Of a DNA stretch of 64,000 nucleotides, positions 1 to 64,000 are shown piece by piece. The stretch covers positions 2,170,001 through 2,234,000 of the forward strand of contig NZ_JAJJMO010000001.1 in assembly GCF_020905345.1 (NCBI RefSeq), given 5' to 3'. Both the position numbers and the translations under genes were made by a program. Under the pieces are notes generated by a model that was given only the letters and a program-made list of their open reading frames with translations, ran no database searches and was not told where the DNA came from. Source of the stretch: Flavobacterium pisciphilum. GTDB taxonomy: Bacteria; Bacteroidota; Bacteroidia; Flavobacteriales; Flavobacteriaceae. How positions within the stretch are numbered: the stretch's first letter is position 1; each line of letters begins with the position of its first letter.

Positions 1-581
1 TTTTCAAATGGAAGTGGATAAAAAAAGAAGGCTGGATAAATTGTTAATTTATCGACAACAACAATTTTGTCAAAATCAAATTCATAATTAAATAAAGTTC
101 TATACTTTTTTGTTATCAACTTTGGAATAGTAATTTCTCCAAAGTTCATATTTTCTTCTATTATAAGAGAATCATAAATTTCTTTACACTCTTTTATAAA
201 TTCATTTTTTCTATTTGCGACAATTACTCCAACACTAATAAAGTCAGAATTTTCGGCTCCTAAAAAACAATCATTGTTTAGAAGTACTTCAAATCCTTTG
301 ATTATCAGCATATCGGTATCAAGATAGATTCCTCCAAATTCATAAATTTTTTGCAGTCTAATATAATCTGATACAAAAGCCCATTTTTTTTGTTTATAAA
401 CTTTAGCAACGAAAGGGTGCGTCAGGTCTGAGTTCTTTTCATTCCATTCGATTATCTGATAATCTGGAAAATGTTTTTTCCATGATAAAATACAGTCTTT
501 TACTAGTTTTGGTTTTCTATTTCCTCCAAACCAACAATAATGTATAATTTTCGGAATCGACCTTGTGTTTACTAATTCCAT
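1..581 (-). CDS. GT32-like glycosyltransferase with DXD motif (3' end cut by window)
   Basis: The reading frame is open from an ATG at 581 to the window edge, so only about 193 N-terminal residues are visible. The translation begins MELVNTRSIPKIIHYCWFGG and carries GGIYLDTD with the DXD pair at residues 88-90. This is the hallmark of the sugar-binding region shared by GT32 (OCH1-like) and capsular polysaccharide synthesis transferases, where the aspartates bind metal and nucleotide sugar. It is the last visible gene of the minus-strand polysaccharide locus and lies 22 bp after the preceding glycosyltransferase. Donor and acceptor sugars cannot be read from sequence. The family call is confident; completeness is unknown. 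Confidence 0.85.
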   Translation of the reverse strand, partial: MELVNTRSIPKIIHYCWFGGNRKPKLVKDCILSWKKHFPDYQIIEWNEKNSDLTHPFVAKVYKQKKWAFVSDYIRLQKIYEFGGIYLDTDMLIIKGFEVLLNNDCFLGAENSDFISVGVIVANRKNEFIKECKEIYDSLIIEENMNFGEITIPKLITKKYRTLFNYEFDFDKIVVVDKLTIYPAFFFYPLPFE

Positions 582-603
582 ATTGAATAAATACAATTAA
601 AAA

Positions 604-1542
604 TCATTTAATTAAAATATATCCTTTATTGAAAAAATAATAGACAGGAAACCCAATGCAGGTTTTAGCCAATCCTTTAAAATCTTTAAATCGTAATTGC
701 GTTAAAAATAATATTTTAAAAAAGTAAAAACTACTCTTATTTCTATCAATTAATATATCTCTCATAATTACTTTATACCTACTTAAGACAAAATGCTCAA
801 TTTTACTATTTTTAATATTATGTTTCAAAAGTAGATTTAAATGTTTATTTCTAGCTATACATTCAGATTTAAGCTCTTCTATATTTAGATATCCTACTTG
901 TTTAGATAATGAAAATGGGTGAGATCTATATCTAAAAGAGGTTCCTTCTAAAAACTTAATTTTCGGATTTTGATAAATCATCCTTAAATTAAAATCCCAA
1001 TCATCAAGATATCTTATTTTTTCATCAAACAATTCTATTTGCTTTTCAAGAAATGTTCTTCTCCACATTGGACCAGAAACGTAATATGTAATCTTCCCAG
1101 TAAAATAATCTTCTATTATATTATTTGATAAAATTTTATTTTCAAAAATTTTATCTCCTGTATCTGTGTCAAAAAAATCAGCCCTAGCAACAACAGCATC
1201 AAACTCTTCTTCAAAGTTTTCTACTCTATTTGCAATAGAATTTTCAAAAAGCAAATCGTCACTATCAAACCAATAGATGTAATATCCTTTGCTTTTTTCA
1301 AAACCAAAATTCCTGCATGCATTTGGGCCTTTTGTTAAATATTGAGGCCGATTGTATAACTTAAAACGGTTATCTGTACTTATATATGCAGAAACTATTT
1401 CAGTAGTACTATCATTTGAACCATCGTCAACAATTATGCATTCCCAGTTTGTGTAAGACTGTGCAGTAATGCTAGCAAGCGTTTCAATTATTAAACCTGC
1501 TCGATTATAGGTTGGAATGATTATGGAGATTAGGTGTGTCAT
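604..1542 (-). CDS. GT2 family glycosyltransferase
   Basis: This is a 312-residue inverting glycosyltransferase of GT2 (GT-A fold). The N-terminus has the nucleotide-binding IIIPTYNRA segment, VDDGS at residues 38-42 and the metal-binding DSDD at 93-96. No membrane segment precedes the catalytic domain, so it should act on the cytoplasmic face of the inner membrane, adding a sugar to a lipid-linked oligosaccharide. It is very similar to its neighbour at 1554-2510 (both have NWECIIVDDGS), which suggests tandem duplication. Sugar specificity is not predictable. Confidence 0.9.
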   Translation of the reverse strand: MTHLISIIIPTYNRAGLIIETLASITAQSYTNWECIIVDDGSNDSTTEIVSAYISTDNRFKLYNRPQYLTKGPNACRNFGFEKSKGYYIYWFDSDDLLFENSIANRVENFEEEFDAVVARADFFDTDTGDKIFENKILSNNIIEDYFTGKITYYVSGPMWRRTFLEKQIELFDEKIRYLDDWDFNLRMIYQNPKIKFLEGTSFRYRSHPFSLSKQVGYLNIEELKSECIARNKHLNLLLKHNIKNSKIEHFVLSRYKVIMRDILIDRNKSSFYFFKILFLTQLRFKDFKGLAKTCIGFPVYYFFNKGYILIK

Positions 1543-1553
1543 TATTCTAAATT

Positions 1554-2510
1554 CTAAACAAATTTTTTTCCTTTATAAAATAAACCTCCTTTTTTAAAAA
1601 TCATAAATGCCAATAAAGCCATTAGTAGTTTTAATTTATAATACATGCTTATAGTTCTATTTTTAAGAATGTTTTTAAGAAAAATACTAATTGCATCTCT
1701 ATAATGTTTTGCAAACAGTGCGTTTTTATAGGCAATTAAAATATAATCTGACAAATATTCTTTTAGATTCTTTTTATCCTTCTTGTCTTGAATTAAAGTA
1801 TAAATTTTAGTCCTTGCTAATGCATAACTTAAGTTTCGAATATTTACTTTAGATCCATATGATATACTTTCTGAATGTTTCCTAACATAAACTAATTTTT
1901 CTTGGATTATAGCATAATTTGGATAATCTAATAAAATTCTTGAATGAAATTCCCATTCTTGAGCTGCTCGTAATTCTTCATCAAATGAAAAATTATTGTC
2001 CTCTAAGAATTTCCTTTCCCATAATGGAATTGAAGTAAGAAATTTGATGTTTTCATAAACATAATCTTCAAATGGGCTTTTGGAATCTATATTATCATAA
2101 GCAAATAATTCGTTCTCAAAAGTATCCTCAAATGCTAAAATCCTACATACAGAAAAGAAATAATTTGAATTTTCTAAACTGTTTAATTGAACAGTAATTT
2201 TATCAGAACGCATGATATCATCGCTATCAAACCAATTAACAAATTCTCCACTTGATATTTCAAAACCATAGTTCCTTGCAGCATTTCCTCCTTTATGGCG
2301 GTTTTTTGGGCGATGATGAAATTGAAAACGATTGTCCTTCTTTACATACTCATTCACAACTTTTTCAGTATCATCTATAGAGCCATCATCTACAATAATA
2401 CACTCCCAGTTTCCATAAGTCTGCCCTAGAATACTATCAAGTGTTTCTCTTATAAGAGTTGCTCTATTATAAGTGGGTATTATAATAGAAACAAGCGGAT
2501 TACTTTGCAT
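1554..2510 (-). CDS. GT2 family glycosyltransferase
   Basis: A 318-residue GT2 glycosyltransferase with the N-terminal SIIIPTYNRA strand, DDGS starting at residue 41 and DSDD at 95-98. It overlaps the 3' end of the upstream GT56-like gene by 11 bp and is followed after 11 bp by a paralogous GT2 gene, so the genes are probably cotranscribed and translationally coupled. The role is cytoplasmic assembly of a polysaccharide repeat unit. The shared motif wording with the next gene points to duplication followed by divergence of the C-terminal acceptor half. The actual sugar transferred is unknown. Confidence 0.9.
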   Translation of the reverse strand: MQSNPLVSIIIPTYNRATLIRETLDSILGQTYGNWECIIVDDGSIDDTEKVVNEYVKKDNRFQFHHRPKNRHKGGNAARNYGFEISSGEFVNWFDSDDIMRSDKITVQLNSLENSNYFFSVCRILAFEDTFENELFAYDNIDSKSPFEDYVYENIKFLTSIPLWERKFLEDNNFSFDEELRAAQEWEFHSRILLDYPNYAIIQEKLVYVRKHSESISYGSKVNIRNLSYALARTKIYTLIQDKKDKKNLKEYLSDYILIAYKNALFAKHYRDAISIFLKNILKNRTISMYYKLKLLMALLAFMIFKKGGLFYKGKKFV

Positions 2511-3780
2511 TAATCTTAAAAATTTGTTCTTGTAATTTGAATGCTAATTTTTCATTTTTTACTTTCAAAGCAGTATCAAATAATTCTACTATTTTCTTTT
2601 TAACTACTTCTTCAGAATATAAATTGAATAATATTTTTTTATTTAGTTCATGTTCTTTATTATTTAATGGAACCAAATCTGTTGCTTTAAGGCTTTTAAA
2701 ATCAAAAATTTTAATTCCATAATCTTTAAACGATTTATAAACTGGGCTTTTAGAATTTACAAAAATTCTTGCGCCAAAATATCCCATAATAACAATATTA
2801 CCAACTCCTTGCTGACGAATATGATTAAAAACAACTACTCCACAACTTAATAAAATTTTATTATATTCCTGCAAAGTCATGAAATCAATTAGCGGAACAA
2901 AATTTTCTCCAAGTAGTTCCTTTCCTTTTCGAATTATAAATTCTTTATAATCTTTACTTCCTCCATAACTTAGAGGAACATAAACCTTTTTACTACCCAA
3001 ATTTATTTGTGATAGTTTAAGAAAAATATCCAAATGATTATTCGAAGGATCTGCGGAATTACCAACTAAAATATTGTTACTTCGTAAAACAGTATCTGAT
3101 ATTTTATCCCCTAACGAATCTTGTATACATCCATAAGCAAATGGTGCATAAATCGCTTTAACGCCGATTTTTCTTATAATTTTAAGCTCATCAAAAACAA
3201 CTGGAACAACAATATCAATTCTTGTAGCAGCATTATAAAAAACCGTATTAAAATTCTTGTTTAATATATTTTCTATCTTTGATGGCAAAACGTATTTGAA
3301 AAATCTTAAATTTTTAAATACCCAAAAACTAGAATTACTAAAAATTAATTTATTTTTTATTTTTTGCTTTTCAGCCTGGTCAATGTATGATTTAGTATAT
3401 TTTTCAAATATTGTATTCTTTAATAATGGCCAGTTACCGTATAAATCATATCCCCAAATAAACCAAACTTTAACAACCTTGCAAGAAAGTTCAAGTACAA
3501 TATTTTGTTTTGTTTGATCTAAAGCATGGAGAAAAATGATTGGACATGAATCTTCAATTGTATTTATTCTTCTAATAAATTTTTTAAAACTCTCTTTATC
3601 AGAAGCATCAAAAGCATTAACTATTGTAGAAGTAATATATTGAAACGCTTCACCTTGTTTCTTAATAATCCAATATTCTGAAATACCTGGATATACTGAT
3701 TCAAATAATTTTATTGCTGGATCAATAAATTTATCATCATCAAAAACATGAATTATTTTATTGTTATTCTTCAATTTCAT
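2500..3780 (-). CDS. WecF-like (GT56) Fuc4NAc-type glycosyltransferase
   Basis: A 426-residue protein resembling TDP-Fuc4NAc:lipid II transferases (WecF, GT56). It has HVFDDDKFID near the N-terminus, an IWGYDLYG segment around residue 108-115 and the conserved GNSADPSNNH block at 240-249, close to the GNS-DPSN block of WecF. WecF adds 4-acetamido-4,6-dideoxygalactose to a lipid-linked disaccharide at the inner membrane. Here it sits among glycosyltransferases next to the ABC exporter. The locus has rmlA and rmlB but no intact WecE-like aminotransferase beside it, so the donor may be another dTDP-deoxysugar. The start ATG overlaps the stop of a 38-codon ORF (ATGA). Confidence 0.75.
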   Translation of the reverse strand: MKLKNNNKIIHVFDDDKFIDPAIKLFESVYPGISEYWIIKKQGEAFQYITSTIVNAFDASDKESFKKFIRRINTIEDSCPIIFLHALDQTKQNIVLELSCKVVKVWFIWGYDLYGNWPLLKNTIFEKYTKSYIDQAEKQKIKNKLIFSNSSFWVFKNLRFFKYVLPSKIENILNKNFNTVFYNAATRIDIVVPVVFDELKIIRKIGVKAIYAPFAYGCIQDSLGDKISDTVLRSNNILVGNSADPSNNHLDIFLKLSQINLGSKKVYVPLSYGGSKDYKEFIIRKGKELLGENFVPLIDFMTLQEYNKILLSCGVVVFNHIRQQGVGNIVIMGYFGARIFVNSKSPVYKSFKDYGIKIFDFKSLKATDLVPLNNKEHELNKKILFNLYSEEVVKKKIVELFDTALKVKNEKLAFKLQEQIFKINAK

Positions 3781-3893
3781 TTAAAATTAATCATCTTAAT
3801 TATTTTCACTAAATAATTCTCCCTGATTTGTAAGTCTTTGATTATTTCAAGATATTTATGATACTCCCAGTAGGCAAAAAAAGTTTTTGCCAT
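3777..3893 (-). CDS. Possible 38-residue coupled ORF, or remnant
   Basis: An ATG one base after the ABC ATPase stop opens a 38-codon frame (MAKTFFAYWEYHKYLEII...) whose TGA overlaps the ATG of the GT56-like gene. The placement is exactly that of a translationally coupled operon gene, and the region between the two genes is otherwise empty. The peptide is aromatic and basic with no recognisable domain. It could be a real small protein, the tail of a deleted gene or chance. The same frame extends further upstream into the ABC gene, but that part is a shadow. Confidence 0.25.
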   Translation of the reverse strand: MAKTFFAYWEYHKYLEIIKDLQIRENYLVKIIKMINFK

Positions 3894-3894
3894 A

Positions 3895-5178
3895 TTAATC
3901 ATCGTTTCTAATGTTATTCTTCCAATCAAAAACGGGTTTAATATTACCAGGCTCTCTGCCCATATAAACCCCCAACTCTCGACCTCCATCAATTATTGTG
4001 AAATGAATAATATCACTCTCTTTAAATATTGATTGTCTTTTATCTTCAACAATAAAAAGGGTTAAACTAAAACTACCTGATTGAAAGAAATTTGCAGGAA
4101 AAGTACAGGTCAAAATATTTTCACCCTTCCTTAATATCTCACCAGAATTAGCATTAGAAAAAGAGAATAAAGGTTCCCCTATGTCATTATAAAGATGATA
4201 TGTTATATGATATCTTTGAGCATCATTGCCTTTTAGAAATATGTTAGTTACTAACTCAATTTCTTTATTTTCTATTAATGGATTATCGGGGTTTTCATCA
4301 AGATTTTGAAGACCAATTTCATTTAACCTAAATATTTCATTATCAAAATTATCAAATTTTTTGCTATTTGACCTTTCTGAATCAGAGCCTCCTAAATAAT
4401 AAGAAACTGCTATATCAATATCTTCATCCAAAACTAATCTTCCGTGTTCCATAACTATCCCTCGTGAACATAAACTCTTTACCGCTGCCATATTATGGCT
4501 AACAAATAAAACTGTACGTCCTTGACCACTAGAAATATCTTGCATTTTACCAATAGCTTTTTTCTGAAACTCGGCATCACCTACTGCCAAGACCTCATCA
4601 ATAACTAAAATTTCGGGTTCTAAAAAAGCTGCAACTGCAAATGCCAATCGTACTGTCATACCACTACTATACCGTTTTACTGGGGTATCAATGTAACGTT
4701 CACAACCCGAAAAATCAATAATTTCATCTAGTTTTGTGGCAATTTCCTTTTTAGTCATTCCTAAAATTGCACCGTTCAAAAATATATTTTCACGACCTGT
4801 CATTTCACCATTAAATCCTGTACCTACTTCTAACAAAGAAGCTATACGTCCTCGAGACTTAATACTCCCAGTAGTTGGTGCTGTAACCTTTGATAATATT
4901 TTTAATAACGTAGATTTTCCAGCACCATTTTTGCCAATGATACCTAAAACCTCACCACGCCCCAGCTCAAAGTTAATATCTTGTAGGGCCCAAACATAAT
5001 CACTAGTTCCTTTAGTGCTACGATCATTAGTGTCTCCAATTTTCAAATATGGATTTTCTTTCCCACGTATACGATGCCACCAACGATTTAAATCATGACT
5101 TAATGTTCCAGTACCAACCTGTCCCAAACGATATTGTTTTGAGATGTTTTCAGCTTTTAATATAATATCTTTTTTCAA
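3895..5178 (-). CDS. wzt: Polysaccharide ABC transporter ATP-binding protein (Wzt)
   Basis: A 427-residue ATPase of the O-antigen/teichoic-acid ABC exporter class. Walker A is GKNGAGKST at 82-90, the signature is YSSGMTVRLA at 170-179, Walker B with catalytic Glu is ILVIDEV at 190-196, and the H-loop is SHN at 227-229. Residues from about 260 to the end form an extra domain like the Wzt C-terminal glycan-recognition beta-sandwich, so it probably recognises a capped or modified glycan. It pairs with the permease 39 bp upstream and would power export of an undecaprenyl-linked glycan across the inner membrane. The family call is certain; the glycan is not known. Confidence 0.93.
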   Translation of the reverse strand: MKKDIILKAENISKQYRLGQVGTGTLSHDLNRWWHRIRGKENPYLKIGDTNDRSTKGTSDYVWALQDINFELGRGEVLGIIGKNGAGKSTLLKILSKVTAPTTGSIKSRGRIASLLEVGTGFNGEMTGRENIFLNGAILGMTKKEIATKLDEIIDFSGCERYIDTPVKRYSSGMTVRLAFAVAAFLEPEILVIDEVLAVGDAEFQKKAIGKMQDISSGQGRTVLFVSHNMAAVKSLCSRGIVMEHGRLVLDEDIDIAVSYYLGGSDSERSNSKKFDNFDNEIFRLNEIGLQNLDENPDNPLIENKEIELVTNIFLKGNDAQRYHITYHLYNDIGEPLFSFSNANSGEILRKGENILTCTFPANFFQSGSFSLTLFIVEDKRQSIFKESDIIHFTIIDGGRELGVYMGREPGNIKPVFDWKNNIRNDD

Positions 5179-5217
5179 TTATAAATTGTGTGTGATGAAT
5201 ATCTAAAATATTTTAAA

Positions 5218-6087
5218 TTAAACTGTATCAATAAAACTTTTTTCAGTTTTATTAAAGACCAATAATCCGGAAAATAATATAATCAGTGTTACCGTGAGAG
5301 TATAAAATAGTCCATAAAAAGAAACATCTCCAACACTCAAAAGCATATATCTAGATGTTTCAATTATATAAGCTAAAGGATTGTATTGTACCAACCACCC
5401 ATAGTTTGGTATTTTATCTTTAATTAGTGCCATTGGATATACAACTGCAGAAAGATACATTAGTAATTGTATACCAAAACCAATTAAATTACTAAAGTCT
5501 CTATACTTAGTAACCAATGACGATATAAACATTCCCAACCCGAGCCCAAGAATACCCATTAGGACTATAAGTATAGGGAAAAAAAATGTTACTGCATTTA
5601 AGCTAATAGCAGCACCTTGAAAGTAATAATAAATGTAAAAAATAATAAAAATCAAAAACTGAATTCCAAATTTTATCAAGTTAGAAATTACAATAGATAA
5701 GGGGGTAATTATTCTTGGAAAATATACTTTCCCAAATATACCAGCATTAGCCCTAAAAGTATCAGAAGTTCCAGTAAGACAAGCTGTAAAATAATTCCAA
5801 ACCGTTATCCCTGCAAGATTAAACAAAAAAGGTGGTACAGAACCTGTGTCAATTCCAGCTACATTATTGAATATTATAGTAAATGTTATTGAAGTAAATA
5901 AAGGTTGAATTAAGTACCAAAGCGGGCCCAAAACTGTTTGTTTATAAACCGTTACAATATCTCTTTTTACAAAGAGTAGTATTAAATCACGATATTGCCA
6001 AATTTCTTTTAGATTAATTGATAAAAATTTATTCTTAGGTGTTATTTCAAACAACCAAGGAGTCGAAACATCTTTTGATTTATTCAT
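5218..6087 (-). CDS. wzm: Polysaccharide ABC transporter permease (Wzm)
   Basis: An ABC-2 type membrane protein. With the ATG at 6087 it has 289 residues. A longer reading from a GTG at 6162 is open, but a TAnnTTTG promoter motif lies at 6165-6172, so transcripts would start too close to that GTG; the ATG at 6087 also gives the usual Wzm N-terminus (a short cytosolic segment, then WQYRDLILLFVKRD). About six hydrophobic segments follow. With Wzt it would form the exporter for a lipid-linked polysaccharide. A terminator at 6231-6262 separates it from the upstream dehydratase gene, so wzm-wzt and the following glycosyltransferases appear to be a separate unit. Confidence 0.9.
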   Translation of the reverse strand: MNKSKDVSTPWLFEITPKNKFLSINLKEIWQYRDLILLFVKRDIVTVYKQTVLGPLWYLIQPLFTSITFTIIFNNVAGIDTGSVPPFLFNLAGITVWNYFTACLTGTSDTFRANAGIFGKVYFPRIITPLSIVISNLIKFGIQFLIFIIFYIYYYFQGAAISLNAVTFFFPILIVLMGILGLGLGMFISSLVTKYRDFSNLIGFGIQLLMYLSAVVYPMALIKDKIPNYGWLVQYNPLAYIIETSRYMLLSVGDVSFYGLFYTLTVTLIILFSGLLVFNKTEKSFIDTV

Positions 6088-6164
6088 GAATACTTTTAAA
6101 ATTCTGTCTAAAAAACAACTAGCTACTGTTCTTTTGAGCCTGTAATTATGTACAATTTTCACAG

Positions 6165-6172
6165 CAAATATA
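6165..6172 (-). promoter_or_regulatory. Candidate -7 promoter element for the wzm-wzt unit
   Basis: The minus strand reads TATATTTG, matching the Bacteroidetes -7 consensus TAnnTTTG, about 80 bp before the preferred wzm ATG and just after a terminator. No TTG box is seen at the expected distance. Directly upstream is an AT-rich dyad centred on AGATCT (near 6181) that could be an operator. This is a motif match only. Confidence 0.45.
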
Positions 6173-6230
6173 ATAATTAGATCTAATCATTATTATTTGC
6201 TACACTTCTTAATTTTAAAATTTATGAAAA

Positions 6231-6262
6231 TAAAAAAGGTGTTTTTATAAAAAAAACACCTT
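6231..6262 (-). terminator. Intrinsic terminator after the wbpM-like gene
   Basis: The stem AAGGTGTTTTT pairs with AAAAACACCTT (plus-strand 6236-6262). On the minus strand it is followed by a run of six T. It lies downstream of the dehydratase gene that ends at 6299 and before the wzm promoter motif, so it divides two transcription units. Confidence 0.75.
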
Positions 6263-6298
6263 AGCTAATTTTAAAGAAAAAATAATCTTACATAAATA

Positions 6299-8263
6299 TC
6301 ATTTATCAAGAATTTCAAAACTAGAGTTCATACTCTTAAACTCTGGTACTATCTTTTTCATTTTGGCAACAATATCATCGTTGTCAAAAAATTTAGATAT
6401 ACCTATTAACTCATCAATTTCAATATGAAGGGTTTCATATTCATCCTGAATTTCTTCGGCAATCATAATTTTATTATGATATGTAGGAAGAGTTTTTGAA
6501 GTATCATTTAATAACTCTTCAAAAAGCTTTTCTCCTGGTCTAAGTCCAACTATCTGGATCTTAATTTCTTTTTCAGGAATAAATCCAGCTAATTTTATCA
6601 TTTTCCGAGCCAAATCGATAATCTTAACAGGTTTTCCCATATCAAATATATAAATTTCGCCTCCATTCCCCATTGCGCCAGCTTCAAGAACTAATTGACA
6701 TGCCTCAGGAATGGTCATAAAATACCTAATGATATCAGGATGTGTTATAGTAAGTGGTCCTCCCTCTGCAATTTGTTTAGTAAATAAGGGAACTACTGAT
6801 CCATTAGAACCTAATACATTACCGAAACGAGTTGTAATAAATTTCGTAGTATCATTCCCTTTTTCTTTTTGATTTTTTAAGTGTAATGACTGTACGTATT
6901 TTTCAGCAATACGCTTACTAGCCCCCATTACATTACTAGGATTTACTGCTTTATCTGTAGAAACCATTACGAATTTCTTTACCTTATACTTACAGGCTAA
7001 ATCGGCTAGATTTTTAGTTCCTTCTATATTTGTTAATATAGCTTGTGACGGATTTTCTTCCATCAAAGGGACATGCTTATAAGCAGCGGCATGAAAAACA
7101 ACCTGAGGTCCATATACTTTAAAAACTCTCTCCATTGCCTCTTTACTTTTCACATCTGCTATTACAGCATGAATTCGAGAATCCGAAATTATATTTTGAG
7201 TTTCTAAACAAAGGCTATGTAGTGGTGTTTCAGCTTGATCTAATAAAATTATTTTTCTAGGATTAAATCCTATTACTTGCCTTACTATTTCACTACCAAT
7301 TGACCCTGCAGCTCCAGTAATTAAAATGGTTTTATCTTTTAGCTGTTTAGATATAGATTTACTATCCAATACAATTGGTTTTCTTTCAAGTAAATCTTCA
7401 ATCTGAATATTCTTTACCTTTTGAGAGATTTCTTTCTGGTTTTCCCAATCTGAAATTAGAGGTACTGTGTAGACCCTATAATTAAATTCTAGACATTGAT
7501 CTACAATAATCAACTGTTCATCCTTAGACAGACTTTTATCTGCAATGATAATACCCTCTGCAGCCACTGAACGCATTAATGCAGGCAATCTTTTCTTTTG
7601 AATTAAGATTGGTAAATCCAACATCCTCTTTGAAGCATTTTGATTGTTTTTATCTACGAAACCTACAATTTTAAACCGAGAAGGTGTTTCAAATTTTAAT
7701 GCATTTGCGACCGATATTGCATTCGCATCAGTCCCATAAATGATAGTTCTAATTAATTTAGTGTTGTTTTTTTCAGCAAAATAAAGTTCAAATGTTTGTT
7801 TGACAACAACTCTATATAAAAACAAGCCACAGAATGAAAGTACTATATTTATGAAAAATGCAGTATTCAAAAATGCTTTATCTCCGTGATATAATTCATA
7901 TACAAAATTGAAAAACAAGAAAACAACTAACACTGACATTTGTGAGAACAACAGCTTAATAGCATCAATGTAAGATGAATGTCTAATTATCCCTGAATAG
8001 GTCCTAAATAACCAAAAGAAAAAAATATTAACTCCTAAAAGCGAGCCAACAAAATAAAACTCATGATGTGTTATAATATAACCTAAACCAGTACCTTTAA
8101 ATAATAAATAAGTAAAAGTAAAAGAAAAAATTAAGACCATGACATCCATCAAAACTATAATCCATCTAGGTAAGTAACTCAAGTTATGAATATTAAGCCT
8201 TAGATTAGCTATAGAAAAATACTTAGCAAATAAAATTGCAAGATTGGTTGGTTTATTATTCAA
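6299..8263 (-). CDS. WbpM/FlaA1-type membrane nucleotide-sugar 4,6-dehydratase
   Basis: A 654-residue large-form WbpM/CapD/TrsG protein. Residues about 35-155 hold four hydrophobic segments, about 170-300 a first Rossmann-like domain, and about 310 onward the SDR catalytic domain with TGAAGSIGSE at 316-325, HAAAYKHVPLME at 391-402 and STDKAVNPSNVMGASKR at 435-451. In this family Met replaces the usual SDR tyrosine near the catalytic lysine, as here. The enzyme converts UDP-GlcNAc to the 4-keto-6-deoxy sugar at the membrane, the first step to UDP-QuiNAc, FucNAc or bacillosamine-type sugars. A WbpV-like reductase and a WecA/WbpL-like transferase lie upstream in the same locus. Confidence 0.92.
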   Translation of the reverse strand: MNNKPTNLAILFAKYFSIANLRLNIHNLSYLPRWIIVLMDVMVLIFSFTFTYLLFKGTGLGYIITHHEFYFVGSLLGVNIFFFWLFRTYSGIIRHSSYIDAIKLLFSQMSVLVVFLFFNFVYELYHGDKAFLNTAFFINIVLSFCGLFLYRVVVKQTFELYFAEKNNTKLIRTIIYGTDANAISVANALKFETPSRFKIVGFVDKNNQNASKRMLDLPILIQKKRLPALMRSVAAEGIIIADKSLSKDEQLIIVDQCLEFNYRVYTVPLISDWENQKEISQKVKNIQIEDLLERKPIVLDSKSISKQLKDKTILITGAAGSIGSEIVRQVIGFNPRKIILLDQAETPLHSLCLETQNIISDSRIHAVIADVKSKEAMERVFKVYGPQVVFHAAAYKHVPLMEENPSQAILTNIEGTKNLADLACKYKVKKFVMVSTDKAVNPSNVMGASKRIAEKYVQSLHLKNQKEKGNDTTKFITTRFGNVLGSNGSVVPLFTKQIAEGGPLTITHPDIIRYFMTIPEACQLVLEAGAMGNGGEIYIFDMGKPVKIIDLARKMIKLAGFIPEKEIKIQIVGLRPGEKLFEELLNDTSKTLPTYHNKIMIAEEIQDEYETLHIEIDELIGISKFFDNDDIVAKMKKIVPEFKSMNSSFEILDK

Positions 8264-8302
8264 ATTAGTTAGTCTTAAAATTATTGAGCCTGATAATAAT
8301 TA

Positions 8303-8310
8303 CAAAAATA
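8303..8310 (-). promoter_or_regulatory. Candidate -7 promoter element before the wbpM-like gene
   Basis: The minus strand reads TATTTTTG, a match to TAnnTTTG, 40 bp before the ATG of the dehydratase and in the 68-bp gap after rmlA. No TTG box is found at the usual spacing, so this is weak, motif-only support. Confidence 0.35.
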
Positions 8311-8331
8311 CGAAATAATGGATTTAAAAAA

Positions 8332-9216
8332 TTAAATTTTAACACCAGCTCTCTTTTGCTTTAAAAAGTCCATTAAATATGCTCCATATCCTGATTTAAC
8401 AAGTGGCAATGCTAACTCCTCAAGTTGAACATCATTAATAAAACCTTGTCTCCAAGCAATCTCCTCAATACAACCAACTTTTAAGCCTTGTCGCTCTTCT
8501 AATACTTGTACAAACTGTCCTGCTTGCATTAAACTATTAAAAGTTCCTGTATCGAGCCATGCTGTACCTCTGCTTAAAATTCCAACTTTTAAAGCTTCTT
8601 TCGAAAGATATACTTTATTCACATCAGTAATTTCATATTCTCCACGTGCACTAGGCAGAATGCTTTTTGCTATCTCAACAACTGAATTATCATAAAAATA
8701 TAATCCTGGAACAGCATAATTAGATTTAGGATTATTTGGTTTTTCTTCTATCGAAATAGCTTTTAAATCTTCGTCAAATTCTACTACTCCATAACGTTCT
8801 GGGTCTGAAACATGATATGCAAAAACCACTCCTCCATTTGGTTTTGTATTTGATCGCAAGAGTTCTTGCATATTAGCTCCAAAGAAAATATTATCTCCTA
8901 AAATTAAAGCGACATCATCATTTCCAATAAATTCTTCTCCAATTACAAAGGCTTGAGCTAATCCGTTTGGAATAGCTTGTTCAGCATAACTAAATTTACA
9001 ACCCAAGCTCTCTCCATCTCCTAATAACTTTTTAAAATTTGGCAAATCATGAGGAGTTGAAATAATTAAAATTTCATTTATTCCTGCCATCATCAAAGTT
9101 GATAATGGATAATAAATCATCGGCTTATCGTACACAGGCATCATTTGCTTACTCATCGCTAGTGTCAATGGATGCAATCTGGTACCAGAACCTCCTGCTA
9201 AAATAATTCCTTTCAT
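8332..9216 (-). CDS. rmlA: Glucose-1-phosphate thymidylyltransferase
   Basis: This 294-residue protein has the usual RmlA length. It begins [18 protein letters not shown], with the nucleotide-binding GGSGTR at residues 8-13, then [16 protein letters not shown], which is diagnostic of RmlA. It makes dTDP-glucose from dTTP and glucose-1-phosphate in the cytosol, the first step to dTDP-rhamnose and other dTDP-6-deoxysugars. It follows rmlC and rmlD in the same direction; the 4,6-dehydratase rmlB is about 33 kb upstream in the same locus rather than here. Confidence 0.97.
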
Positions 9217-9257
9217 TTTTATAAATTAAATCTATTTGTATTAACCAAAATCAACAC

Positions 9258-10109
9258 CTATAATTGTTTCAACATTTTTTTTAAACTCTCTTTATAATTT
9301 GGAACATCCACTGCATAGATTTGCTTTATTTTACTTTTATCTAACAAAGAAAAAAAGGGTCGTTTCGCAGGAGTAGGATATGCAGAAGAAGGAATACCTT
9401 CAACTTTACAGCTATATCCTCCAAGAGCTTTTATATCCAATGCAAATTCATACCAGCTGATTTCTCCTTCATTCGAATAATTATAAATTCCAGGAATCCA
9501 TTTTTCAAATGAAATAATTTTAATCACTGCTCGTGCTAAATCAACGGCATAGGTTGGTGACCCAATTTGATCATTAACTACACTTATTGAATCTCTTTCT
9601 TGCATCAATCGTTGCATCGTTTTTACGAAATTATTCCCAAATTTACTATAAACCCATGATGTTCTAATGATAATTGAATTTGTGTTTTCTTTTAAACAAG
9701 CTAATTCTCCCAATCTTTTAGTTTCTCCATATGCATTAATAGGATTTGTTAAAGCTTCTTCATCCAGAGCTACTGATGACGTCCCGTCAAAAACATAATC
9801 TGTTGATAAATGAATTAATTTTACTTCATTCCTAGTTGAATAATTTGCTAGTACTCCTACTGCTAAATTATTAATAATATTAGCTAAATCTTTTTCTGAT
9901 TCTGCTTTATCAACAGCAGTATAAGCACCACAATTTAAGATAATTGTAGGTTTTATATCACGCAATTGAACTTTAAGCAAATCTAAATCATCCAACGTAA
10001 TTATATTTCTATCAGCAAAAATCCATTCATATTGCAAATAGTCTGATGATAATATTGAGAACTCCGTCCCTAGTTGTCCATTTGCTCCAGTTACTAGAAT
10101 CCTTTCCAT
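9258..10109 (-). CDS. rmlD: dTDP-4-dehydrorhamnose reductase
   Basis: A 283-residue SDR reductase with VTGANGQLG at residues 6-14, LSTDYVFDG at 101-109 and the catalytic YxxxK as Y127-K131. It reduces dTDP-4-keto-L-rhamnose to dTDP-L-rhamnose with NAD(P)H. Its start overlaps the stop of rmlC by one base, implying coupled translation, and rmlA follows after 41 bp. The order C-D-A without B is a rearranged rml cluster. Function is well supported by both motifs and neighbours. Confidence 0.96.
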   Translation of the reverse strand: MERILVTGANGQLGTEFSILSSDYLQYEWIFADRNIITLDDLDLLKVQLRDIKPTIILNCGAYTAVDKAESEKDLANIINNLAVGVLANYSTRNEVKLIHLSTDYVFDGTSSVALDEEALTNPINAYGETKRLGELACLKENTNSIIIRTSWVYSKFGNNFVKTMQRLMQERDSISVVNDQIGSPTYAVDLARAVIKIISFEKWIPGIYNYSNEGEISWYEFALDIKALGGYSCKVEGIPSSAYPTPAKRPFFSLLDKSKIKQIYAVDVPNYKESLKKMLKQL

Positions 10110-10657
10110 TAAAACAAACTATTACAATTTTCAATAAAGGGAAGGCTTTGATCCTTTTCAGAAACAATAGCCTTTTTTAAATCTATCCCCCAATCAATAT
10201 TTAATAAAGGATCGTTAAATCTTATTCCTCCTTCTGATTCTTTGTTATAAAATTCATCACACTTATACATCACTGAAGCCGTTTTACTAATAACAGAAAA
10301 ACCATGAGCAAAACCTTTTGGCACTAACAATTGCTTTTTATTTTCAGCTGAGAGCAAAACACTAAATGATTTCCCATAAGTAGAAGAATCTCTTCTCAAA
10401 TCTAATACAACATCCATAACTTCACCTTCTAGCGCCCTTATTAATTTACTTTGCGTAAAAGGAGGATTTTGATAATGCAGCCCCCGTAAAGTTCCTTTTT
10501 TAGAAAAAGACTGATTATCTTGAACAAAATCAATATCAATTCCTAAATCTTTAAACTTAGTCTTATTATACGATTCAAAGAAATACCCCCTTTCATCGCC
10601 AAAAACTGTTGGCTCAATAATTATTAAATCTTTTATAAATGTTTCTACAATTTTCAT
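10109..10657 (-). CDS. rmlC: dTDP-4-dehydrorhamnose 3,5-epimerase
   Basis: A 182-residue cupin of normal RmlC length. LRGLHYQ at 57-63 supplies the catalytic His61, FAHGF at 117-121 the second conserved His, and YKCDEFYN from 131 the active-site tyrosine region. It epimerises C3 and C5 of dTDP-4-keto-6-deoxyglucose. The gene lies directly downstream of a decayed aminotransferase pseudogene, and its own frame is intact. It is distinct from the two divergent RmlC-like cupins elsewhere in the locus (11690-12115 and 19310-19753). Confidence 0.96.
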   Translation of the reverse strand: MKIVETFIKDLIIIEPTVFGDERGYFFESYNKTKFKDLGIDIDFVQDNQSFSKKGTLRGLHYQNPPFTQSKLIRALEGEVMDVVLDLRRDSSTYGKSFSVLLSAENKKQLLVPKGFAHGFSVISKTASVMYKCDEFYNKESEGGIRFNDPLLNIDWGIDLKKAIVSEKDQSLPFIENCNSLF

Positions 10658-10678
10658 ATTAAAATATAATTTTTCTTT

Positions 10679-11697
10679 TTAATTAAAGAAAATCTTGATT
10701 ACTTCCTCAATTCTACTTTTATCTTCATTAGTAAAGTTAGCCACTAATGTAAAACATAATACTTTTTCGAATAAAATTTTAGCGTTTTTTCCCCACAATA
10801 TAAATATTAAAAAATATAAACTGTAGCTGTAATCACCTTATAAAAGTCTAGATTCGATATCTTCTTTCTCAAAAACCAATCTTAAGATTTCCCTATTAAT
10901 CTTCTTATTACAATCATCTTCAATCAAAATTGTACTCAACCAATAATTAGAAAAATAATCTTAATTTGGTTCATCGAGAACTTTCACACCATCTATTTCT
11001 ATAAATACATATTTTTATAAAAATCATCTATCTCCAACGCAAAATAATATTTTAATCCAAAACTTCTATTTAACCACACCCTATACCTGTACAGATATTT
11101 CTTACTCTATAGTTATAATCTATTCCGTTATGCTTATAATGTACTGCATTATCTCTAGATTAAATAGCATAAAAAATAGCCTTTTCCATATTTTCATCCA
11201 AATCACTAATTAATACACTTTCACCAGAAGTAGTAATTATCTTATTCCCATTAAATACTAGTATACCAGAATACCCAACCATATAAATGAACAATAATGA
11301 CTTTGAGCTTCTTCCCAATTGCAATTCTATCTTTAATCACAACTTCAAGAAATTCTGGACAAATATTCCAAGTATCAAACACACTATCTACAAAATCAGG
11401 AATAGTTCCTTTATATATAATAGAGTTTGCTAGTACCGAAAATATCATACTCTGACAAATTACCTGATCTTTCAACTTAATTCCTAAAATAGGATTAATA
11501 CCAAATAGAGTTATGCAATCCACTGAATTTAAAACAACTATAGAAGCTTCATTATCAAAATAGCTTTATAACTTATTCTCAAAGTTATAAATATTTTAGT
11601 CTTCCAAAAGCAATCCAAGAATGATTTAATGTTTTTTTTTAAATATATTTTACTTTAATCTACTTTGTTTTGATACTAATATTTTTTCGTTACTCAT
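10679..11697 (-). pseudogene. Decayed DegT/DnrJ/EryC1-family sugar aminotransferase
   Basis: Reading the minus strand in all frames recovers the family from end to end. A start MSNEKILVS at 11697 overlaps the upstream cupin gene by 8 bp. Then come YFDNEASIVVLNS, LKDQVICQSMIFS, FVDSVFDTWNICPEFLE, KVIIVHLYG, VFNGNKIITTSG (with the PLP-binding lysine), YNYRVRNI, a SNYWLSTILI-like piece, EKEDIESRLL and VANFTNEDKSRIEEVIKIFFN ending at 10679. Several frameshifts and in-frame stops interrupt it. About 45 codons are missing between HLYG and FNGNK, where the family carries the EDAAEALGS segment that binds PLP. Such enzymes aminate keto-deoxysugars. The gene is clearly dead, and its original position, coupled to the cupin, is visible. 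Confidence 0.88.
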
Positions 11698-12115
11698 CAA
11701 TTTTCCAATAATCTAAATCATAACGAACATCATCTTCTTCAACATTTGCTAATGGCAAAGTAGAAAATGAAATCAATTTAGAGTTTATTTCTAAAGACTG
11801 AATCGCATTAGCATATCCTGCTGGTATATGGACAATTTTACTATCAGAAAAAGTAATAATAACTGTCTCAATTGCCAATTCTTTAGATGGATTCTCCCAA
11901 TTATCAATTTTTACAAAATGTATTTTGAAAGATCCACTAATACAGTAAAAATTTTTAACATCAAATTTATGTCCTTGCCAAGCACGAATAGGATTCTTTT
12001 CAGAATTACTAATAATGTAAAATCTTTCGATATCATTAAAACTAAAATCATTTACATATGAAATAGTTCCTCGATGATCTGAAAATCTCCCTCCTTTAAT
12101 TATTCTCGGAATCAT
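11690..12115 (-). CDS. RmlC-like cupin, putative sugar isomerase/epimerase
   Basis: A 141-residue cupin with RGTISYVNDF near the N-terminus, RAWQGHK around residue 44-50, SGSFKIHFV and IPAGYANAIQS. It belongs to the broad RmlC/WxcM-like group of small sugar-nucleotide epimerases and ketoisomerases, but it is shorter than RmlC and the reaction cannot be assigned. It overlaps the upstream WecA-like gene by 20 bp. Its 3' end overlaps the start of the dead aminotransferase, so it may originally have supplied that enzyme with a keto-sugar. It may now be an orphan, though its frame is intact. Confidence 0.7.
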   Translation of the reverse strand: MIPRIIKGGRFSDHRGTISYVNDFSFNDIERFYIISNSEKNPIRAWQGHKFDVKNFYCISGSFKIHFVKIDNWENPSKELAIETVIITFSDSKIVHIPAGYANAIQSLEINSKLISFSTLPLANVEEDDVRYDLDYWKIDE

Positions 12116-13076
12116 CTATAAATTTTAAATTGTTTTTATTCAATAAATAAAATTTCAATGAATAAATCAATAGTAAAGGTATAATTACAATTATGAATAA
12201 TATTACATCATTAACTCTTTGATATAAAAAAACTACCAAAACTGAAATTATTATTTGGATAATTGCATAATATAAAGCAACTACTCGGTGTTGTATTTTA
12301 TATTCATTGCTTAAAACTTGATATAAATGCAAACGATGAGCTTCAAAAATATTTTGCTTCAAAAACAAACGATGTATGATTGTACAAATAGCATCAACTC
12401 CATAAACAGCTAAAAACAACAACCAGATAATCGAATTGGTTGCCAAAATTAATTTTAGAACTAGATAAATCACCCAAAAAGCAATTGCAATACTTCCAAT
12501 ATCTCCAGCAAAACATTTTGCTTTTTTTCTATAATTAAAAAACAAAAAAACCAAACTAGCTATTATCACATAATTTATAAAAACAGCATCGATGAATAAT
12601 TGAATTTTTGTGTTTACATATAGTAATGCTCCCATAACAACTAAAGTATATAAACCTGTAATACCATTTATCCCATCCATAAAATTATAAGCATTGATTA
12701 ATCCTATGGATAAAATATAAGTAATAACAACTCCATATACAGGCATCAAATCAAAGACGTTTAAATCATAGAAAATTAATGTAATAGCAAAAAAGTGAGC
12801 AGATATTCTTATTTTATTTGATAGACTTTGGATATCATCCCAAAAACTAACCAAACTAACCAAAGTTATTCCAGTAAAGAAAAAATAGTTACTCTGTATA
12901 TGCTGAGTAAAGTATAACAAAGCAGAAAACCAAAAAATGATTCCACCCCCTCTTAAAGTAATTTCAGTATGTGAGCTTCTTTCATTGGGTTTGTCGATGA
13001 TATTTAAACGGTTTGCTACTTTAAAATAAAGTAACATTATGATCATTAAGATGATTCCTAGTATTGTGTATTGCAT
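12096..13076 (-). CDS. WecA/WbpL-like undecaprenyl-phosphate sugar-1-phosphate transferase
   Basis: A 326-residue polytopic protein of the MraY/WecA family, with about ten hydrophobic segments. Conserved cytosolic motifs are DKPNERSSH (28-36), WDD at 79-81, NFMDGINGITG at 131-141, GDIGS at 191-195 and AHRLHLYQ at 246-253. The enzyme moves a HexNAc-1-phosphate (GlcNAc, QuiNAc or FucNAc) from UDP-sugar to undecaprenyl phosphate and so starts a glycan chain. A WbpV-like reductase upstream and a WbpM-like dehydratase downstream suggest, as in the Pseudomonas WbpL system, a 6-deoxy-HexNAc substrate. Substrate choice is inference. Confidence 0.92.
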   Translation of the reverse strand: MQYTILGIILMIIMLLYFKVANRLNIIDKPNERSSHTEITLRGGGIIFWFSALLYFTQHIQSNYFFFTGITLVSLVSFWDDIQSLSNKIRISAHFFAITLIFYDLNVFDLMPVYGVVITYILSIGLINAYNFMDGINGITGLYTLVVMGALLYVNTKIQLFIDAVFINYVIIASLVFLFFNYRKKAKCFAGDIGSIAIAFWVIYLVLKLILATNSIIWLLFLAVYGVDAICTIIHRLFLKQNIFEAHRLHLYQVLSNEYKIQHRVVALYYAIIQIIISVLVVFLYQRVNDVILFIIVIIPLLLIYSLKFYLLNKNNLKFIDDSENN

Positions 13077-13144
13077 TTATAAAATTTTAATTATTTTTCA
13101 TCATTAACATAATTATTTAAAACGATATAATTTCTGTAAATAAA

Positions 13145-14212
13145 TCACTTATGTTCTTTAAGTAATAACGTTTTATAGGGAATTAATTTAAATTCATCTT
13201 TTTGCGTACTCTCACTATCAAGTTTTATAGTTCTGTAATAAGGTAAAAAATAAAAACAGCACATAAAACTAATAACCCAAAAGCGTTTGTTTTGCACGGC
13301 ATACCATATGATATCAGCAATAAGGATAATTTCAAATATCCTAAAATAGATATAAATCCGAGTCAATTCAATAGATTCTGAAAAAACATTTAAAAATAAG
13401 ATTGAACAGATGTAGAGCAATAGTAAATATCTTTGATAATCATTTTTATAGCCCTTTTTTTCAAAATAACTTATCACTAAAACACCCATAGTATTAATAA
13501 CCAATAGCTTTAATAAAGGTACAGCAACAGCAAATTTATTTGAAACATAAAATAAATAATGAGAATCTTCAAGAAATAAACTTAACCAATGAATAATTCC
13601 AATTCTCGATACAACAAATGAAACTCCCATTAAGATGAACAAATGGTAATTTGTTATAAAACTCCCCCATTTGTAAACTATAAAAAAAATCAAAAAAGGG
13701 ATCAAACAACTGTAATGAAATGAAATCCCCACTAACATCCAAAAAAAATAAATAAAATACTTTTTTTCTAACAAAAAAGTAAAAGCATAAAAAGCTATCG
13801 TAACAGACAGATACTGTCTCATAAAAGTAAATGAATACAAAAACATTACTGGAATCAAAAAATAAAGAACCATAGGAAGACTACTTTTTTTAGTATATTT
13901 CCTAATTGCCAGATAAGCAAAAAGATAAGTAAAAAAGGAAAAAAAGAAAAAAAGAAACTTGTAATCTAAATTCAGATATCTAAAGACTTTCATAATAGCT
14001 AAAAAACCAAATTCAAAACCATCATCTCTAGTTCCTTTATTGTACCATCCCACATAATTACTATAATCCAAACCTATTCTGTCTCTAAGGCCTCCAATTA
14101 GAACCAAAATACCAAAAATCACTAAACTAATATTCTTTTCTGTTCCTTGATACCTATAACTAATAAATAATAGTGATAACATTATTAACAATAATAAACT
14201 ATAAAACCCCAT
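13145..14212 (-). CDS. EpsG-family polysaccharide polymerase (Wzy candidate)
   Basis: A 355-residue, very hydrophobic protein with about ten membrane segments. The motif GLRDRIGLDYSNY at residues 41-53 is characteristic of EpsG-like polymerases, as is the FMRQYLSVTIAFYAF stretch further on. Such proteins polymerise lipid-linked repeat units in the periplasm. It sits just upstream of the initiating transferase. Another polymerase candidate lies at 22043-23206, so assignment of either to a given glycan is open. Confidence 0.82.
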   Translation of the reverse strand: MGFYSLLLLIMLSLLFISYRYQGTEKNISLVIFGILVLIGGLRDRIGLDYSNYVGWYNKGTRDDGFEFGFLAIMKVFRYLNLDYKFLFFFFSFFTYLFAYLAIRKYTKKSSLPMVLYFLIPVMFLYSFTFMRQYLSVTIAFYAFTFLLEKKYFIYFFWMLVGISFHYSCLIPFLIFFIVYKWGSFITNYHLFILMGVSFVVSRIGIIHWLSLFLEDSHYLFYVSNKFAVAVPLLKLLVINTMGVLVISYFEKKGYKNDYQRYLLLLYICSILFLNVFSESIELTRIYIYFRIFEIILIADIIWYAVQNKRFWVISFMCCFYFLPYYRTIKLDSESTQKDEFKLIPYKTLLLKEHK

Positions 14213-14336
14213 AATACTATTTATTTTTTCTAACTGATTCTATTACAATTTTTCACTTAAAAAATAATAAACTGAAAATAAGTCGCTTATAATTCTATTG
14301 TTTTGAAATAGAAAATAAAACAACAATTAATTATTT

Positions 14337-15236
14337 TTATTTTCTGAAACTTTCAATTGTCTTTTCTAATCCTTCTTTTACTGTATAAGGAAGCTTTTCT
14401 ATTCCTAAAACTCCCTTAATTTTTTTATTAGATACTATATAATTTTCCGTCAGCTTTTGGAGTACTTGAGAATTTAAAGGTAATTTTATAAAATCTCCAG
14501 TTTTTACTAATGCATTTATAATTTTTTTAGGTATTGCAATCGTTAAGTTTTTTTTCTTAGAAATAGAAGATATAATACAAACTAATTCATTTGTAGATAA
14601 AACCTCATCGTCCGCAAAATTATAAACTCCTGATGGAATTTCTTTATTTATAAGAATTTCTTTAATCATAAAATTGAGATTATCTATCCCTAAAAATGAT
14701 CTTTGATTATCAAACGCTGCCAAAGGATATGGAATTCTTTTTTTTACAACACTATAAAGAAGATTCAAATTTCCTTTATTCCCAGGTCCATGAATCATAC
14801 AAGGCCGTATAATAAAAACTCTTTTCCCATATGGAATTTTTTTCGATAGTAGATATTCTTCTGCTTTTAATTTAGATTGCCCATAAGGAGTTTTGGGATT
14901 AGGTTGAATATCTTCATATAAAATATCCAAAACATTATCTGCAACAGCTTTTACACTACTAAAATAAACAAAATCTTTAATTTCACTTTCTAAAAAAACA
15001 TCAAACAATTCTTTGGTTAAATCTGTGTTTATTTTGAAATACTCAGATGCATCAGATATATTTTTCGTATCATGCGCTTTTCCTGCCAAATGAATAATTG
15101 CATCCCCATTAAAATTAAATTTCCAATTTGAATTTCTTAATGAAATTGACTTTATTGAAAAACATAAACTTGATAAATAATTAGACAAATTCTGACCTAC
15201 AAAACCTGAACAACCTGTTATGATTATTTTTTTCAT
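14337..15236 (-). CDS. WbpV-like NAD-dependent epimerase/reductase
   Basis: A 299-residue extended SDR protein with ITGCSGFVG at 6-14, FSSVKAV around residue 92-98 and YGQSK with Y118 and K122. The overall wording (AGKAHD, PYGQSKLKAEE, IRPCMIHGPGNKGNL) fits the 4-reductase/epimerase group often paired with WecA/WbpL-like transferases, such as WbpV, which reduces UDP-4-keto-QuiNAc to UDP-QuiNAc. A substrate from the WbpM-like enzyme in this locus is a reasonable inference. Its start overlaps the upstream GT2 stop by one base. A UDP-hexose 4-epimerase role is the alternative. Confidence 0.85.
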   Translation of the reverse strand: MKKIIITGCSGFVGQNLSNYLSSLCFSIKSISLRNSNWKFNFNGDAIIHLAGKAHDTKNISDASEYFKINTDLTKELFDVFLESEIKDFVYFSSVKAVADNVLDILYEDIQPNPKTPYGQSKLKAEEYLLSKKIPYGKRVFIIRPCMIHGPGNKGNLNLLYSVVKKRIPYPLAAFDNQRSFLGIDNLNFMIKEILINKEIPSGVYNFADDEVLSTNELVCIISSISKKKNLTIAIPKKIINALVKTGDFIKLPLNSQVLQKLTENYIVSNKKIKGVLGIEKLPYTVKEGLEKTIESFRK

Positions 15237-16060
15237 TATCTGGCAAATTTAAAATAGATAAACCTATATATTTTAAATGGCATAACCCTTAATGGTATTT
15301 TAAATAAAAAAACCTTTGTAAAATCTTTATAACCAAAAAAACCTAATTTAAGGAATCTTCTATAAAGTTTTATTTCGTTAATTGCATACTTCATTCCCCA
15401 TCTTCTTTTAATTGCTTCAGAAAGATCCTCTCCAAGCCTAAAATACAATACTTTTTCTTTTACATTCCCAAATTTTAACCCTAATAAATAAGCTCTGACA
15501 AAAAGGTCATAATCTTCTGGAAATACTCTTTTATCATATCCTCCAAGCAATTCAAAAGATTTCCTCTTAAAAATAATAGTAGGATGTGAAAAAGGGCTTC
15601 TAAATTTCATAAATTTAACTATTTCATCATGTAAAAGAGGAACTTCCCTAATAGAAACAATGTTGTCAATATCTTTTGAAAATTCAATTATTTGCCCCCC
15701 AACAATATCCAAATTATTATTTATTAAATAATTAACTTGTATTTCAAATCTATTAAATATACAAATATCATCCGAATCCATTCTAGCAACAATATCATGT
15801 TTAACATGTTTCATACCTTCATTCAACGCATACGCTAAACCTTTATTTATAGGCAATTCAATAACTACAAATAAGTACGAAAATCTACTAACATATTCAT
15901 TAACGACATCATCTAACCCAATATTAAGAGGGCCATCTTTAACTATTATAATCTCATTTGGAATTAAAGTCTGATTACAGATAGATTCCAAAGATTGTCT
16001 CAAACAATTTGGATTCTCTTTATCATAAACTGACATTAAAACTGAAAAATTTTTCAACAT
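15236..16060 (-). CDS. GT2 family glycosyltransferase
   Basis: A 274-residue GT2 enzyme beginning SVLMSVYDKENPNCL, with VKDGPL in the nucleotide-binding position and RMDSDDI as the metal-binding DXD. It resembles the amylovoran AmsE-like and related capsule glycosyltransferases. It would act on lipid-linked intermediates in the cytoplasm. One-base overlap with the next gene (WbpV-like) and 14 bp from the preceding GT4 gene place it in a tight operon. Donor and acceptor are unknown. Confidence 0.9.
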   Translation of the reverse strand: MLKNFSVLMSVYDKENPNCLRQSLESICNQTLIPNEIIIVKDGPLNIGLDDVVNEYVSRFSYLFVVIELPINKGLAYALNEGMKHVKHDIVARMDSDDICIFNRFEIQVNYLINNNLDIVGGQIIEFSKDIDNIVSIREVPLLHDEIVKFMKFRSPFSHPTIIFKRKSFELLGGYDKRVFPEDYDLFVRAYLLGLKFGNVKEKVLYFRLGEDLSEAIKRRWGMKYAINEIKLYRRFLKLGFFGYKDFTKVFLFKIPLRVMPFKIYRFIYFKFAR

Positions 16061-16074
16061 ATATTATTTAAATA

Positions 16075-17292
16075 TTAAGAATATATTTTTATCAATTCGT
16101 TAAAATATATTGATTTTGAAAATAAATTGCGTATTTGGCTTTCTAATTCTGGCTTTTCATTAATCAATGTTTCATAATTTTCCGTAGCATTAATAATTTG
16201 ATTAACTAAACTTTCACAATCTTCACTTTCAAAAAGTAACCCAAAATTCAATTTTAGAGCCATTTCTCTCATTCCTCCGTGATTTGCAACTATTGGTATT
16301 ATATCATAATTAAATGATTCGATTATCATCATAGGAGCATTTTCAAAGCACTTAGATGTCATAATTGAAATTTTTGAAATCTCTAAATATTTTTTAAGTT
16401 TCTCATGACTCATAAAAGGCAAAAATAATATTCTTTCAGCCATATTTTCTTTTAAAACGTACTCTTGAAGTTTTTCCTTTTCTAAACCATCACCTATAAT
16501 CAAAAGTTTATAATCAGCTTTTGTTTTATTTACAAACAAAACAAAGGCATTAATCAATAATTTTATATTTTTTTCCTCAGATAGCCTACCAAAATAAACT
16601 ATATTATTTTCTTTTTTTAATTTATTATTTTTTTCAAACTTGCTAAAAATCGGATTATTAATTACAAGTATTTCCTTATCCTTGTAAAAACTATTTAAAA
16701 GGATAGTTTCCTTTATAAAATTAGAAGGTACAATTATAGTGTCAATTAATCCTTTTTTATAATAATAATGAGTTATTAAACTATTAAATCCTTTAGCTAC
16801 AGAATGGATAAAACCACCTCTACTACATTTTCTATAGAAAATTTTAGTTTTAAAATGTACACTTGCACAATCTAAACACCTTTTGGTTTTATTATAATCA
16901 TATGCTGCCTGATGTGAACAAGAATATTGAAAAGTATGTACCGTTTGTATTATTTTTATTTTTGGATTTCTTTTTTTATAATTAAATAGAGAATGCAAAA
17001 TAGAAGGAGAAAGATTCCCGTAGTGATGTAAGTGTATTATTTCTGGATTAATTTCTTTCAAGATTAAATCCATCTTTTTTTTATTTGAAATAGAGTAGAT
17101 AAAATCTAATAAATTCTCTTTATCTTGAAAATCAAAATCTAATTTGAACGACAATCCATCTGATTTTTTACAAGCAGTATAATGTGAATTTGATAAATCA
17201 AGTTCTTGCAACAAAATAACTGTCTCTCTAAAAACCGACTCTCCACCTCCACCTTCACCTTTTTCAGAAATGTGTAAAATTTTCTTTGACAT
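16075..17292 (-). CDS. GT4 family glycosyltransferase
   Basis: A retaining GT-B glycosyltransferase. The N-terminus has the glycine-rich EGGGGES acceptor-side loop and the C-terminal half has NNIVYFGRLSEEKN and the E-x7-E motif in CFENAPMMIIE. The frame can be read from 17331, but the ATG at 17292 (MSKKILHISEKG) is the natural GT4 start and gives 405 residues. A cysteine group in the middle (CLDCASVHFKTKIFYRKC region) is seen in several capsule GT4 enzymes. It is expected on the cytoplasmic membrane surface; the sugar is unknown. Confidence 0.9.
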   Translation of the reverse strand: MSKKILHISEKGEGGGGESVFRETVILLQELDLSNSHYTACKKSDGLSFKLDFDFQDKENLLDFIYSISNKKKMDLILKEINPEIIHLHHYGNLSPSILHSLFNYKKRNPKIKIIQTVHTFQYSCSHQAAYDYNKTKRCLDCASVHFKTKIFYRKCSRGGFIHSVAKGFNSLITHYYYKKGLIDTIIVPSNFIKETILLNSFYKDKEILVINNPIFSKFEKNNKLKKENNIVYFGRLSEEKNIKLLINAFVLFVNKTKADYKLLIIGDGLEKEKLQEYVLKENMAERILFLPFMSHEKLKKYLEISKISIMTSKCFENAPMMIIESFNYDIIPIVANHGGMREMALKLNFGLLFESEDCESLVNQIINATENYETLINEKPELESQIRNLFSKSIYFNELIKIYS

Positions 17293-17440
17293 TAAATTTT
17301 TACTTTTACAGTTAACTGACCGTTTAACCATTTAAACATATATATTTTTACAGCGAAAACCAAAATGAAATATTAATTTGGCAAGAGTATGTTTTAGTTA
17401 ACTAAATCTTGCTCCTAACCAATTAAAGTAAATGGTTCTA

Positions 17441-18352
17441 TTATGACTTAGTTACTCTATTAAGTGTAAGACTAACAATTCTAATCAAAGCTCTTATCTT
17501 TATATAGATAACACCATATTTTAATGCTATTACAAAATTTTCAAAACTTATCCTTTTATCATTATCTCCTAATAATAAAAATCCTTTTTGATAACTAAAA
17601 GCTGCCAATGATTTTTTTTGTTGCCTCAAAGATAACAAATGCCTATATGCAGAATAAACCTCATTCAATCTGGCAACTTGACGCTCATCAACATACGACA
17701 AGCTATCTGCTCCTTCTTTATTGTAAAAACCAAGATTTTTATTAATTAACTTGAATTTAGCACCAATAATCCCCATTCTAATCCATAAATCAAAATCTTC
17801 TACACCAATAATTTTTTTTTCTTCTGAAAATGATAAATTGTTCTTAGAAAAAACACTTTTTCTGATACAAGTGGATGAAGTAAGTATCGGATTAAAGCGT
17901 GTCAACAAATCTATCACCGGTGTCTTATTATTTATTTGCCTTGTAAACATTTCTCCTTGACTACCACTTTTATCTACTGACAAAAGCCTATGGTAAACAA
18001 AATCTATATTATCTAAACTTAGATTAGAAATATATGCTAATTTATCAGCTGTATACCAATCATCAGAATCTAAAAAACAAATCCATTCTCCTTTTGCTTG
18101 TGATATCCCTGTATTTCTAGGTCTCGCAGGTCCTCCAGAATTCTCTGGTAAGCGGATGTAATTCAAATTTAAAAGGTTAGTATATTTTTCAACTAACTCT
18201 ATAGTTTGATCTGTTGATGCATTATCACAAATTACTACTTCAAAATTTTTAAACGTCTGTTCTACCAATGAATTTAAACATCTTTCTAAATCTATCCTTC
18301 TATTATAAGTAGGTATAATAATAGAAAATAAATAATTGTCCTCTTTTAACAT
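17441..18352 (-). CDS. GT2 family glycosyltransferase
   Basis: A 303-residue GT2 enzyme with FSIIIPTYNRR at the N-terminus, CDNASTD in the nucleotide-binding region and FLDSDDW as the metal site. It follows the epimerase gene by 13 bp and is followed by a 148-bp gap before the GT4 start. As in the other locus transferases, there is no membrane anchor before the catalytic domain. It would extend the lipid-linked oligosaccharide; specificity is not predictable. Confidence 0.9.
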   Translation of the reverse strand: MLKEDNYLFSIIIPTYNRRIDLERCLNSLVEQTFKNFEVVICDNASTDQTIELVEKYTNLLNLNYIRLPENSGGPARPRNTGISQAKGEWICFLDSDDWYTADKLAYISNLSLDNIDFVYHRLLSVDKSGSQGEMFTRQINNKTPVIDLLTRFNPILTSSTCIRKSVFSKNNLSFSEEKKIIGVEDFDLWIRMGIIGAKFKLINKNLGFYNKEGADSLSYVDERQVARLNEVYSAYRHLLSLRQQKKSLAAFSYQKGFLLLGDNDKRISFENFVIALKYGVIYIKIRALIRIVSLTLNRVTKS

Positions 18353-18365
18353 ATTCTAATAACGT

Positions 18366-19316
18366 TTATTTTACTTTTTTTTGCAAATATTCAAAAAGAT
18401 CATTAATACCATCTTCTAAAGACAATTTTGGTTCAAACCCAATACTACAAATAAGACTGTTGTCTAATTTATAAATCATAGTTTTTGAATTTTTATTTTG
18501 TTCCGTCACCTTTATCGGTAATTCTATATTATATCGCTCTGCAAAAACCTTTTTTATTTTTTCAGCAATTTCTAATATCGAAAGAGTAATTCCAGAACTC
18601 AAATTGTATATTAGATGCTTTTCTTTTGTTTCAATTATAGCTTCAACTCCTCTACAAACATCCCACCCGTGTATAAAATCGCGTAAAGGCGAGCCGTCTG
18701 ATTGTAATACAATTAATTTTTGGGTATAAGCCATCCGACACAAATCATTAATTACCAACCACCAACAATTATTCTCTTCAAAAATTGGAGCACCATAACT
18801 ATTCGACAATCGAACCACATGACAATCAACATCTGAAGTTCTATTATAATATTCACAAATCACCTCTCCAATTTGATGTGTCAATCCATAAGGGTTTTGA
18901 CTTAACAACATTTTACTTTCAGTGACTATTTCATCCTGTAACATCCCATAAACCTGAGCAGTAGAAAAGTAAATAAATTTTTTTAATCCTTTTTTTGAAA
19001 AAGTATCCAACAAAAACCAAACTGGCGTAATATTAACTGAGCTAACTAAGATTGGATTTCCATCTGATTGACGGTGGTCTAGTGAAATTAAGTGCACTAA
19101 AACATCGTACCCATGCTCAGCCACCTTCAGCACAAACTGCTCATCTCTTACATCACCAATCAATACTTTATCCATTTTTGCAACCCAATTTTCATCGGAA
19201 GGAATCTTTGAATGACATAGAGCCGTTACTGAATAACCTGCATTAGCTAAATACAAGCAAATTCGAGCTCCAATATAACCACTACCGCCAGTAACAAGAA
19301 CTTTTTTTTTTACCAT
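18366..19316 (-). CDS. NAD-dependent epimerase/reductase, CDP-sugar module
   Basis: A 316-residue extended SDR protein with VTGGSGYIG near residue 8-16. The usual catalytic YxxxK is replaced by YGLTH: the codon is CAT, so lysine is changed to histidine. The gene overlaps the upstream cupin by 7 bp and belongs to the rfbF-rfbG-cupin-reductase run, so it most likely acts on CDP-4-keto-6-deoxyhexose as a 4-ketoreductase. The lysine change could alter or weaken catalysis, although some SDR subgroups tolerate it. An intact fold with a different activity is possible. Confidence 0.8.
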   Translation of the reverse strand: MVKKKVLVTGGSGYIGARICLYLANAGYSVTALCHSKIPSDENWVAKMDKVLIGDVRDEQFVLKVAEHGYDVLVHLISLDHRQSDGNPILVSSVNITPVWFLLDTFSKKGLKKFIYFSTAQVYGMLQDEIVTESKMLLSQNPYGLTHQIGEVICEYYNRTSDVDCHVVRLSNSYGAPIFEENNCWWLVINDLCRMAYTQKLIVLQSDGSPLRDFIHGWDVCRGVEAIIETKEKHLIYNLSSGITLSILEIAEKIKKVFAERYNIELPIKVTEQNKNSKTMIYKLDNSLICSIGFEPKLSLEDGINDLFEYLQKKVK

Positions 19317-19753
19317 GAATAAGGTATTTCAGATAATTCAAGTTTACGTTCTATCTCATTTGGATCATGTTCTATACTAGCCAGATTCAAAAGCAAATTA
19401 TAATCTTTTCCTATGCCACAAAATGCGACCCAAACTCCAGGAGGTATAGTAATTCTTTGATAATTGCCCTCGCCCAATGTTACATCAAAAAAGGTGTTTT
19501 TAGATGTACTATTTTCTCTATCATCATAAATAACAAAACGAATATTTCCTAATGGAACTACGAAATTCAATGTCATTTCAAAATGTTTTTTCCACGGCTT
19601 TATATCTTCAAAATGAATTGTAGAAAAATACGCTTCTCCAAAACCGGAATAACCGATATCAGATTTTTTCATTCCATGAAATACATCACCTTTTGGATTA
19701 TGAATTCGTTTTAATGGAGTTAATAAAACATCTTGCATTGTTATTTTGTCCAT
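19310..19753 (-). CDS. RmlC-like cupin, putative CDP-4-keto-6-deoxysugar epimerase
   Basis: A 147-residue cupin related to dTDP-4-dehydrorhamnose 3,5-epimerase, with KGDVFHGMK, KPWKKHFEMTLN and IPPGVWVAFCGIG. It is shorter than RmlC, and the second conserved histidine region (AHGF) reads VWVAF here. It overlaps rfbG by 13 bp and the reductase by 7 bp, so it very likely epimerises a CDP-4-keto-6-deoxyglucose intermediate at C3 and/or C5. Which carbons change is not predictable from sequence. Confidence in the fold is good; in the reaction it is moderate. Confidence 0.75.
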   Translation of the reverse strand: MDKITMQDVLLTPLKRIHNPKGDVFHGMKKSDIGYSGFGEAYFSTIHFEDIKPWKKHFEMTLNFVVPLGNIRFVIYDDRENSTSKNTFFDVTLGEGNYQRITIPPGVWVAFCGIGKDYNLLLNLASIEHDPNEIERKLELSEIPYSW

Positions 19754-20865
19754 GATATTTTTCCTAGTTGGGCTAAATTTTCATATCCCTCAATCTGTGA
19801 TTGGGTGTACAAAAACATATTTCCATTATTCTTATAAAACTCATAATACCAATCACTAGTATATTCAATTAAAGTTGTATAATCGAGTGTTGGTTTCCAT
19901 TGAAAATGAAATAAGGCTTTATCACAATTCAATTTTAGTAATCCAGCTTCATAAAATTTAATATCACCAGTAACTTTATAAGCATCTTTAGAATTTTCAA
20001 AATGCCAACGTACACTCATATCTTCTAAAATTTCTTGAACTGTATGATTGTATTCTGGCTTAGGACCAAAATTAAAGCTTTCTCCATTTAAAGAGTGATC
20101 TTTAAATAAACGCTCACCCAATTGTAAATAACCACTAAGTGGTTCTAAGACATGTTGCCAAGGACGAGTAGCTTTAGGACTTCTAATTTCTACGACTTTA
20201 CCTAAGCTCCAAGATCTCATGCAATCAGGTATGATACGATCTAAAGCCCAATCTCCTCCACCTATAACATTTCCTGCGCGAGCTGAAGCTACTTTTACCA
20301 CTCCCCCCTCTTTTTTAAAAAAAGAATGATAATAAGATTTAAAAATTAACTCAGCTGCCCCTTTACTTCCGCTGTAAATATCTTTACCTCCAACTGCATC
20401 AGTTTCTTTATAACCAAATATCCATTCAACGTTATCATAACATTTATCACTGGTGATGATAATTGCAGTACATGGTTTATTGTAAGTACGCAAAACTTCC
20501 AGAACATTAGCTGTTCCCATTACATTTGTAGAAATAGTATCTATGGGTTCACTATAAGATAATGAAACAATAGGTTGTGCCGCTAAATGAAAAACAAAAT
20601 CAGGTTCGATTTCTTTTACTATTTCTCTAATAGTTTCCAAATCTCGTATGTCTGCAAAAAAATGTTTCATTTTACTCTCTAAGCCTAACTCCACAAACAT
20701 AGAAGGATCAGTAGGGATTTCATTCGAAATTCCGTACACATTAGCTCCCAACGAAAGCAACCAAGTACATAACCACGAACCCTTAAATCCAGTATTACCC
20801 GTAACTAAAACTTTTTTGTCACGATAAACATTTCCAAAAACTATTTTTTCTCCCATTTCACCCAT
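19741..20865 (-). CDS. rfbG: CDP-glucose 4,6-dehydratase
   Basis: A 374-residue extended SDR dehydratase with the RfbG-specific TGNTGFKGSWL nucleotide-binding motif near residue 22-32, HLAAQPIVSLSY and IITSDKCYDN. It converts CDP-glucose to CDP-4-keto-6-deoxyglucose. It overlaps rfbF by 25 bp from the ATG at 20865; an ATG at 20856 is an equal candidate. No RfbH-type 3-dehydrase follows, so the product is probably a 6-deoxyhexose rather than a 3,6-dideoxyhexose. Confidence 0.95.
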   Translation of the reverse strand: MGEMGEKIVFGNVYRDKKVLVTGNTGFKGSWLCTWLLSLGANVYGISNEIPTDPSMFVELGLESKMKHFFADIRDLETIREIVKEIEPDFVFHLAAQPIVSLSYSEPIDTISTNVMGTANVLEVLRTYNKPCTAIIITSDKCYDNVEWIFGYKETDAVGGKDIYSGSKGAAELIFKSYYHSFFKKEGGVVKVASARAGNVIGGGDWALDRIIPDCMRSWSLGKVVEIRSPKATRPWQHVLEPLSGYLQLGERLFKDHSLNGESFNFGPKPEYNHTVQEILEDMSVRWHFENSKDAYKVTGDIKFYEAGLLKLNCDKALFHFQWKPTLDYTTLIEYTSDWYYEFYKNNGNMFLYTQSQIEGYENLAQLGKISWTK

Positions 20866-21638
20866 GGTGCTTGATTGTTATTATAAAGTTCGTTTAATAA
20901 AGAATACTCTCTTGAAGTATCCATTGGTTGCCAAAAACCATCATGCTCAAAAACTTTCAATTCTCCTAGTTCAACCAATTTTTTCATTGGTTCCTGTTCT
21001 AAAACCAAGTCTTCAGCATCACTAAGGATATCCAAAAACTCCCTATTGCATACGAAATATCCTCCATTTATACGTCCACCACTCGCTTGAGGTTTCTCAT
21101 TAAACCCAGTAATAGTAGATCCATCTTCAGCTATTCCTAATTCTCCAAAACGACCAGGAGGTCTTACTCCTGTAAGTGTAACCATTTTTCCATGTGATTT
21201 ATGAAAAGCCACTAGTGCATCGATGTCAATATCTCCAACTCCATCTCCATAAGTAAGCATAAACATAGGGTCTTCACCAATATATTTTTTAATTCTTCTA
21301 ACACGAGCACCAGTCATTGCCTTAATTCCTGTTTCAGCTAGAGTTATTTCCCAGCCATCTTCATCATGGCTTATCTCTGAAATAATTTGTTCCGCTTTTT
21401 CTCCTAATTTTATGCTAATATCAGCACTTCGCAGTTCATAATTAACAAAAAAATCTTTTATTACTTCACTTTTATATCCCATACACAATACAAAATCCTG
21501 ATAACCATAGGAAGCATACGTTTTCATAATATGCCAAATTATTGGCTTCCCTCCAATAGGAATCATTGGTTTCGGTATATCGTCAGCGACATCACGAATT
21601 CTCGTTCCATACCCTCCACAAAGTATTACTGCTTTCAT
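20841..21638 (-). CDS. rfbF: Glucose-1-phosphate cytidylyltransferase
   Basis: A 265-residue nucleotidyltransferase with LCGGYGTRIRDVADDIPKPM at the start and WHIMKTYASYGYQDFVLCMGYK, both diagnostic of RfbF. It makes CDP-glucose from CTP and glucose-1-phosphate, opening the CDP-deoxysugar route completed by the next three genes. It is the first gene of this run, preceded by a 404-bp gap. The family's normal length is about 257 residues. Confidence 0.96.
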   Translation of the reverse strand: MKAVILCGGYGTRIRDVADDIPKPMIPIGGKPIIWHIMKTYASYGYQDFVLCMGYKSEVIKDFFVNYELRSADISIKLGEKAEQIISEISHDEDGWEITLAETGIKAMTGARVRRIKKYIGEDPMFMLTYGDGVGDIDIDALVAFHKSHGKMVTLTGVRPPGRFGELGIAEDGSTITGFNEKPQASGGRINGGYFVCNREFLDILSDAEDLVLEQEPMKKLVELGELKVFEHDGFWQPMDTSREYSLLNELYNNNQAPWVKWEKK

Positions 21639-22042
21639 TTTATATTATTATTTAGAATTTAATATTTTATCAAAGATGAATTATAGTTCATACAATAGAA
21701 TTTTAAAACTTCAAAGTTATTTTCCTTTTACAAAAAATAACATAAACATATTACTATCACTTGTTCTCTTTATTAAATTTCAAGAATAGTTTTCATATCT
21801 TTTATGGTTAATAAAAAGATTATAGATACAATATTTTAAAATAATTCGTGCTCGCATATAAGCTGAATTTGATTAATTTTTTCACAATCATATCTCAACT
21901 AAAACACTTCAAAAGAAACAACACATTAAACAAATAAAAGTAAAATATTATTTTCTTAATAAATACAATTCTTTATTTGCAAAAATCACAATTAAGAAAC
22001 ATTTATCTTTGGACAAACAATGCCATATTAAGCAGTGCCTTG
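21639..22042. other. 404-bp AT-rich intergenic gap
   Basis: No convincing gene is seen. The minus strand has a short broken frame around 21780-21860 (MRARIILKYCIYNLF...) that may be a gene remnant but cannot be matched to a family. A minus-strand TAACTTTG at 21712-21719 matches the -7 motif and could serve rfbF about 75 bp away, but it lacks a properly spaced TTG box. Confidence 0.4.
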
Positions 22043-23206
22043 TCAAATACTGCTACTGATTAAATCGCCCCCTCTTTTTTCATTATTTTTAAAATTAGCA
22101 GAGATAAAATATCCAAATATTAACTGACCTGGCAAAGTATAAATCGCTCCATAGTGCATCGCTCCAAGCAAAAAAACCAAAACTGGGATATAATTATATC
22201 TATTTATTTTAAAAACAAAAATTATGATTGTAATACACAAACCAATATACCCAGTACTTTCAAATAAATTTAACCAAGCAAAATCTCCCCAAACGATTAA
22301 ATCTTTTACGTTTTCAAAATGTCTTCCAATCAATAATTGAAACTTTTCAGACTTTAACTCAAAAATTACATCGTCAATTTGCATAATTTTAAAATCATAC
22401 AAAAAATCAAAATATAATGACGACACTCGTTCCAAACCTTGTATAGAACCAACATCCAGAACAAAAATAAGGTACCAAAATAATAAAACAACAAGAAATG
22501 AGACTATTCCAGATAACCAGTTTTTAAAAGGACCTATCTTATATACTGCAAAGAGCATCAAAAGCATATAACCTGTTCCTGACCCTACAATAATCACCGT
22601 AAAAACACTAATAAAAAGTAGCTTATTAGATTTTTTCATATTCTTAACTTTTGAAAAACCAAAAACATAAAAAACCAAAACCATAATAAGTGTGCTCGTA
22701 ATCGTAGAATTAGAACCTATACTATATGGTCTTTGATAAAAACCTAAAATTTTTGTTTCTCCTAACAAATCACCAGACAAACTCACAGTATAATTAGGTA
22801 GCATAGAAGGAGAAATAATTGTATTAATTAAAAACGCTTCAAGTATAACTACGATACAAATCAACCATAATAACTTATCTAGTCTTAACATTACTTTAGT
22901 ATTGTTAAAATATAAATAAAACAAATAAAAACCAAAATAGTACCTAAACAAAACAGAGCAACTGGTAAATTCTGATTGTTGAATCTTTAAAAAAAAGAAA
23001 AAAACAATAACTCCTAAAAAAAATAAATCTTGAACTTTAAATTTAACTTCCTTGTTTATATATAAAAGATGTAAGATTACAAAAATATAAGCAGGAACAC
23101 TTGTTCCAATCAACGGAAGTAAGAATAATGAATATAAAAATAATTCTTTTAAATTACTTTTTGCAAAAACAGCATTTTTCAAATTAATTTTAATTAGGTA
23201 TCCCAA
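22043..23206 (-). CDS. Putative O-antigen polymerase (Wzy-like), start uncertain
   Basis: A hydrophobic protein of about 387 residues with ten or more predicted membrane segments and a large loop near residue 240-330, which fits Wzy/O-antigen ligase-type proteins without a strong signature. The frame has no ATG at its 5' end: it opens with TTG at 23206 after an in-frame stop. An ATG at 23219 is one base out of frame, and loss of a single T would join it to the ORF (giving MKTILGYLIK). Either TTG is used or the gene carries a 5' frameshift. Neighbouring Wzx and glycosyltransferases support the polymerase role. Confidence 0.6.
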   Translation of the reverse strand: MGYLIKINLKNAVFAKSNLKELFLYSLFLLPLIGTSVPAYIFVILHLLYINKEVKFKVQDLFFLGVIVFFFFLKIQQSEFTSCSVLFRYYFGFYLFYLYFNNTKVMLRLDKLLWLICIVVILEAFLINTIISPSMLPNYTVSLSGDLLGETKILGFYQRPYSIGSNSTITSTLIMVLVFYVFGFSKVKNMKKSNKLLFISVFTVIIVGSGTGYMLLMLFAVYKIGPFKNWLSGIVSFLVVLLFWYLIFVLDVGSIQGLERVSSLYFDFLYDFKIMQIDDVIFELKSEKFQLLIGRHFENVKDLIVWGDFAWLNLFESTGYIGLCITIIIFVFKINRYNYIPVLVFLLGAMHYGAIYTLPGQLIFGYFISANFKNNEKRGGDLISSSI

Positions 23207-23499
23207 ATATGGTTTTCATATATTATTTGTGTAATTAAGTTAAAGTACAGAACCAATCACCAGTTTTTTATACTCATTATCTTCATTACCTTTTTTTGCA
23301 TTTTGTTATACAAAATACAGTTATCCTCATTGAGATGTCAAATTCATTATTTATTACCCTGCAGACTTTTATTTTTTTTCTAAAAATTCCACGTGTCAAT
23401 TTTAATTTTACAAATCAAAAAGACTGATTATCAAATATTTTAATTTGAGGCTTTCATCCTGTGATGTAAATTTCAAATTAATATTTTTAAACCAGAAAT
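23207..23499. other. Intergenic gap without recognised feature
   Basis: An AT-rich stretch between the Wzy candidate and a GT4 gene. There is a weak dyad near 23299-23315 (ATTTTG/CAAAAT) without a T-run on the coding strand. No gene or promoter consensus is visible. Confidence 0.4.
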
Positions 23500-24708
23500 C
23501 TATTCTAGAACTAACAATTCCCAATACTTCTGTGCCATTACACTGGCATGGAATAGTTCATTAAATCTTTTATATCCTAGTTCCCCTTGTTCTATACATA
23601 AAGACTCATTATTAAGTAACTCTATTATTTTTTTTGCAAAGCCATCATTGTCACCGTAATCATATAAAAACCCTCCCTCTCCATCTTTTATCACTTCTTT
23701 TAAGCCGCCAGTATTTGTACTAATTACGGGTATTTTATATTTCATACCTTCAATTGCGGTAAGTCCAAAAGATTCAAATTCTTTAGAAGAAATTACTAAT
23801 AAATCTGAAACAGATAAAATCCCAATCCCATCTTCCCTATAATTATACATGAAAATTTTACTTGACAGATTTTTTTCTTTTATATAGTCTTCGACATTCT
23901 TAAATTCTTCATCACTACCATATCCACAACATACTAAAAAAACATCAGATTTACTTTCAAATACTTTTTGAAATGAATCTATCAAAAATTTATGACCTTT
24001 CCTTTCCTCATAAGTTGCCAAAATTAGGCAAATTTTTGAATTGGCATTCAAACTTAATTCACCTCTAATATCGACTGGTAAAACGTTATTATTTATGTTA
24101 ATACCATTATATATAAATCTTAGTCCTTCATGATTCTTAATGCTTTTTCTTTTACTTAATGAATTTTCACAAGTTTTAGAAACTGTTACAAAATATTTTG
24201 TGTGCTTTTGAACAAAATAATCAATGTAATTCTCAATAAATCTTACAATTACTCGGGGGGAAGTAGCAAAATTATGAAAATTATGAATTGATTTTTTCTT
24301 TTTGAAAATCCCCCAAAAAATAGACATAGCCCTACAGGAATAACCACCTGGGTAACCTCCATTAATAACTAATAGTTCATCATAGTCATCTACTTTTACA
24401 ACTTTTCTTAAGTTAAGAATATGCCATAAAAACAGAATGTATCTAAAAATAAAAAAGAATATTTTAAAAAAAACATTAAACACATTTTTTAATTCGAATT
24501 CTATATCTTTCGACATCAGTAAATCATGTGATTTAACGGTAACATTTAAACGAGTTATTCTATTTTTAAGAATATTCAATCCTGGGTGGGATTTATTACA
24601 AATAATAGTAATCTCATCTTTTTCATTTGGCCAATGATTAACCAAGTTTATTATAAAAGTGTCCAGCCCTCCAATGTAGTAATTTTCTGTAAAAAAACAA
24701 ATTCTCAT
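23500..24708 (-). CDS. GT4 family glycosyltransferase
   Basis: A 402-residue GT-B transferase. The N-terminus FFTENYYIGGLDTFIINL has the glycine-containing acceptor loop. The C-terminal half has ICLILATYEERKGH and the E-x7-E motif in FESFGLTAIE, followed by STNTGGLKEVI, the typical GT4 donor-binding site. It follows wzx by 7 bp in a tight run. It would use an activated sugar to extend the lipid-linked repeat unit in the cytoplasm. Donor unknown. Confidence 0.9.
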   Translation of the reverse strand: MRICFFTENYYIGGLDTFIINLVNHWPNEKDEITIICNKSHPGLNILKNRITRLNVTVKSHDLLMSKDIEFELKNVFNVFFKIFFFIFRYILFLWHILNLRKVVKVDDYDELLVINGGYPGGYSCRAMSIFWGIFKKKKSIHNFHNFATSPRVIVRFIENYIDYFVQKHTKYFVTVSKTCENSLSKRKSIKNHEGLRFIYNGININNNVLPVDIRGELSLNANSKICLILATYEERKGHKFLIDSFQKVFESKSDVFLVCCGYGSDEEFKNVEDYIKEKNLSSKIFMYNYREDGIGILSVSDLLVISSKEFESFGLTAIEGMKYKIPVISTNTGGLKEVIKDGEGGFLYDYGDNDGFAKKIIELLNNESLCIEQGELGYKRFNELFHASVMAQKYWELLVLE

Positions 24709-24715
24709 ACTATTC

Positions 24716-26248
24716 CTATTTTTTAAAAACCTTCATAATTTTATAAATTTGCTGCCTCCAATTCATCGACATAAAATATTGTATTATAAAAGAAATCAAT
24801 ATCAAACCTCCAACTACCATAGCTACAATCAATAAATTCAACTTAGACTTTTCCTGCGGCAAATAGTCACTAATTAATGATGAGGCTATACTTAAAAATA
24901 AAATCGGAAAAAGCATAGGAAAAAAGATTAATTTTAAAGAATATAAAATATTCATCTTGAAATAATCAATCATCAGTTTGTATAAAACAAATGCTGAAAA
25001 AACAAATGCTGTTAATTTAAAAATAGCAAATGCTTGAATACCTAAAACACCAATCGTAAGAATAACACCTACCCAAAAAATAAATGGAAGCAACGCATTA
25101 ATAAAATACAATGTTTTTTGGCGTTCTTTGGATACTAGCATAAAATTAGTAGGATAGGTAATAAATGCAAAAAAATTACAAAAAACTAAAAATCGCATTA
25201 CAGGAAGCGAAGCGGAATAATCTACACCAACCCATGTAAGCACTATTGGCTTTGCTAAAATTGCTATTGTTATTATAGGAAAAACTACTACTGGTGCCAA
25301 AACAGTAACAATCTGCAAATAAAAAGATTTTAAACCTAATTCATCCCCACTACCTACAAAATGATTAAATCGAACATTGAAGGGTGAAAAAAGTATTCCT
25401 AATATACTTCTGAAAAAAGAAAGAACCGTCAAACCTATGGCATAAATTGCCACCTGATTTGCACCTAAAAACTTACCAATAACCACCGAATCGAGTTCAT
25501 AATACAATATCCAGGAAATCGTAGCAAACAAACTTGTAAACGCTAATCCTTTAGTCTTATCAAACACTTCTTTATTAAATCGTACAAAATAGAACAAAGT
25601 CTTAAAATTATATCTATATCGTTTTCTAGCTATCAATAATGTAGCTATTGACGTTATAAAATTTACAATCTGAGTGAAAAGAAAATAACCTACTATATCA
25701 TAATTTCCTACTCTAAAAAACCATAAAACAGATAGGATTTTAAATACACTTCCTATTATATTGCATCGTTGAACAATAAAATCTTCCATTCGAACACCAA
25801 ATATCATTTGTAACAATCTTTGTAACAAAGTAGTCGGAGTAAAAACTGCTAATATTAATAATAAAGAAGATGCTATATAATGTTGATTACCTGTTTCGAT
25901 ACCTTCCACCAATAATTCAGGTTGACGACTCAAAATAAAAAAGCCCAAGGAAAACAATAACAGAAAAACAAATAATATAAAATTGGTAAAACCTATCACT
26001 TTTATTTCTTCTTCTCTGTTTCCCTTTGCAAAATACTCTGCAGCATATTTTTGCCCTGCTCCCATAAATCCCAAATCGGCGTAAGCTAAAAAGATTGAAA
26101 AAGAAATACAAACAGAATAAATCCCATACACTGTTGGTTCAGATGTAAGATAGGGAATCACCACAAACATTGAGAGAAAATTCAATACTAACGAAACACC
26201 TTGCCAAATATAAATTTTGATATAATTTTTTGTGTAGGATTGTTGCAT
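24716..26248 (-). CDS. wzx: Wzx-like lipid-linked oligosaccharide flippase
   Basis: A 510-residue MOP/PST-superfamily membrane protein with about 12-14 hydrophobic segments, beginning NYIKIYIWQGVSLVLNFLSMFVV and containing the helix-rich YADLGFMGAGQKYAAEYFA region common in Wzx proteins. It would flip undecaprenyl-linked repeat units across the inner membrane. It overlaps the upstream gene of unknown function by one base. An ABC exporter is also in the locus (3895-6087), so two export modes coexist. Confidence 0.88.
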   Translation of the reverse strand: MQQSYTKNYIKIYIWQGVSLVLNFLSMFVVIPYLTSEPTVYGIYSVCISFSIFLAYADLGFMGAGQKYAAEYFAKGNREEEIKVIGFTNFILFVFLLLFSLGFFILSRQPELLVEGIETGNQHYIASSLLLILAVFTPTTLLQRLLQMIFGVRMEDFIVQRCNIIGSVFKILSVLWFFRVGNYDIVGYFLFTQIVNFITSIATLLIARKRYRYNFKTLFYFVRFNKEVFDKTKGLAFTSLFATISWILYYELDSVVIGKFLGANQVAIYAIGLTVLSFFRSILGILFSPFNVRFNHFVGSGDELGLKSFYLQIVTVLAPVVVFPIITIAILAKPIVLTWVGVDYSASLPVMRFLVFCNFFAFITYPTNFMLVSKERQKTLYFINALLPFIFWVGVILTIGVLGIQAFAIFKLTAFVFSAFVLYKLMIDYFKMNILYSLKLIFFPMLFPILFLSIASSLISDYLPQEKSKLNLLIVAMVVGGLILISFIIQYFMSMNWRQQIYKIMKVFKK

Positions 26249-27417
26249 TACAATTTCAATATTGTTTTAATAAAAATCTCAGAAGAAAGCTGATTTTCAC
26301 TCTCGACGGATGATAAATATTTATACTTGTAATCATTAAACTTTTCAATATCGACATACAAATCAAGTTCTTTGTTTATATCAAATCTATCAAAGTTAAC
26401 CACCTCAGCGCTGAGACAATCTCCAATAAAATTAGTCAAGTCATACAAATCAGGCATCGCCTTCTTTAACTCATCACTATTTAGTAAAACAATAGGCTTT
26501 TTGAATAATATCGGAAAACTAATTGCCGTACTATGATGGGTTAATGCAAATTTTGAATCTTTAACCAATTCGCTGGTTTTATCAAAAACTATTTTTCTAT
26601 TTTCAAAAGGGTTATTTGTTTTATAACCGATCGCTTTAGGATGTGCGGCTATAACAACACTTGTGTTGTATTTCTTTTCAATAACATTGAAGAAATTATT
26701 CAATTCTGTATAATACACATCTGCGTCCACATATTTTAAACCACAAATGGCTACATCTGGGTGGTATGCTAAATATTGATCCATGAAAACGACATAATCT
26801 TCTTTTACTACTTCATTATCATTAATAAGGTTTAAATATTTATCATAATCAAAATAATTAATTTCGATAACCTTACCTTTTTTTAAATCAAAAGTATTTC
26901 CGTAAAAAGTATTTCCTCCTTCAGAACCTGCTCTAAAAACAAAATCGTAAGTTTTAATAATATTATATTTCTTTAAAATTATTGAAAGTTTATTTTTTAA
27001 TCCGTTTAAAATCCTTTTAAACTCAAAATTTGAAAGTAATTTAATAACTTTTGATGAAACTTTTACTTTGGGAGTTGGATACATTCCTCTAGCAAAAAAA
27101 GCTAATTTACAATTGAAAGAAGTCAAAATTCTATACAATCTCCATACACGAAACTCATAATTAATATTAGTAATAAAAAATGTCGAACTAATATCCATAG
27201 TCGACAGTCTCTTATTCAATTCTTTCAGGGAAGACATTTTAATCACAGTCGTTTCAAAATAGTTTGACTCTACAAAGTTAATTTCAGAAAAAAAAAGATT
27301 TGTAACATCCCAATATTCAACATTTAACCCATTTTCAATACACTCCCCAAGATAATAATCCGAAAAATATTTCGGAGTTATTGGTTGATAATTTATATAA
27401 ACTACTTTTTTAATCAT
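26248..27417 (-). CDS. Uncharacterised protein, candidate GT-B nonulosonic acid transferase
   Basis: I do not recognise a named family for this 389-residue protein. It has VVFMDQYLAYHPD at about 209-221, an HP pair in VVIAAHPKA at 259-260, and THHSTAIS at 293-300 followed by FPILFKKPIVLLNS. An HP motif and a later S(S/T) motif at this spacing are the shared donor-site features of bacterial GT-B sialyltransferases (GT38, GT52, GT80 groups). Its position between wzx and the end of the legionaminic acid block fits a transferase using the CMP-sugar. This is inference from motifs and context; the N-terminal half gives no further clue. Confidence 0.5.
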   Translation of the reverse strand: MIKKVVYINYQPITPKYFSDYYLGECIENGLNVEYWDVTNLFFSEINFVESNYFETTVIKMSSLKELNKRLSTMDISSTFFITNINYEFRVWRLYRILTSFNCKLAFFARGMYPTPKVKVSSKVIKLLSNFEFKRILNGLKNKLSIILKKYNIIKTYDFVFRAGSEGGNTFYGNTFDLKKGKVIEINYFDYDKYLNLINDNEVVKEDYVVFMDQYLAYHPDVAICGLKYVDADVYYTELNNFFNVIEKKYNTSVVIAAHPKAIGYKTNNPFENRKIVFDKTSELVKDSKFALTHHSTAISFPILFKKPIVLLNSDELKKAMPDLYDLTNFIGDCLSAEVVNFDRFDINKELDLYVDIEKFNDYKYKYLSSVESENQLSSEIFIKTILKL

Positions 27418-27968
27418 CCATCAATTTTTTTAATTAGTTTAGCAGGACTCCCTGCTACAACCACTCCATCTGCAACAGATTTTGTAACAACAGAACCCGC
27501 ACCTACTACAGCGTTTTCACCTACTGTAACACCAGGTAATAAAATAGAATTAGCTCCAATCCAACAACCTTTTTTCAAGATTATCATTTCATCAGGATAA
27601 TAACCTTGATCAATTAATGGTATATCCAATCTATCAAACTTATGATTATTGATATAAAAGTGAACTCCGCATCCCATCATCACATCATCTTCAATAATAA
27701 TAGATGTTTGCAAACTTTCAGACTCTCCAAATAGCATAACACCAGGCCGTATTACAACTCTATTTCCTATCTCTATTTTAGAACAACCAACTGCATATGC
27801 TCCAGGTCTAAAATCAGCAGTGTCAGAAAAATGTTTAAATTTTTTTTTACAAAGTGCTAACATTTGTTTTTTATAAAACAACCTCCAATGTGTAAATGGG
27901 TGATCAGGACCAATTCTATCAGCACCAATATTATACTTTACTTTTTTTATTATCTCAATTATCAACAT
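27414..27968 (-). CDS. Hexapeptide-repeat acyltransferase (WbbJ/CatB-like)
   Basis: A 184-residue left-handed beta-helix acyltransferase. Hexapeptide repeats run through VVIRPGVMLFG, IIIEDDVMMGCGVHFYIN (with the catalytic His) and IGANSILLPGVTVGENAVVGAGSVVTKSV. It would transfer an acetyl or similar group from acyl-CoA to a sugar. It overlaps the genes on both sides (by 4 bp and 14 bp), so it is translationally coupled to the amidotransferase block and may decorate the nonulosonic acid or the glycan. Acceptor unknown. Confidence 0.85.
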   Translation of the reverse strand: MLIIEIIKKVKYNIGADRIGPDHPFTHWRLFYKKQMLALCKKKFKHFSDTADFRPGAYAVGCSKIEIGNRVVIRPGVMLFGESESLQTSIIIEDDVMMGCGVHFYINNHKFDRLDIPLIDQGYYPDEMIILKKGCWIGANSILLPGVTVGENAVVGAGSVVTKSVADGVVVAGSPAKLIKKIDG

Positions 27969-28734
27969 TCCAATTAGCTATATTTTCCCCTAATTCAATT
28001 AAATTTTTTCTAGCTTTTGGCAAACCATCTCCTATAAAATTAAATAAGTTTGCAGTAGCAACAGCACTTACATTTTTGTATTTCAACCCATCTTTAAAAT
28101 GGGATTCATTTCCTGCTCCACCTGCTATTATTAATGGTATTTTTATTTTTGATTCAAATTTTTCAATTGTATCGAAATCATATCCAAATCCAGTACCATC
28201 TTTGTCTATAGAATTTAGATATATCTCTCCAACTTCAAGTTTATCAAGATATATCAAGTAATCTTCTAGATTCATATCAATTTTCACAGCGCCATTATTA
28301 AGATAAACATCAAACGAATCATCATTTTTCTTATAATCTATTGACGCTACAATACTCTGTGAACCATATCTTTTTATTAACAACTGAACTAAATCTGGAT
28401 TTTCATACAATAAAGTATTTAGTACTATTTTATCAGCACCGCTTTTGAATAGTAATTCAGCATCTTCCATCGTTCTGATTCCCCCGCCAGCAGCAATTGG
28501 AATAAAAACATCATTTACTAATTTTTCAACTGTATTAGCAAAATCAATAATAGACTTATTTACTCGAGTAGCATTCAAAACTACAAGCTCGTCCAAAGAA
28601 AATGCAATGTTTTGAAATTTATAGTTCTTTTCAAGCCAATTTAAATTACCTACTTTTTGCAATCTAAAATTACGACTTTGCATAAAAAAGCCATCACTAT
28701 AAATTAATGTAAATATTATCCTTTTTCTTAACAT
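27955..28734 (-). CDS. HisF-like cyclase subunit of sugar amidotransferase system
   Basis: A 259-residue TIM-barrel homologue of HisF. It starts RIIFTLIYSDGFFMQS, as in the surface-polysaccharide HisF2/WbuZ group, with the catalytic-equivalent aspartates D14 and D133 (SIDY) and the phosphate-binding AAGGGIRTMEDAELLFKSGA and IIAGGAGN loops. With the HisH-like glutaminase it should channel ammonia to the WbpG-like amidotransferase. Its one-base overlap with hisH-like and the absence of any other his gene rule against histidine biosynthesis. Confidence 0.9.
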   Translation of the reverse strand: MLRKRIIFTLIYSDGFFMQSRNFRLQKVGNLNWLEKNYKFQNIAFSLDELVVLNATRVNKSIIDFANTVEKLVNDVFIPIAAGGGIRTMEDAELLFKSGADKIVLNTLLYENPDLVQLLIKRYGSQSIVASIDYKKNDDSFDVYLNNGAVKIDMNLEDYLIYLDKLEVGEIYLNSIDKDGTGFGYDFDTIEKFESKIKIPLIIAGGAGNESHFKDGLKYKNVSAVATANLFNFIGDGLPKARKNLIELGENIANWNVDN

Positions 28735-29345
28735 TAAAATTTTTCAATAAAATTTTTCAATAATCTTAATCCGTTATTTTGACTAAGTTCTGGATGAAAC
28801 TGCACTCCTACAATATTATTACATTCAAAACTTGCTATAAAGTCTGAACCATAATTACAATAAGATTGATTTATCTCATCTTCACTTACCATTTTATAAC
28901 TGTGAGTAAAGTAAAAATCAGCTTCACTAGGAAGTCCATCGTATATTTTAAGTTTATTATCAATTTTTAATTGATTAAACCCTACATGTGGCACTTTTAA
29001 GTCTGTATTATCAAACTTTATACAATGCGCATTGACAAAACCTAATCCTTCAGTAAAACCATCTTCAGTACTTGAGTTTCCTAAAAGTTGCATTCCAAGA
29101 CAAATTCCAATTAAAGGCTTTCCCTTTTCTACAACTATTTCTTTAAGATATTTATCTAGACTATTTTCTTTTATCTGTGCCATTGCTTTCCCAAATGAAC
29201 CAACACCAGGAAGAATTATTTTATCTGCACTATTTAAAACATTAAAATCAGCAGAAATAACAATATCCCCAACTCCTAAATAATTTAATGTGCTGACAAT
29301 AGACTTTATATTGCCCATACCATAATCGGCTATAACAATTTTCAT
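28734..29345 (-). CDS. HisH-like glutamine amidotransferase subunit
   Basis: A 203-residue class I glutaminase. The nucleophile is C82 in GICLGMQLLG and the other triad members are H184 and E186 in VQFHPELS; GVGSFGKAM forms the oxyanion-side loop. It releases ammonia from glutamine for its HisF-like partner downstream. It overlaps the amidotransferase gene upstream by 4 bp. The trio amidotransferase-HisH-HisF is the known arrangement for making acetamidino sugars in O-antigens and flagellins. Confidence 0.92.
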   Translation of the reverse strand: MKIVIADYGMGNIKSIVSTLNYLGVGDIVISADFNVLNSADKIILPGVGSFGKAMAQIKENSLDKYLKEIVVEKGKPLIGICLGMQLLGNSSTEDGFTEGLGFVNAHCIKFDNTDLKVPHVGFNQLKIDNKLKIYDGLPSEADFYFTHSYKMVSEDEINQSYCNYGSDFIASFECNNIVGVQFHPELSQNNGLRLLKNFIEKF

Positions 29346-30487
29346 ATACTAAAATCTTCTCCTGGAGTAAATTTAGGAGACCAAATACCATCAATTTTTT
29401 CGAACAAATCTTTATTTGCATACTTATCTAAAACAGAATCAAATTCTTCTTTAGTCATTTTATAATATTCTAAGAAAGTATCGATCAAATCATAAGGATA
29501 TGCATTGTCATACATTTTTACTAAATTTAGTGCTTGGTCTCTTGTCATTGAGCCTCTTCTAATCTCAATTCCAGCATCCTGAGTTGCTCGCCCAAATCCA
29601 AATTTCAAATACATCAAATAAGCATGTAAAGTATAAAGAGCTTGGTCATTTTGTGAAAAATTCGTAAAAGTATCTACACTTCCTTCTTCTTTTTCAATTA
29701 ATCCGCAGTTCTCTTTTGCAACAACGTAATTTCTATAAGAATCCCAAGCTTCAAAATATGACCAATGTGTAAATGAAAGTCCTATTTGCGAAACTTCTTC
29801 ATCTGTAGGGAATTTAAAAAATGCCAAATCAGCTTCAGAAATATCTCCATCTTCTCTAATTCTATCAAAAACAATTTGATGACCACCTTCCAAATATATT
29901 TTCTTCATATACTCAATATCATACAAAGGATTGTTTTTACTTTCACTAGAACCTCCATATTCAACCTCACCATCTTCACCATAAAACATCAATGGTATCT
30001 TAAAATTTGCAGCCGTTTTAATGCACGCAGTCATAATAGCAATTAACCATCCATAGTAAGGAAAACCTTTTTCAATAAAACCATACTTATTCAGCCTGTC
30101 TAATACTACAGGATTAGGAGATATATGAATATGATCATAACCTGATTGAATAAAATTAAAGAGATTCTGATCTCCAATTGGTAAAGATAAAGCAGGACGT
30201 ACAGTAACCGCCAATGGATTCATACCATATTTATGTTTTAACATATAAGCTACATAAGAGCCGTCTTTACCACCACTAACAGGAACAATGCAATCAAAAT
30301 TCCCTGTTTTAGATTTATATTTTGTTATTAACTCCTCAAGTTGTTTTTGTCTGTGTGACCAATCAATTTGTTTCTTTTCTTCCATCCATTGACAAGCATT
30401 ACACCAACCTCTATCATCAAATGTAATTCGAGGTCTTGTAGACATATTTAAACAATTCTTACACCAAGTTATTTTCTTTTCACTCAT
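29342..30487 (-). CDS. N-acetyl sugar amidotransferase (WbpG/WbuX/PtmG-like)
   Basis: An ATP-PPase-type amidotransferase. With the ATG at 30487 it has 381 residues, the family length; a longer frame to 30544 would run into the SDR gene. C9, C12, C29 and C32 form a likely zinc site and SGGKDGS at 71-77 is the PP-loop. In characterised systems such enzymes (WbpG, PseA and PtmG relatives) convert an N-acetyl group to an acetamidino group using ammonia from glutamine. In this locus the likely target is the legionaminic-type sugar made by the adjoining genes, which is inference. The downstream HisH and HisF genes would supply the ammonia. Confidence 0.88.
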   Translation of the reverse strand: MSEKKITWCKNCLNMSTRPRITFDDRGWCNACQWMEEKKQIDWSHRQKQLEELITKYKSKTGNFDCIVPVSGGKDGSYVAYMLKHKYGMNPLAVTVRPALSLPIGDQNLFNFIQSGYDHIHISPNPVVLDRLNKYGFIEKGFPYYGWLIAIMTACIKTAANFKIPLMFYGEDGEVEYGGSSESKNNPLYDIEYMKKIYLEGGHQIVFDRIREDGDISEADLAFFKFPTDEEVSQIGLSFTHWSYFEAWDSYRNYVVAKENCGLIEKEEGSVDTFTNFSQNDQALYTLHAYLMYLKFGFGRATQDAGIEIRRGSMTRDQALNLVKMYDNAYPYDLIDTFLEYYKMTKEEFDSVLDKYANKDLFEKIDGIWSPKFTPGEDFSI

Positions 30488-30515
30488 TACTATTATTTTA
30501 TTACTTTGATTTATA

Positions 30516-31259
30516 TTAAATGGCTGTCCAGCCTCCATCGACAATTAAATTCTGTCCCGTGATATATTTTGCATCATCTGACAATAAAAAAGCAACTGTT
30601 GGTGCAATATCCTCAGGCGTTCCTAACCTTCTCATGGGAACCTTTTTAGTATAGTTGCTTACAAAAACCTCATTTTGATTATCAAAAATTCCACCAGGAG
30701 AAACAGTATTCACTCTAACCTGTTGCGGTCCAAAATAAGATGCCACATATCTTGTAAAATTGACTAACGCCCCTTTTATTGCAGAATAAGCTGCAGGCAT
30801 TGTCATTGTTGTCCCTTCATAAACATTAAAATCGGCACCTACAACTCCATAAATAGAAGCCATGTTTATTATACTTCCTGTTTTTTGTATAGCCATTTCT
30901 GAAGCAACTTTTTGCGTTAAATAAAAATAACTATTCATTTGCCAATCTACATTTTGTCTCCAAGAATCGAGAGCTATATCTTCAAACTTATTTCCCCAAT
31001 CTTTTGTTCTTGGATAAGCATTATTTACAAGTCCATCAATTTTTTTATATTTTGCAAAAACTATTTCTAAAGCTCTATCAATTGAGGTACTATCTGTTAT
31101 ATCACAATAAACATTAGATAAATCTTCATTCGTATCGTGATTAATTTCAAAATTAATACAAAAGGCACCTTCAGAAATCAATCTAGTAATGATTGCTTTA
31201 CCTAGAAGACCATTTCCTCCTGTAATTATAATTATTTTATTTTTTAATCTATTATTCAT
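30516..31259 (-). CDS. SDR oxidoreductase, PtmA-like
   Basis: A 247-residue classical short-chain dehydrogenase with IITGGNGLLG at 11-20, VNNAYPRT near 78, and the catalytic set S135, Y158 and K162. It matches in size and context PtmA of the Campylobacter legionaminic acid cluster, which helps build the GDP-sugar precursor. Its start overlaps the Gfo/Idh/MocA gene by 8 bp. The exact oxidation or reduction step is not evident from sequence. Confidence 0.82.
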   Translation of the reverse strand: MNNRLKNKIIIITGGNGLLGKAIITRLISEGAFCINFEINHDTNEDLSNVYCDITDSTSIDRALEIVFAKYKKIDGLVNNAYPRTKDWGNKFEDIALDSWRQNVDWQMNSYFYLTQKVASEMAIQKTGSIINMASIYGVVGADFNVYEGTTMTMPAAYSAIKGALVNFTRYVASYFGPQQVRVNTVSPGGIFDNQNEVFVSNYTKKVPMRRLGTPEDIAPTVAFLLSDDAKYITGQNLIVDGGWTAI

Positions 31260-32175
31260 CTTTCAGGACAATTTTTAATATTTCTATCGATTCTCTAAGG
31301 CCATTCATTGGAAGTATGTTTTCTTTTAAACAATTAATAAAATAATTTAATTGATAACTATACGTATTTTTTACATCAAAATTAGTAGCCTCGAAAATAA
31401 TCTCTTTAGAATCATTAGTAATACAACTATTAATCAAATCAACTTCTAAAATTTCATTATCACAAACAAGTTCAATTACTCTTTTAGATTTTTTTCTGTA
31501 ATAATTTAATACAACATTTGCTGTAAATGTATCATACTCTAAAATATAATTAGCATAATCTATAGCATCAATATTTAAGCTTGATACATTTCTTAAAGTA
31601 GAACTACTTTTATTAGGCATTCCAAACAACCAACTAACATAATCTAATTCATGAAATAAATCTAAATGGACTCCACCACCCATTGACACATTGGCACTAT
31701 ATACTTTTTTAAAATCTACATTAGGACGCCAATCTGGTAAATATGAACCGCAATAAACATTGACTTCGTTAATTTTTAGACTTTCTTTATTTAATTTATT
31801 TTTCAAAAATTCAATACATGGATGAAATCTTAAGTTACAAGCTACGTAAGTAACTACTTGTTTCATTTCTACAAAATCAATTAATTTATCTATATTTTGC
31901 AATCTATGTACAGCTGGTTTTTCAATAAATAAAGGAATATATAGTTTTGCAAGTTTTTCGATAAAATCAAAATGCAAATGAGTTGGATTCGAAATAATTG
32001 CAAAGTCGAAAGAAAAATCTAAATTTTCAATATCATAAACATTTTCAATTCCTTCTTCAGTTTGTGAATTTGGATTTGATCTTAATGCGTAAATTGCTAT
32101 ATTAATATTCATGCTTTTTAAAGCCGAAACATGCTTTTTAGCTATTGATCCTAAACCAATAATCAGTATTTTCAT
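31252..32175 (-). CDS. Gfo/Idh/MocA oxidoreductase, PtmF-like
   Basis: A 307-residue oxidoreductase with an N-terminal Rossmann domain (ILIIGLGSIAKKH), the family EKPAVH motif in the middle and a C-terminal substrate-binding domain. It lies in a tightly overlapping run with the CMP-transferase (4 bp) and the SDR gene (8 bp). The position corresponds to PtmF in the Campylobacter flagellin glycosylation cluster, where PtmA and PtmF work in making the GDP-glucosamine precursor. Assignment to PtmF is by context; the Gfo/Idh/MocA fold is secure. Confidence 0.8.
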   Translation of the reverse strand: MKILIIGLGSIAKKHVSALKSMNINIAIYALRSNPNSQTEEGIENVYDIENLDFSFDFAIISNPTHLHFDFIEKLAKLYIPLFIEKPAVHRLQNIDKLIDFVEMKQVVTYVACNLRFHPCIEFLKNKLNKESLKINEVNVYCGSYLPDWRPNVDFKKVYSANVSMGGGVHLDLFHELDYVSWLFGMPNKSSSTLRNVSSLNIDAIDYANYILEYDTFTANVVLNYYRKKSKRVIELVCDNEILEVDLINSCITNDSKEIIFEATNFDVKNTYSYQLNYFINCLKENILPMNGLRESIEILKIVLKDE

Positions 32176-32894
32176 AGTTCAAAATCAAGTTTATTGTTTT
32201 GAAGCAGGTATTCCATAAATAAAAAATCTATTGGATGGTCTAAATCAAAACATACGTGATCCATCTCATAAATTAATGATTTATCTGTAATAGCACTTTT
32301 TGATCCAGATTCAAAAAAAGATCTTCTATACCAATAAAATGATGCATTCAAATCATAGACCTTTGGTGCAGACTGCCTCGTCATAACACTCCCATCTGGA
32401 TTCATTTTAACTAGTGAGTAAAAACCATCTGCATTCTTTTCAACCATATTAAAATAAGGACTTCTCGCCGCTGGATTTACAGAAAATAAATTTAATGCTT
32501 CAGGATTAGCATTTATTAAATTTAATGCTTCTTCAATATCCTCTAAAGTTCGCAATGGAGAAGTAACATCTAAATCTAAAACAAAATCATATTTATCGTT
32601 TATTATAGATTCTTCATAAAGTAACAAATCTTTAATTGTATCTATTTTGCCCGCTCCATCAGTAGCCAAATAATCTGGCCTTACATAACCCGTAAAAACA
32701 CCAAATGATTCTGCAGTATTTTTTATAGCCTCATCATCTGTAGACAAAGCAACTTTTGCATCAAATTTTCCTTTTATTTTTTGGGTTAATTCAATTGAAT
32801 AACCGATTAAGGATTTACCATTAATATTTTTTATGTTTTTGCCTGGTATCCCTTTCGACCCCCCTCTAGCACAAATAGTTATTAATATTTTCAT
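32172..32894 (-). CDS. CMP-nonulosonate cytidylyltransferase (LegF/NeuA-like)
   Basis: A 240-residue acylneuraminate cytidylyltransferase. The N-terminal RGGSKGIPGKN motif (from R10) binds CTP, and STDDEAIKNTAESFG, DLDVTSPLRTLEDIEEAL and DLNASFYWYRR are typical of the group that activates legionaminic acid (LegF/PtmB). It would form the CMP-sugar used by the final glycosyltransferase. It overlaps the Gfo/Idh/MocA gene and follows the CBS-nucleotidyltransferase by one base. Substrate assignment follows from neighbours rather than a specific residue. Confidence 0.92.
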   Translation of the reverse strand: MKILITICARGGSKGIPGKNIKNINGKSLIGYSIELTQKIKGKFDAKVALSTDDEAIKNTAESFGVFTGYVRPDYLATDGAGKIDTIKDLLLYEESIINDKYDFVLDLDVTSPLRTLEDIEEALNLINANPEALNLFSVNPAARSPYFNMVEKNADGFYSLVKMNPDGSVMTRQSAPKVYDLNASFYWYRRSFFESGSKSAITDKSLIYEMDHVCFDLDHPIDFLFMEYLLQNNKLDFEL

Positions 32895-32895
32895 T

Positions 32896-33942
32896 TTAAA
32901 ATTTTATATTATTAATATCTATATGGGCTTTCTCAAAATCTTCATGTTTTCCCACATCTAACCAATAACCAGAAAATGGGAAAGAAATTACTTTTAGTTT
33001 TTTATTAATCAATTCTTCCATTAAATCTGTTGCATTAAAAAAAGTGTCTTTCGGTATAAAACTTAACATTTTCTTTTTTATTAAATAAATTCCTCCATTT
33101 GAATAATAAGTATAAGTCGGCTTTTCTTTAAAACTTTTTACTGATCCATTATTTGTCTCCAAAACAGCATAAGGTATATTCACTTGATACGGAATAGTTA
33201 ACACAGCTAAATCTGCATCTTGTCTTATAAATTCAAGAAAAAACTGTTCATAATCAATATTTGTTAACAAGTCTGAATTTGTTACAAGAATATAGTCATG
33301 TTCAAAATTTTTTATTTTCGAAACTGCACCAATAGTTCCTAATGGTTCATTCTCCCAAACATATTCGATTTTTACATTCTTGTCTTCACCTTTTCCAAAA
33401 TGGCTTTCTATTTGTTCTCCTAAATATTTTACTGAAACCCAAAAATCATCTATTCCAAATAAAGCCAAACGATCCAAATTATGTTCCATAATTGCCTTGT
33501 CCCCAACTTTTAGAAGTGGTTTAGGAACAGTATCCGTTAACGGCTGTAATCTCTGACCTCTACCTCCGGCCATAATAACAGCATCAATTGGTAGATAAGA
33601 TCTAATTTTTCTAAAGTTAATAACATTAACTACTTTGTGATTTTCATCAACAACTGGAACTATTCGAAAATCACCTTCTCGATATTCAATAATTTTTTTT
33701 AGATTATTTTCACCTTTAATTATATATCGTGGATTGTCTTGAATAATCTCATCAACATTGCAATCTATGGTAAATCCTTTAAGTAATCCTCGTCTAACAT
33801 CTCCGTCTGTTAATGCACCAATTAGTTTGTCGTCACTATCAACGACAAAAAGTATCGCATCTTGTGATAACTCATTAAATTGAAGTAAAGCTTGTTTAAT
33901 TTTACTTCCTGAAAGAATTAAATGGTCTTTATAAATTCTCAT
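32896..33942 (-). CDS. CBS-domain nucleotidyltransferase (PtmE-like)
   Basis: A 348-residue two-part protein. Residues about 1-115 hold a pair of CBS domains (FVVDSDDKLIGALTDGDVRR is one), and residues 119-348 a sugar-phosphate nucleotidyltransferase with MAGGRGQRLQPLT at 124-136 and FKEKPTYTYYSNGGIY. This architecture is that of PtmE, the guanylyltransferase that forms GDP-glucosamine for legionaminic acid synthesis in Campylobacter. The CBS pair may sense nucleotides. It overlaps the LegG-like gene by 14 bp. Its presence favours a GDP-linked legionaminic pathway over the UDP-linked ones. Confidence 0.88.
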   Translation of the reverse strand: MRIYKDHLILSGSKIKQALLQFNELSQDAILFVVDSDDKLIGALTDGDVRRGLLKGFTIDCNVDEIIQDNPRYIIKGENNLKKIIEYREGDFRIVPVVDENHKVVNVINFRKIRSYLPIDAVIMAGGRGQRLQPLTDTVPKPLLKVGDKAIMEHNLDRLALFGIDDFWVSVKYLGEQIESHFGKGEDKNVKIEYVWENEPLGTIGAVSKIKNFEHDYILVTNSDLLTNIDYEQFFLEFIRQDADLAVLTIPYQVNIPYAVLETNNGSVKSFKEKPTYTYYSNGGIYLIKKKMLSFIPKDTFFNATDLMEELINKKLKVISFPFSGYWLDVGKHEDFEKAHIDINNIKF

Positions 33943-35035
33943 AAAAATTCTTAGTAATTTTAATTATATTATCTGCTGCATTAGATTCAAAATAAACATT
34001 ATGACCATTATAAGTTTTTAAACTAATAGCTTTAAAAACCGAAGAGACAATTGCCTCTTCTTTAAACTCACAATTTATAATATTATCACTTTGCAATCGG
34101 CCTTTTTGCCTATCCCCAACATTCACAACAAATTTTCCAAATGAAGCGGCTTCTAAAATTCCGCTTGAAGTATTCCCTAATAATATTTTAGCATAATACA
34201 TTGCTGAAAAATAGTTGATTTTTCCAAAATTCTCAATTAGCAAAATTCTATTAGGTAATTCTATTTTTTCAATAACTTCTCGATAAATTGAACCTTGAGT
34301 ATCTGCATTGGGCATTGTAATCACAATAAATATATCTTTTGCGATTTTTTTCAATGCGCTCCCCATCTCTTGAGCATATAACACATTATCTTTTAGCGAC
34401 ATTGTTTCAGGATGAAAAGTAACTAAGATAAAATCTTCATCAAGTATATCAAACTTTTCAAAAAAACTTTTTCTTTCAATAGGAACAAAGTTTTCAATTC
34501 CGTTTAAACTCAAAGATCCTGTAGTAAAAATATTTTCATTAGAATCTAACAAGCTTTGAACTTTCTTATTAAAAACATCGGTGGCTGTAAGATGGAGAAT
34601 TGAAGCTAAAGAAATCTGATGACGATAAACATTGTCTATTGCTCCCAATGTAGTTTCACCTCCATGTATGTGAGCAAATTTTATTCCAAAAGGGATACCC
34701 GCCTGTACAGCAGCACTCATTTCAAAGCGATCTCCTAAACAAAATACTAAATCATATTTATAATTTTGCCAAAAGTCCGCAAACTTTAAAACAGTCAAAC
34801 CATATGAAGAAGTTATTGATTGCTCATCATCATTTGAAATCAATGAAGAAATCATGTGAATACAATTATAGCCATCCTTTGTTATCTCATTTAATGTATA
34901 GCCATGACTTTTTGACAAATGTGTACCAAACGCAATAATCTCCATTTTAAAAAAAGAATCATTTTTCATTTTTTGAAGTAATGGTAGATATATTCCGTAA
35001 TCTGCTCTTGAGCTAGTTAATACTCCTACTCTCAT
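33929..35035 (-). CDS. NDP-sugar 2-epimerase, hydrolysing (LegG/NeuC-like)
   Basis: A 368-residue GT-B-fold hydrolysing 2-epimerase beginning VGVLTSSRADYGIYLPLL. Conserved pieces include CLGDRFEMSAA, HIHGGETTLGAID and GNTSSGILEAASFGKFVVNVGDRQKGR. It releases the NDP group and inverts C2 to give the free 2,4-diacetamido-mannose derivative that the LegI-like enzyme condenses with PEP. It overlaps the synthase gene by 4 bp. The NeuC-type alternative (ManNAc from UDP-GlcNAc) is less likely given LegB, LegC and LegH homologues alongside. Confidence 0.92.
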   Translation of the reverse strand: MRVGVLTSSRADYGIYLPLLQKMKNDSFFKMEIIAFGTHLSKSHGYTLNEITKDGYNCIHMISSLISNDDEQSITSSYGLTVLKFADFWQNYKYDLVFCLGDRFEMSAAVQAGIPFGIKFAHIHGGETTLGAIDNVYRHQISLASILHLTATDVFNKKVQSLLDSNENIFTTGSLSLNGIENFVPIERKSFFEKFDILDEDFILVTFHPETMSLKDNVLYAQEMGSALKKIAKDIFIVITMPNADTQGSIYREVIEKIELPNRILLIENFGKINYFSAMYYAKILLGNTSSGILEAASFGKFVVNVGDRQKGRLQSDNIINCEFKEEAIVSSVFKAISLKTYNGHNVYFESNAADNIIKITKNFYENL

Positions 35036-36054
35036 TGAATGTCCGAAAATAAAAGTTTATCAAACTCATTTTTATCAGTTGTCAGAATTTTACCAACTAT
35101 ATTTTCCCATTCCATTGGAGAAATTCCATCTCCTGGCCTCAATGAAATAATATCATCATCCGTAATAATATGTCCTTTTGATAAATTCCTATTAATAAAA
35201 ATACTTTTTCTGGCAATTATAATATTCTTAGTTTCGCTTTCGCTTGGCACTTTTTCACCATCACCTCCTATCGCTAACTCTATATTACGAATTGCTCTTA
35301 CCATCTCTTTTAATTCCTTTGGTTCAAGAGAAGCTACATGATCTGGCCCGGGTAAAGTTCTGTCCAAAGTAAAATGCTTCTCAATTATTCTCGCCCCCAT
35401 AGCAACTGCTGCTATAGGCACTTCAATACCAAGTGTATGATCTGAATATCCTATTTGCACATCAAAGTTTTTTTGTATTGCCAACATAGCCTTAAGATTA
35501 ACATCTTTCATAGGTGTTGGATATTCTGTATTACAATGCAATATAGAAATCAATTCTTTTTTCAATCCAAACTTAATTAACACATCTAATGCATTTTTGA
35601 TTTCTATTTCAGTGCACATGCCTGTTGACATAACAACAGGTTTTCTACATAAAGCAATAGCTCTTAAATAAGGATAATTTGTAATTTCTCCACTTGGAAT
35701 TTTAAAAAAAGTAAGCCCTAAACTATTTAAGTATTTCACTCCTTCAATATCAAATGCAGTGGAAAAAAAATTAATATTTCTTTCAGAACAATAAGACAAT
35801 AATTCTAAATGATTTTCATGGCTTAGTTCTAATTTTTTTAGCATTGCATATTGAGAATCATCACCATCGTTAATATTAACACTTTGATAATTGGCTTTCT
35901 TAGCTGATTTACTGACTAAGTTATCTGCTTTAAAAGTTTGAAATTTGACATAGTCAACACCCGCATCTACAGCAGCATCAATTAATTTTTTTGCTATTTG
36001 TATATCCCCATTATGATTTACGCCAGCTTCCGCAATAATAATTACTTTACTCAT
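35032..36054 (-). CDS. Nonulosonic acid synthase (LegI/NeuB-like)
   Basis: A 340-residue PEP-dependent synthase. The TIM-barrel part starts IIIAEAGVNHNGD and contains KFQTFKADNLVSKSAKKANYQ split over residues 37-57, IPSGEITNYPYLRAI, STGMCTE, LHCNTEYPTP and GYSDHTLG. Residues from about 280 form a SAF/antifreeze-like domain (RKSIFINRNLSKGHIITDDDI). It condenses the 6-deoxy-mannose derivative with PEP. It is closest in wording to the legionaminic/neuraminic synthases; context chooses legionaminic. Confidence 0.94.
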   Translation of the reverse strand: MSKVIIIAEAGVNHNGDIQIAKKLIDAAVDAGVDYVKFQTFKADNLVSKSAKKANYQSVNINDGDDSQYAMLKKLELSHENHLELLSYCSERNINFFSTAFDIEGVKYLNSLGLTFFKIPSGEITNYPYLRAIALCRKPVVMSTGMCTEIEIKNALDVLIKFGLKKELISILHCNTEYPTPMKDVNLKAMLAIQKNFDVQIGYSDHTLGIEVPIAAVAMGARIIEKHFTLDRTLPGPDHVASLEPKELKEMVRAIRNIELAIGGDGEKVPSESETKNIIIARKSIFINRNLSKGHIITDDDIISLRPGDGISPMEWENIVGKILTTDKNEFDKLLFSDIQ

Positions 36055-36056
36055 AC

Positions 36057-36680
36057 TTATATTATTCTACCTGGATTTCCTACCACTTTTTTTCCATCCG
36101 GAATATTAGAAATAATAACGGATCCAGCTCCAATTATAACATCCTTACCAATAATTACTCCTTGCTTTATTACTGAATTAGCTCCCACAAATGTTCTTTC
36201 ACCAATAGTAACATTACCAGCAAGAACTGCACCTGGTGCAACATGAACAGCATCCTGTAAAACACATTCATGTTCAATAATACAACCCGTATTCAAAATT
36301 ACATTTTTACCAATTCTTACAAGTGAATTAACAGATACATTTTTATTTATAAAACTACCTGTACCTATTATAGCATTTATTGAAATATGAGCAGTCTTAT
36401 GTATAGTCGTTTGAATTTCTTTTCCTTTACCTTCAATCAAATTTGCGATATTTTGTCTCAACTTATTATCTCCAATTCCAAGTACAAAAGGAATTTCTTT
36501 CAACCACCCAATAAAATCATTTTCTCTTTCAAATCCTAAGTAAACTAGATTATAAGGATCAGAACCAGCTTCCTCTTTATCAGAATATCCGATAATTTCA
36601 AAACCATTCTCTAAAACTGTTTCAGCAACTACATAAGCATGTCCTGAATACCCAATAAGAATAACTGATTTATCTGACAC
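36057..36680 (-). CDS. Nucleotide-sugar N-acetyltransferase (LegH/PglD-like)
   Basis: A 207-residue protein with the PglD architecture: an N-terminal nucleotide-sugar-binding Rossmann half (VILIGYSGHAYVVAE) and a C-terminal hexapeptide beta-helix. IIEHECVLQ with H137 is the catalytic-base position and HVAPGAVLAG follows with H146. It would N-acetylate the 4-amino sugar made by the LegC-like aminotransferase. It overlaps legC-like by 11 bp and precedes the synthase by 2 bp. PglD, NeuD and LegH relatives are hard to separate by sequence; neighbours decide. Confidence 0.88.
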   Translation of the reverse strand: MSDKSVILIGYSGHAYVVAETVLENGFEIIGYSDKEEAGSDPYNLVYLGFERENDFIGWLKEIPFVLGIGDNKLRQNIANLIEGKGKEIQTTIHKTAHISINAIIGTGSFINKNVSVNSLVRIGKNVILNTGCIIEHECVLQDAVHVAPGAVLAGNVTIGERTFVGANSVIKQGVIIGKDVIIGAGSVIISNIPDGKKVVGNPGRII

Positions 36681-37812
36681 TACTAGGTATATTTACAATT
36701 CGTTCTTCTAAAAATTCGGCATTAATCTGTTCGTCTCTTTGACAATTTGCATACATAGGTAAACGATACATTAATTGCCATATAGGTCGGGTCATTACTC
36801 CATTAGCATTAGTTCCTTCTAAAAACAAATCTCTATCAACTTTGCTATCTAACTCCACACACATCAGCCAATAATTTGCTTTGGTTTCTGGTGTTTCTGT
36901 TCTAAATTTCACACCGTTAGTAGCAAAAAAAGATTCGTACTCTTTTGCTAATACCCTTTTATTTTCTAAAAAACTATTCAACTGTTCCAATTGTGCACAA
37001 GCTAAAGCTGCGTTTAGATTTGGCATTCGAAAATTATACCCCATTTCATCATGAACATATTCATAAGGGTGCGGAATTTTTGCAGTAGTAGTTAAATACT
37101 TGGCTCTTTCTCCTAATTTAAGATCATTAGAAACAATAACACCTCCACCTCCACTAGTTACTATTTTGTTTCCATTAAATGAAAAAGTTCCTAATTTCCC
37201 AAAACTACCAGTTGGTTTCCCTTTATATTCACTCCCTAATGATTCAGCAGCATCTTCAATCACTGGAATTTTCCAAGTATCACAAATTGCGATTAACTCA
37301 TCTACATGTACTGGGAATCCAAATGTATGCATTGGCAAACAAGCACTTATTCTTTTTCCAGTTTTTTTATTATAACAACCATCTTCCCTTAAGTCTCCAT
37401 TCTCTTCAAGAAATAAAGAAACTGCTTTAGGAGACAACCCCATTGTATCTAAATCAACATCCAGAAAAATTGGAGTTGCATTTAGATACGCAATTGCATT
37501 AGCTGTTGCGACAAATGTCAAAGCTTGCGTAAGTACTTCATCTCCCGCTTTCACGCCTATTAACCGCAGAGCTACTTGAATTGCAGCTGTACCATTTACA
37601 ACAGCCACAGCTTTTTCAGTCTGAGTGATGCTTTGCATCATTATTTCAAATTTATCAACATAAGCACCAACAGAAGATACAAATGTAGAATCAATAGTTT
37701 CTATTAAATATTTTTTTTCGTTTCCACCAAAATGAGGAACATGCAACGGAATAAAATTATCAGTTTTATATTGTGCTTTAATAAACGAAATAACTGAATT
37801 AAAATCTGACAT
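36670..37812 (-). CDS. PLP-dependent sugar 4-aminotransferase (LegC-like)
   Basis: A 380-residue DegT/DnrJ/EryC1 aminotransferase. The PLP lysine is K216 in SFNGNKIVTSGGGG, and D187 in IEDAAESLGS contacts the pyridine nitrogen. GTAAIQVALRLIGVKAGDEV is the substrate-side segment. It would aminate the 4-keto-6-deoxy product of the adjacent LegB-like dehydratase, 2 bp away. The wording matches the LegC family (for example the LHVPHFGGNEKKYLIETIDS start). This intact copy provides the template for recognising the decayed relative at 10679-11697. Confidence 0.93.
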   Translation of the reverse strand: MSDFNSVISFIKAQYKTDNFIPLHVPHFGGNEKKYLIETIDSTFVSSVGAYVDKFEIMMQSITQTEKAVAVVNGTAAIQVALRLIGVKAGDEVLTQALTFVATANAIAYLNATPIFLDVDLDTMGLSPKAVSLFLEENGDLREDGCYNKKTGKRISACLPMHTFGFPVHVDELIAICDTWKIPVIEDAAESLGSEYKGKPTGSFGKLGTFSFNGNKIVTSGGGGVIVSNDLKLGERAKYLTTTAKIPHPYEYVHDEMGYNFRMPNLNAALACAQLEQLNSFLENKRVLAKEYESFFATNGVKFRTETPETKANYWLMCVELDSKVDRDLFLEGTNANGVMTRPIWQLMYRLPMYANCQRDEQINAEFLEERIVNIPSSVR

Positions 37813-37814
37813 AA

Positions 37815-39002
37815 TTACATTTTTGAATCTAAATATTTTCCTGTTTCTTTATGTCCGAAATTAGGTATCATATCATGAAATAAGCTAACAATTTCATCCT
37901 TACTCCAAAATAAATTTATTTTCATTTCATTTATCCGTTTAGTGAAATTTTCTAGCTTTATATTATTAAAATTAACATCGTTTTTAATAATTCCTAGATT
38001 ATCAAATCGATCCATATCTAAAACTTCCTTATCTGTGAAAAATTCTTCAAAATCTTTCTCTCCAGTTGTATCACTTCCGGTAAATAAGCATGGCCATTTT
38101 TTTTGCTTAATCAATTCTTCTACATTTTTTCTAGCTTCTTCTTCAGACTCACATAAATAAGGTTCATATCCAATTTCAGCTAAATACTTTACTGCAATAT
38201 CTGCAAAAGAAATCAAATGCAAATTCTCATTTAATTTAGGAAAAAAAATATCCCTGTTATCTCCAAAAATACAAGACATTAAACAAAGTTCTCCTGATTC
38301 TTTAGGAGTGACAAAATAACGTTTAATATCATTTGGTGCCACAATTGGCTGTCTTTTTATAATTCGCTGATTAAAACCATGTAATAAAGAACCATCAGAA
38401 AAAGCTACATTAGCGAATCGAGCTGTGGAAATTTTAATTTGTTGACTTTTACGCATTAAATACATTTCCATAATCCTTTTAGAAGCGCCCATCATATTTA
38501 CTGGATTAGCTGCTTTATCTGTAGAAACACAAAAATATTTTTTTGTTCCCTTATCAATAGATTGCCGCAATGTTTTCTCTGTATTAAAAATATTAACATC
38601 AATCATCCGCATTAAAGTGAAAGAATCCTTTTCACTTCTCACATGTTTTAAAGCAGATAAATTTAACACGTAATCATATTTACCATCTGATTTTATAAAA
38701 GCATCATATTCAATTGACCCAATATCCAATGCAAATGTCTGAAAATCACCATCAATATAACCGTATGAACTTCTCAAATCTCTTACTAGCTCTACCATGT
38801 TATTCTCACTAATATCTACAACATGCAACTTTAGTGGATTGCGTTTAAAAATCTCTTTAGTGACAGCCTGCCCAATAGAGCCAGCTCCACCAATAACCAA
38901 AAAACTAGATCCTTGAACCTCATCTTTTAATGCATTTTCATAAACTAAAATATCATTATTAAATATTTCTTTGTCTCTACCAATTAATTTAAGAATGTTC
39001 AT
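37815..39002 (-). CDS. NDP-sugar 4,6-dehydratase (LegB-like)
   Basis: A 395-residue soluble SDR dehydratase of the CapD/FlaA1 group with VIGGAGSIGQAV near residue 37-48, LSALKHVRSEKD and STDKAANPVNMMGASKR, where methionine takes the place of the usual SDR tyrosine. It carries a C-terminal extension past the core, as in LegB. It would make the 4-keto-6-deoxy intermediate that begins the legionaminic branch, probably from GDP-GlcNAc given the PtmE-like gene. It is the first gene of the nonulosonic acid run, 36 bp after wzz. Confidence 0.92.
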   Translation of the reverse strand: MNILKLIGRDKEIFNNDILVYENALKDEVQGSSFLVIGGAGSIGQAVTKEIFKRNPLKLHVVDISENNMVELVRDLRSSYGYIDGDFQTFALDIGSIEYDAFIKSDGKYDYVLNLSALKHVRSEKDSFTLMRMIDVNIFNTEKTLRQSIDKGTKKYFCVSTDKAANPVNMMGASKRIMEMYLMRKSQQIKISTARFANVAFSDGSLLHGFNQRIIKRQPIVAPNDIKRYFVTPKESGELCLMSCIFGDNRDIFFPKLNENLHLISFADIAVKYLAEIGYEPYLCESEEEARKNVEELIKQKKWPCLFTGSDTTGEKDFEEFFTDKEVLDMDRFDNLGIIKNDVNFNNIKLENFTKRINEMKINLFWSKDEIVSLFHDMIPNFGHKETGKYLDSKM

Positions 39003-39038
39003 TATTAATATGCTTAAAATATTATTATTTAGAAATAA

Positions 39039-40109
39039 TTAAACCGACAATTCTTTCCCTACTTTACGAACTATTAAACCAATAATCATTAATAGTACAG
39101 CTAAAAAACCACCGAGTACAACCCCTTTTGCTTTACCAAAACGATCCTTAAATAAAGGCAAAATAGGCTTATCAATAACTTGTATCAATGGTGTTTCTTT
39201 ACGTAATGTTACTTTTGCTAATTCGCTTTGCTTTACTAATTCTGTTAAAATAGCAGTATTAGCTTGTACATCTACTTGTCTCCTTGCCGAAGGGGCTCTA
39301 CGGACGTTCATAGCTGGATTTAAATTAAAAGTATTATCATTTGCAACTGCAACACCAGTAATAGATCCATTTAGTTCTCCACGAATAGAATCAGTTTGCC
39401 TTTGCAAGATAGCCATATTCATTCTTGCCTTTTTACTCTTAGTGTCTACATAAAAATTAGATACTTCTTTCGCCAACGCTTCACAAAAATATTTGGCAAA
39501 TAATTCATTAGTAGAGGACATATCAATTGAAATAATTGATATTTTTTTATCTTTTTGACCAACAACCAATCCTCCCTTAGATACGCCTTGATAAATTGAA
39601 CCTAAAATACTGTCATGAACTCGTGTAAATTTATCACGATTCCTATTAGGCAAAAAAATAATATTAGCGAACTTAGGATTAGTCTTCCAGCTATCTCTTA
39701 ACTCATTAATTTCTATATACATTTCTGCCAAAGAAATTCTTTTACCGTTGTAATCAACAGGAGTCAATAATGTCTGTTCAACCATTCTACGAGATTTAAA
39801 TAACTCTGTCAAATTTGACCCCGTAAAAATACTTCCACCACTACCACCTAAATCTAACCCCAATGAACCTGCTAAACCTAATGCACTTCCCAAACCACCA
39901 CCAGATTTTTCATCCTCTAAAGCAAACGATAAAGTAGCAGTATAGACTGGTTTTTTTATAAATGAATAGGTTAATCCCAAAGTGGCTCCTAGTATTCCTG
40001 CCAATACGATAATTTTCCATTTCGACAATAAATAGTTATACCATTCCTTTACTTTTTCTAATAACTCTTTTAACGAAATCTCATCGTTTTCAATAGGTCT
40101 ATTATCCAT
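39039..40109 (-). CDS. wzz: Wzz-like chain-length determinant
   Basis: A 356-residue polysaccharide co-polymerase. A first membrane segment at about 35-52 is followed by KKPVYTATLSFALEDE, a periplasmic domain with a Gly/Ser-rich stretch around 69-95 and a helical region, then a proline-bearing second membrane segment near 330-347. There is no kinase domain. Such proteins set the length of Wzy-polymerised chains. It lies between the large SLBB export protein and the nonulosonic acid genes. A separate Wzc with kinase is at 49347-51782. Confidence 0.9.
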   Translation of the reverse strand: MDNRPIENDEISLKELLEKVKEWYNYLLSKWKIIVLAGILGATLGLTYSFIKKPVYTATLSFALEDEKSGGGLGSALGLAGSLGLDLGGSGGSIFTGSNLTELFKSRRMVEQTLLTPVDYNGKRISLAEMYIEINELRDSWKTNPKFANIIFLPNRNRDKFTRVHDSILGSIYQGVSKGGLVVGQKDKKISIISIDMSSTNELFAKYFCEALAKEVSNFYVDTKSKKARMNMAILQRQTDSIRGELNGSITGVAVANDNTFNLNPAMNVRRAPSARRQVDVQANTAILTELVKQSELAKVTLRKETPLIQVIDKPILPLFKDRFGKAKGVVLGGFLAVLLMIIGLIVRKVGKELSV

Positions 40110-40125
40110 TCTTAGAAATTATTTT

Positions 40126-42603
40126 TTATTTAAAAGCAGTTATAACCAACAATGCCAAACTCGAAATTACGCTACCAATACCAACCCATTCCCCAGCAGT
40201 CATCTTTTTAACTACTGGTTTTTCAGGAACCACAATTTGAGAATCTGGAGTTACCTTAGGATATGATCTAAAGAATAAGAAAGAACTTGCTACTGCAGCT
40301 TTCCCATTTGGATATATTATATAAGCCTTTTTCTTCCATCCCATATTGTCAACACCTCCAACTGCATTTAAATAATACTTGAAACTTTTACCACTTCTAT
40401 ATGGAATTTCAGATGTTAGTAATACATTTCCTGTTACTTTTACACCTTCATTATAAGTAGCAACTTCTATTTCATCACCAGGAAATAAAGTAACATTTGA
40501 GTAATGATTTTTGTCTTTTACAATTCTTTCCCAATCCACAGGAATAGTAGCATATTTTAGTTCGTCTTTTAATTTTTTAACTAATTGTTTTTCCTTTAAA
40601 GAATCCCCTTTTATTAGATTCAAGTCAATACTTTGTAATTTTTCTATTTGCTCTTCTTTGATAGGTCTTTTAATTTTCATCCCATCCAAATTCGCAATAG
40701 ATGTTAGTCCCCCAGCACGCATTACAACATTATAAACAGTTTCTTTTTTGTTAGCCAATACATATTTACCAGGATAAGAAATTGCTCCGCTAATCTTAAC
40801 CATTTCAGGTTTTTCATAAACAGCCATTCTTCGTACATTAATCACATCAAATGGCATTAACTCAAAGTTTTTTATCTGTTCATTATTACCTTCATTAATT
40901 TCAAGTTCAAATACGTCTACCCGTTTAGGGTCTGCATCATCAATTGCATCTGATTTTTTCATTCTTGCAACCTCTACACGTTTTGATGCTGATCCTGTTA
41001 ATCCTCCAACCTGAACAACCAAATCATTTAAAGTTAAATTTTCATAAAATTCATACTCTCCTGGATTTTTAATTTCACCATCAATCGTAACTTTATATTC
41101 TTCTCTAAAATCTAAAATAGAATATACTGTAACAATATCCTCCCTTTTCAAAAGTACATCAGAGTTTAAATCTCCAGACAAAGCACTTGCTAAATCAACA
41201 TTTACAATCTCTGTTGTTAAATCCGATTTTAAACGGATAATTCTTGCTCTTTTAGTATATGCATCTTCTTTCAAGCCTTCTGCACGTGTTATTAATTCAG
41301 ATATACGCATTCCTTCCATAAAAGAATAGAAATCGGGTCTAAAAACAGCTCCTTCAATTTGAATACGATTTTCAAATCGATTCAAAATTTTCGCTACTTT
41401 AACAACATCTCCAGATTGTGGTTGATATATTTTAAATTCACTTTCATTTACATCATGTACTTTAAACTCTTTTCCCGTTTTTTGTAAAATATTTACAGAG
41501 GTTGTATAAGCAAATTCATTAAACCCTGAAGCAAAGGACAATAAATCAAAAAAAGTCTCTCCTTTTTTCATCTCAAAAACTCCAGGACGTTTTACTTCAC
41601 CTTCTACTGTTACTCTCTGACTATAGGCTGGAATTCGAATTACATCATTTTCTTTTAAATTCACATTATCTGACTGATCTCCTTTTACTAAAAATTTATA
41701 GATATCAATATTTCTATAAACCTTATTATTACGAAGCAGTTCAATATTTCTATAGCTTCCATTTTTCCCTGGCCCTCCTGCTAAATGCAAAGCATTGTAA
41801 ACTGTTGCCAAAGAGGACACCGAATAATTGCCTGGTTGTTTACCACCTACAATAGTAACTTTAATTGTTCTAATCTGTGCTAAACTAACACTTACCTGTG
41901 ATTGACCTGATCTAACTGTACTATATACTTTTGCTATGGCTGCCCTGATTTTTTGTGTAGCTGCTTCAATCGTCATTCCTGAAATAGCAATTTGACCAAC
42001 ATATTGTATTGTAATCTTTCCTTCAACGCTTACAGGAATATTATCTTCAAATTCCTGAACACCATAAACACTAATTTGTAACTCATCACCAGGGCCTAAA
42101 ATATAATTCATTGGTGTTGCCAATTTCAAATCGGGCTCAAAATTTAATGTCGGATTATCAAACAACTCTGAACCAAAGATTAAAGCATTTACTGAATCTT
42201 TTATTTTATTATTAATAATCTCTTGTTGTTTCCTTCCAAACTCAGTCTTTTTCTTTTTACTATCCTTACCATCAGAATCCTTGCCATCAGAATCCTTACC
42301 ATCAGAATTCTTATCTTTAGAATCCTTCTTTTTTGGATCTTTCCTAGAAGCTTCTTCCAATCTGGCTTTTAATTTTGAAAATTCAGATTTACTCATTCCT
42401 TTTGATAAAATTGCTTCCTCTGCATCATCTATAGTAAGATCTTTCGCTTCTAATTGATTTTTAATTTTACTAATATCACTACCCGACAAATAATCGACCT
42501 TAACAGTACTTAGATCTTTAGACTTTAGAATATCCTGAGCTGACATATTTAATGACACCAAAAGAGTAAAAAATAATATTAGTACTGCCGTTATCTTTTT
42601 CAT
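40126..42603 (-). CDS. Large SLBB-domain polysaccharide export protein
   Basis: With the ATG at 42603 it has 825 residues and a clear signal peptide (MKKITAVLILFFTLLVSLNMSAQ); the frame opens 8 codons earlier. After a charged linker with a DSDGK repeat comes a poly_export domain (YILGPGDELQISVYG) and then several SLBB beta-grasp repeats (VTVEGEVKRPGVFEM, IQIEGAVFRPDFY, VTIDGEIKNPGEYEF, VKISGAISYPGKYVL, VKVTGNVLL), ending in a hydrophobic helix. It is an outer-membrane/periplasmic export component like the multi-SLBB Wza relatives of Bacteroidetes, paired with wzz. A second, short Wza lipoprotein exists at 51798-52595. Confidence 0.9.
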   Translation of the reverse strand: MKKITAVLILFFTLLVSLNMSAQDILKSKDLSTVKVDYLSGSDISKIKNQLEAKDLTIDDAEEAILSKGMSKSEFSKLKARLEEASRKDPKKKDSKDKNSDGKDSDGKDSDGKDSKKKKTEFGRKQQEIINNKIKDSVNALIFGSELFDNPTLNFEPDLKLATPMNYILGPGDELQISVYGVQEFEDNIPVSVEGKITIQYVGQIAISGMTIEAATQKIRAAIAKVYSTVRSGQSQVSVSLAQIRTIKVTIVGGKQPGNYSVSSLATVYNALHLAGGPGKNGSYRNIELLRNNKVYRNIDIYKFLVKGDQSDNVNLKENDVIRIPAYSQRVTVEGEVKRPGVFEMKKGETFFDLLSFASGFNEFAYTTSVNILQKTGKEFKVHDVNESEFKIYQPQSGDVVKVAKILNRFENRIQIEGAVFRPDFYSFMEGMRISELITRAEGLKEDAYTKRARIIRLKSDLTTEIVNVDLASALSGDLNSDVLLKREDIVTVYSILDFREEYKVTIDGEIKNPGEYEFYENLTLNDLVVQVGGLTGSASKRVEVARMKKSDAIDDADPKRVDVFELEINEGNNEQIKNFELMPFDVINVRRMAVYEKPEMVKISGAISYPGKYVLANKKETVYNVVMRAGGLTSIANLDGMKIKRPIKEEQIEKLQSIDLNLIKGDSLKEKQLVKKLKDELKYATIPVDWERIVKDKNHYSNVTLFPGDEIEVATYNEGVKVTGNVLLTSEIPYRSGKSFKYYLNAVGGVDNMGWKKKAYIIYPNGKAAVASSFLFFRSYPKVTPDSQIVVPEKPVVKKMTAGEWVGIGSVISSLALLVITAFK
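42263..42307 (-). repeat. Three 15-bp tandem units encoding DSDGK
   Basis: Plus-strand units TCCTTACCATCAGAA, TCCTTGCCATCAGAA and TCCTTACCATCAGAA lie head to tail, with a diverged fourth copy to 42322. Read in the minus frame they encode repeats of Asp-Ser-Asp-Gly-Lys in the linker of the SLBB protein. Fifteen-base units keep the frame, so copy number could vary without loss of the protein. Confidence 0.9.
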
Positions 42604-42665
42604 AATTAATTTTAAAATAAAATTCATTTAGTTAATCGCTGATTTTGGATTAGAAATTACAATCT

Positions 42666-43712
42666 TTAAGAATATTGTTTTTTATAATAATCTTTATAAG
42701 TTCCTGAAGTTACGTTTTTTAACCACTGTTCATTACTTAAATACCAATTTATGGTTTTCTCAAGCCCTTCTTCAAAAGTTACAGAAGGCTTCCACCCTAA
42801 TTCTTTATTTATTTTGGAAGCATCAATTGCATAACGCAAATCATGTCCTGGTCTATCTTTTACGTAAGTAATTAATTTTTGTGAAGCTCCTTTATCTCTT
42901 CCTAATTTCTCATCCATGATTTGGCACAACAATTTAACCAAATCAATATTCTTCCATTCATTAAAACCTCCAATATTATAGGTTTCATGATTTTTACCTT
43001 CATGAAATACTAAATCAATTGCTATAGCATGGTCCTCTACAAATAACCAATCACGCGTATAATTACCATCTCCATATACCGGCAATGGCTTATTATTGAT
43101 AATATTATTAATAAAAAGTGGAATTAATTTTTCTGGAAAGTGATAAGAACCATAATTATTGGAGCAATTTGTTAAAACATAAGGCAAACCGTATGTTTCT
43201 CCGTATGCCCGTACAAAATGATCTGAACTAGCTTTTGAAGCTGAATAAGGTGAATTGGGATCATAAGATGTTTTTTCTGTAAACAATCCTTCAGCGCCAA
43301 GCGATCCATAAACCTCATCAGTACTAATATGATAAAACCTTTTCCCTACTTGATTATTTTTCCATTGATTTTTTGCTGCATTCAATAAATTCATTGTACC
43401 AATAACATTTGTCTTTACAAATGAAAGAGGATCTTCTATTGAACGATCGACATGAGATTCAGCTGCTAAGTGCAGTACTCCTTCAAATTCATTTTCAGAA
43501 AAAAGTTTATTTATAAAAAACTCATCAACTATATCTCCTTTAACAAAGGTATAATTTGGTTCATCTTCAATATCTTTTATATTTTCAAGATTACCTGCGT
43601 AAGTTAGTACATCTAAATTAAAAATATGATATTGTGGATATTTCGTCACAAAACGTCTCACTACGTGCGAACCAATAAATCCAGCACCTCCAGTTATAAG
43701 TAGTTTTTTCAT
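42666..43712 (-). CDS. rmlB: dTDP-glucose 4,6-dehydratase
   Basis: A 348-residue dehydratase from the ATG at 43712; the longer frame uses a GTG at 43721 that overlaps the manC stop. ITGGAGFIGSHV binds NAD, HLAAESHVDRSI and HISTDEVYGSLG carry the Asp/Glu dehydration pair, and YSASKASSDH the catalytic Tyr and Lys. It supplies dTDP-4-keto-6-deoxyglucose to rmlC and rmlD, which lie about 32 kb downstream next to rmlA. Motifs are unmistakable. Confidence 0.97.
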   Translation of the reverse strand: MKKLLITGGAGFIGSHVVRRFVTKYPQYHIFNLDVLTYAGNLENIKDIEDEPNYTFVKGDIVDEFFINKLFSENEFEGVLHLAAESHVDRSIEDPLSFVKTNVIGTMNLLNAAKNQWKNNQVGKRFYHISTDEVYGSLGAEGLFTEKTSYDPNSPYSASKASSDHFVRAYGETYGLPYVLTNCSNNYGSYHFPEKLIPLFINNIINNKPLPVYGDGNYTRDWLFVEDHAIAIDLVFHEGKNHETYNIGGFNEWKNIDLVKLLCQIMDEKLGRDKGASQKLITYVKDRPGHDLRYAIDASKINKELGWKPSVTFEEGLEKTINWYLSNEQWLKNVTSGTYKDYYKKQYS

Positions 43713-43720
43713 TTTAATCA

Positions 43721-44728
43721 CTAATTCAATAATTCAGAGTTTTGGCTTTCTAATTCACCATATAAATCTTTCACATCTTGTGAATTTTCTTTTTGCAATA
43801 TCAAATTCGCTGTATCTGTACATACAAAAATAGTGTTTTTCAATCCTAAAAATGTTGTATATTTATCAGAACCTATTACCATATTCCCATATTTATCAAC
43901 AAAGTGCCCTTTAGAAATTAAATAATCGTACACTGACTCAAAAGATCCTAAATCTGACCAAGCAAAAGATGCTGGTACTACTTTAATCTTTTTACTACGC
44001 TCCATAACAGCATAATCAATACTTATAGAAGGAATATCTAGTGACAAATCTAAATCTAGATTACCATTTATATTTTTCTCCCAAGTTCTTTTAGCCTTTT
44101 CATATACTTCAGGCTGATATGCTTTTAATTCATCTAATAGAACACTCGCCTTGAAGCAAAACATTCCACTATTCCATAAAAAATTACCTCTAGCTATAAA
44201 ATCCTTTGCAGTAACACTATTAGGTTTTTCACGAAAAGAAATTACATCATCTCCTTTTGATTCTATATATCCATAACCAGTTTCTGGTTTTGTAGGTACA
44301 ATTCCAAAAGTTACAATATAACCTTCTTCTGCTCTAGCAATTGCTTTTTTTATAGCTTCATTATATTGATCCATTTCGTCAATAATATGATCCGAAGGAG
44401 TTACAATCAATATATCATTAGGTTGAGAAGCAAATGCAGCAAAAGCAATAGCCGCCGCTGTATTTCTGGGAGTTGATTCAACAATATTAATATAATCCTT
44501 TCCTAGCTTATTCATTACCTTTTCACTCAAGTGGCAGTTATCTACATTTCCGACAACCATAACTTTATCTGCCAAATTAGCATTTCGTTCTACCGTCATT
44601 TCAAACAACGATTTATCTTCGAATATCTCTAAATATTGCTTAGGCATACTTTTACGAGAAAGCGGCCATAATCTACTTCCTATTCCCCCCGTCAAAACAA
44701 CATGTGTAATAGAATTCATTGTATTCAT
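43721..44728 (-). CDS. manC: Mannose-1-phosphate guanylyltransferase
   Basis: A 335-residue single-domain GMP enzyme with VVLTGGIGSRLWPLSRKSMPKQ at its start, TPSDHIIDEMDQYNEAI, the FREKP sugar-binding motif and FLWNSGMF. It lacks the C-terminal phosphomannose isomerase domain of bifunctional ManC. It makes GDP-mannose. No GDP-mannose dehydratase (gmd) or fucose synthase is in the window, so mannose itself or a product made elsewhere may be used. It follows the dehydrogenase gene by 43 bp. Confidence 0.93.
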   Translation of the reverse strand: MNTMNSITHVVLTGGIGSRLWPLSRKSMPKQYLEIFEDKSLFEMTVERNANLADKVMVVGNVDNCHLSEKVMNKLGKDYINIVESTPRNTAAAIAFAAFASQPNDILIVTPSDHIIDEMDQYNEAIKKAIARAEEGYIVTFGIVPTKPETGYGYIESKGDDVISFREKPNSVTAKDFIARGNFLWNSGMFCFKASVLLDELKAYQPEVYEKAKRTWEKNINGNLDLDLSLDIPSISIDYAVMERSKKIKVVPASFAWSDLGSFESVYDYLISKGHFVDKYGNMVIGSDKYTTFLGLKNTIFVCTDTANLILQKENSQDVKDLYGELESQNSELLN

Positions 44729-44771
44729 AATTTATTTTTTACTAATAAAAAAAGGTAATAATCACTTATTT

Positions 44772-46055
44772 TTATAGCCTATTATCAGCAATATTTCCTA
44801 ACACTCCTTTTACATCATACAACAAGCTATTCTCTTTTTGTAATTCTGAAAAGTTTAAATTCAAAAATTCAGCATGGGCTACTCCTAAAACAACCGCATC
44901 AAATTTTTGATTAGGAATTATATTGGTTATATCTAATCTATATTCTTTATCTACCTCTTCTAAACTAGCTAATGGATCGAATATTGTAATTGTGATGCCA
45001 TATTCTTTCAAAGCTTTTATTAAATCAACAATTTTGGTATTACGGACATCTGGGCAATTTTCTTTAAATGTAATTCCAAGCATTAAAAGGTTAGCTCCAT
45101 TTACATAAATCCCTTTCTTTAACATTAACTTCACTACTTGTGAAGCGATATATTCTCCCATACTATCATTTAAACGTCGTCCTGCTAAAATAATTTCAGG
45201 ATGATAACCAAATTCCTGAGCTCTTTGTGCCAAATAATAAGGATCGACACCTATACAATGGCCTCCAACCAATCCTGGTTTAAATGGTAGAAAATTCCAT
45301 TTAGTTCCTGCAGCTTCTAAAACAGCCTGAGTATCAATATCCATTAAATTGAATATTTTAGCTAGTTCATTTACAAACGCAATATTAATATCTCTTTGTG
45401 AATTTTCAATAACCTTAGCAGCCTCAGCTACTTTTATAGTTGGTGCTAAATGGGTTCCCGCTATAATAACAGTATTATATAGTTCATCGACTTTTTTCCC
45501 TATTTCTGGAGTGGAGCCCGATGTAACTTTTAAAATCTTCTCAACTGTATGTTCTTTATCACCTGGATTAATACGCTCTGGCGAATACCCTGCATAAAAA
45601 TCAATATTATATCTTAATCCTGATATTTTCTCCAAAACAGGAACACATTCTTCTTCGGTTACTCCTGGATAAACAGTAGATTCATAAATAACTATGTCTC
45701 CTTTTTTTAAAACTGAACCAACAGTTTCACTTGATTTATATAAAGGCGTTAAATCTGGTCTATTATTCTTATCTACTGGAGTAGGAACTGTTACTATATA
45801 ATAATTGCAATCTATTATATTTTCTATTTTTGAGGTACAATACAAACCAATACTATCTCCTACTTTATCAAGTAAAACTTTTTGCAAAGTTTCATCATCA
45901 ACTTCTAGTGTTGTATCAGTACCCAACTGTAACGAATTAATTCTTGATTGATTAATGTCGAAACCAACAACCGAATATTTTGTAGCAAATAACCTAGCCA
46001 ATGGCAAGCCAACATAACCTAAGCCTATAACTGCTATTTTTACGTTTTCCTCCAT
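44772..46055 (-). CDS. UDP-HexNAc 6-dehydrogenase (TviB/WbpO-like)
   Basis: A 427-residue nucleotide-sugar dehydrogenase with VIGLGYVGLPLARLFA at 9-24, VTVPTPVDKNNRPDLTPL and the catalytic-cysteine motif GLVGGHCIGVDPYYLAQRAQ. The last wording matches the TviB/WbpO branch, which oxidises UDP-GlcNAc or UDP-GalNAc to the uronic acid, rather than WecB-linked WecC. With the TviC-like epimerase at 48343 it could yield UDP-GalNAcA. It is the first gene after a consensus promoter and leader hairpin at 46101-46184. Confidence 0.92.
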   Translation of the reverse strand: MEENVKIAVIGLGYVGLPLARLFATKYSVVGFDINQSRINSLQLGTDTTLEVDDETLQKVLLDKVGDSIGLYCTSKIENIIDCNYYIVTVPTPVDKNNRPDLTPLYKSSETVGSVLKKGDIVIYESTVYPGVTEEECVPVLEKISGLRYNIDFYAGYSPERINPGDKEHTVEKILKVTSGSTPEIGKKVDELYNTVIIAGTHLAPTIKVAEAAKVIENSQRDINIAFVNELAKIFNLMDIDTQAVLEAAGTKWNFLPFKPGLVGGHCIGVDPYYLAQRAQEFGYHPEIILAGRRLNDSMGEYIASQVVKLMLKKGIYVNGANLLMLGITFKENCPDVRNTKIVDLIKALKEYGITITIFDPLASLEEVDKEYRLDITNIIPNQKFDAVVLGVAHAEFLNLNFSELQKENSLLYDVKGVLGNIADNRL

Positions 46056-46100
46056 TACTACTAGTTTTTTATAGTTATTTTAATCATTTATTTACACAGC

Positions 46101-46140
46101 TTCGCTTATCCAAGTCACATTTTTGACTCAGATAAGCGAA
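46101..46140 (-). promoter_or_regulatory. Strong 17-bp leader hairpin before the tviB-like gene
   Basis: TTCGCTTATC at 46101-46110 is an exact inverted repeat of GATAAGCGAA at 46131-46140. Inner bases extend the stem; in minus-strand RNA two G-U pairs make it continuous over 17 bp with a 6-nt loop. It begins about seven bases after the predicted transcription start and ends 45 bases before the ATG. There is no U-run, so it is not a standard terminator. It may stabilise the mRNA 5' end or be a regulator's site. Confidence 0.75.
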
Positions 46141-46153
46141 CATACATTTTTGG

Positions 46154-46184
46154 CAAATATACCATAATAAGCCTATTAATTCAA
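46154..46184 (-). promoter_or_regulatory. Consensus Bacteroidetes promoter TTG-N20-TATATTTG
   Basis: On the minus strand TTG (46184-46182) is followed after 20 bp by TATATTTG (46161-46154), matching the -33/-7 consensus TTG and TAnnTTTG with normal spacing. It lies between the terminator after the NusG-like gene and the leader hairpin, about 100 bp before the tviB-like ATG. It probably drives the second block of the polysaccharide locus. Confidence 0.72.
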
Positions 46185-46290
46185 CAGTAAAGATTACCGA
46201 AACATTAAAAAAAACAGGCTATTCAACACAAAAAAAATACAATCAACTAAAAGTCAATATGAAAATTCATCCGTTATAAAAATAAAGCAT

Positions 46291-46313
46291 AAAAAAATCA
46301 CTAAAATTAGTGA
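46291..46313 (-). terminator. Probable intrinsic terminator after the NusG-like gene
   Basis: TCACTA and TAGTGA pair around a 4-base loop (46298-46313). On the minus strand the stem runs into seven T residues. The stem is short (6 bp) and AT-rich, so it may be leaky. It sits 50 bp past the NusG-like stop codon and upstream of the next promoter. Confidence 0.55.
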
Positions 46314-46363
46314 CTCTTTATTTGTATGGCTTCTTACAAATCACTAACACTTACCTTGTTAAT

Positions 46364-46828
46364 TTATTTGTGTTTTATCTTTAGAACACAACCTAATGTT
46401 TCTAAAACCAATATATAATGAGTATTGGAAATCTCTTGAACTACTGCATCCTGATCACTAAAAGCTCCTGAATCTAGCTTTATTTTATCTCCTATTTTAA
46501 ATGGAACAACTGAAATTTCGCTAATAATTGGAGATTCTATACTACTTTTAATAATTTTAATCTCTTCATCACGCACAATAGCCGGTTTACCTAACCAAAA
46601 CAAATAGCGAATTACCCCTGGAGTTTGAAACACTAAATTTCTATCCAAATCTTCTAATTGAACAAAAACATAAGAATTAAACAACGGCACTTCTACTTTT
46701 TTCTTTCTATCTGACCACTGTCTTATTTGAGTAATTAACGGACAATAACAGCTTATCCCTATCTTATTTAATTGATCCGCAACTTTCTTTTCCCATTTGG
46801 GTTTTGTATAAACTACATACCAATTCAT
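46364..46828 (-). CDS. NusG/RfaH-like antiterminator (UpxY family)
   Basis: A 154-residue specialised NusG paralogue. The NGN domain reads WYVVYTKPKWEKKVADQL, then YCPLITQIRQWSDRKKKVEVP and PLFNSYVFVQL; the C-terminal part (KIGDKIKLDSGAFSDQDAVV) is a KOW domain. Such proteins, UpxY in Bacteroides and RfaH in enterobacteria, bind paused RNA polymerase in a leader and prevent early termination of long polysaccharide operons. It lies inside the locus between the precursor genes and the main block, followed by a weak terminator and a structured leader that are candidate targets. Confidence 0.92.
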   Translation of the reverse strand: MNWYVVYTKPKWEKKVADQLNKIGISCYCPLITQIRQWSDRKKKVEVPLFNSYVFVQLEDLDRNLVFQTPGVIRYLFWLGKPAIVRDEEIKIIKSSIESPIISEISVVPFKIGDKIKLDSGAFSDQDAVVQEISNTHYILVLETLGCVLKIKHK

Positions 46829-46890
46829 TATTATCTACTTTGTTATGAAAACATTAATACTGCAACTCTTAATCAATTACAATCTTGATT

Positions 46891-48282
46891 TCATGACCCA
46901 ATTCCGAGATATACAAATCCAATTTTATTTAACTCTTCTTTGTTTAATATATTTCTTCCATCAAAAACAAAAGCCGGCTTTTGCATTGAATCATAAATTC
47001 TTTTCCAATCATATACCACAAATTCATCCCACTCAGTTAAGACTGCAATTGCATGAGCACCATTACAAGCATCATAAGCATTTTCAAAAGTAGCAACTGC
47101 TTTTATATTCTCATCTAAGTTTCTAGTTTCCAAATAACTTAAATCATTCAACATTTTTTCTCTAGAAACTTTAGGATCATAAACAGCAATCTTAGCTTGT
47201 TCATTAATCAAATCATCTGCCACATAAATAGCCGCTGACTCACGCGTATCATTTGTATCCTTTTTAAAAGCCCATCCCAAAAATGTTATCTTTTTACCTG
47301 AAACAGTATTATATAACGTCTGAACTATTTTATTCGAAAACCTTTTCTTCTGATGATCATTCATAATAATTACCTGCTCCCAATAATCAGCTACTTCATC
47401 TAATCCATAGGTTTTAGCAATATATACTAAATTTAAAATATCTTTTTGAAAGCACGATCCTCCAAATCCAACTGAAGCTTTAAGAAATTTCGAACCAATT
47501 CTAGTATCCATTCCAATTGCTCTAGCCACTTCATTTACATCAGCTCCTGTCTTCTCACATAATTCAGACATAGCATTAATCGAAGAAATTCTTTGAGCTA
47601 AAAATGCATTTGCAGTCAACTTTGACAACTCTGATGACCAAACATTTGTAGTCAGTATTTTATCTAATGTTACCCAATTTGAATACACTTCTACTAAAGC
47701 TTCTATTGCATCTTTACCTTCTGGTGTAGAATCTCCACCAATCAGTATTCTATCTGGATTTAGTAAATCTGTAACCGCAGTGCCTTCTGCTAGAAATTCG
47801 GGATTTGACAAGATTTGGAACTGAACTCCATTTCCTGTATTGTCCAAAATACTCTTAATAGCCTCGGCTGTTCGTACTGGTAATGTCGATTTTTCGACTA
47901 CAATCTTATTATCTTTTGCAATTTTTGCAATTTGCCTTGCACATAATTCAATATATTTCAAATCTGCTGCCATACCTTTTCCTTTTCCATAGGTTTTAGT
48001 AGGTGTATTTACAGATATAAAAATAATCTGAGCCTCATCTATGGCTTTCTCTACATCTGTAGAGAAAAATAAATTTCGTCCCCTAGCTTCCGCTACAATT
48101 TTATCAAGACCTGGTTCATAAATAGGTATATTATTAGTATCCTCGTCATTCCATGCTTTGATTCTTTCCTCATTTAAATCAACTACTGTAACTTGTATAT
48201 GCGGGCATTTTTGCGCTATAACTGCCATAGTGGGCCCTCCAACATAACCTGCACCAATACAACAAATCTTTGTGATTTTCAT
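46891..48282 (-). CDS. ugd: UDP-glucose 6-dehydrogenase
   Basis: A 463-residue UDP-glucose dehydrogenase of the longer, animal-like form. [17 protein letters not shown] is the NAD-binding start, [13 protein letters not shown] and [11 protein letters not shown] follow, and the nucleophile is C277 in [10 protein letters not shown]. It oxidises UDP-glucose to UDP-glucuronic acid. It lies between the TviC-like epimerase and the NusG-like gene. Together with the TviB-like enzyme it indicates that the glycan contains uronic acids. Confidence 0.95.
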
Positions 48283-48342
48283 TTAATTAAATTTACAACT
48301 GTTTTTATTTTATATTTTGCCATTCTATAATGAAGAATGCTA

Positions 48343-49320
48343 TTATTTTAAATTGTTCCAATACCATCCTACAGCTTCTTTTAAACCATCTTGAAGTGAA
48401 TATTTTGGATTATATTCTAGTAACCTTTTCGCTTTATCAATACTGGCCAAGGAATGCGGAATATCTCCTGCTCTATTAGGCCCATATATCACTTCTATTG
48501 AAGCAATTTTAGAATTGTATTCAGATAAATATTTTTTCAAATAACCAACTAAGTCATTTAAGGTATTCCTATCTCCATATGCAGTATTATAAACCGTATT
48601 AACTGCTTCTGGATTCTGAGTAGCAATAGCCAATGCATTCATCTGTATAACATTATCAATGTAAGTAAAATCACGCGAGAAATTCCCATCACCATTAATC
48701 AAAGGACTTTCTAATGCTATTAATTGCTTTACAAACTTTGGTATAACAGCTGCATAAGCCCCCTGCGGATCTTGTTTTCTTCCAAAAACATTAAAATAAC
48801 GCAATCCTATTGTTTCTAAACCATAAGTTCTACTGAAAATTTCAGCATATAATTCATTTACATATTTGGTAATAGCGTATGGCGATAATGGTTTTCCTAT
48901 CACATCTTCCACTTTTGGTAACCCTTCTGAATCTCCATAAGTAGAAGAACTTGCCGCATAAATAAATCGCTTTACTTTAGCATCTCTTGAAGCCACTAGC
49001 ATATTTAGAAACCCAGAGACATTAACATCATTCGTTGTAATCGGATCATTTATTGACCTTGGAACTGAACCTAAAGCTGCTTCATGTAAAACATAATCAA
49101 CTCCTTGAACTGCTGCAATACAATCTGCAATATTTCGAATATCTCCTTCTATCAATTTAAAGTCAACATTAGAGATAAAATCTTTTATATTATGTCGATG
49201 GCCTGTTGAAAAATTATCTAAACAAATAACTTTATGACCTTTTTCTAAAAAATATTCACAGAGATTAGATCCAATAAACCCAGCTCCTCCAGTAATTAAT
49301 ATCGTGCTTTGTATTTCCAT
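48343..49320 (-). CDS. UDP-HexNAc(A) 4-epimerase (TviC/WbpP-like)
   Basis: A 325-residue extended SDR epimerase with ITGGAGFIGSNLCEYF near residue 9, HEAALGSVPRSINDP, ASSSTYGDSEGLPKVED and the catalytic YAITK. These phrases are those of WbpP/TviC, which interconvert UDP-GlcNAc(A) and UDP-GalNAc(A). It pairs functionally with the TviB-like dehydrogenase at 44772. It follows wzc by 26 bp. UDP-glucuronate 4-epimerase is a less likely alternative. Confidence 0.9.
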   Translation of the reverse strand: MEIQSTILITGGAGFIGSNLCEYFLEKGHKVICLDNFSTGHRHNIKDFISNVDFKLIEGDIRNIADCIAAVQGVDYVLHEAALGSVPRSINDPITTNDVNVSGFLNMLVASRDAKVKRFIYAASSSTYGDSEGLPKVEDVIGKPLSPYAITKYVNELYAEIFSRTYGLETIGLRYFNVFGRKQDPQGAYAAVIPKFVKQLIALESPLINGDGNFSRDFTYIDNVIQMNALAIATQNPEAVNTVYNTAYGDRNTLNDLVGYLKKYLSEYNSKIASIEVIYGPNRAGDIPHSLASIDKAKRLLEYNPKYSLQDGLKEAVGWYWNNLK

Positions 49321-49346
49321 AATTAATGCTTTTAAATTACTCGATA

Positions 49347-51782
49347 TTATTTTTTATTCAATTTATTGAAAATCGTTTTCAATAAACTTTCTTTTTTTAA
49401 TTCTTCATGATATCCGTTAGAATAATTTCCATAACCATAAGTTGCACCATATTTAGCTTTATTCTCAAATCCGTTTAGAACAATACTTGTATTTGTCAAC
49501 TCTCCTCTCTTTATCCTATTATTTAACAACGTGATCATATCCTTTTTGGTATAATTTTGTCTTACAATATACAGTGTAACATCACTGTATTGCACCAATT
49601 CTAAAGAATCTGAAACAAGTCCAACCGGGGGTGTATCCAAAATTATATAATCATACTTCATTTTCAACTCATCAATAAATTCTTTCATTGTTTCTCCTAA
49701 AATCAACTCAGAAGGATTTGGAGGAATTGGCCCTGAGAGAATAACATCTAAAAATGGAATTTTAGTCTTATTTGTAATTTCTGCTAAGCTTTTTTTCTTA
49801 ATCAAATAATTAACAACCCCTACATCATTAGTCAATTGAAACTCTTCTGTCAATCTTGGCTTTCTTAAATCTAAACCAACTATAACCGTTCTTTTTTCAC
49901 TCAAGGCAAAAACAGTCGCTATATTAATAGAACAAAATGTTTTTCCTTCACCACTAACAGATGAAGTTATCATTAAGGTCTTTGCCCCATCAACTTGTTG
50001 CTTTTTATACAAAAACTGTAAAGAAGAACGAATCGATCTAAACGACTCTGACAATGCGGATTTAGGTCTGTCAAATACTGCTAAATTTGAAACTTCATTA
50101 TTTACACCCACTACTCCAATTAAAGGAATCTGTGTTTGCTTACTAACATCCTCTATATTTTGAATTGAATTATTAATAAAGAAAATAACCAAAATGAGCA
50201 GCAAAGGAATTAACAACCCCAAGAACAATGCTAAAACATAATTAACTGATGTTTTAGGCCCTATCAATCCTCCTCCTACATCTTTAGCTGGATCTATAAA
50301 ATGAATATCAGATAAGTTAGCTGCTTTCACAATATCAGCTTCACTTCTTTTTTGAAGAAATGTACTGTAAATATTATCACTTAAATCGTATTTCCTTTTA
50401 ATCTTCAATAATTCTTGTTGCTCTTCTGGTAATTTCTTTATTGTACTTTCAGTCTGTCCAATTTTACTATTTACCATTGCCAAATCATATTGTAGAGAAG
50501 ATTTTGCTGAAGCAATATTTTCTAACAAAACATTTTTGACTGCTATCATTTGATTGTCAAAATCTTTAAAAATCTTATCGCTTTTTACTGCATAAGCCAT
50601 TTCCGATCTTTGCGTAGAGAGAGATATTAATTTAGAAACATTTACAACAATGTTAGGATCTTCAATTCCTGCTACTGATGGTGCTGGCAATTTAGAATAA
50701 TCAACACTATTTTTTAAATATGCTTTTAACGAATTGTAATATGCTATTTTACGAGTAATCTCATCTCTTTCAATATCAAAATCCATAATTTTGTTTGAAA
50801 ACTTACCCCCGCCTTCTTCTATATCATAAACATTCTTACCTTTCCTAAAGGTCTTTAACTCATCTCCTGTCTGCTTTAACTGAGATTCCATTGCTACAAG
50901 TGTGCTATCTATAAAATTTATAGTGTTTGTTGCAAATTGATTTTTACTATCAAGTTGAATTTTTATCAGCATCTTCACAGTCGAATTCAAATATTCAACC
51001 ATTCTTGCTTTATTAGTCCCTTGCATCCCTAACGTAAGTATCGAGCCTCCTCTTTCATCAGACTGTACACTAACCCCTCGGTATCTTCCAACCGTACCAT
51101 CGAAATCATTAAATTTTACAAAATATTCTTTGTCTTTATAAAAACCAGGATTATCATTTATTTGTAACTTCCAATTTAAAAATGGCAATGAAACTTGTTC
51201 TCCAACTTTATATTTTTTTACAAACTCCCCTATTTCCACAGCTGTATTACTATATGAATTATTAGCATAAGTAATTAACGAAACCGAATTGTTCTCAAAA
51301 GGAATTCTAATTTCATATTCATTTGCGCTTAAAAACTTAATACTAATTAAAGCTCCAGCTAGCTGTCCTTTCGATTTGTCTATAGCCACATAAAATGGAA
51401 CCGCTCCATAAGAATCTACCAAATTGTATTTTCCTTGTTCTAAATAATCGATATAATATTGTAATTTATCTACAACAAGCTCATTATGTGACCTAGATTG
51501 CAAAACTGTAGTTGTACTACTTATTTGGTCAGAAGTTCCACCCCAATTAAAGACTAAACTTGTATTTGAAGTAAAAAATGGGTTGTTTTCTTCTTTTATG
51601 GAAATCAGAGTTTCCATTCCATATATTTTTTCTTTGCGTATATTTACTTGATAAGCTATAGTAAAAGCAATAATTAAACTCAATAAAAACCATTTCCAGT
51701 ATCCTCCAATTTTCAACAAGAATCCTTTAAAATCAAAATTTGATTGATTGTCAAAAATCGAAAAATCTTTTATATCTAACAT
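49347..51782 (-). CDS. wzc: Wzc-like tyrosine autokinase and co-polymerase
   Basis: An 811-residue BY-kinase. Residues about 1-540 form the Wzz-like part with two membrane segments (near 30-48 and 508-530) and coiled-coil stretches between. The cytoplasmic kinase has Walker A SVSGEGKT at 608-615, Walker A' VGLDLRKPR at 635-643 and Walker B YIILDTPP at 712-719, and the C-terminus has a tyrosine cluster between 778 and 791. Autophosphorylation of such clusters controls capsule polymerisation and export. It is 15 bp from the wza gene with which it would form the envelope-spanning exporter. Confidence 0.95.
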   Translation of the reverse strand: MLDIKDFSIFDNQSNFDFKGFLLKIGGYWKWFLLSLIIAFTIAYQVNIRKEKIYGMETLISIKEENNPFFTSNTSLVFNWGGTSDQISSTTTVLQSRSHNELVVDKLQYYIDYLEQGKYNLVDSYGAVPFYVAIDKSKGQLAGALISIKFLSANEYEIRIPFENNSVSLITYANNSYSNTAVEIGEFVKKYKVGEQVSLPFLNWKLQINDNPGFYKDKEYFVKFNDFDGTVGRYRGVSVQSDERGGSILTLGMQGTNKARMVEYLNSTVKMLIKIQLDSKNQFATNTINFIDSTLVAMESQLKQTGDELKTFRKGKNVYDIEEGGGKFSNKIMDFDIERDEITRKIAYYNSLKAYLKNSVDYSKLPAPSVAGIEDPNIVVNVSKLISLSTQRSEMAYAVKSDKIFKDFDNQMIAVKNVLLENIASAKSSLQYDLAMVNSKIGQTESTIKKLPEEQQELLKIKRKYDLSDNIYSTFLQKRSEADIVKAANLSDIHFIDPAKDVGGGLIGPKTSVNYVLALFLGLLIPLLLILVIFFINNSIQNIEDVSKQTQIPLIGVVGVNNEVSNLAVFDRPKSALSESFRSIRSSLQFLYKKQQVDGAKTLMITSSVSGEGKTFCSINIATVFALSEKRTVIVGLDLRKPRLTEEFQLTNDVGVVNYLIKKKSLAEITNKTKIPFLDVILSGPIPPNPSELILGETMKEFIDELKMKYDYIILDTPPVGLVSDSLELVQYSDVTLYIVRQNYTKKDMITLLNNRIKRGELTNTSIVLNGFENKAKYGATYGYGNYSNGYHEELKKESLLKTIFNKLNKK

Positions 51783-51797
51783 TTTCTAAGTAGGTTT

Positions 51798-52595
51798 TTA
51801 AAGTTTCAAAAGTAAAAATGTAGTTGTTGCCAAAGAAATTATCGTAATTATCGTTCCCATAGATTCTATTCCTGTTTTACCTGTTCCCCAAGTTTTTTGC
51901 TTAAGTGGCTTTACATATATATAATCATTTGGTTGCAAATAATAGTAAGGAGATTTCATCGCATTAAGATCAGTAAGATCTATATCGTGCATTTCGACTC
52001 CTGTAGGCAACTGACGGATAATAGTGACAGCTTTTCTATTTCCTGTAATTGTAATATCACCAGAATTAGCAAGCGCCTCCATTACATTTACATGTTGCTG
52101 AAAAAGTGTTTTAGTACCCGGAGAGCCCACTTCTCCATTTATTGTATACCTAAATCCTGCAAGTTTTACTGTTACGAATATGTTTGCTTCAGATTTAAAA
52201 TGTTCATCCAATAATTGTTTCTCAATTTTAATACGCACTTCTTCTAGTGTGTACCCCATAACATTAATTTCTCCTAGAACTGGCATTCTTATATTACCAT
52301 GATCATCAACAGTAAAACCATCAAAATACAGACCTGCTTCAGAGTTAGAAGAACTTTGTCCAGTAGATTTATCAGTAGTATTAAAAATCGCTACTAATTT
52401 TGGGTCAATAGCTTTTATATTAATACTTAAAACATCATTAGTTTGTAAACGATATGGTTTTGATTCTACAGCTGCAATATTACTTTCTGTCCCTGTCGCT
52501 CCTTTATCTTGTAAATAGACCAAATCATTTAGCGGAATACAAGATGTAAAAAGAATGCCAATAAGTAGCAACAGATAAAACGAGGTTTTGTTCAT
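51798..52595 (-). CDS. wza: Wza-like polysaccharide export lipoprotein
   Basis: A 265-residue export protein. The lipobox ends FTSC with C19 as the lipidated residue; YRLQTNDVLSINIKAIDP begins the poly_export domain, followed by an SLBB-like repeat (YTINGEVGSPGTKTL). The C-terminus is a hydrophobic helix. It would form part of an outer-membrane channel with wzc as inner-membrane partner. It is the first gene of the whole polysaccharide locus, 18 bp after a -7 promoter motif. Confidence 0.93.
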   Translation of the reverse strand: MNKTSFYLLLLIGILFTSCIPLNDLVYLQDKGATGTESNIAAVESKPYRLQTNDVLSINIKAIDPKLVAIFNTTDKSTGQSSSNSEAGLYFDGFTVDDHGNIRMPVLGEINVMGYTLEEVRIKIEKQLLDEHFKSEANIFVTVKLAGFRYTINGEVGSPGTKTLFQQHVNVMEALANSGDITITGNRKAVTIIRQLPTGVEMHDIDLTDLNAMKSPYYYLQPNDYIYVKPLKQKTWGTGKTGIESMGTIITIISLATTTFLLLKL

Positions 52596-52612
52596 TTGTA
52601 GAATTTTAACAG

Positions 52613-52620
52613 CAAATATA
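52613..52620 (-). promoter_or_regulatory. Candidate -7 element at the head of the polysaccharide locus
   Basis: The minus strand reads TATATTTG followed by C, matching TAnnTTTG, 18 bp before the wza ATG in the 73-bp gap after recR. The match is identical in core to the consensus promoter at 46154. No TTG box is at the expected spacing. A short leader would result. Confidence 0.5.
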
Positions 52621-52668
52621 GCTTTTCATTTATTATTTAGAAAATATCGATTTTTATTATAGATTCCG

Positions 52669-53289
52669 TTAATTATTTTTAAACGTTTTCTCAAATGGAA
52701 CCCTATGCAAAATACTTCGTCCAAGAGTAACTTCATCCGCATATTCCAACTCATCACCTACTGCAATTCCACGGGCTATTGTTGAGATTATAATTTCAAC
52801 ATCAGCTATTTGTTTGTAGATATAAAAATTGGTAGTATCCCCTTCCATTGTAGAGCTTAAAGCAAAAATAATTTCATTTACTCCACCAAGTTTTACCTTT
52901 TCGACTAAACTAGTTATATTCAATTGACTTGGACCAACTCCTTCTATAGGAGAAATTTTCCCTCCTAAAACATGATAAATCCCTTTATATTGTCCTGTGT
53001 TTTCTATAGCCATTACATCACGAATATCCTCGACTACACAAATAGTCTGATGATTCCTTGATGCATTTGCACAAATTTCACAAACTGCTATGTCAGAAAT
53101 ATTGTGACAGCTTTCACAAAATTTAATATCTGCACGCATTGTTGTTAATGCTTCGGCTAAAAATCCAGTTTGCTCTTTGGGTTGTTTTAATAAATGTAAA
53201 ACCAATCGCAAGGCTGTGCGCTTACCAATACCTGGTAATTGCGACATTTCATTGACTGCTTTTTCTATTAATTTTGAAGAAAATTCCAT
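52669..53289 (-). CDS. recR: Recombination mediator RecR
   Basis: A 206-residue RecR of normal length. The N-terminal helix-hairpin-helix has [13 protein letters not shown], the zinc site is C58, C61, C70 and C73, and the Toprim domain begins at [11 protein letters not shown], with [16 protein letters not shown] after it. It acts with RecO and RecF to load RecA at gaps. The gene marks the boundary between core genes and the polysaccharide locus. Confidence 0.97.
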
Positions 53290-53409
53290 GAAGGCAAAAA
53301 TACTAAATTTGTGGGTTTACTCGACTTTTGTTTTATGGAAAATAGAAGTTTCAAATACTGAATCTTTACATTACAAAAGCTTCTTATTTTGATTGCCCTT
53401 TTTTTGAAC

Positions 53410-53486
53410 TAGCCCAGATAAAAGCGACATCCTTTTTCTGGCTTTTTCTGCCAGAAAAAGATATAGCGGATAGCTGGAAATAGCTA
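53410..53486. repeat. Structured intergenic element with 11-bp hairpin
   Basis: CTTTTTCTGGC (53432-53442) pairs exactly with GCCAGAAAAAG (53450-53460) around a 7-base loop, flanked by AGCCCAGATAAAAGCGACATCC on the left and GATATAGCGGATAGCTGG on the right. I recall similar GCGACATCC...GATATAGCGGATAGC blocks between genes in many Flavobacterium genomes, which would make it a dispersed intergenic repeat. That memory is unverified. Only one copy is visible here, so strand and function are open. Confidence 0.5.
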
Positions 53487-53516
53487 CTAAAAAAAATAAT
53501 TAATTATTTTATGAAA

Positions 53517-53882
53517 CTAATATTGGTTTGTAGTAAGCAAAACCAACGTACAAGCTACTTGAGCTTTGATATTATTAAGTTCTAATAATTGATATAATTC
53601 TGGATTTTCGGTTCCTGGGTTAAAAATCACTCGCTTAGGTTTAGCCTCTACAATGTAATTATAGTAATCACGTTGTCGCGCAGGATTTAAATATAAAGTA
53701 ACCGTATCGATGTTTTTAAGCGGAATAGCCTTTGTATGAATTTTTACTCCTGCAACCTCTCCTGCATTTTGACCTATCGCTAAAACTGTATGCCCTTTTT
53801 CAACTAATTTATTTATGGCTAGAAAAGCATATCTATCTGGCTTAGTAGTAGCCCCAAGCACTACTGTTTTTTTATTTTTCAT
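53517..53882 (-). CDS. CoA-binding domain protein (YccU-like)
   Basis: A 121-residue Rossmann-type protein with VVLGATTKPDRYAFLAI at the start, VLAIGQNAGEVAGVKI and VIFNPGTENPEL. It belongs to the small CoA-binding family related to the N-terminal part of succinyl-CoA synthetase alpha. Its biological role is not established. A TACTTTTG motif 19 bp before the ATG (53901-53908) fits the -7 consensus, so it is probably a monocistronic gene. Confidence 0.85.
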   Translation of the reverse strand: MKNKKTVVLGATTKPDRYAFLAINKLVEKGHTVLAIGQNAGEVAGVKIHTKAIPLKNIDTVTLYLNPARQRDYYNYIVEAKPKRVIFNPGTENPELYQLLELNNIKAQVACTLVLLTTNQY

Positions 53883-54037
53883 CGTCTTTATTGTATTCTA
53901 CAAAAGTAATCAAAAAGCTTTAGCTCTTGGATGATTTAAAAAGTTTAGTTATTTTTCAATAAAATTAACATCCTACTGATAAAACTGTAATCATATCTTT
54001 TAAAAAAGACTATTTTTACAAGACTAAACAAGACTTT

Positions 54038-54673
54038 ATGGATCTATTTATTTACTTATTTGCCGCTCTATTTTCGGTATTAAATCCCATTGGAACGGTT
54101 CCTATCTTTGTAGGATTAACACAACATGACTCTAAAAAAGAACGTTCCCGAATCTCTTTGTGGACTGCAATAAACGTTTTTCTCATCTTAATTGTTTCCT
54201 TTTTTATAGGACAATATATGCTGACTTTTTTCGGAATAAGTATAGATGCTCTTCGTATTGCTGGAGGAATTATAATTGTAAATTCGGGATTCTCGTTACT
54301 TTCTGGTAAATTCAATAAAAAGAGAGGTATAAACAAAAAAATAGAAACTGATGCTCAACAAAGAAACGACATTGCTCTTACACCATTGGCAATCCCAATG
54401 CTTGCTGGGCCTGGATCAATCTCTTTATTGATTGCTTTTTATCAGGAACATCATCAACCTACTGAGATTATAATCGCCTCTTCAGCAATTTTAGCAATTG
54501 CTGTTGTAATTTTTATTATTCTTAGAAGCGCCCATTACCTAGCTAAGATACTTGGTGCATCAGGAATTGTTGCCATTTCAAGAATTGTTGGCTTTATCGT
54601 AATTGCTATCGGAATACAATATATTGTGAGCGCCATAATTAATATAATCAAAAGCAATTTAATGCATGTTTAA
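54038..54673 (+). CDS. MarC family membrane protein
   Basis: A 211-residue inner-membrane protein with six hydrophobic segments. FAALFSVLNPIGTVPIFVGLT at the start and TPLAIPMLAGPGSISLLIAF in the middle are the two NPxG/PxxxGPG-type repeats of the MarC/UPF0056 family. The family's transport role is uncertain and it is not proven to cause multidrug resistance. It is the only plus-strand gene in the window and converges on the CtlX-like gene through a shared terminator. Confidence 0.93.
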   Translation: MDLFIYLFAALFSVLNPIGTVPIFVGLTQHDSKKERSRISLWTAINVFLILIVSFFIGQYMLTFFGISIDALRIAGGIIIVNSGFSLLSGKFNKKRGINKKIETDAQQRNDIALTPLAIPMLAGPGSISLLIAFYQEHHQPTEIIIASSAILAIAVVIFIILRSAHYLAKILGASGIVAISRIVGFIVIAIGIQYIVSAIINIIKSNLMHV

Positions 54674-54683
54674 ATTTGCCAAA

Positions 54684-54724
54684 AACTAAAAAAGGGATAA
54701 ACAATGTTTATCCCTTTTTTAGTT
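54684..54724. terminator. Bidirectional terminator between convergent genes
   Basis: A perfect 20-bp inverted repeat (AACTAAAAAAGGGATAAACA, one central base, then its complement) lies between marC and the CtlX-like gene. It has an A-run on one side and a T-run on the other, so it can end transcription from both strands. Confidence 0.9.
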
Positions 54725-54739
54725 TCATTTTATTTTGTT

Positions 54740-55675
54740 TTATGCTCTTGGTAAAAACACTTCTGCCATCATACATCTTGCACTTCCTCCTCCGCAAGCT
54801 TCGATTGTATCTAAACTTGAGCTTAAAATTTCAGCATGGTTTTCTAGTTGCGAAATTTGTTTAAGCGTTAAGCTTTGATGTGCCGAAGCGCTCATTACAA
54901 TATATTTTTTATCATTTGCACCACGAACTTCAAGCATATTTCCTGCAAAATTATTCACCTGAGCTTCTGTAATTAAGATAACTTCTTTTTTATCCGCTTT
55001 TAGGTTTTCAAGAACCATTTTACGCTCTTTTTTATCATCAATACAATCTGCACAAATCACCGTAAAGGTCTCCCCTAAACACATCATAACATTTGTATGA
55101 TAAATTAGTTTACGCTCTCCATCTACAGTCTGAAATGCTTCAAAAATAACTGGTGCATAATCAAAATCTTCGCAGAATTCTATAAACAATTCTTCATCTG
55201 CTCTAGGTGACAAAGCGCAATATGCTTTAGCATTTGCTCTATCCAAAAGCAAACTTCCAGTTCCTTCTAAGAAAAAACCATCTTCTTCTGCTGATGTATA
55301 ATCTACAATATTATTTATTTCGAATCCCTTTTCCTCTAGAATATCTAAAATATCCTCACGACGCTCCTGACGACGATTCTCTGCAAACATAGGATACAAT
55401 GCCACATCTCCATTTTCATGAAAGGAAACCCAGTTGTTTGGAAATATACTATCTGGTGTATCTGGCGTTAGTGTATCTTCTATTACAGTTACATCTACTC
55501 CAACAGCACGTAATTTCTCTACAAAAACATCAAACTCTTGTTGTGCTTTTGCATTAACAGTTGCTGGCAAAAGCCCATCTAATACTTTTTGATAATAATT
55601 ATTTACTGCCGTTTGTTCATTCATACGAAATGCCACTGGGCGAATCATTACTATTGCGTTTGTAGTTTGTTTCAT
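54740..55675 (-). CDS. CtlX-like citrulline/arginine-modifying hydrolase
   Basis: A 311-residue member of the guanidino-group-modifying (pentein) superfamily, resembling the citrulline utilisation hydrolase CtlX. FPNNWVSFH, FLEGTGSLLLDRANAKAY, the His in IYHTNVMMCLG and the catalytic Cys in GGGSARCMMAEVFLPRA are visible and complete. It would hydrolyse an arginine or citrulline derivative in the cytosol. It lies 73 bp after another pentein enzyme, and the two probably work together. The precise substrate is not predictable. Confidence 0.85.
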   Translation of the reverse strand: MKQTTNAIVMIRPVAFRMNEQTAVNNYYQKVLDGLLPATVNAKAQQEFDVFVEKLRAVGVDVTVIEDTLTPDTPDSIFPNNWVSFHENGDVALYPMFAENRRQERREDILDILEEKGFEINNIVDYTSAEEDGFFLEGTGSLLLDRANAKAYCALSPRADEELFIEFCEDFDYAPVIFEAFQTVDGERKLIYHTNVMMCLGETFTVICADCIDDKKERKMVLENLKADKKEVILITEAQVNNFAGNMLEVRGANDKKYIVMSASAHQSLTLKQISQLENHAEILSSSLDTIEACGGGSARCMMAEVFLPRA

Positions 55676-55748
55676 ATTTTATATTTTTTTGCTTCATGTT
55701 TTAAACTTCAAGTTTATTACAACTTGGAACCAAAACTTAAAGCTACTT

Positions 55749-56663
55749 TTAATCTCTTATTAATGGTAATGTTGAACATCTCAACAATCCTTCTTGTTTA
55801 GCTATTTCAGCATAAGGAATTTCTTCCACAACAAACCCATTACTTCTTAACCAATTATTTAATCTAGTGAAGTTTTTCTCAGATACTACAACATTTGTAT
55901 CTATTGAAAAAACATTCGAATTCATATAATACATTTCCTCTCTCTCGATATGAAATAAATTTTCCTTACCAAAAAGATTTACCAAATACATATAATCTGC
56001 TTCTTCACGAAATCCTCTTTTATAAATAATCCCTTTATCTTTTCCTACTGGTTGAAAACAGCAATCAAGGTGCAAAGCATTATCACGAGCTTCAATTTTA
56101 GATTTAACCAAATCAAACTCTTTAACTATTTTATTCGGAAACAAATTTCTAATAAATTCGACTCCCTCCATATTTGTTCTTGCAGTAATGTAATCTTTAT
56201 AGTCACTTCCTTTATAAGTTCCTATAAAAACATAATCATTCCATAGCATAACATCTCCTCCTTCAATATGTACTTCTTCGGGTGGTCGAACTACTTTTTG
56301 AGGATTCATTTGATCTATTATATATTGAATCGCATTAAGCTCTAATTCTCTTTCTGGTAAAATATTCGATTTTATAAAAACATCATCTATTACAAAACCA
56401 ATATCTCTAGCAAAAATCTGATTGTAATTTTCAATCATTTCTGGACGAAAAACTGTCACATTGTATTTTTGAAGCACTGCATTAAAAGCATCCATTTCGG
56501 CAACCATATCAGATTCCACAGGATAAGTTCCTGCTTTAATATGCTCCAATGATTTCGGATCATACGCTTCCTCAACAGTTGGCGTAGGTCCGTTATGAAC
56601 AGCAGTTCCCAAAACTACAGCCCGTAATCTTGATGTTTCGTTCTTTACATTTAATTGTAACAT
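55749..56663 (-). CDS. Amidinotransferase/DDAH-family protein
   Basis: A 304-residue pentein-fold enzyme. FARDIGFVIDD, HIEGGDVMLWND, LHLDCCFQPVG (His) and a C-terminal LLRCSTLPLIRD with the nucleophilic cysteine match dimethylarginine dimethylaminohydrolase, arginine deiminase and amidinotransferase relatives. It precedes the CtlX-like gene in the same direction. Substrate is unknown: arginine, methylarginine or agmatine-like compounds are possible. Confidence 0.82.
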   Translation of the reverse strand: MLQLNVKNETSRLRAVVLGTAVHNGPTPTVEEAYDPKSLEHIKAGTYPVESDMVAEMDAFNAVLQKYNVTVFRPEMIENYNQIFARDIGFVIDDVFIKSNILPERELELNAIQYIIDQMNPQKVVRPPEEVHIEGGDVMLWNDYVFIGTYKGSDYKDYITARTNMEGVEFIRNLFPNKIVKEFDLVKSKIEARDNALHLDCCFQPVGKDKGIIYKRGFREEADYMYLVNLFGKENLFHIEREEMYYMNSNVFSIDTNVVVSEKNFTRLNNWLRSNGFVVEEIPYAEIAKQEGLLRCSTLPLIRD

Positions 56664-56690
56664 ATTCTATTATTTGATTTCAACAAAGAT

Positions 56691-56721
56691 AAAAAAAAGC
56701 TTCACAGTTAAGTGAAGCTTT
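56691..56721 (-). terminator. Terminator after gltA
   Basis: AAAGCTTCAC and GTGAAGCTTT form a 10-bp stem with a 6-base loop. On the minus strand the stem leads into a T-run. It follows the gltA stop codon at 56732 by about 10 bp. Confidence 0.88.
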
Positions 56722-56731
56722 AAATTGAATT

Positions 56732-58009
56732 TTATTTATTCGATTTGAATTCTCTTAAAGGGTGACCAGTATATATTTGTCGAGGTCTACCAATTGGTTC
56801 TTTATTTTCACGCATTTCTTTCCATTGCGCAATCCATCCTGGTAATCTTCCTATAGCAAACATTACTGTAAACATATCTGTAGGAATCCCTAATGCTCTG
56901 TAAATAATTCCAGAGTAGAAATCTACGTTAGGATATAAACTTCTTGATTTAAAGTATTCATCTTCAAGAGCTGCTTCCTCCAGTTTTTTAGCAATAGCCA
57001 AAATTGGATCATCAACTCCTAATGTATTCAAAACTTCATCTGCTGCTTTCTTAATAATTCTAGCTCTTGGATCAAAGTTCTTATAAACTCTATGACCAAA
57101 TCCCATTAAACGGAAAGGATCATTTTTATCTTTGGCTTTCGCCATGAATTTATCTGTATCTCCACCATCTTTATTAATCTCTTCTAGCATTTCAAGAACT
57201 GCTTGATTTGCACCTCCATGAAGTGGTCCCCAAAGTGCAGAAACTCCAGCTGAGATTGAAGCAAATAAACCAGCATGAGAAGAACCTACCATTCTTACTG
57301 TAGACGTAGAACAATTTTGCTCATGATCTCCATGTAAAATAAATAATTTATCTAATGCATTAACAACAATAGGATTTGCTGCGTAAGGTCCTGTAGGCAA
57401 TTTAAACATTAATTGCATAAAGTTCTCTACATATCCTTTTGTGTTGTCATAATAATTCAATGGATAACCCATTGTTTTTCTATAAGTCCATGTAGCAATA
57501 ACAAGAAACTTAGCTATTGTTTTACAAATAGCCTCATACATTTCTTTTTCATTTTCTACATTAACTGCTTTTGGATTAAAAGCTGTCAAAGCACTTGTCA
57601 ATGCAGACAATACGCCCATCGGGTGTGCTGTTTTTGGAAAACCATCAATGATATTTTTCATTTCTTCGTTTACCAAAGTATGCTTTTTAATATCAGCATC
57701 AAATTGTGCTAATTGTTGAGCAGTTGGCAACTCTCCAAAAATTAATAGATAAGACACTTCAGGAAAACTTGCTTGCTCAGCTAAATCCTCAATTGAGTAT
57801 CCTCTGTAACGTAAAATTCCTAATTCTCCATCTAAAAAGGTAATTTCACTTGTACAAGAACCTGAATTTTTATATCCTGGATCAAGAGTAATGAAACCAG
57901 TTAAATCACGTAATTTGTTAATATCGACAGCAGATTCATTTTCGCTTCCAGTTATAACAGGAAGTTCAATCTTCTTACCATCTACTTCTAGGGTAGCTAT
58001 TTTTGACAT
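56732..58009 (-). CDS. gltA: Citrate synthase (type II, hexameric)
   Basis: A 425-residue citrate synthase of the long Gram-negative type. HGDHEQNCSTSTVRMVGSS and WGPLHGGANQAVLEML carry the substrate histidines, GFGHRVYKNFDPRA the third His region, and the N-terminus has the small beta domain with FITLDPGYKNSGSC. It condenses oxaloacetate and acetyl-CoA in the TCA cycle. It has its own terminator downstream; a TAGATTTG motif 39 bp upstream (58048-58055) may be its -7 element. Enolase upstream is separately terminated. Confidence 0.97.
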   Translation of the reverse strand: MSKIATLEVDGKKIELPVITGSENESAVDINKLRDLTGFITLDPGYKNSGSCTSEITFLDGELGILRYRGYSIEDLAEQASFPEVSYLLIFGELPTAQQLAQFDADIKKHTLVNEEMKNIIDGFPKTAHPMGVLSALTSALTAFNPKAVNVENEKEMYEAICKTIAKFLVIATWTYRKTMGYPLNYYDNTKGYVENFMQLMFKLPTGPYAANPIVVNALDKLFILHGDHEQNCSTSTVRMVGSSHAGLFASISAGVSALWGPLHGGANQAVLEMLEEINKDGGDTDKFMAKAKDKNDPFRLMGFGHRVYKNFDPRARIIKKAADEVLNTLGVDDPILAIAKKLEEAALEDEYFKSRSLYPNVDFYSGIIYRALGIPTDMFTVMFAIGRLPGWIAQWKEMRENKEPIGRPRQIYTGHPLREFKSNK

Positions 58010-58110
58010 AATATAATCGGAAATAAATCTTTTAAATAATAATTTATCAAATCTAAGGAATTTAAGACTAACTAAAAAAGGAATCTTGCTATGAATTTGT
58101 TAAAACTCCA

Positions 58111-58145
58111 AAAAAAAACCATTCGTTTTCACGAATGGTTTTTTT
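58111..58145 (-). terminator. Terminator after eno
   Basis: AAAAACCATTCG and CGAATGGTTTTT form a 12-bp stem with loop TTTTCA, giving T-runs on both strands. It is located between the enolase stop at 58165 and gltA. Confidence 0.92.
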
Positions 58146-58164
58146 AAATATATAACTCTTACAA

Positions 58165-59469
<1,305 letters not shown>

Positions 59470-59573
59470 TTATTATTAAATTATAAATATTTTTCGAAAT
59501 TATAAAAATATTTGACACTAAATAAGTTCCTTAGCAATAAAACACTTTTATTTATTAACTCAATCGTTTTAGT

Positions 59574-60677
59574 TTAATTCCCTTTTATGTTCTCAATAAA
59601 TTGATCAAACAAATATGAAGAATCATGTGGTCCAGGACTTGCTTCCGGGTGGTACTGTACTGAAAAACAATTTTTATTTTTCATACGCATACCAGCAACA
59701 GTTTCATCGTTAAGATGTAAATGTGTAATCTCTAGATCTGGATGATTATCTAATTCCTCTTTATTAACTGCAAAACCATGATTTTGAGAGGTAATCTCTC
59801 CTTTTCCTGTAATGATGTTTTTAACAGGGTGATTTATTCCACGATGCCCGTTAAACATCTTATAGGTAGAAACTCCATTTGCCAAAGCAATAACTTGATG
59901 TCCTAAACAAATCCCGAATAATGGTTTATTATTTGCTAAAATTTCTTTAGCCACTTCAATTGCACCAAATAATGGATCTGGATCACCAGGTCCATTTGAC
60001 AAGAAATATCCATCTGGATTAAAAGCCGATAAATCTTTAAAAGTTGAATCGTATGGAAACACTTTAATATAACAATCTCTTTTTGCCAGATTGCGTAAAA
60101 TGTTCTTCTTTATCCCTAAATCTAATGCTGAGATTTTATAAGTTGCATTTTCATCTCCATAAAAATATGGTTCAGTTGTTGAAACCTTTGAAGCAAGTTC
60201 CAACCCTTCCATATTCGGAACATTTGCCAAGGCAATTTTTAAATCTTCTATAGAAGTACCATCTGTACATATTACAGCATTCATTGCTCCGTTATCTCTT
60301 ATATAACTTACTAATGCTCTTGTATCAACATCAGAGATACAAATAAGATTTTCTTTTATAAAATAAGACTCTAAACTCTCTGAAGCACCTTCTCTAGAAT
60401 AGTTGAAGCTAAAGTTTTTACAAACCAATCCTGATATCTTGATGCTATCCGATTCTATTTCTGAATCATTTACACCATAATTCCCAATATGTGCATTGGT
60501 AGCAACCATAATTTGACCAAAATAAGAAGGATCAGTAAAGATTTCTTGATATCCTGTCATTCCAGTATTAAAGCAAACTTCGCCAAAAGTTGTACCACTA
60601 ATTCCGATTGATTTTCCGTGAAAAATTGTTCCGTCACTTAATAAAAGAATGGCGCTTTGTCGTGTTGTATATTTCAT
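59574..60677 (-). CDS. carA: Carbamoyl-phosphate synthase small subunit
   Basis: A 367-residue CarA. The N-terminal interaction domain has FGEVCFNTGMTGYQEIFTDPSY, and the C-terminal class I glutaminase has the nucleophile in GICLGHQVIALA and the histidine/glutamate pair in QYHPEASPGPHD. It supplies ammonia to CarB for arginine and pyrimidine synthesis; carB is not adjacent. A full promoter consensus lies just upstream at 60696-60726. Confidence 0.97.
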   Translation of the reverse strand: MKYTTRQSAILLLSDGTIFHGKSIGISGTTFGEVCFNTGMTGYQEIFTDPSYFGQIMVATNAHIGNYGVNDSEIESDSIKISGLVCKNFSFNYSREGASESLESYFIKENLICISDVDTRALVSYIRDNGAMNAVICTDGTSIEDLKIALANVPNMEGLELASKVSTTEPYFYGDENATYKISALDLGIKKNILRNLAKRDCYIKVFPYDSTFKDLSAFNPDGYFLSNGPGDPDPLFGAIEVAKEILANNKPLFGICLGHQVIALANGVSTYKMFNGHRGINHPVKNIITGKGEITSQNHGFAVNKEELDNHPDLEITHLHLNDETVAGMRMKNKNCFSVQYHPEASPGPHDSSYLFDQFIENIKGN

Positions 60678-60695
60678 TTGTAATTAGATATTTTG

Positions 60696-60726
60696 CAAAT
60701 TTAATTTTTTAAAAGAGCGAGTGCAA
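60696..60726 (-). promoter_or_regulatory. Consensus promoter of carA (TTG-N20-TAAATTTG)
   Basis: On the minus strand TTG (60726-60724) precedes TAAATTTG (60703-60696) by 20 bp, matching the Bacteroidetes -33/-7 consensus. The carA ATG is 19 bp further on. It lies between the ribosomal operon terminator and carA. Confidence 0.65.
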
Positions 60727-60810
60727 GGTTTTTTAAAAAATTCATCTCTAAAAATAAAACCCTAAGAAGGGAAAGTGTTAGATTATTGTATTTTTAGTTT
60801 CAAAAAAACA

Positions 60811-60845
60811 AAAAAAAAGGATAAACTAGTAACTAGTTTATCCTT
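60811..60845 (-). terminator. Terminator of the ribosomal alpha operon
   Basis: AAGGATAAACTAGT and ACTAGTTTATCCTT form a 14-bp inverted repeat around one base (in practice a small loop at its centre). On the minus strand it is followed by a long T-run. It lies just past the rplQ stop codon. Confidence 0.92.
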
Positions 60846-60873
60846 AATTCTTATTGAATGATTATTTTCATAA

Positions 60874-61362
60874 TTATTCAGAAGCTTCAGTTGTCGTTTC
60901 TGTATCAGCAGCAGGAGCTTCAGAAGTCTCATCAGCTTTCTTTGCTTTTCCACCACGACGGCTTTTTGCTTTTTTAACTTCTTTTTTACCTCCGTTGTAA
61001 AGTTCATTGAAATCAACAAGTTCGATCATCGCCATGTCAGCGTTATCTCCTAAACGATTTCCAACTTTAATGATACGAGTGTATCCACCTGGACGGTCTC
61101 CTACTTTAGCAGCTACGTCTCTGAACAAGTCAGTTACAGCATATTTGCTACGTAAGTATGCAAAAACAATACGACGATTGTGAGTCGTATCTTCTTTTGA
61201 TTTTGTGATTAAAGGCTCAACGAATTGTTTAAGCGCTTTAGCTTTAGCAACAGTAGTGTTAATACGTTTGTGCTCAATAAGAGAACAAGCCATATTAGCC
61301 AACATAGCTTTTCTATGTCCAGTCTGTCTGCTTAAGTGATTGAATTTTTTTCCGTGTCTCAT
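60874..61362 (-). CDS. rplQ: 50S ribosomal protein L17
   Basis: A 162-residue L17. The conserved core [20 protein letters not shown] to about residue 116 is followed by a low-complexity tail, first basic ([17 protein letters not shown]) then acidic and threonine-rich. Such tails are common in Bacteroidetes L17 and absent from the shorter E. coli protein. It is the last gene of the operon and directly precedes a strong terminator. Confidence 0.97.
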
Positions 61363-61398
61363 TGCTATGTTAAATTTAACTCGCCTAAGCGAATTAGA

Positions 61399-62391
61399 TT
61401 ATTCTTTATCTAGTTTGTATTTAGCTAAATCCATTCCGAAAGTCAAATTCTTAACTGCAACAAGTTCATCAAGTTCAGTTAAAGATTTTTTACCAAAATT
61501 ACGGAATTTCATTAGGTCATTTTTATTGAACGATACTAAATCACCAAGTGTATCAACTTCAGCCGCTTTCAAGCAATTTAATGCTCTCACAGATAAATCC
61601 ATATCAACAAGCTTAGTTTTAAGCAATTGTCTCATATGTAATGACTCTTCATCATACGATTCTGTTTGTGCAATTTCGTCAGCCTCGAGTGTAATTCTTT
61701 CGTCAGAGAATAACATGAAGTGGTGAATTAAAACTTTAGCAGCTTCAGTAAGGGCATCTTTAGGATTAATAGATCCATCAGTTTTTATTTCAAAAACCAA
61801 TTTCTCGTAATCTGTCTTTTGCTCAACACGGAAGTTTTCAATTGCATATTTTACATTTTTTACCGGAGTAAAAATTGAATCTGTAAAAATCGTTCCAATT
61901 GCAGCATTCTGTTTTTTGTTCTCCTCAGCAGGTACGTATCCTCTACCTTTTTCGATTGTTAAATCGAAATTCAGTTTAATTTTACTATCTAAATTACAGA
62001 TAACAAGGTCTGGATTCAGTACTTGGAAACCTGAAATAAATTTTTGAAAATCACCTGCTGTTAATTGATCTTTACCAGAAACAGAAATAGTAACTGCTTC
62101 ATTATCGATATCTTCAATTTGACGTTTGAAACGAACTTGTTTAAGATTAAGGATAATTTCGGTAACATCTTCAACAACACCTGAGATAGTAGAAAACTCA
62201 TGATCTACACCTTCTATGCGAACAGATGTAATTGCATAACCTTCTAATGCTGAAAGCAAAACTCTTCTAAGTGCATTACCAACAGTCAATCCATAACCAG
62301 GTTCTAAAGGTCTAAATTCGAATTTACCTTCAAAATCGGTTGAATCGATCATGATAACTTTATCGGGCTTTTGAAAATTAAATATTGCCAT
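61399..62391 (-). CDS. rpoA: RNA polymerase alpha subunit
   Basis: A 330-residue alpha subunit. The N-terminal assembly domain has [20 protein letters not shown] and [18 protein letters not shown] linker follows and the C-terminal domain carries [20 protein letters not shown] and [18 protein letters not shown], the helix-hairpin-helix region that contacts DNA and activators. The gene order rpsD-rpoA-rplQ is the normal one. It is separated from rpsD by 21 bp. Confidence 0.98.
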
Positions 62392-62412
62392 AAATTTCGA
62401 CTAAGTCAATTA

Positions 62413-63018
62413 TTATTTGTTGTACAACTCTACGATTAATTGTTCTTTAATGTTTTCTGGAATTTGAAGTCTCGCAGGTACAGAAACGAAAGTTCCTTCT
62501 TTAAGATCATTGTTCCAAGTAATCCATTCATAAACATGACTTGAATTAGATAAAGAACGTTCGATAGCCTCTAAAGATTTAGATTTTTCACGAACAGCAA
62601 CTTTATCACCAGGTTTAAGGTGGTAAGAAGGAATATTAACCACTTCACCGTTTACAGTAACGTGTCTGTGAGATACGATTTGACGTGCACCTCTTCTAGA
62701 AGGAGCGATACCCATTCTGAAAACTACATTATCTAATCTTGCTTCACATAATTGTAATAAAACCTCACCAGTAACTCCTTTAGTAGCTGATGCTTTTTCG
62801 AATAAATTTCTGAATTGTTTTTCTAAAATTCCGTAAGAATATTTAGCTTTTTGCTTTTCCATTAACTGAACAGCATACTCAGATTTTTTTCCTCTTTTTT
62901 TAGCCATCCCGTGTTGTCCAGGTGGGTAATTTCTTTTTTCGAAAGATTTGTCATCTCCGAAGATTGCTTCGCCAAATTTACGAGCGATTCTTGTGCTTGG
63001 ACCAGTATATCTTGCCAT
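62413..63018 (-). CDS. rpsD: 30S ribosomal protein S4
   Basis: A 201-residue S4 starting [21 protein letters not shown]. It contains the [22 protein letters not shown] region without the zinc cysteines of the C+ form and the S4 RNA-binding domain [30 protein letters not shown]. It is a primary 16S rRNA-binding protein. It stands in the standard rpsM-rpsK-rpsD-rpoA-rplQ order. Confidence 0.98.
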
Positions 63019-63107
63019 TTTAAATTGTTTAAGATTGAGATTATGAATTCAGGTCTTATCCTTCGATAATCTATTTTCAATCTAGGTTATACTATAATTT
63101 TTGAGTA

Positions 63108-63491
63108 TTAAACTCTACGTCTTTTAGGAGGACGACATCCGTTGTGAGGCATTGGAGTAACATCGATAATCTCTGTAACTTCAATTCCACCGTTATGAAT
63201 AGAACGGATAGCAGACTCACGTCCGTTTCCTGGTCCTTTTACATAAACTTTAACTTTTTTAAGTCCTGCCTCAAGAGCTACTTTACTACAATCTTCTGCT
63301 GCCATTTGAGCTGCGTACGGAGTATTCTTTTTAGAACCTCTGAAACCCATCTTACCAGCTGAAGACCAAGAAATAACTTCACCTTTCTTATTTGTCAAAG
63401 AAATGATAATGTTGTTGAAAGTGGCAGAAATATGAGCTTCACCCGTTGATTCAACGATAACTTTACGTTTTTTTGCAGTTGCTTTAGCCAT
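63108..63491 (-). CDS. rpsK: 30S ribosomal protein S11
   Basis: A 127-residue S11. [40 protein letters not shown] and the C-terminal [18 protein letters not shown] are diagnostic; the last lies on the platform of the 30S subunit and contacts the E-site region. It follows rpsM by 8 bp within the alpha operon. Confidence 0.98.
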
Positions 63492-63499
63492 ATTACTTA

Positions 63500-63874
63500 T
63501 TATTTAGTTGCTTTTTTCTTGTTAGCAACAGTTTTTCTTTTACCTTTTCTTGTTCTAGAGTTGTTTTTAGTTCTTTGTCCTCTTAACGGAAGACCAGATC
63601 TATGACGGATACCTCTGTAACAACCAATATCCATTAAACGTTTGATGTTTAAAGAAACCTCAGAACGTAATTCTCCTTCAATCTTGAAAGTTGATACTGC
63701 CTCACGAATTGCTCCGATCTCATCATCATTCCACTCTTGAACTTTTTTATCTTGGCTAACTTGAGCTTTTTCTAAAATCTCAATAGCTCTACTTCTTCCT
63801 AATCCAAAGATATAGGTAAGTGCTATAACACCTCTCTTATTTTTTGGGATATCTACCCCTGCTATTCTTGCCAT
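63500..63874 (-). CDS. rpsM: 30S ribosomal protein S13
   Basis: A 124-residue S13 with [20 protein letters not shown] at its start, the helix-two-turn-helix [20 protein letters not shown] and the basic C-terminal tail [15 protein letters not shown] that reaches the P-site tRNA. It follows rpmJ by 2 bp, so the genes are coupled. Confidence 0.98.
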
Positions 63875-63876
63875 AA

Positions 63877-63993
63877 TTATCCTTGTCTTTGTTTAAATCT
63901 AGGATTCTTTTTGTTTATTACGTACAATCTCCCTTTTCTACGCACAATGATGCACTCGGGACTTCTCTTTTTTACTGATGCTCTAACTTTCAT
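63877..63993 (-). CDS. rpmJ: 50S ribosomal protein L36
   Basis: A 38-codon frame reads [20 protein letters not shown] and ends NPRFKQRQG, which is L36. Of the usual zinc ligands only C14 is clear: the CxxC partner position is isoleucine/valine and the His near the C-terminus is absent, so this is the zinc-free (C-) form. It is the first gene of the visible alpha operon and is 2 bp from rpsM. Anything upstream is outside the window. Confidence 0.95.
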
Positions 63994-64000
63994 AGTGAAT

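Follow-up and report, generated by a model that had tools for sequence, protein, structure and literature searches.

A predicted GT-B protein family linked to nonulosonic acid genes in Flavobacterium and its candidacy as a CMP-nonulosonate transferase

Several kinds of transferase that use CMP-activated ulosonates have been described in bacteria. In families GT38, GT52 and GT80, a D/E-D/E-G motif supplies the catalytic base and an HP motif takes part in donor binding, according to PMC2169525 and PMC5517516. WbbB (GT99), KpsC (GT107), KrkA (GT140) and KpsS1 (GT118) are further CMP-ulosonate users, of the retaining Kdo/Pse kind, and HP is found in the Kdo enzymes, as PMC10148158 and PMC12887879 describe. 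PMC12887879 also states that the Lys or Arg of a (K/R)XHP motif reads the cytosine, that KrkA lacks this residue and employs Thr254, located 17 residues before the phosphate serine, and that in its authors' view retaining Kdo-like enzymes may not readily accept sugars with an equatorial C5 group, for example sialic acids. In the Bacteroidota, the Pse transferase GtfS of T. forsythia is a GT-B enzyme by homology, and its cluster contains wzx and genes for a CMP-activated nonulosonic acid (NulO) (PMC6120980); a TagB domain is reported for candidate NulO transferases of the same species (PMC7439481).

Here we describe a 389-residue protein, which we call GT389, from a window of 64,000 nucleotides of the Flavobacterium pisciphilum genome. 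Like GtfS, it is a Bacteroidota protein of predicted GT-B fold in a cluster with a flippase gene and CMP-NulO genes; unlike GtfS, which is 445 residues long and was compared from its published description and not from its sequence, it has 389 residues. We consider GT389 to be a CMP-NulO transferase of a GT-B family, with a probability of roughly 0.8.

The GT389 gene and its cluster

GT389 fills positions 26248-27417 of the minus strand with 389 codons beginning at an ATG, and plus-strand frame 1 across the same positions contains many stops. A sequence-only reading of the window had pointed out this 389-residue protein, and the reading frame proved to be real; its translation, relatives, structural model and GT-B matches underlie the prediction of a CMP-NulO transferase. 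By its coordinates, the start overlaps the acyltransferase ORF by 4 bases and the stop overlaps the flippase ORF by 1 base. With an overlap on both sides, GT389 appears to belong to a single operon running from 39002, in the NulO block, to 24716, in the flippase gene. The placement given by the sequence-only reading, between a flippase gene (24716-26248) and a CMP-NulO block (29342-39002), was likewise borne out, with genes for a hexapeptide acyltransferase, a HisF-like and a HisH-like protein lying in between on the side of the block.

All of these genes are on the minus strand. The flippase-type gene (24716..26248) is called wzx after the sequence-only reading, and the name remains that reading's because Pfam gives no hit for the window ORF itself at E<=0.001; its homologue at locus L016 matches Polysacc_synt_3 with an E value of 2.2e-4, below the cut-off. 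On the other side, the hexapeptide (LbH) acyltransferase (27414..27968; PF00132) is followed by the HisF-like partner of the amidotransferase (27955..28734; PF00977 His_biosynth, E 2.2e-39), the HisH-like glutamine amidotransferase subunit (28734..29345; PF00117 GATase, E 1.3e-20) and a WbuX-type N-acetyl sugar amidotransferase for the acetamidino group (29342..30544; TIGR03573, 355 bits against a cut-off of 203). The HisF-like and HisH-like genes adjoin WbuX in loci L019, L020 and L021 as well. The block continues with a PtmA-like SDR oxidoreductase (30516..31259; PF13561, with NF006619 above and the PtmA model below cut-off), a GFO/IDH/MocA oxidoreductase (31252..32175; PF01408), a CMP-NulO synthetase of the LegF/NeuA type (32172..32894; PF02348, with the PseF model below cut-off) and a nucleotidyltransferase with a CBS domain (32896..33942; PF00483 and PF00571), which we take to be of the PtmE type. 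Next come four proteins above their NCBIfam cut-offs, namely a NeuC/LegG 2-epimerase (33929..35035; TIGR03568), a NeuB/LegI NulO synthase (35032..36054; TIGR03569), a NeuD/PglD-type acetyltransferase corresponding to LegH (36057..36680; TIGR03570) and the LegC aminotransferase (36670..37812; TIGR04181). The last gene encodes a sugar 4,6-dehydratase (37815..39002; PF02719), named as LegB type from its position, the NCBIfam dehydratase models being below cut-off. The other transferases of the window gene block that were tested are GT2 and GT4 enzymes. Elsewhere in the window, the protein at 2500-3780 (minus strand) matches Glyco_transf_56 (PF07429) above cut-off.

The LegC, NeuB, NeuC, NeuD and WbuX proteins, all above NCBIfam cut-offs, together with the HisF-like and HisH-like proteins, point to an acetamidino legionaminic-type acid in the window strain. 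In the proposed scheme, of which the donor, the acceptor, the place in the cell and the catalytic roles are predictions, the C-terminal Rossmann domain of the GT-B protein (from about residue 200) would bind CMP, with H259-P260 and S296-T297 holding the phosphate; GT389 would take the legionaminic-type acid that the neighboring leg-type block produces, probably in its acetamidino form, and add it to the growing lipid-linked repeat unit, and the neighboring flippase would then turn this unit over.

Relatives and predicted fold

A single-sequence search detected 156 proteins, the query included, at E<=0.001 among 3611 candidates, and a profile search gave 271 matches among 7997 scored proteins. 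The best 120 of the 156 and the best 120 of the 271 were listed, and the names of these listed relatives, where descriptive, are "hypothetical" or "uncharacterized". The search of genome contigs returned one relative, L005, from Flavobacterium sp. LPB0248. GT389 was found in 4 of 395 genomes of a phylum sample (the same four when the sample was searched again with the profile), 6 of 398 of a genus sample and 5 of 395 of an order sample; these samples overlap, and there are 10 distinct holders in total, counting the window genome. Among the GT389 proteins of the holders, 41 of the 45 pairs are only 19-41% identical.

The sequence-only reading could name no family for this protein, and the same was seen with every collection searched. 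The sole Pfam match of GT389, RLIP76_Ral-bd, is below its cut-off, and NCBIfam gave no match. Against PDB sequences, the best E value was 0.21 with the single sequence and 0.013 with the profile, the latter to 45 residues of CapG. Conservation was studied in an alignment of 73 sequences, drawn from the 120 listed single-sequence matches and reaching down to 24% identity to the window protein. Pfam at E<=1 on these 73 members gave 23 families matched by any member, none of them a glycosyltransferase family. A full-text literature search found no description of the family; CAZy lies outside that search and may hold an entry. GT389 thus looks like a member of a conserved, unnamed and apparently new GT-B family, set apart by Pfam, NCBIfam and PDB sequences. 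One distant member, from genome G383 (L022:9359-10555), has YP in place of HP, and its locus has two genes for NeuB.

Structure prediction, a check put forward by the sequence-only reading, yielded a GT-B model with AF2 (pLDDT 93.9, pTM 0.90). The top-ranked structure matches of the whole model are enzymes that we take to be of the GT-B class, and the CDP-polyol transferases TagF and TarL are among the best of them; they share the GT-B fold with GT389, but GT389 has no PF04464 match. With the donor domain alone, a GT38 polysialyltransferase gives the lowest rmsd among the matches listed; the Z scores of GT38 (11.7) and GT1 (11.4) are a tie, and in Foldseek GT1 enzymes and epimerases outrank 5wcn, which stands at rank 27. 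One KpsC entry, 6mgd, is among the best 50 matches listed for the donor domain, at rank 40. Entries of GT80, GT52, GT42, GT99 and GT140 were not recognized among the best 50 of each fold list, an absence that proves nothing; with regard to GT42, GT97 and GT100, too, lists of the best 50 speak against no family. Matches in a viral structure library are mostly of the general GT-B type.

Motifs and conserved acids compared with known transferases

The HP motif at residues 259-260 (26638..26643, minus strand) and HHSTAIS at residues 294-300 (26518..26538, minus strand) are exactly where the sequence-only reading had placed them. HP is present in all 73 aligned sequences; position 296 is S in 69/73 and T in 4/73, and position 297 is T in 60/73 and S in 9/73. 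The conservation of these HP and S/T residues is far above chance. The invariant residues of the alignment are D190, D213, E247, A258, H259, P260 and R274. Among them, D213 (26779..26781, minus strand; 73/73) ends the first strand of the donor domain, modeled at residues 208-212. D221 (26755..26757, minus strand), a candidate catalytic acid, is D in 72/73 and E in 1/73.

The sequence-only reading had argued for a new-family CMP-NulO transferase partly from the order of these two motifs. That argument is half right and proves nothing when taken alone. The NeuC encoded in this operon also carries HP (residues 208-209) and then SS (residues 290-291), so that HP followed by S/T does not mark a CMP donor, and D/E-D/E-G is absent from GT389; the proposal itself is well supported, mainly by the gene linkage described below, seen in 10 of 10 holders, and by the GT-B model. 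In profile-profile comparison, GT389 matched NeuC with a probability of 40, higher than the 1.7 obtained against the polysialyltransferase (polyST)-like proteins, whose template profile is small (three sequences).

Compared to the GT38 polysialyltransferases (MhPST, 5wcn/5wc6), GT389 shares the GT-B fold, the fold of the donor domain and the order of HP and then S/T phosphate motifs. However, it lacks D/E-D/E-G, the Lys before XHP and a match to PF07388. The pattern [DE][DE]G occurs within residues 1-205 in just 3 of the 73 rows, and [DE]G after the fifth strand (positions 105-116) in just one, the site reading A-R-G with R in 44/73. Membership in GT38, GT52 or GT80 was rejected on this missing motif. 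The polyST-like proteins, for comparison, have HP together with EDG (L059) or PDG (L060, L062 and L064). The Lys or Arg of (K/R)XHP is absent from GT389 as well, residue 257 being A in 71/73. Residue equivalences with MhPST and KrkA were taken from motif order and spacing and not from superposition. On this basis, S296-T297 probably hold the CMP phosphate by analogy to S339/T340 of MhPST (PMC5517516), and T281 of GT389 (T in 67/73, S in 6/73) lies 15 residues before S296.

Compared to the retaining Kdo/Pse transferases, GT389 has D213-[Q/E]-Y-L-P-x-H-P-D221 where, in all five KpsC-type modules, a hydrophobic stretch closes with DQ and is followed by the nucleophile D; the two arrangements look equivalent in place, and KrkA likewise lacks the Lys or Arg of (K/R)XHP. 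But QXXXD itself is absent from GT389, as column 214 is Q in 28, E in 28 and D in 8 of the 73 sequences and the next conserved acid (D221) is 7 residues on, not 4. Furthermore, hhalign against the five KpsC-type modules gave a probability of 0.0, and PF05159 has no match among the 73 members or in the window's own genome. Membership in the KpsC type is tempting, as the published KpsC peptide includes VDQ followed by the nucleophile; it was rejected on the null profile comparison and the differing spacing. Comparison with two Capsule_synth-like proteins gave a probability of 2.3 and with GT4 neighbors 0.3; neither these values nor that for the polyST-like proteins is significant, and the power of all three comparisons is limited by small template profiles. 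When the polyST-like profile and the Capsule_synth-like protein of L063 were searched against PDB sequences, nothing came up at E<=10, so that these tests of polyST and Capsule_synth types are weak too.

As the family lacks the acid motif of GT38, GT52 and GT80, catalysis must use other conserved acids, and D190, D213, D221 and E247 suggest a different catalytic arrangement in these sequences. A doubtful though conceivable extension is that GT389 represents a separate line of CMP-nonulosonate transferases without the sialyltransferase base, in which D221 or D213 would act as nucleophile, bind the legionaminic-type acid covalently for a time and so allow its transfer with retained configuration. 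Against such a mechanism stand the null profile comparison with the KpsC-type modules and the view of the KrkA authors on sugars with an equatorial C5 group, of which legionaminic acid is one.

Linkage to nonulosonic acid genes and competing explanations

Gene linkage is the strongest evidence for a CMP-NulO transferase role. The survey covered 20 kb around GT389 in each of nine other holders, plus flanks, with the window as the tenth. A NeuB relative lies 2.9-10.5 kb from GT389 in all ten holders, and a NeuC relative is in the same stretch in all ten. At E<=1e-30, a NeuB relative of some kind is common, being present in 303 of 398 genus genomes; NeuB of the window type (80% identity or more, with 71% as the next value below) is found in only 9 of 398, and these 9 include all 6 GT389 holders of the genus sample. 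The hypergeometric probability of this is 1.6e-11 (7e-10 when the window genome is left out), although loci shared by descent mean that the genomes are not independent. In genomes G383 and G887, however, the genes recognized as common with the window locus are the NulO genes, GT389 and superfamily-level matches, and the low identities between most GT389 proteins likewise temper this caveat. GT389 directly adjoins a window-type flippase ORF in seven of the ten holders (the window, L016-L020 and L023) and is one gene away from it in L021; in L024 it adjoins an unrelated flippase-family protein (Polysacc_synt above cut-off), and in L022 no flippase was recognized beside it.

The donor may vary among the holders. 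Genomes G021 and G1101 have a different aminotransferase and a different cytidylyltransferase in their NulO modules, which makes it probable that the family as a whole uses more than one NulO, all of them related, and that the donor itself (Leg, acetamidino-Leg or some other NulO) differs from holder to holder. This variant module (L017:11392-13445 and L023:5810-7866), seen in two bacterial families, encodes a glutamate-1-semialdehyde-aminomutase-like aminotransferase and, where LegF is usual, another cytidylyltransferase. The GT389 proteins of G021 and G1101, which belong to different bacterial families, are 75% identical, and those of the window and genome G324, which have a NulO module in common, just 41%. 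Judged from the window and G324, GT389 identity does not simply track the donor module.

A different sugar of the cluster could be the donor, for example the one that the CDP-glucose dehydratase pathway (19741-21638) provides in CDP-activated form. We consider this improbable. The CDP-glucose genes start within about 3-5 kb of GT389 in five of the ten holders, the window counted, and the CDP-donor users TagF and TarL are among its best fold matches, but tblastn (E<=1e-15) over 40-50 kb per genome did not find these genes in the other five holders, and NeuB and NeuC, by contrast, accompany GT389 in ten of ten; GT2 and GT4 enzymes, which are more usual users, adjoin the CDP-glucose genes. A role as CDP-sugar user was rejected on the presence of the pathway near GT389 in just five of the ten holders.

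Alternatively, GT389 might not be a transferase and might instead produce a variant NulO as a GT-B-fold epimerase or hydrolase, a reading that we hold to be quite improbable for four reasons. First, the NulO block is already a full route with its own NeuC. Second, loci with the same NeuB but without GT389 exist (L055, L056 and L057). Third, GT389 usually adjoins a flippase gene. Fourth, the invariant acids of the NeuC N-domain (e.g., D95, E105 and E127) have no clear counterpart in GT389, in which D37 (N in 6/73) is the only acid conserved above 85% before the domain junction (D190, D192).

It is very improbable that GT389 serves the genome's second NulO, for which a set lies 5-8 kb beyond the window start (L082:9766-12751; its NeuB shares about 35% identity with the first, its NeuC is above the NCBIfam cut-off and its PseF-like cytidylyltransferase below cut-off), as NeuB relatives of any kind so far outnumber GT389 (6/398) in the genus and the second set has a possible user of its own nearby, a weakly TagF-like protein (L082:5504-6901; PF04464, 18.0 bits against a cut-off of 22.1); the T. 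forsythia candidates for NulO transfer are reported to have a TagB domain (PMC7439481).

Competing users of the NulO were also sought. In the holder regions, 406 ORFs of at least 150 residues were compared with profiles for three types of transferase that use, or probably use, CMP-ulosonates; TagB/TagF-like, GT42 and GT52 users are not among these types. The one match at E<=0.05 was the polyST-like protein of G887, itself a member of its profile; this genome has both GT389 and a polyST-like protein.

The comparison set consisted of ten similar NulO loci without GT389 (L055-L064; NeuB 56-85% identical), of which L058 (contig end) and L064 are partial. No cryptic GT389 was found in them or in their extensions, the best E value being 0.0015. 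Proteins of L059 (L059:6851-7954) and L064 (L064:2599-3642) match the polysialyltransferase family PF07388 above cut-off, and those of L060 (L060:9951-11009) and L062 (L062:9974-11011) are relatives of the L064 protein with 28-32% identity. In these four of the ten loci, the polyST-like protein adjoins a flippase-family protein (above the Pfam cut-off). By sequence, the four are further candidate NulO transferases, and the situation looks like one transferase family in place of another beside the flippase. Weak similarity, below the cut-off in each case, was seen to Capsule_synth in L056 and L063 and to DUF6716 in L061. The L056 and L063 proteins (L056:8621-10162 and L063:6854-8368) are related, have 500 residues and adjoin NulO genes; they are possible NulO transferases of the KpsC/KpsS type. 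The three of nine genomes that have the window-type NeuB without GT389 carry L055, L056 and L057; in G746 the L056 protein (17.0 bits against a cut-off of 20) is a weak candidate, and in G705 and G492 no other candidate transferase was recognized, none having been found in L055 and L057.

As a probable CMP-NulO transferase family, GT389 and its relatives form a concrete and testable set of candidates, and they would provide a test of whether GT-B enzymes can transfer ulosonates without the known catalytic motif. They could also provide an enzyme for making glycans with legionaminic-type sugars.
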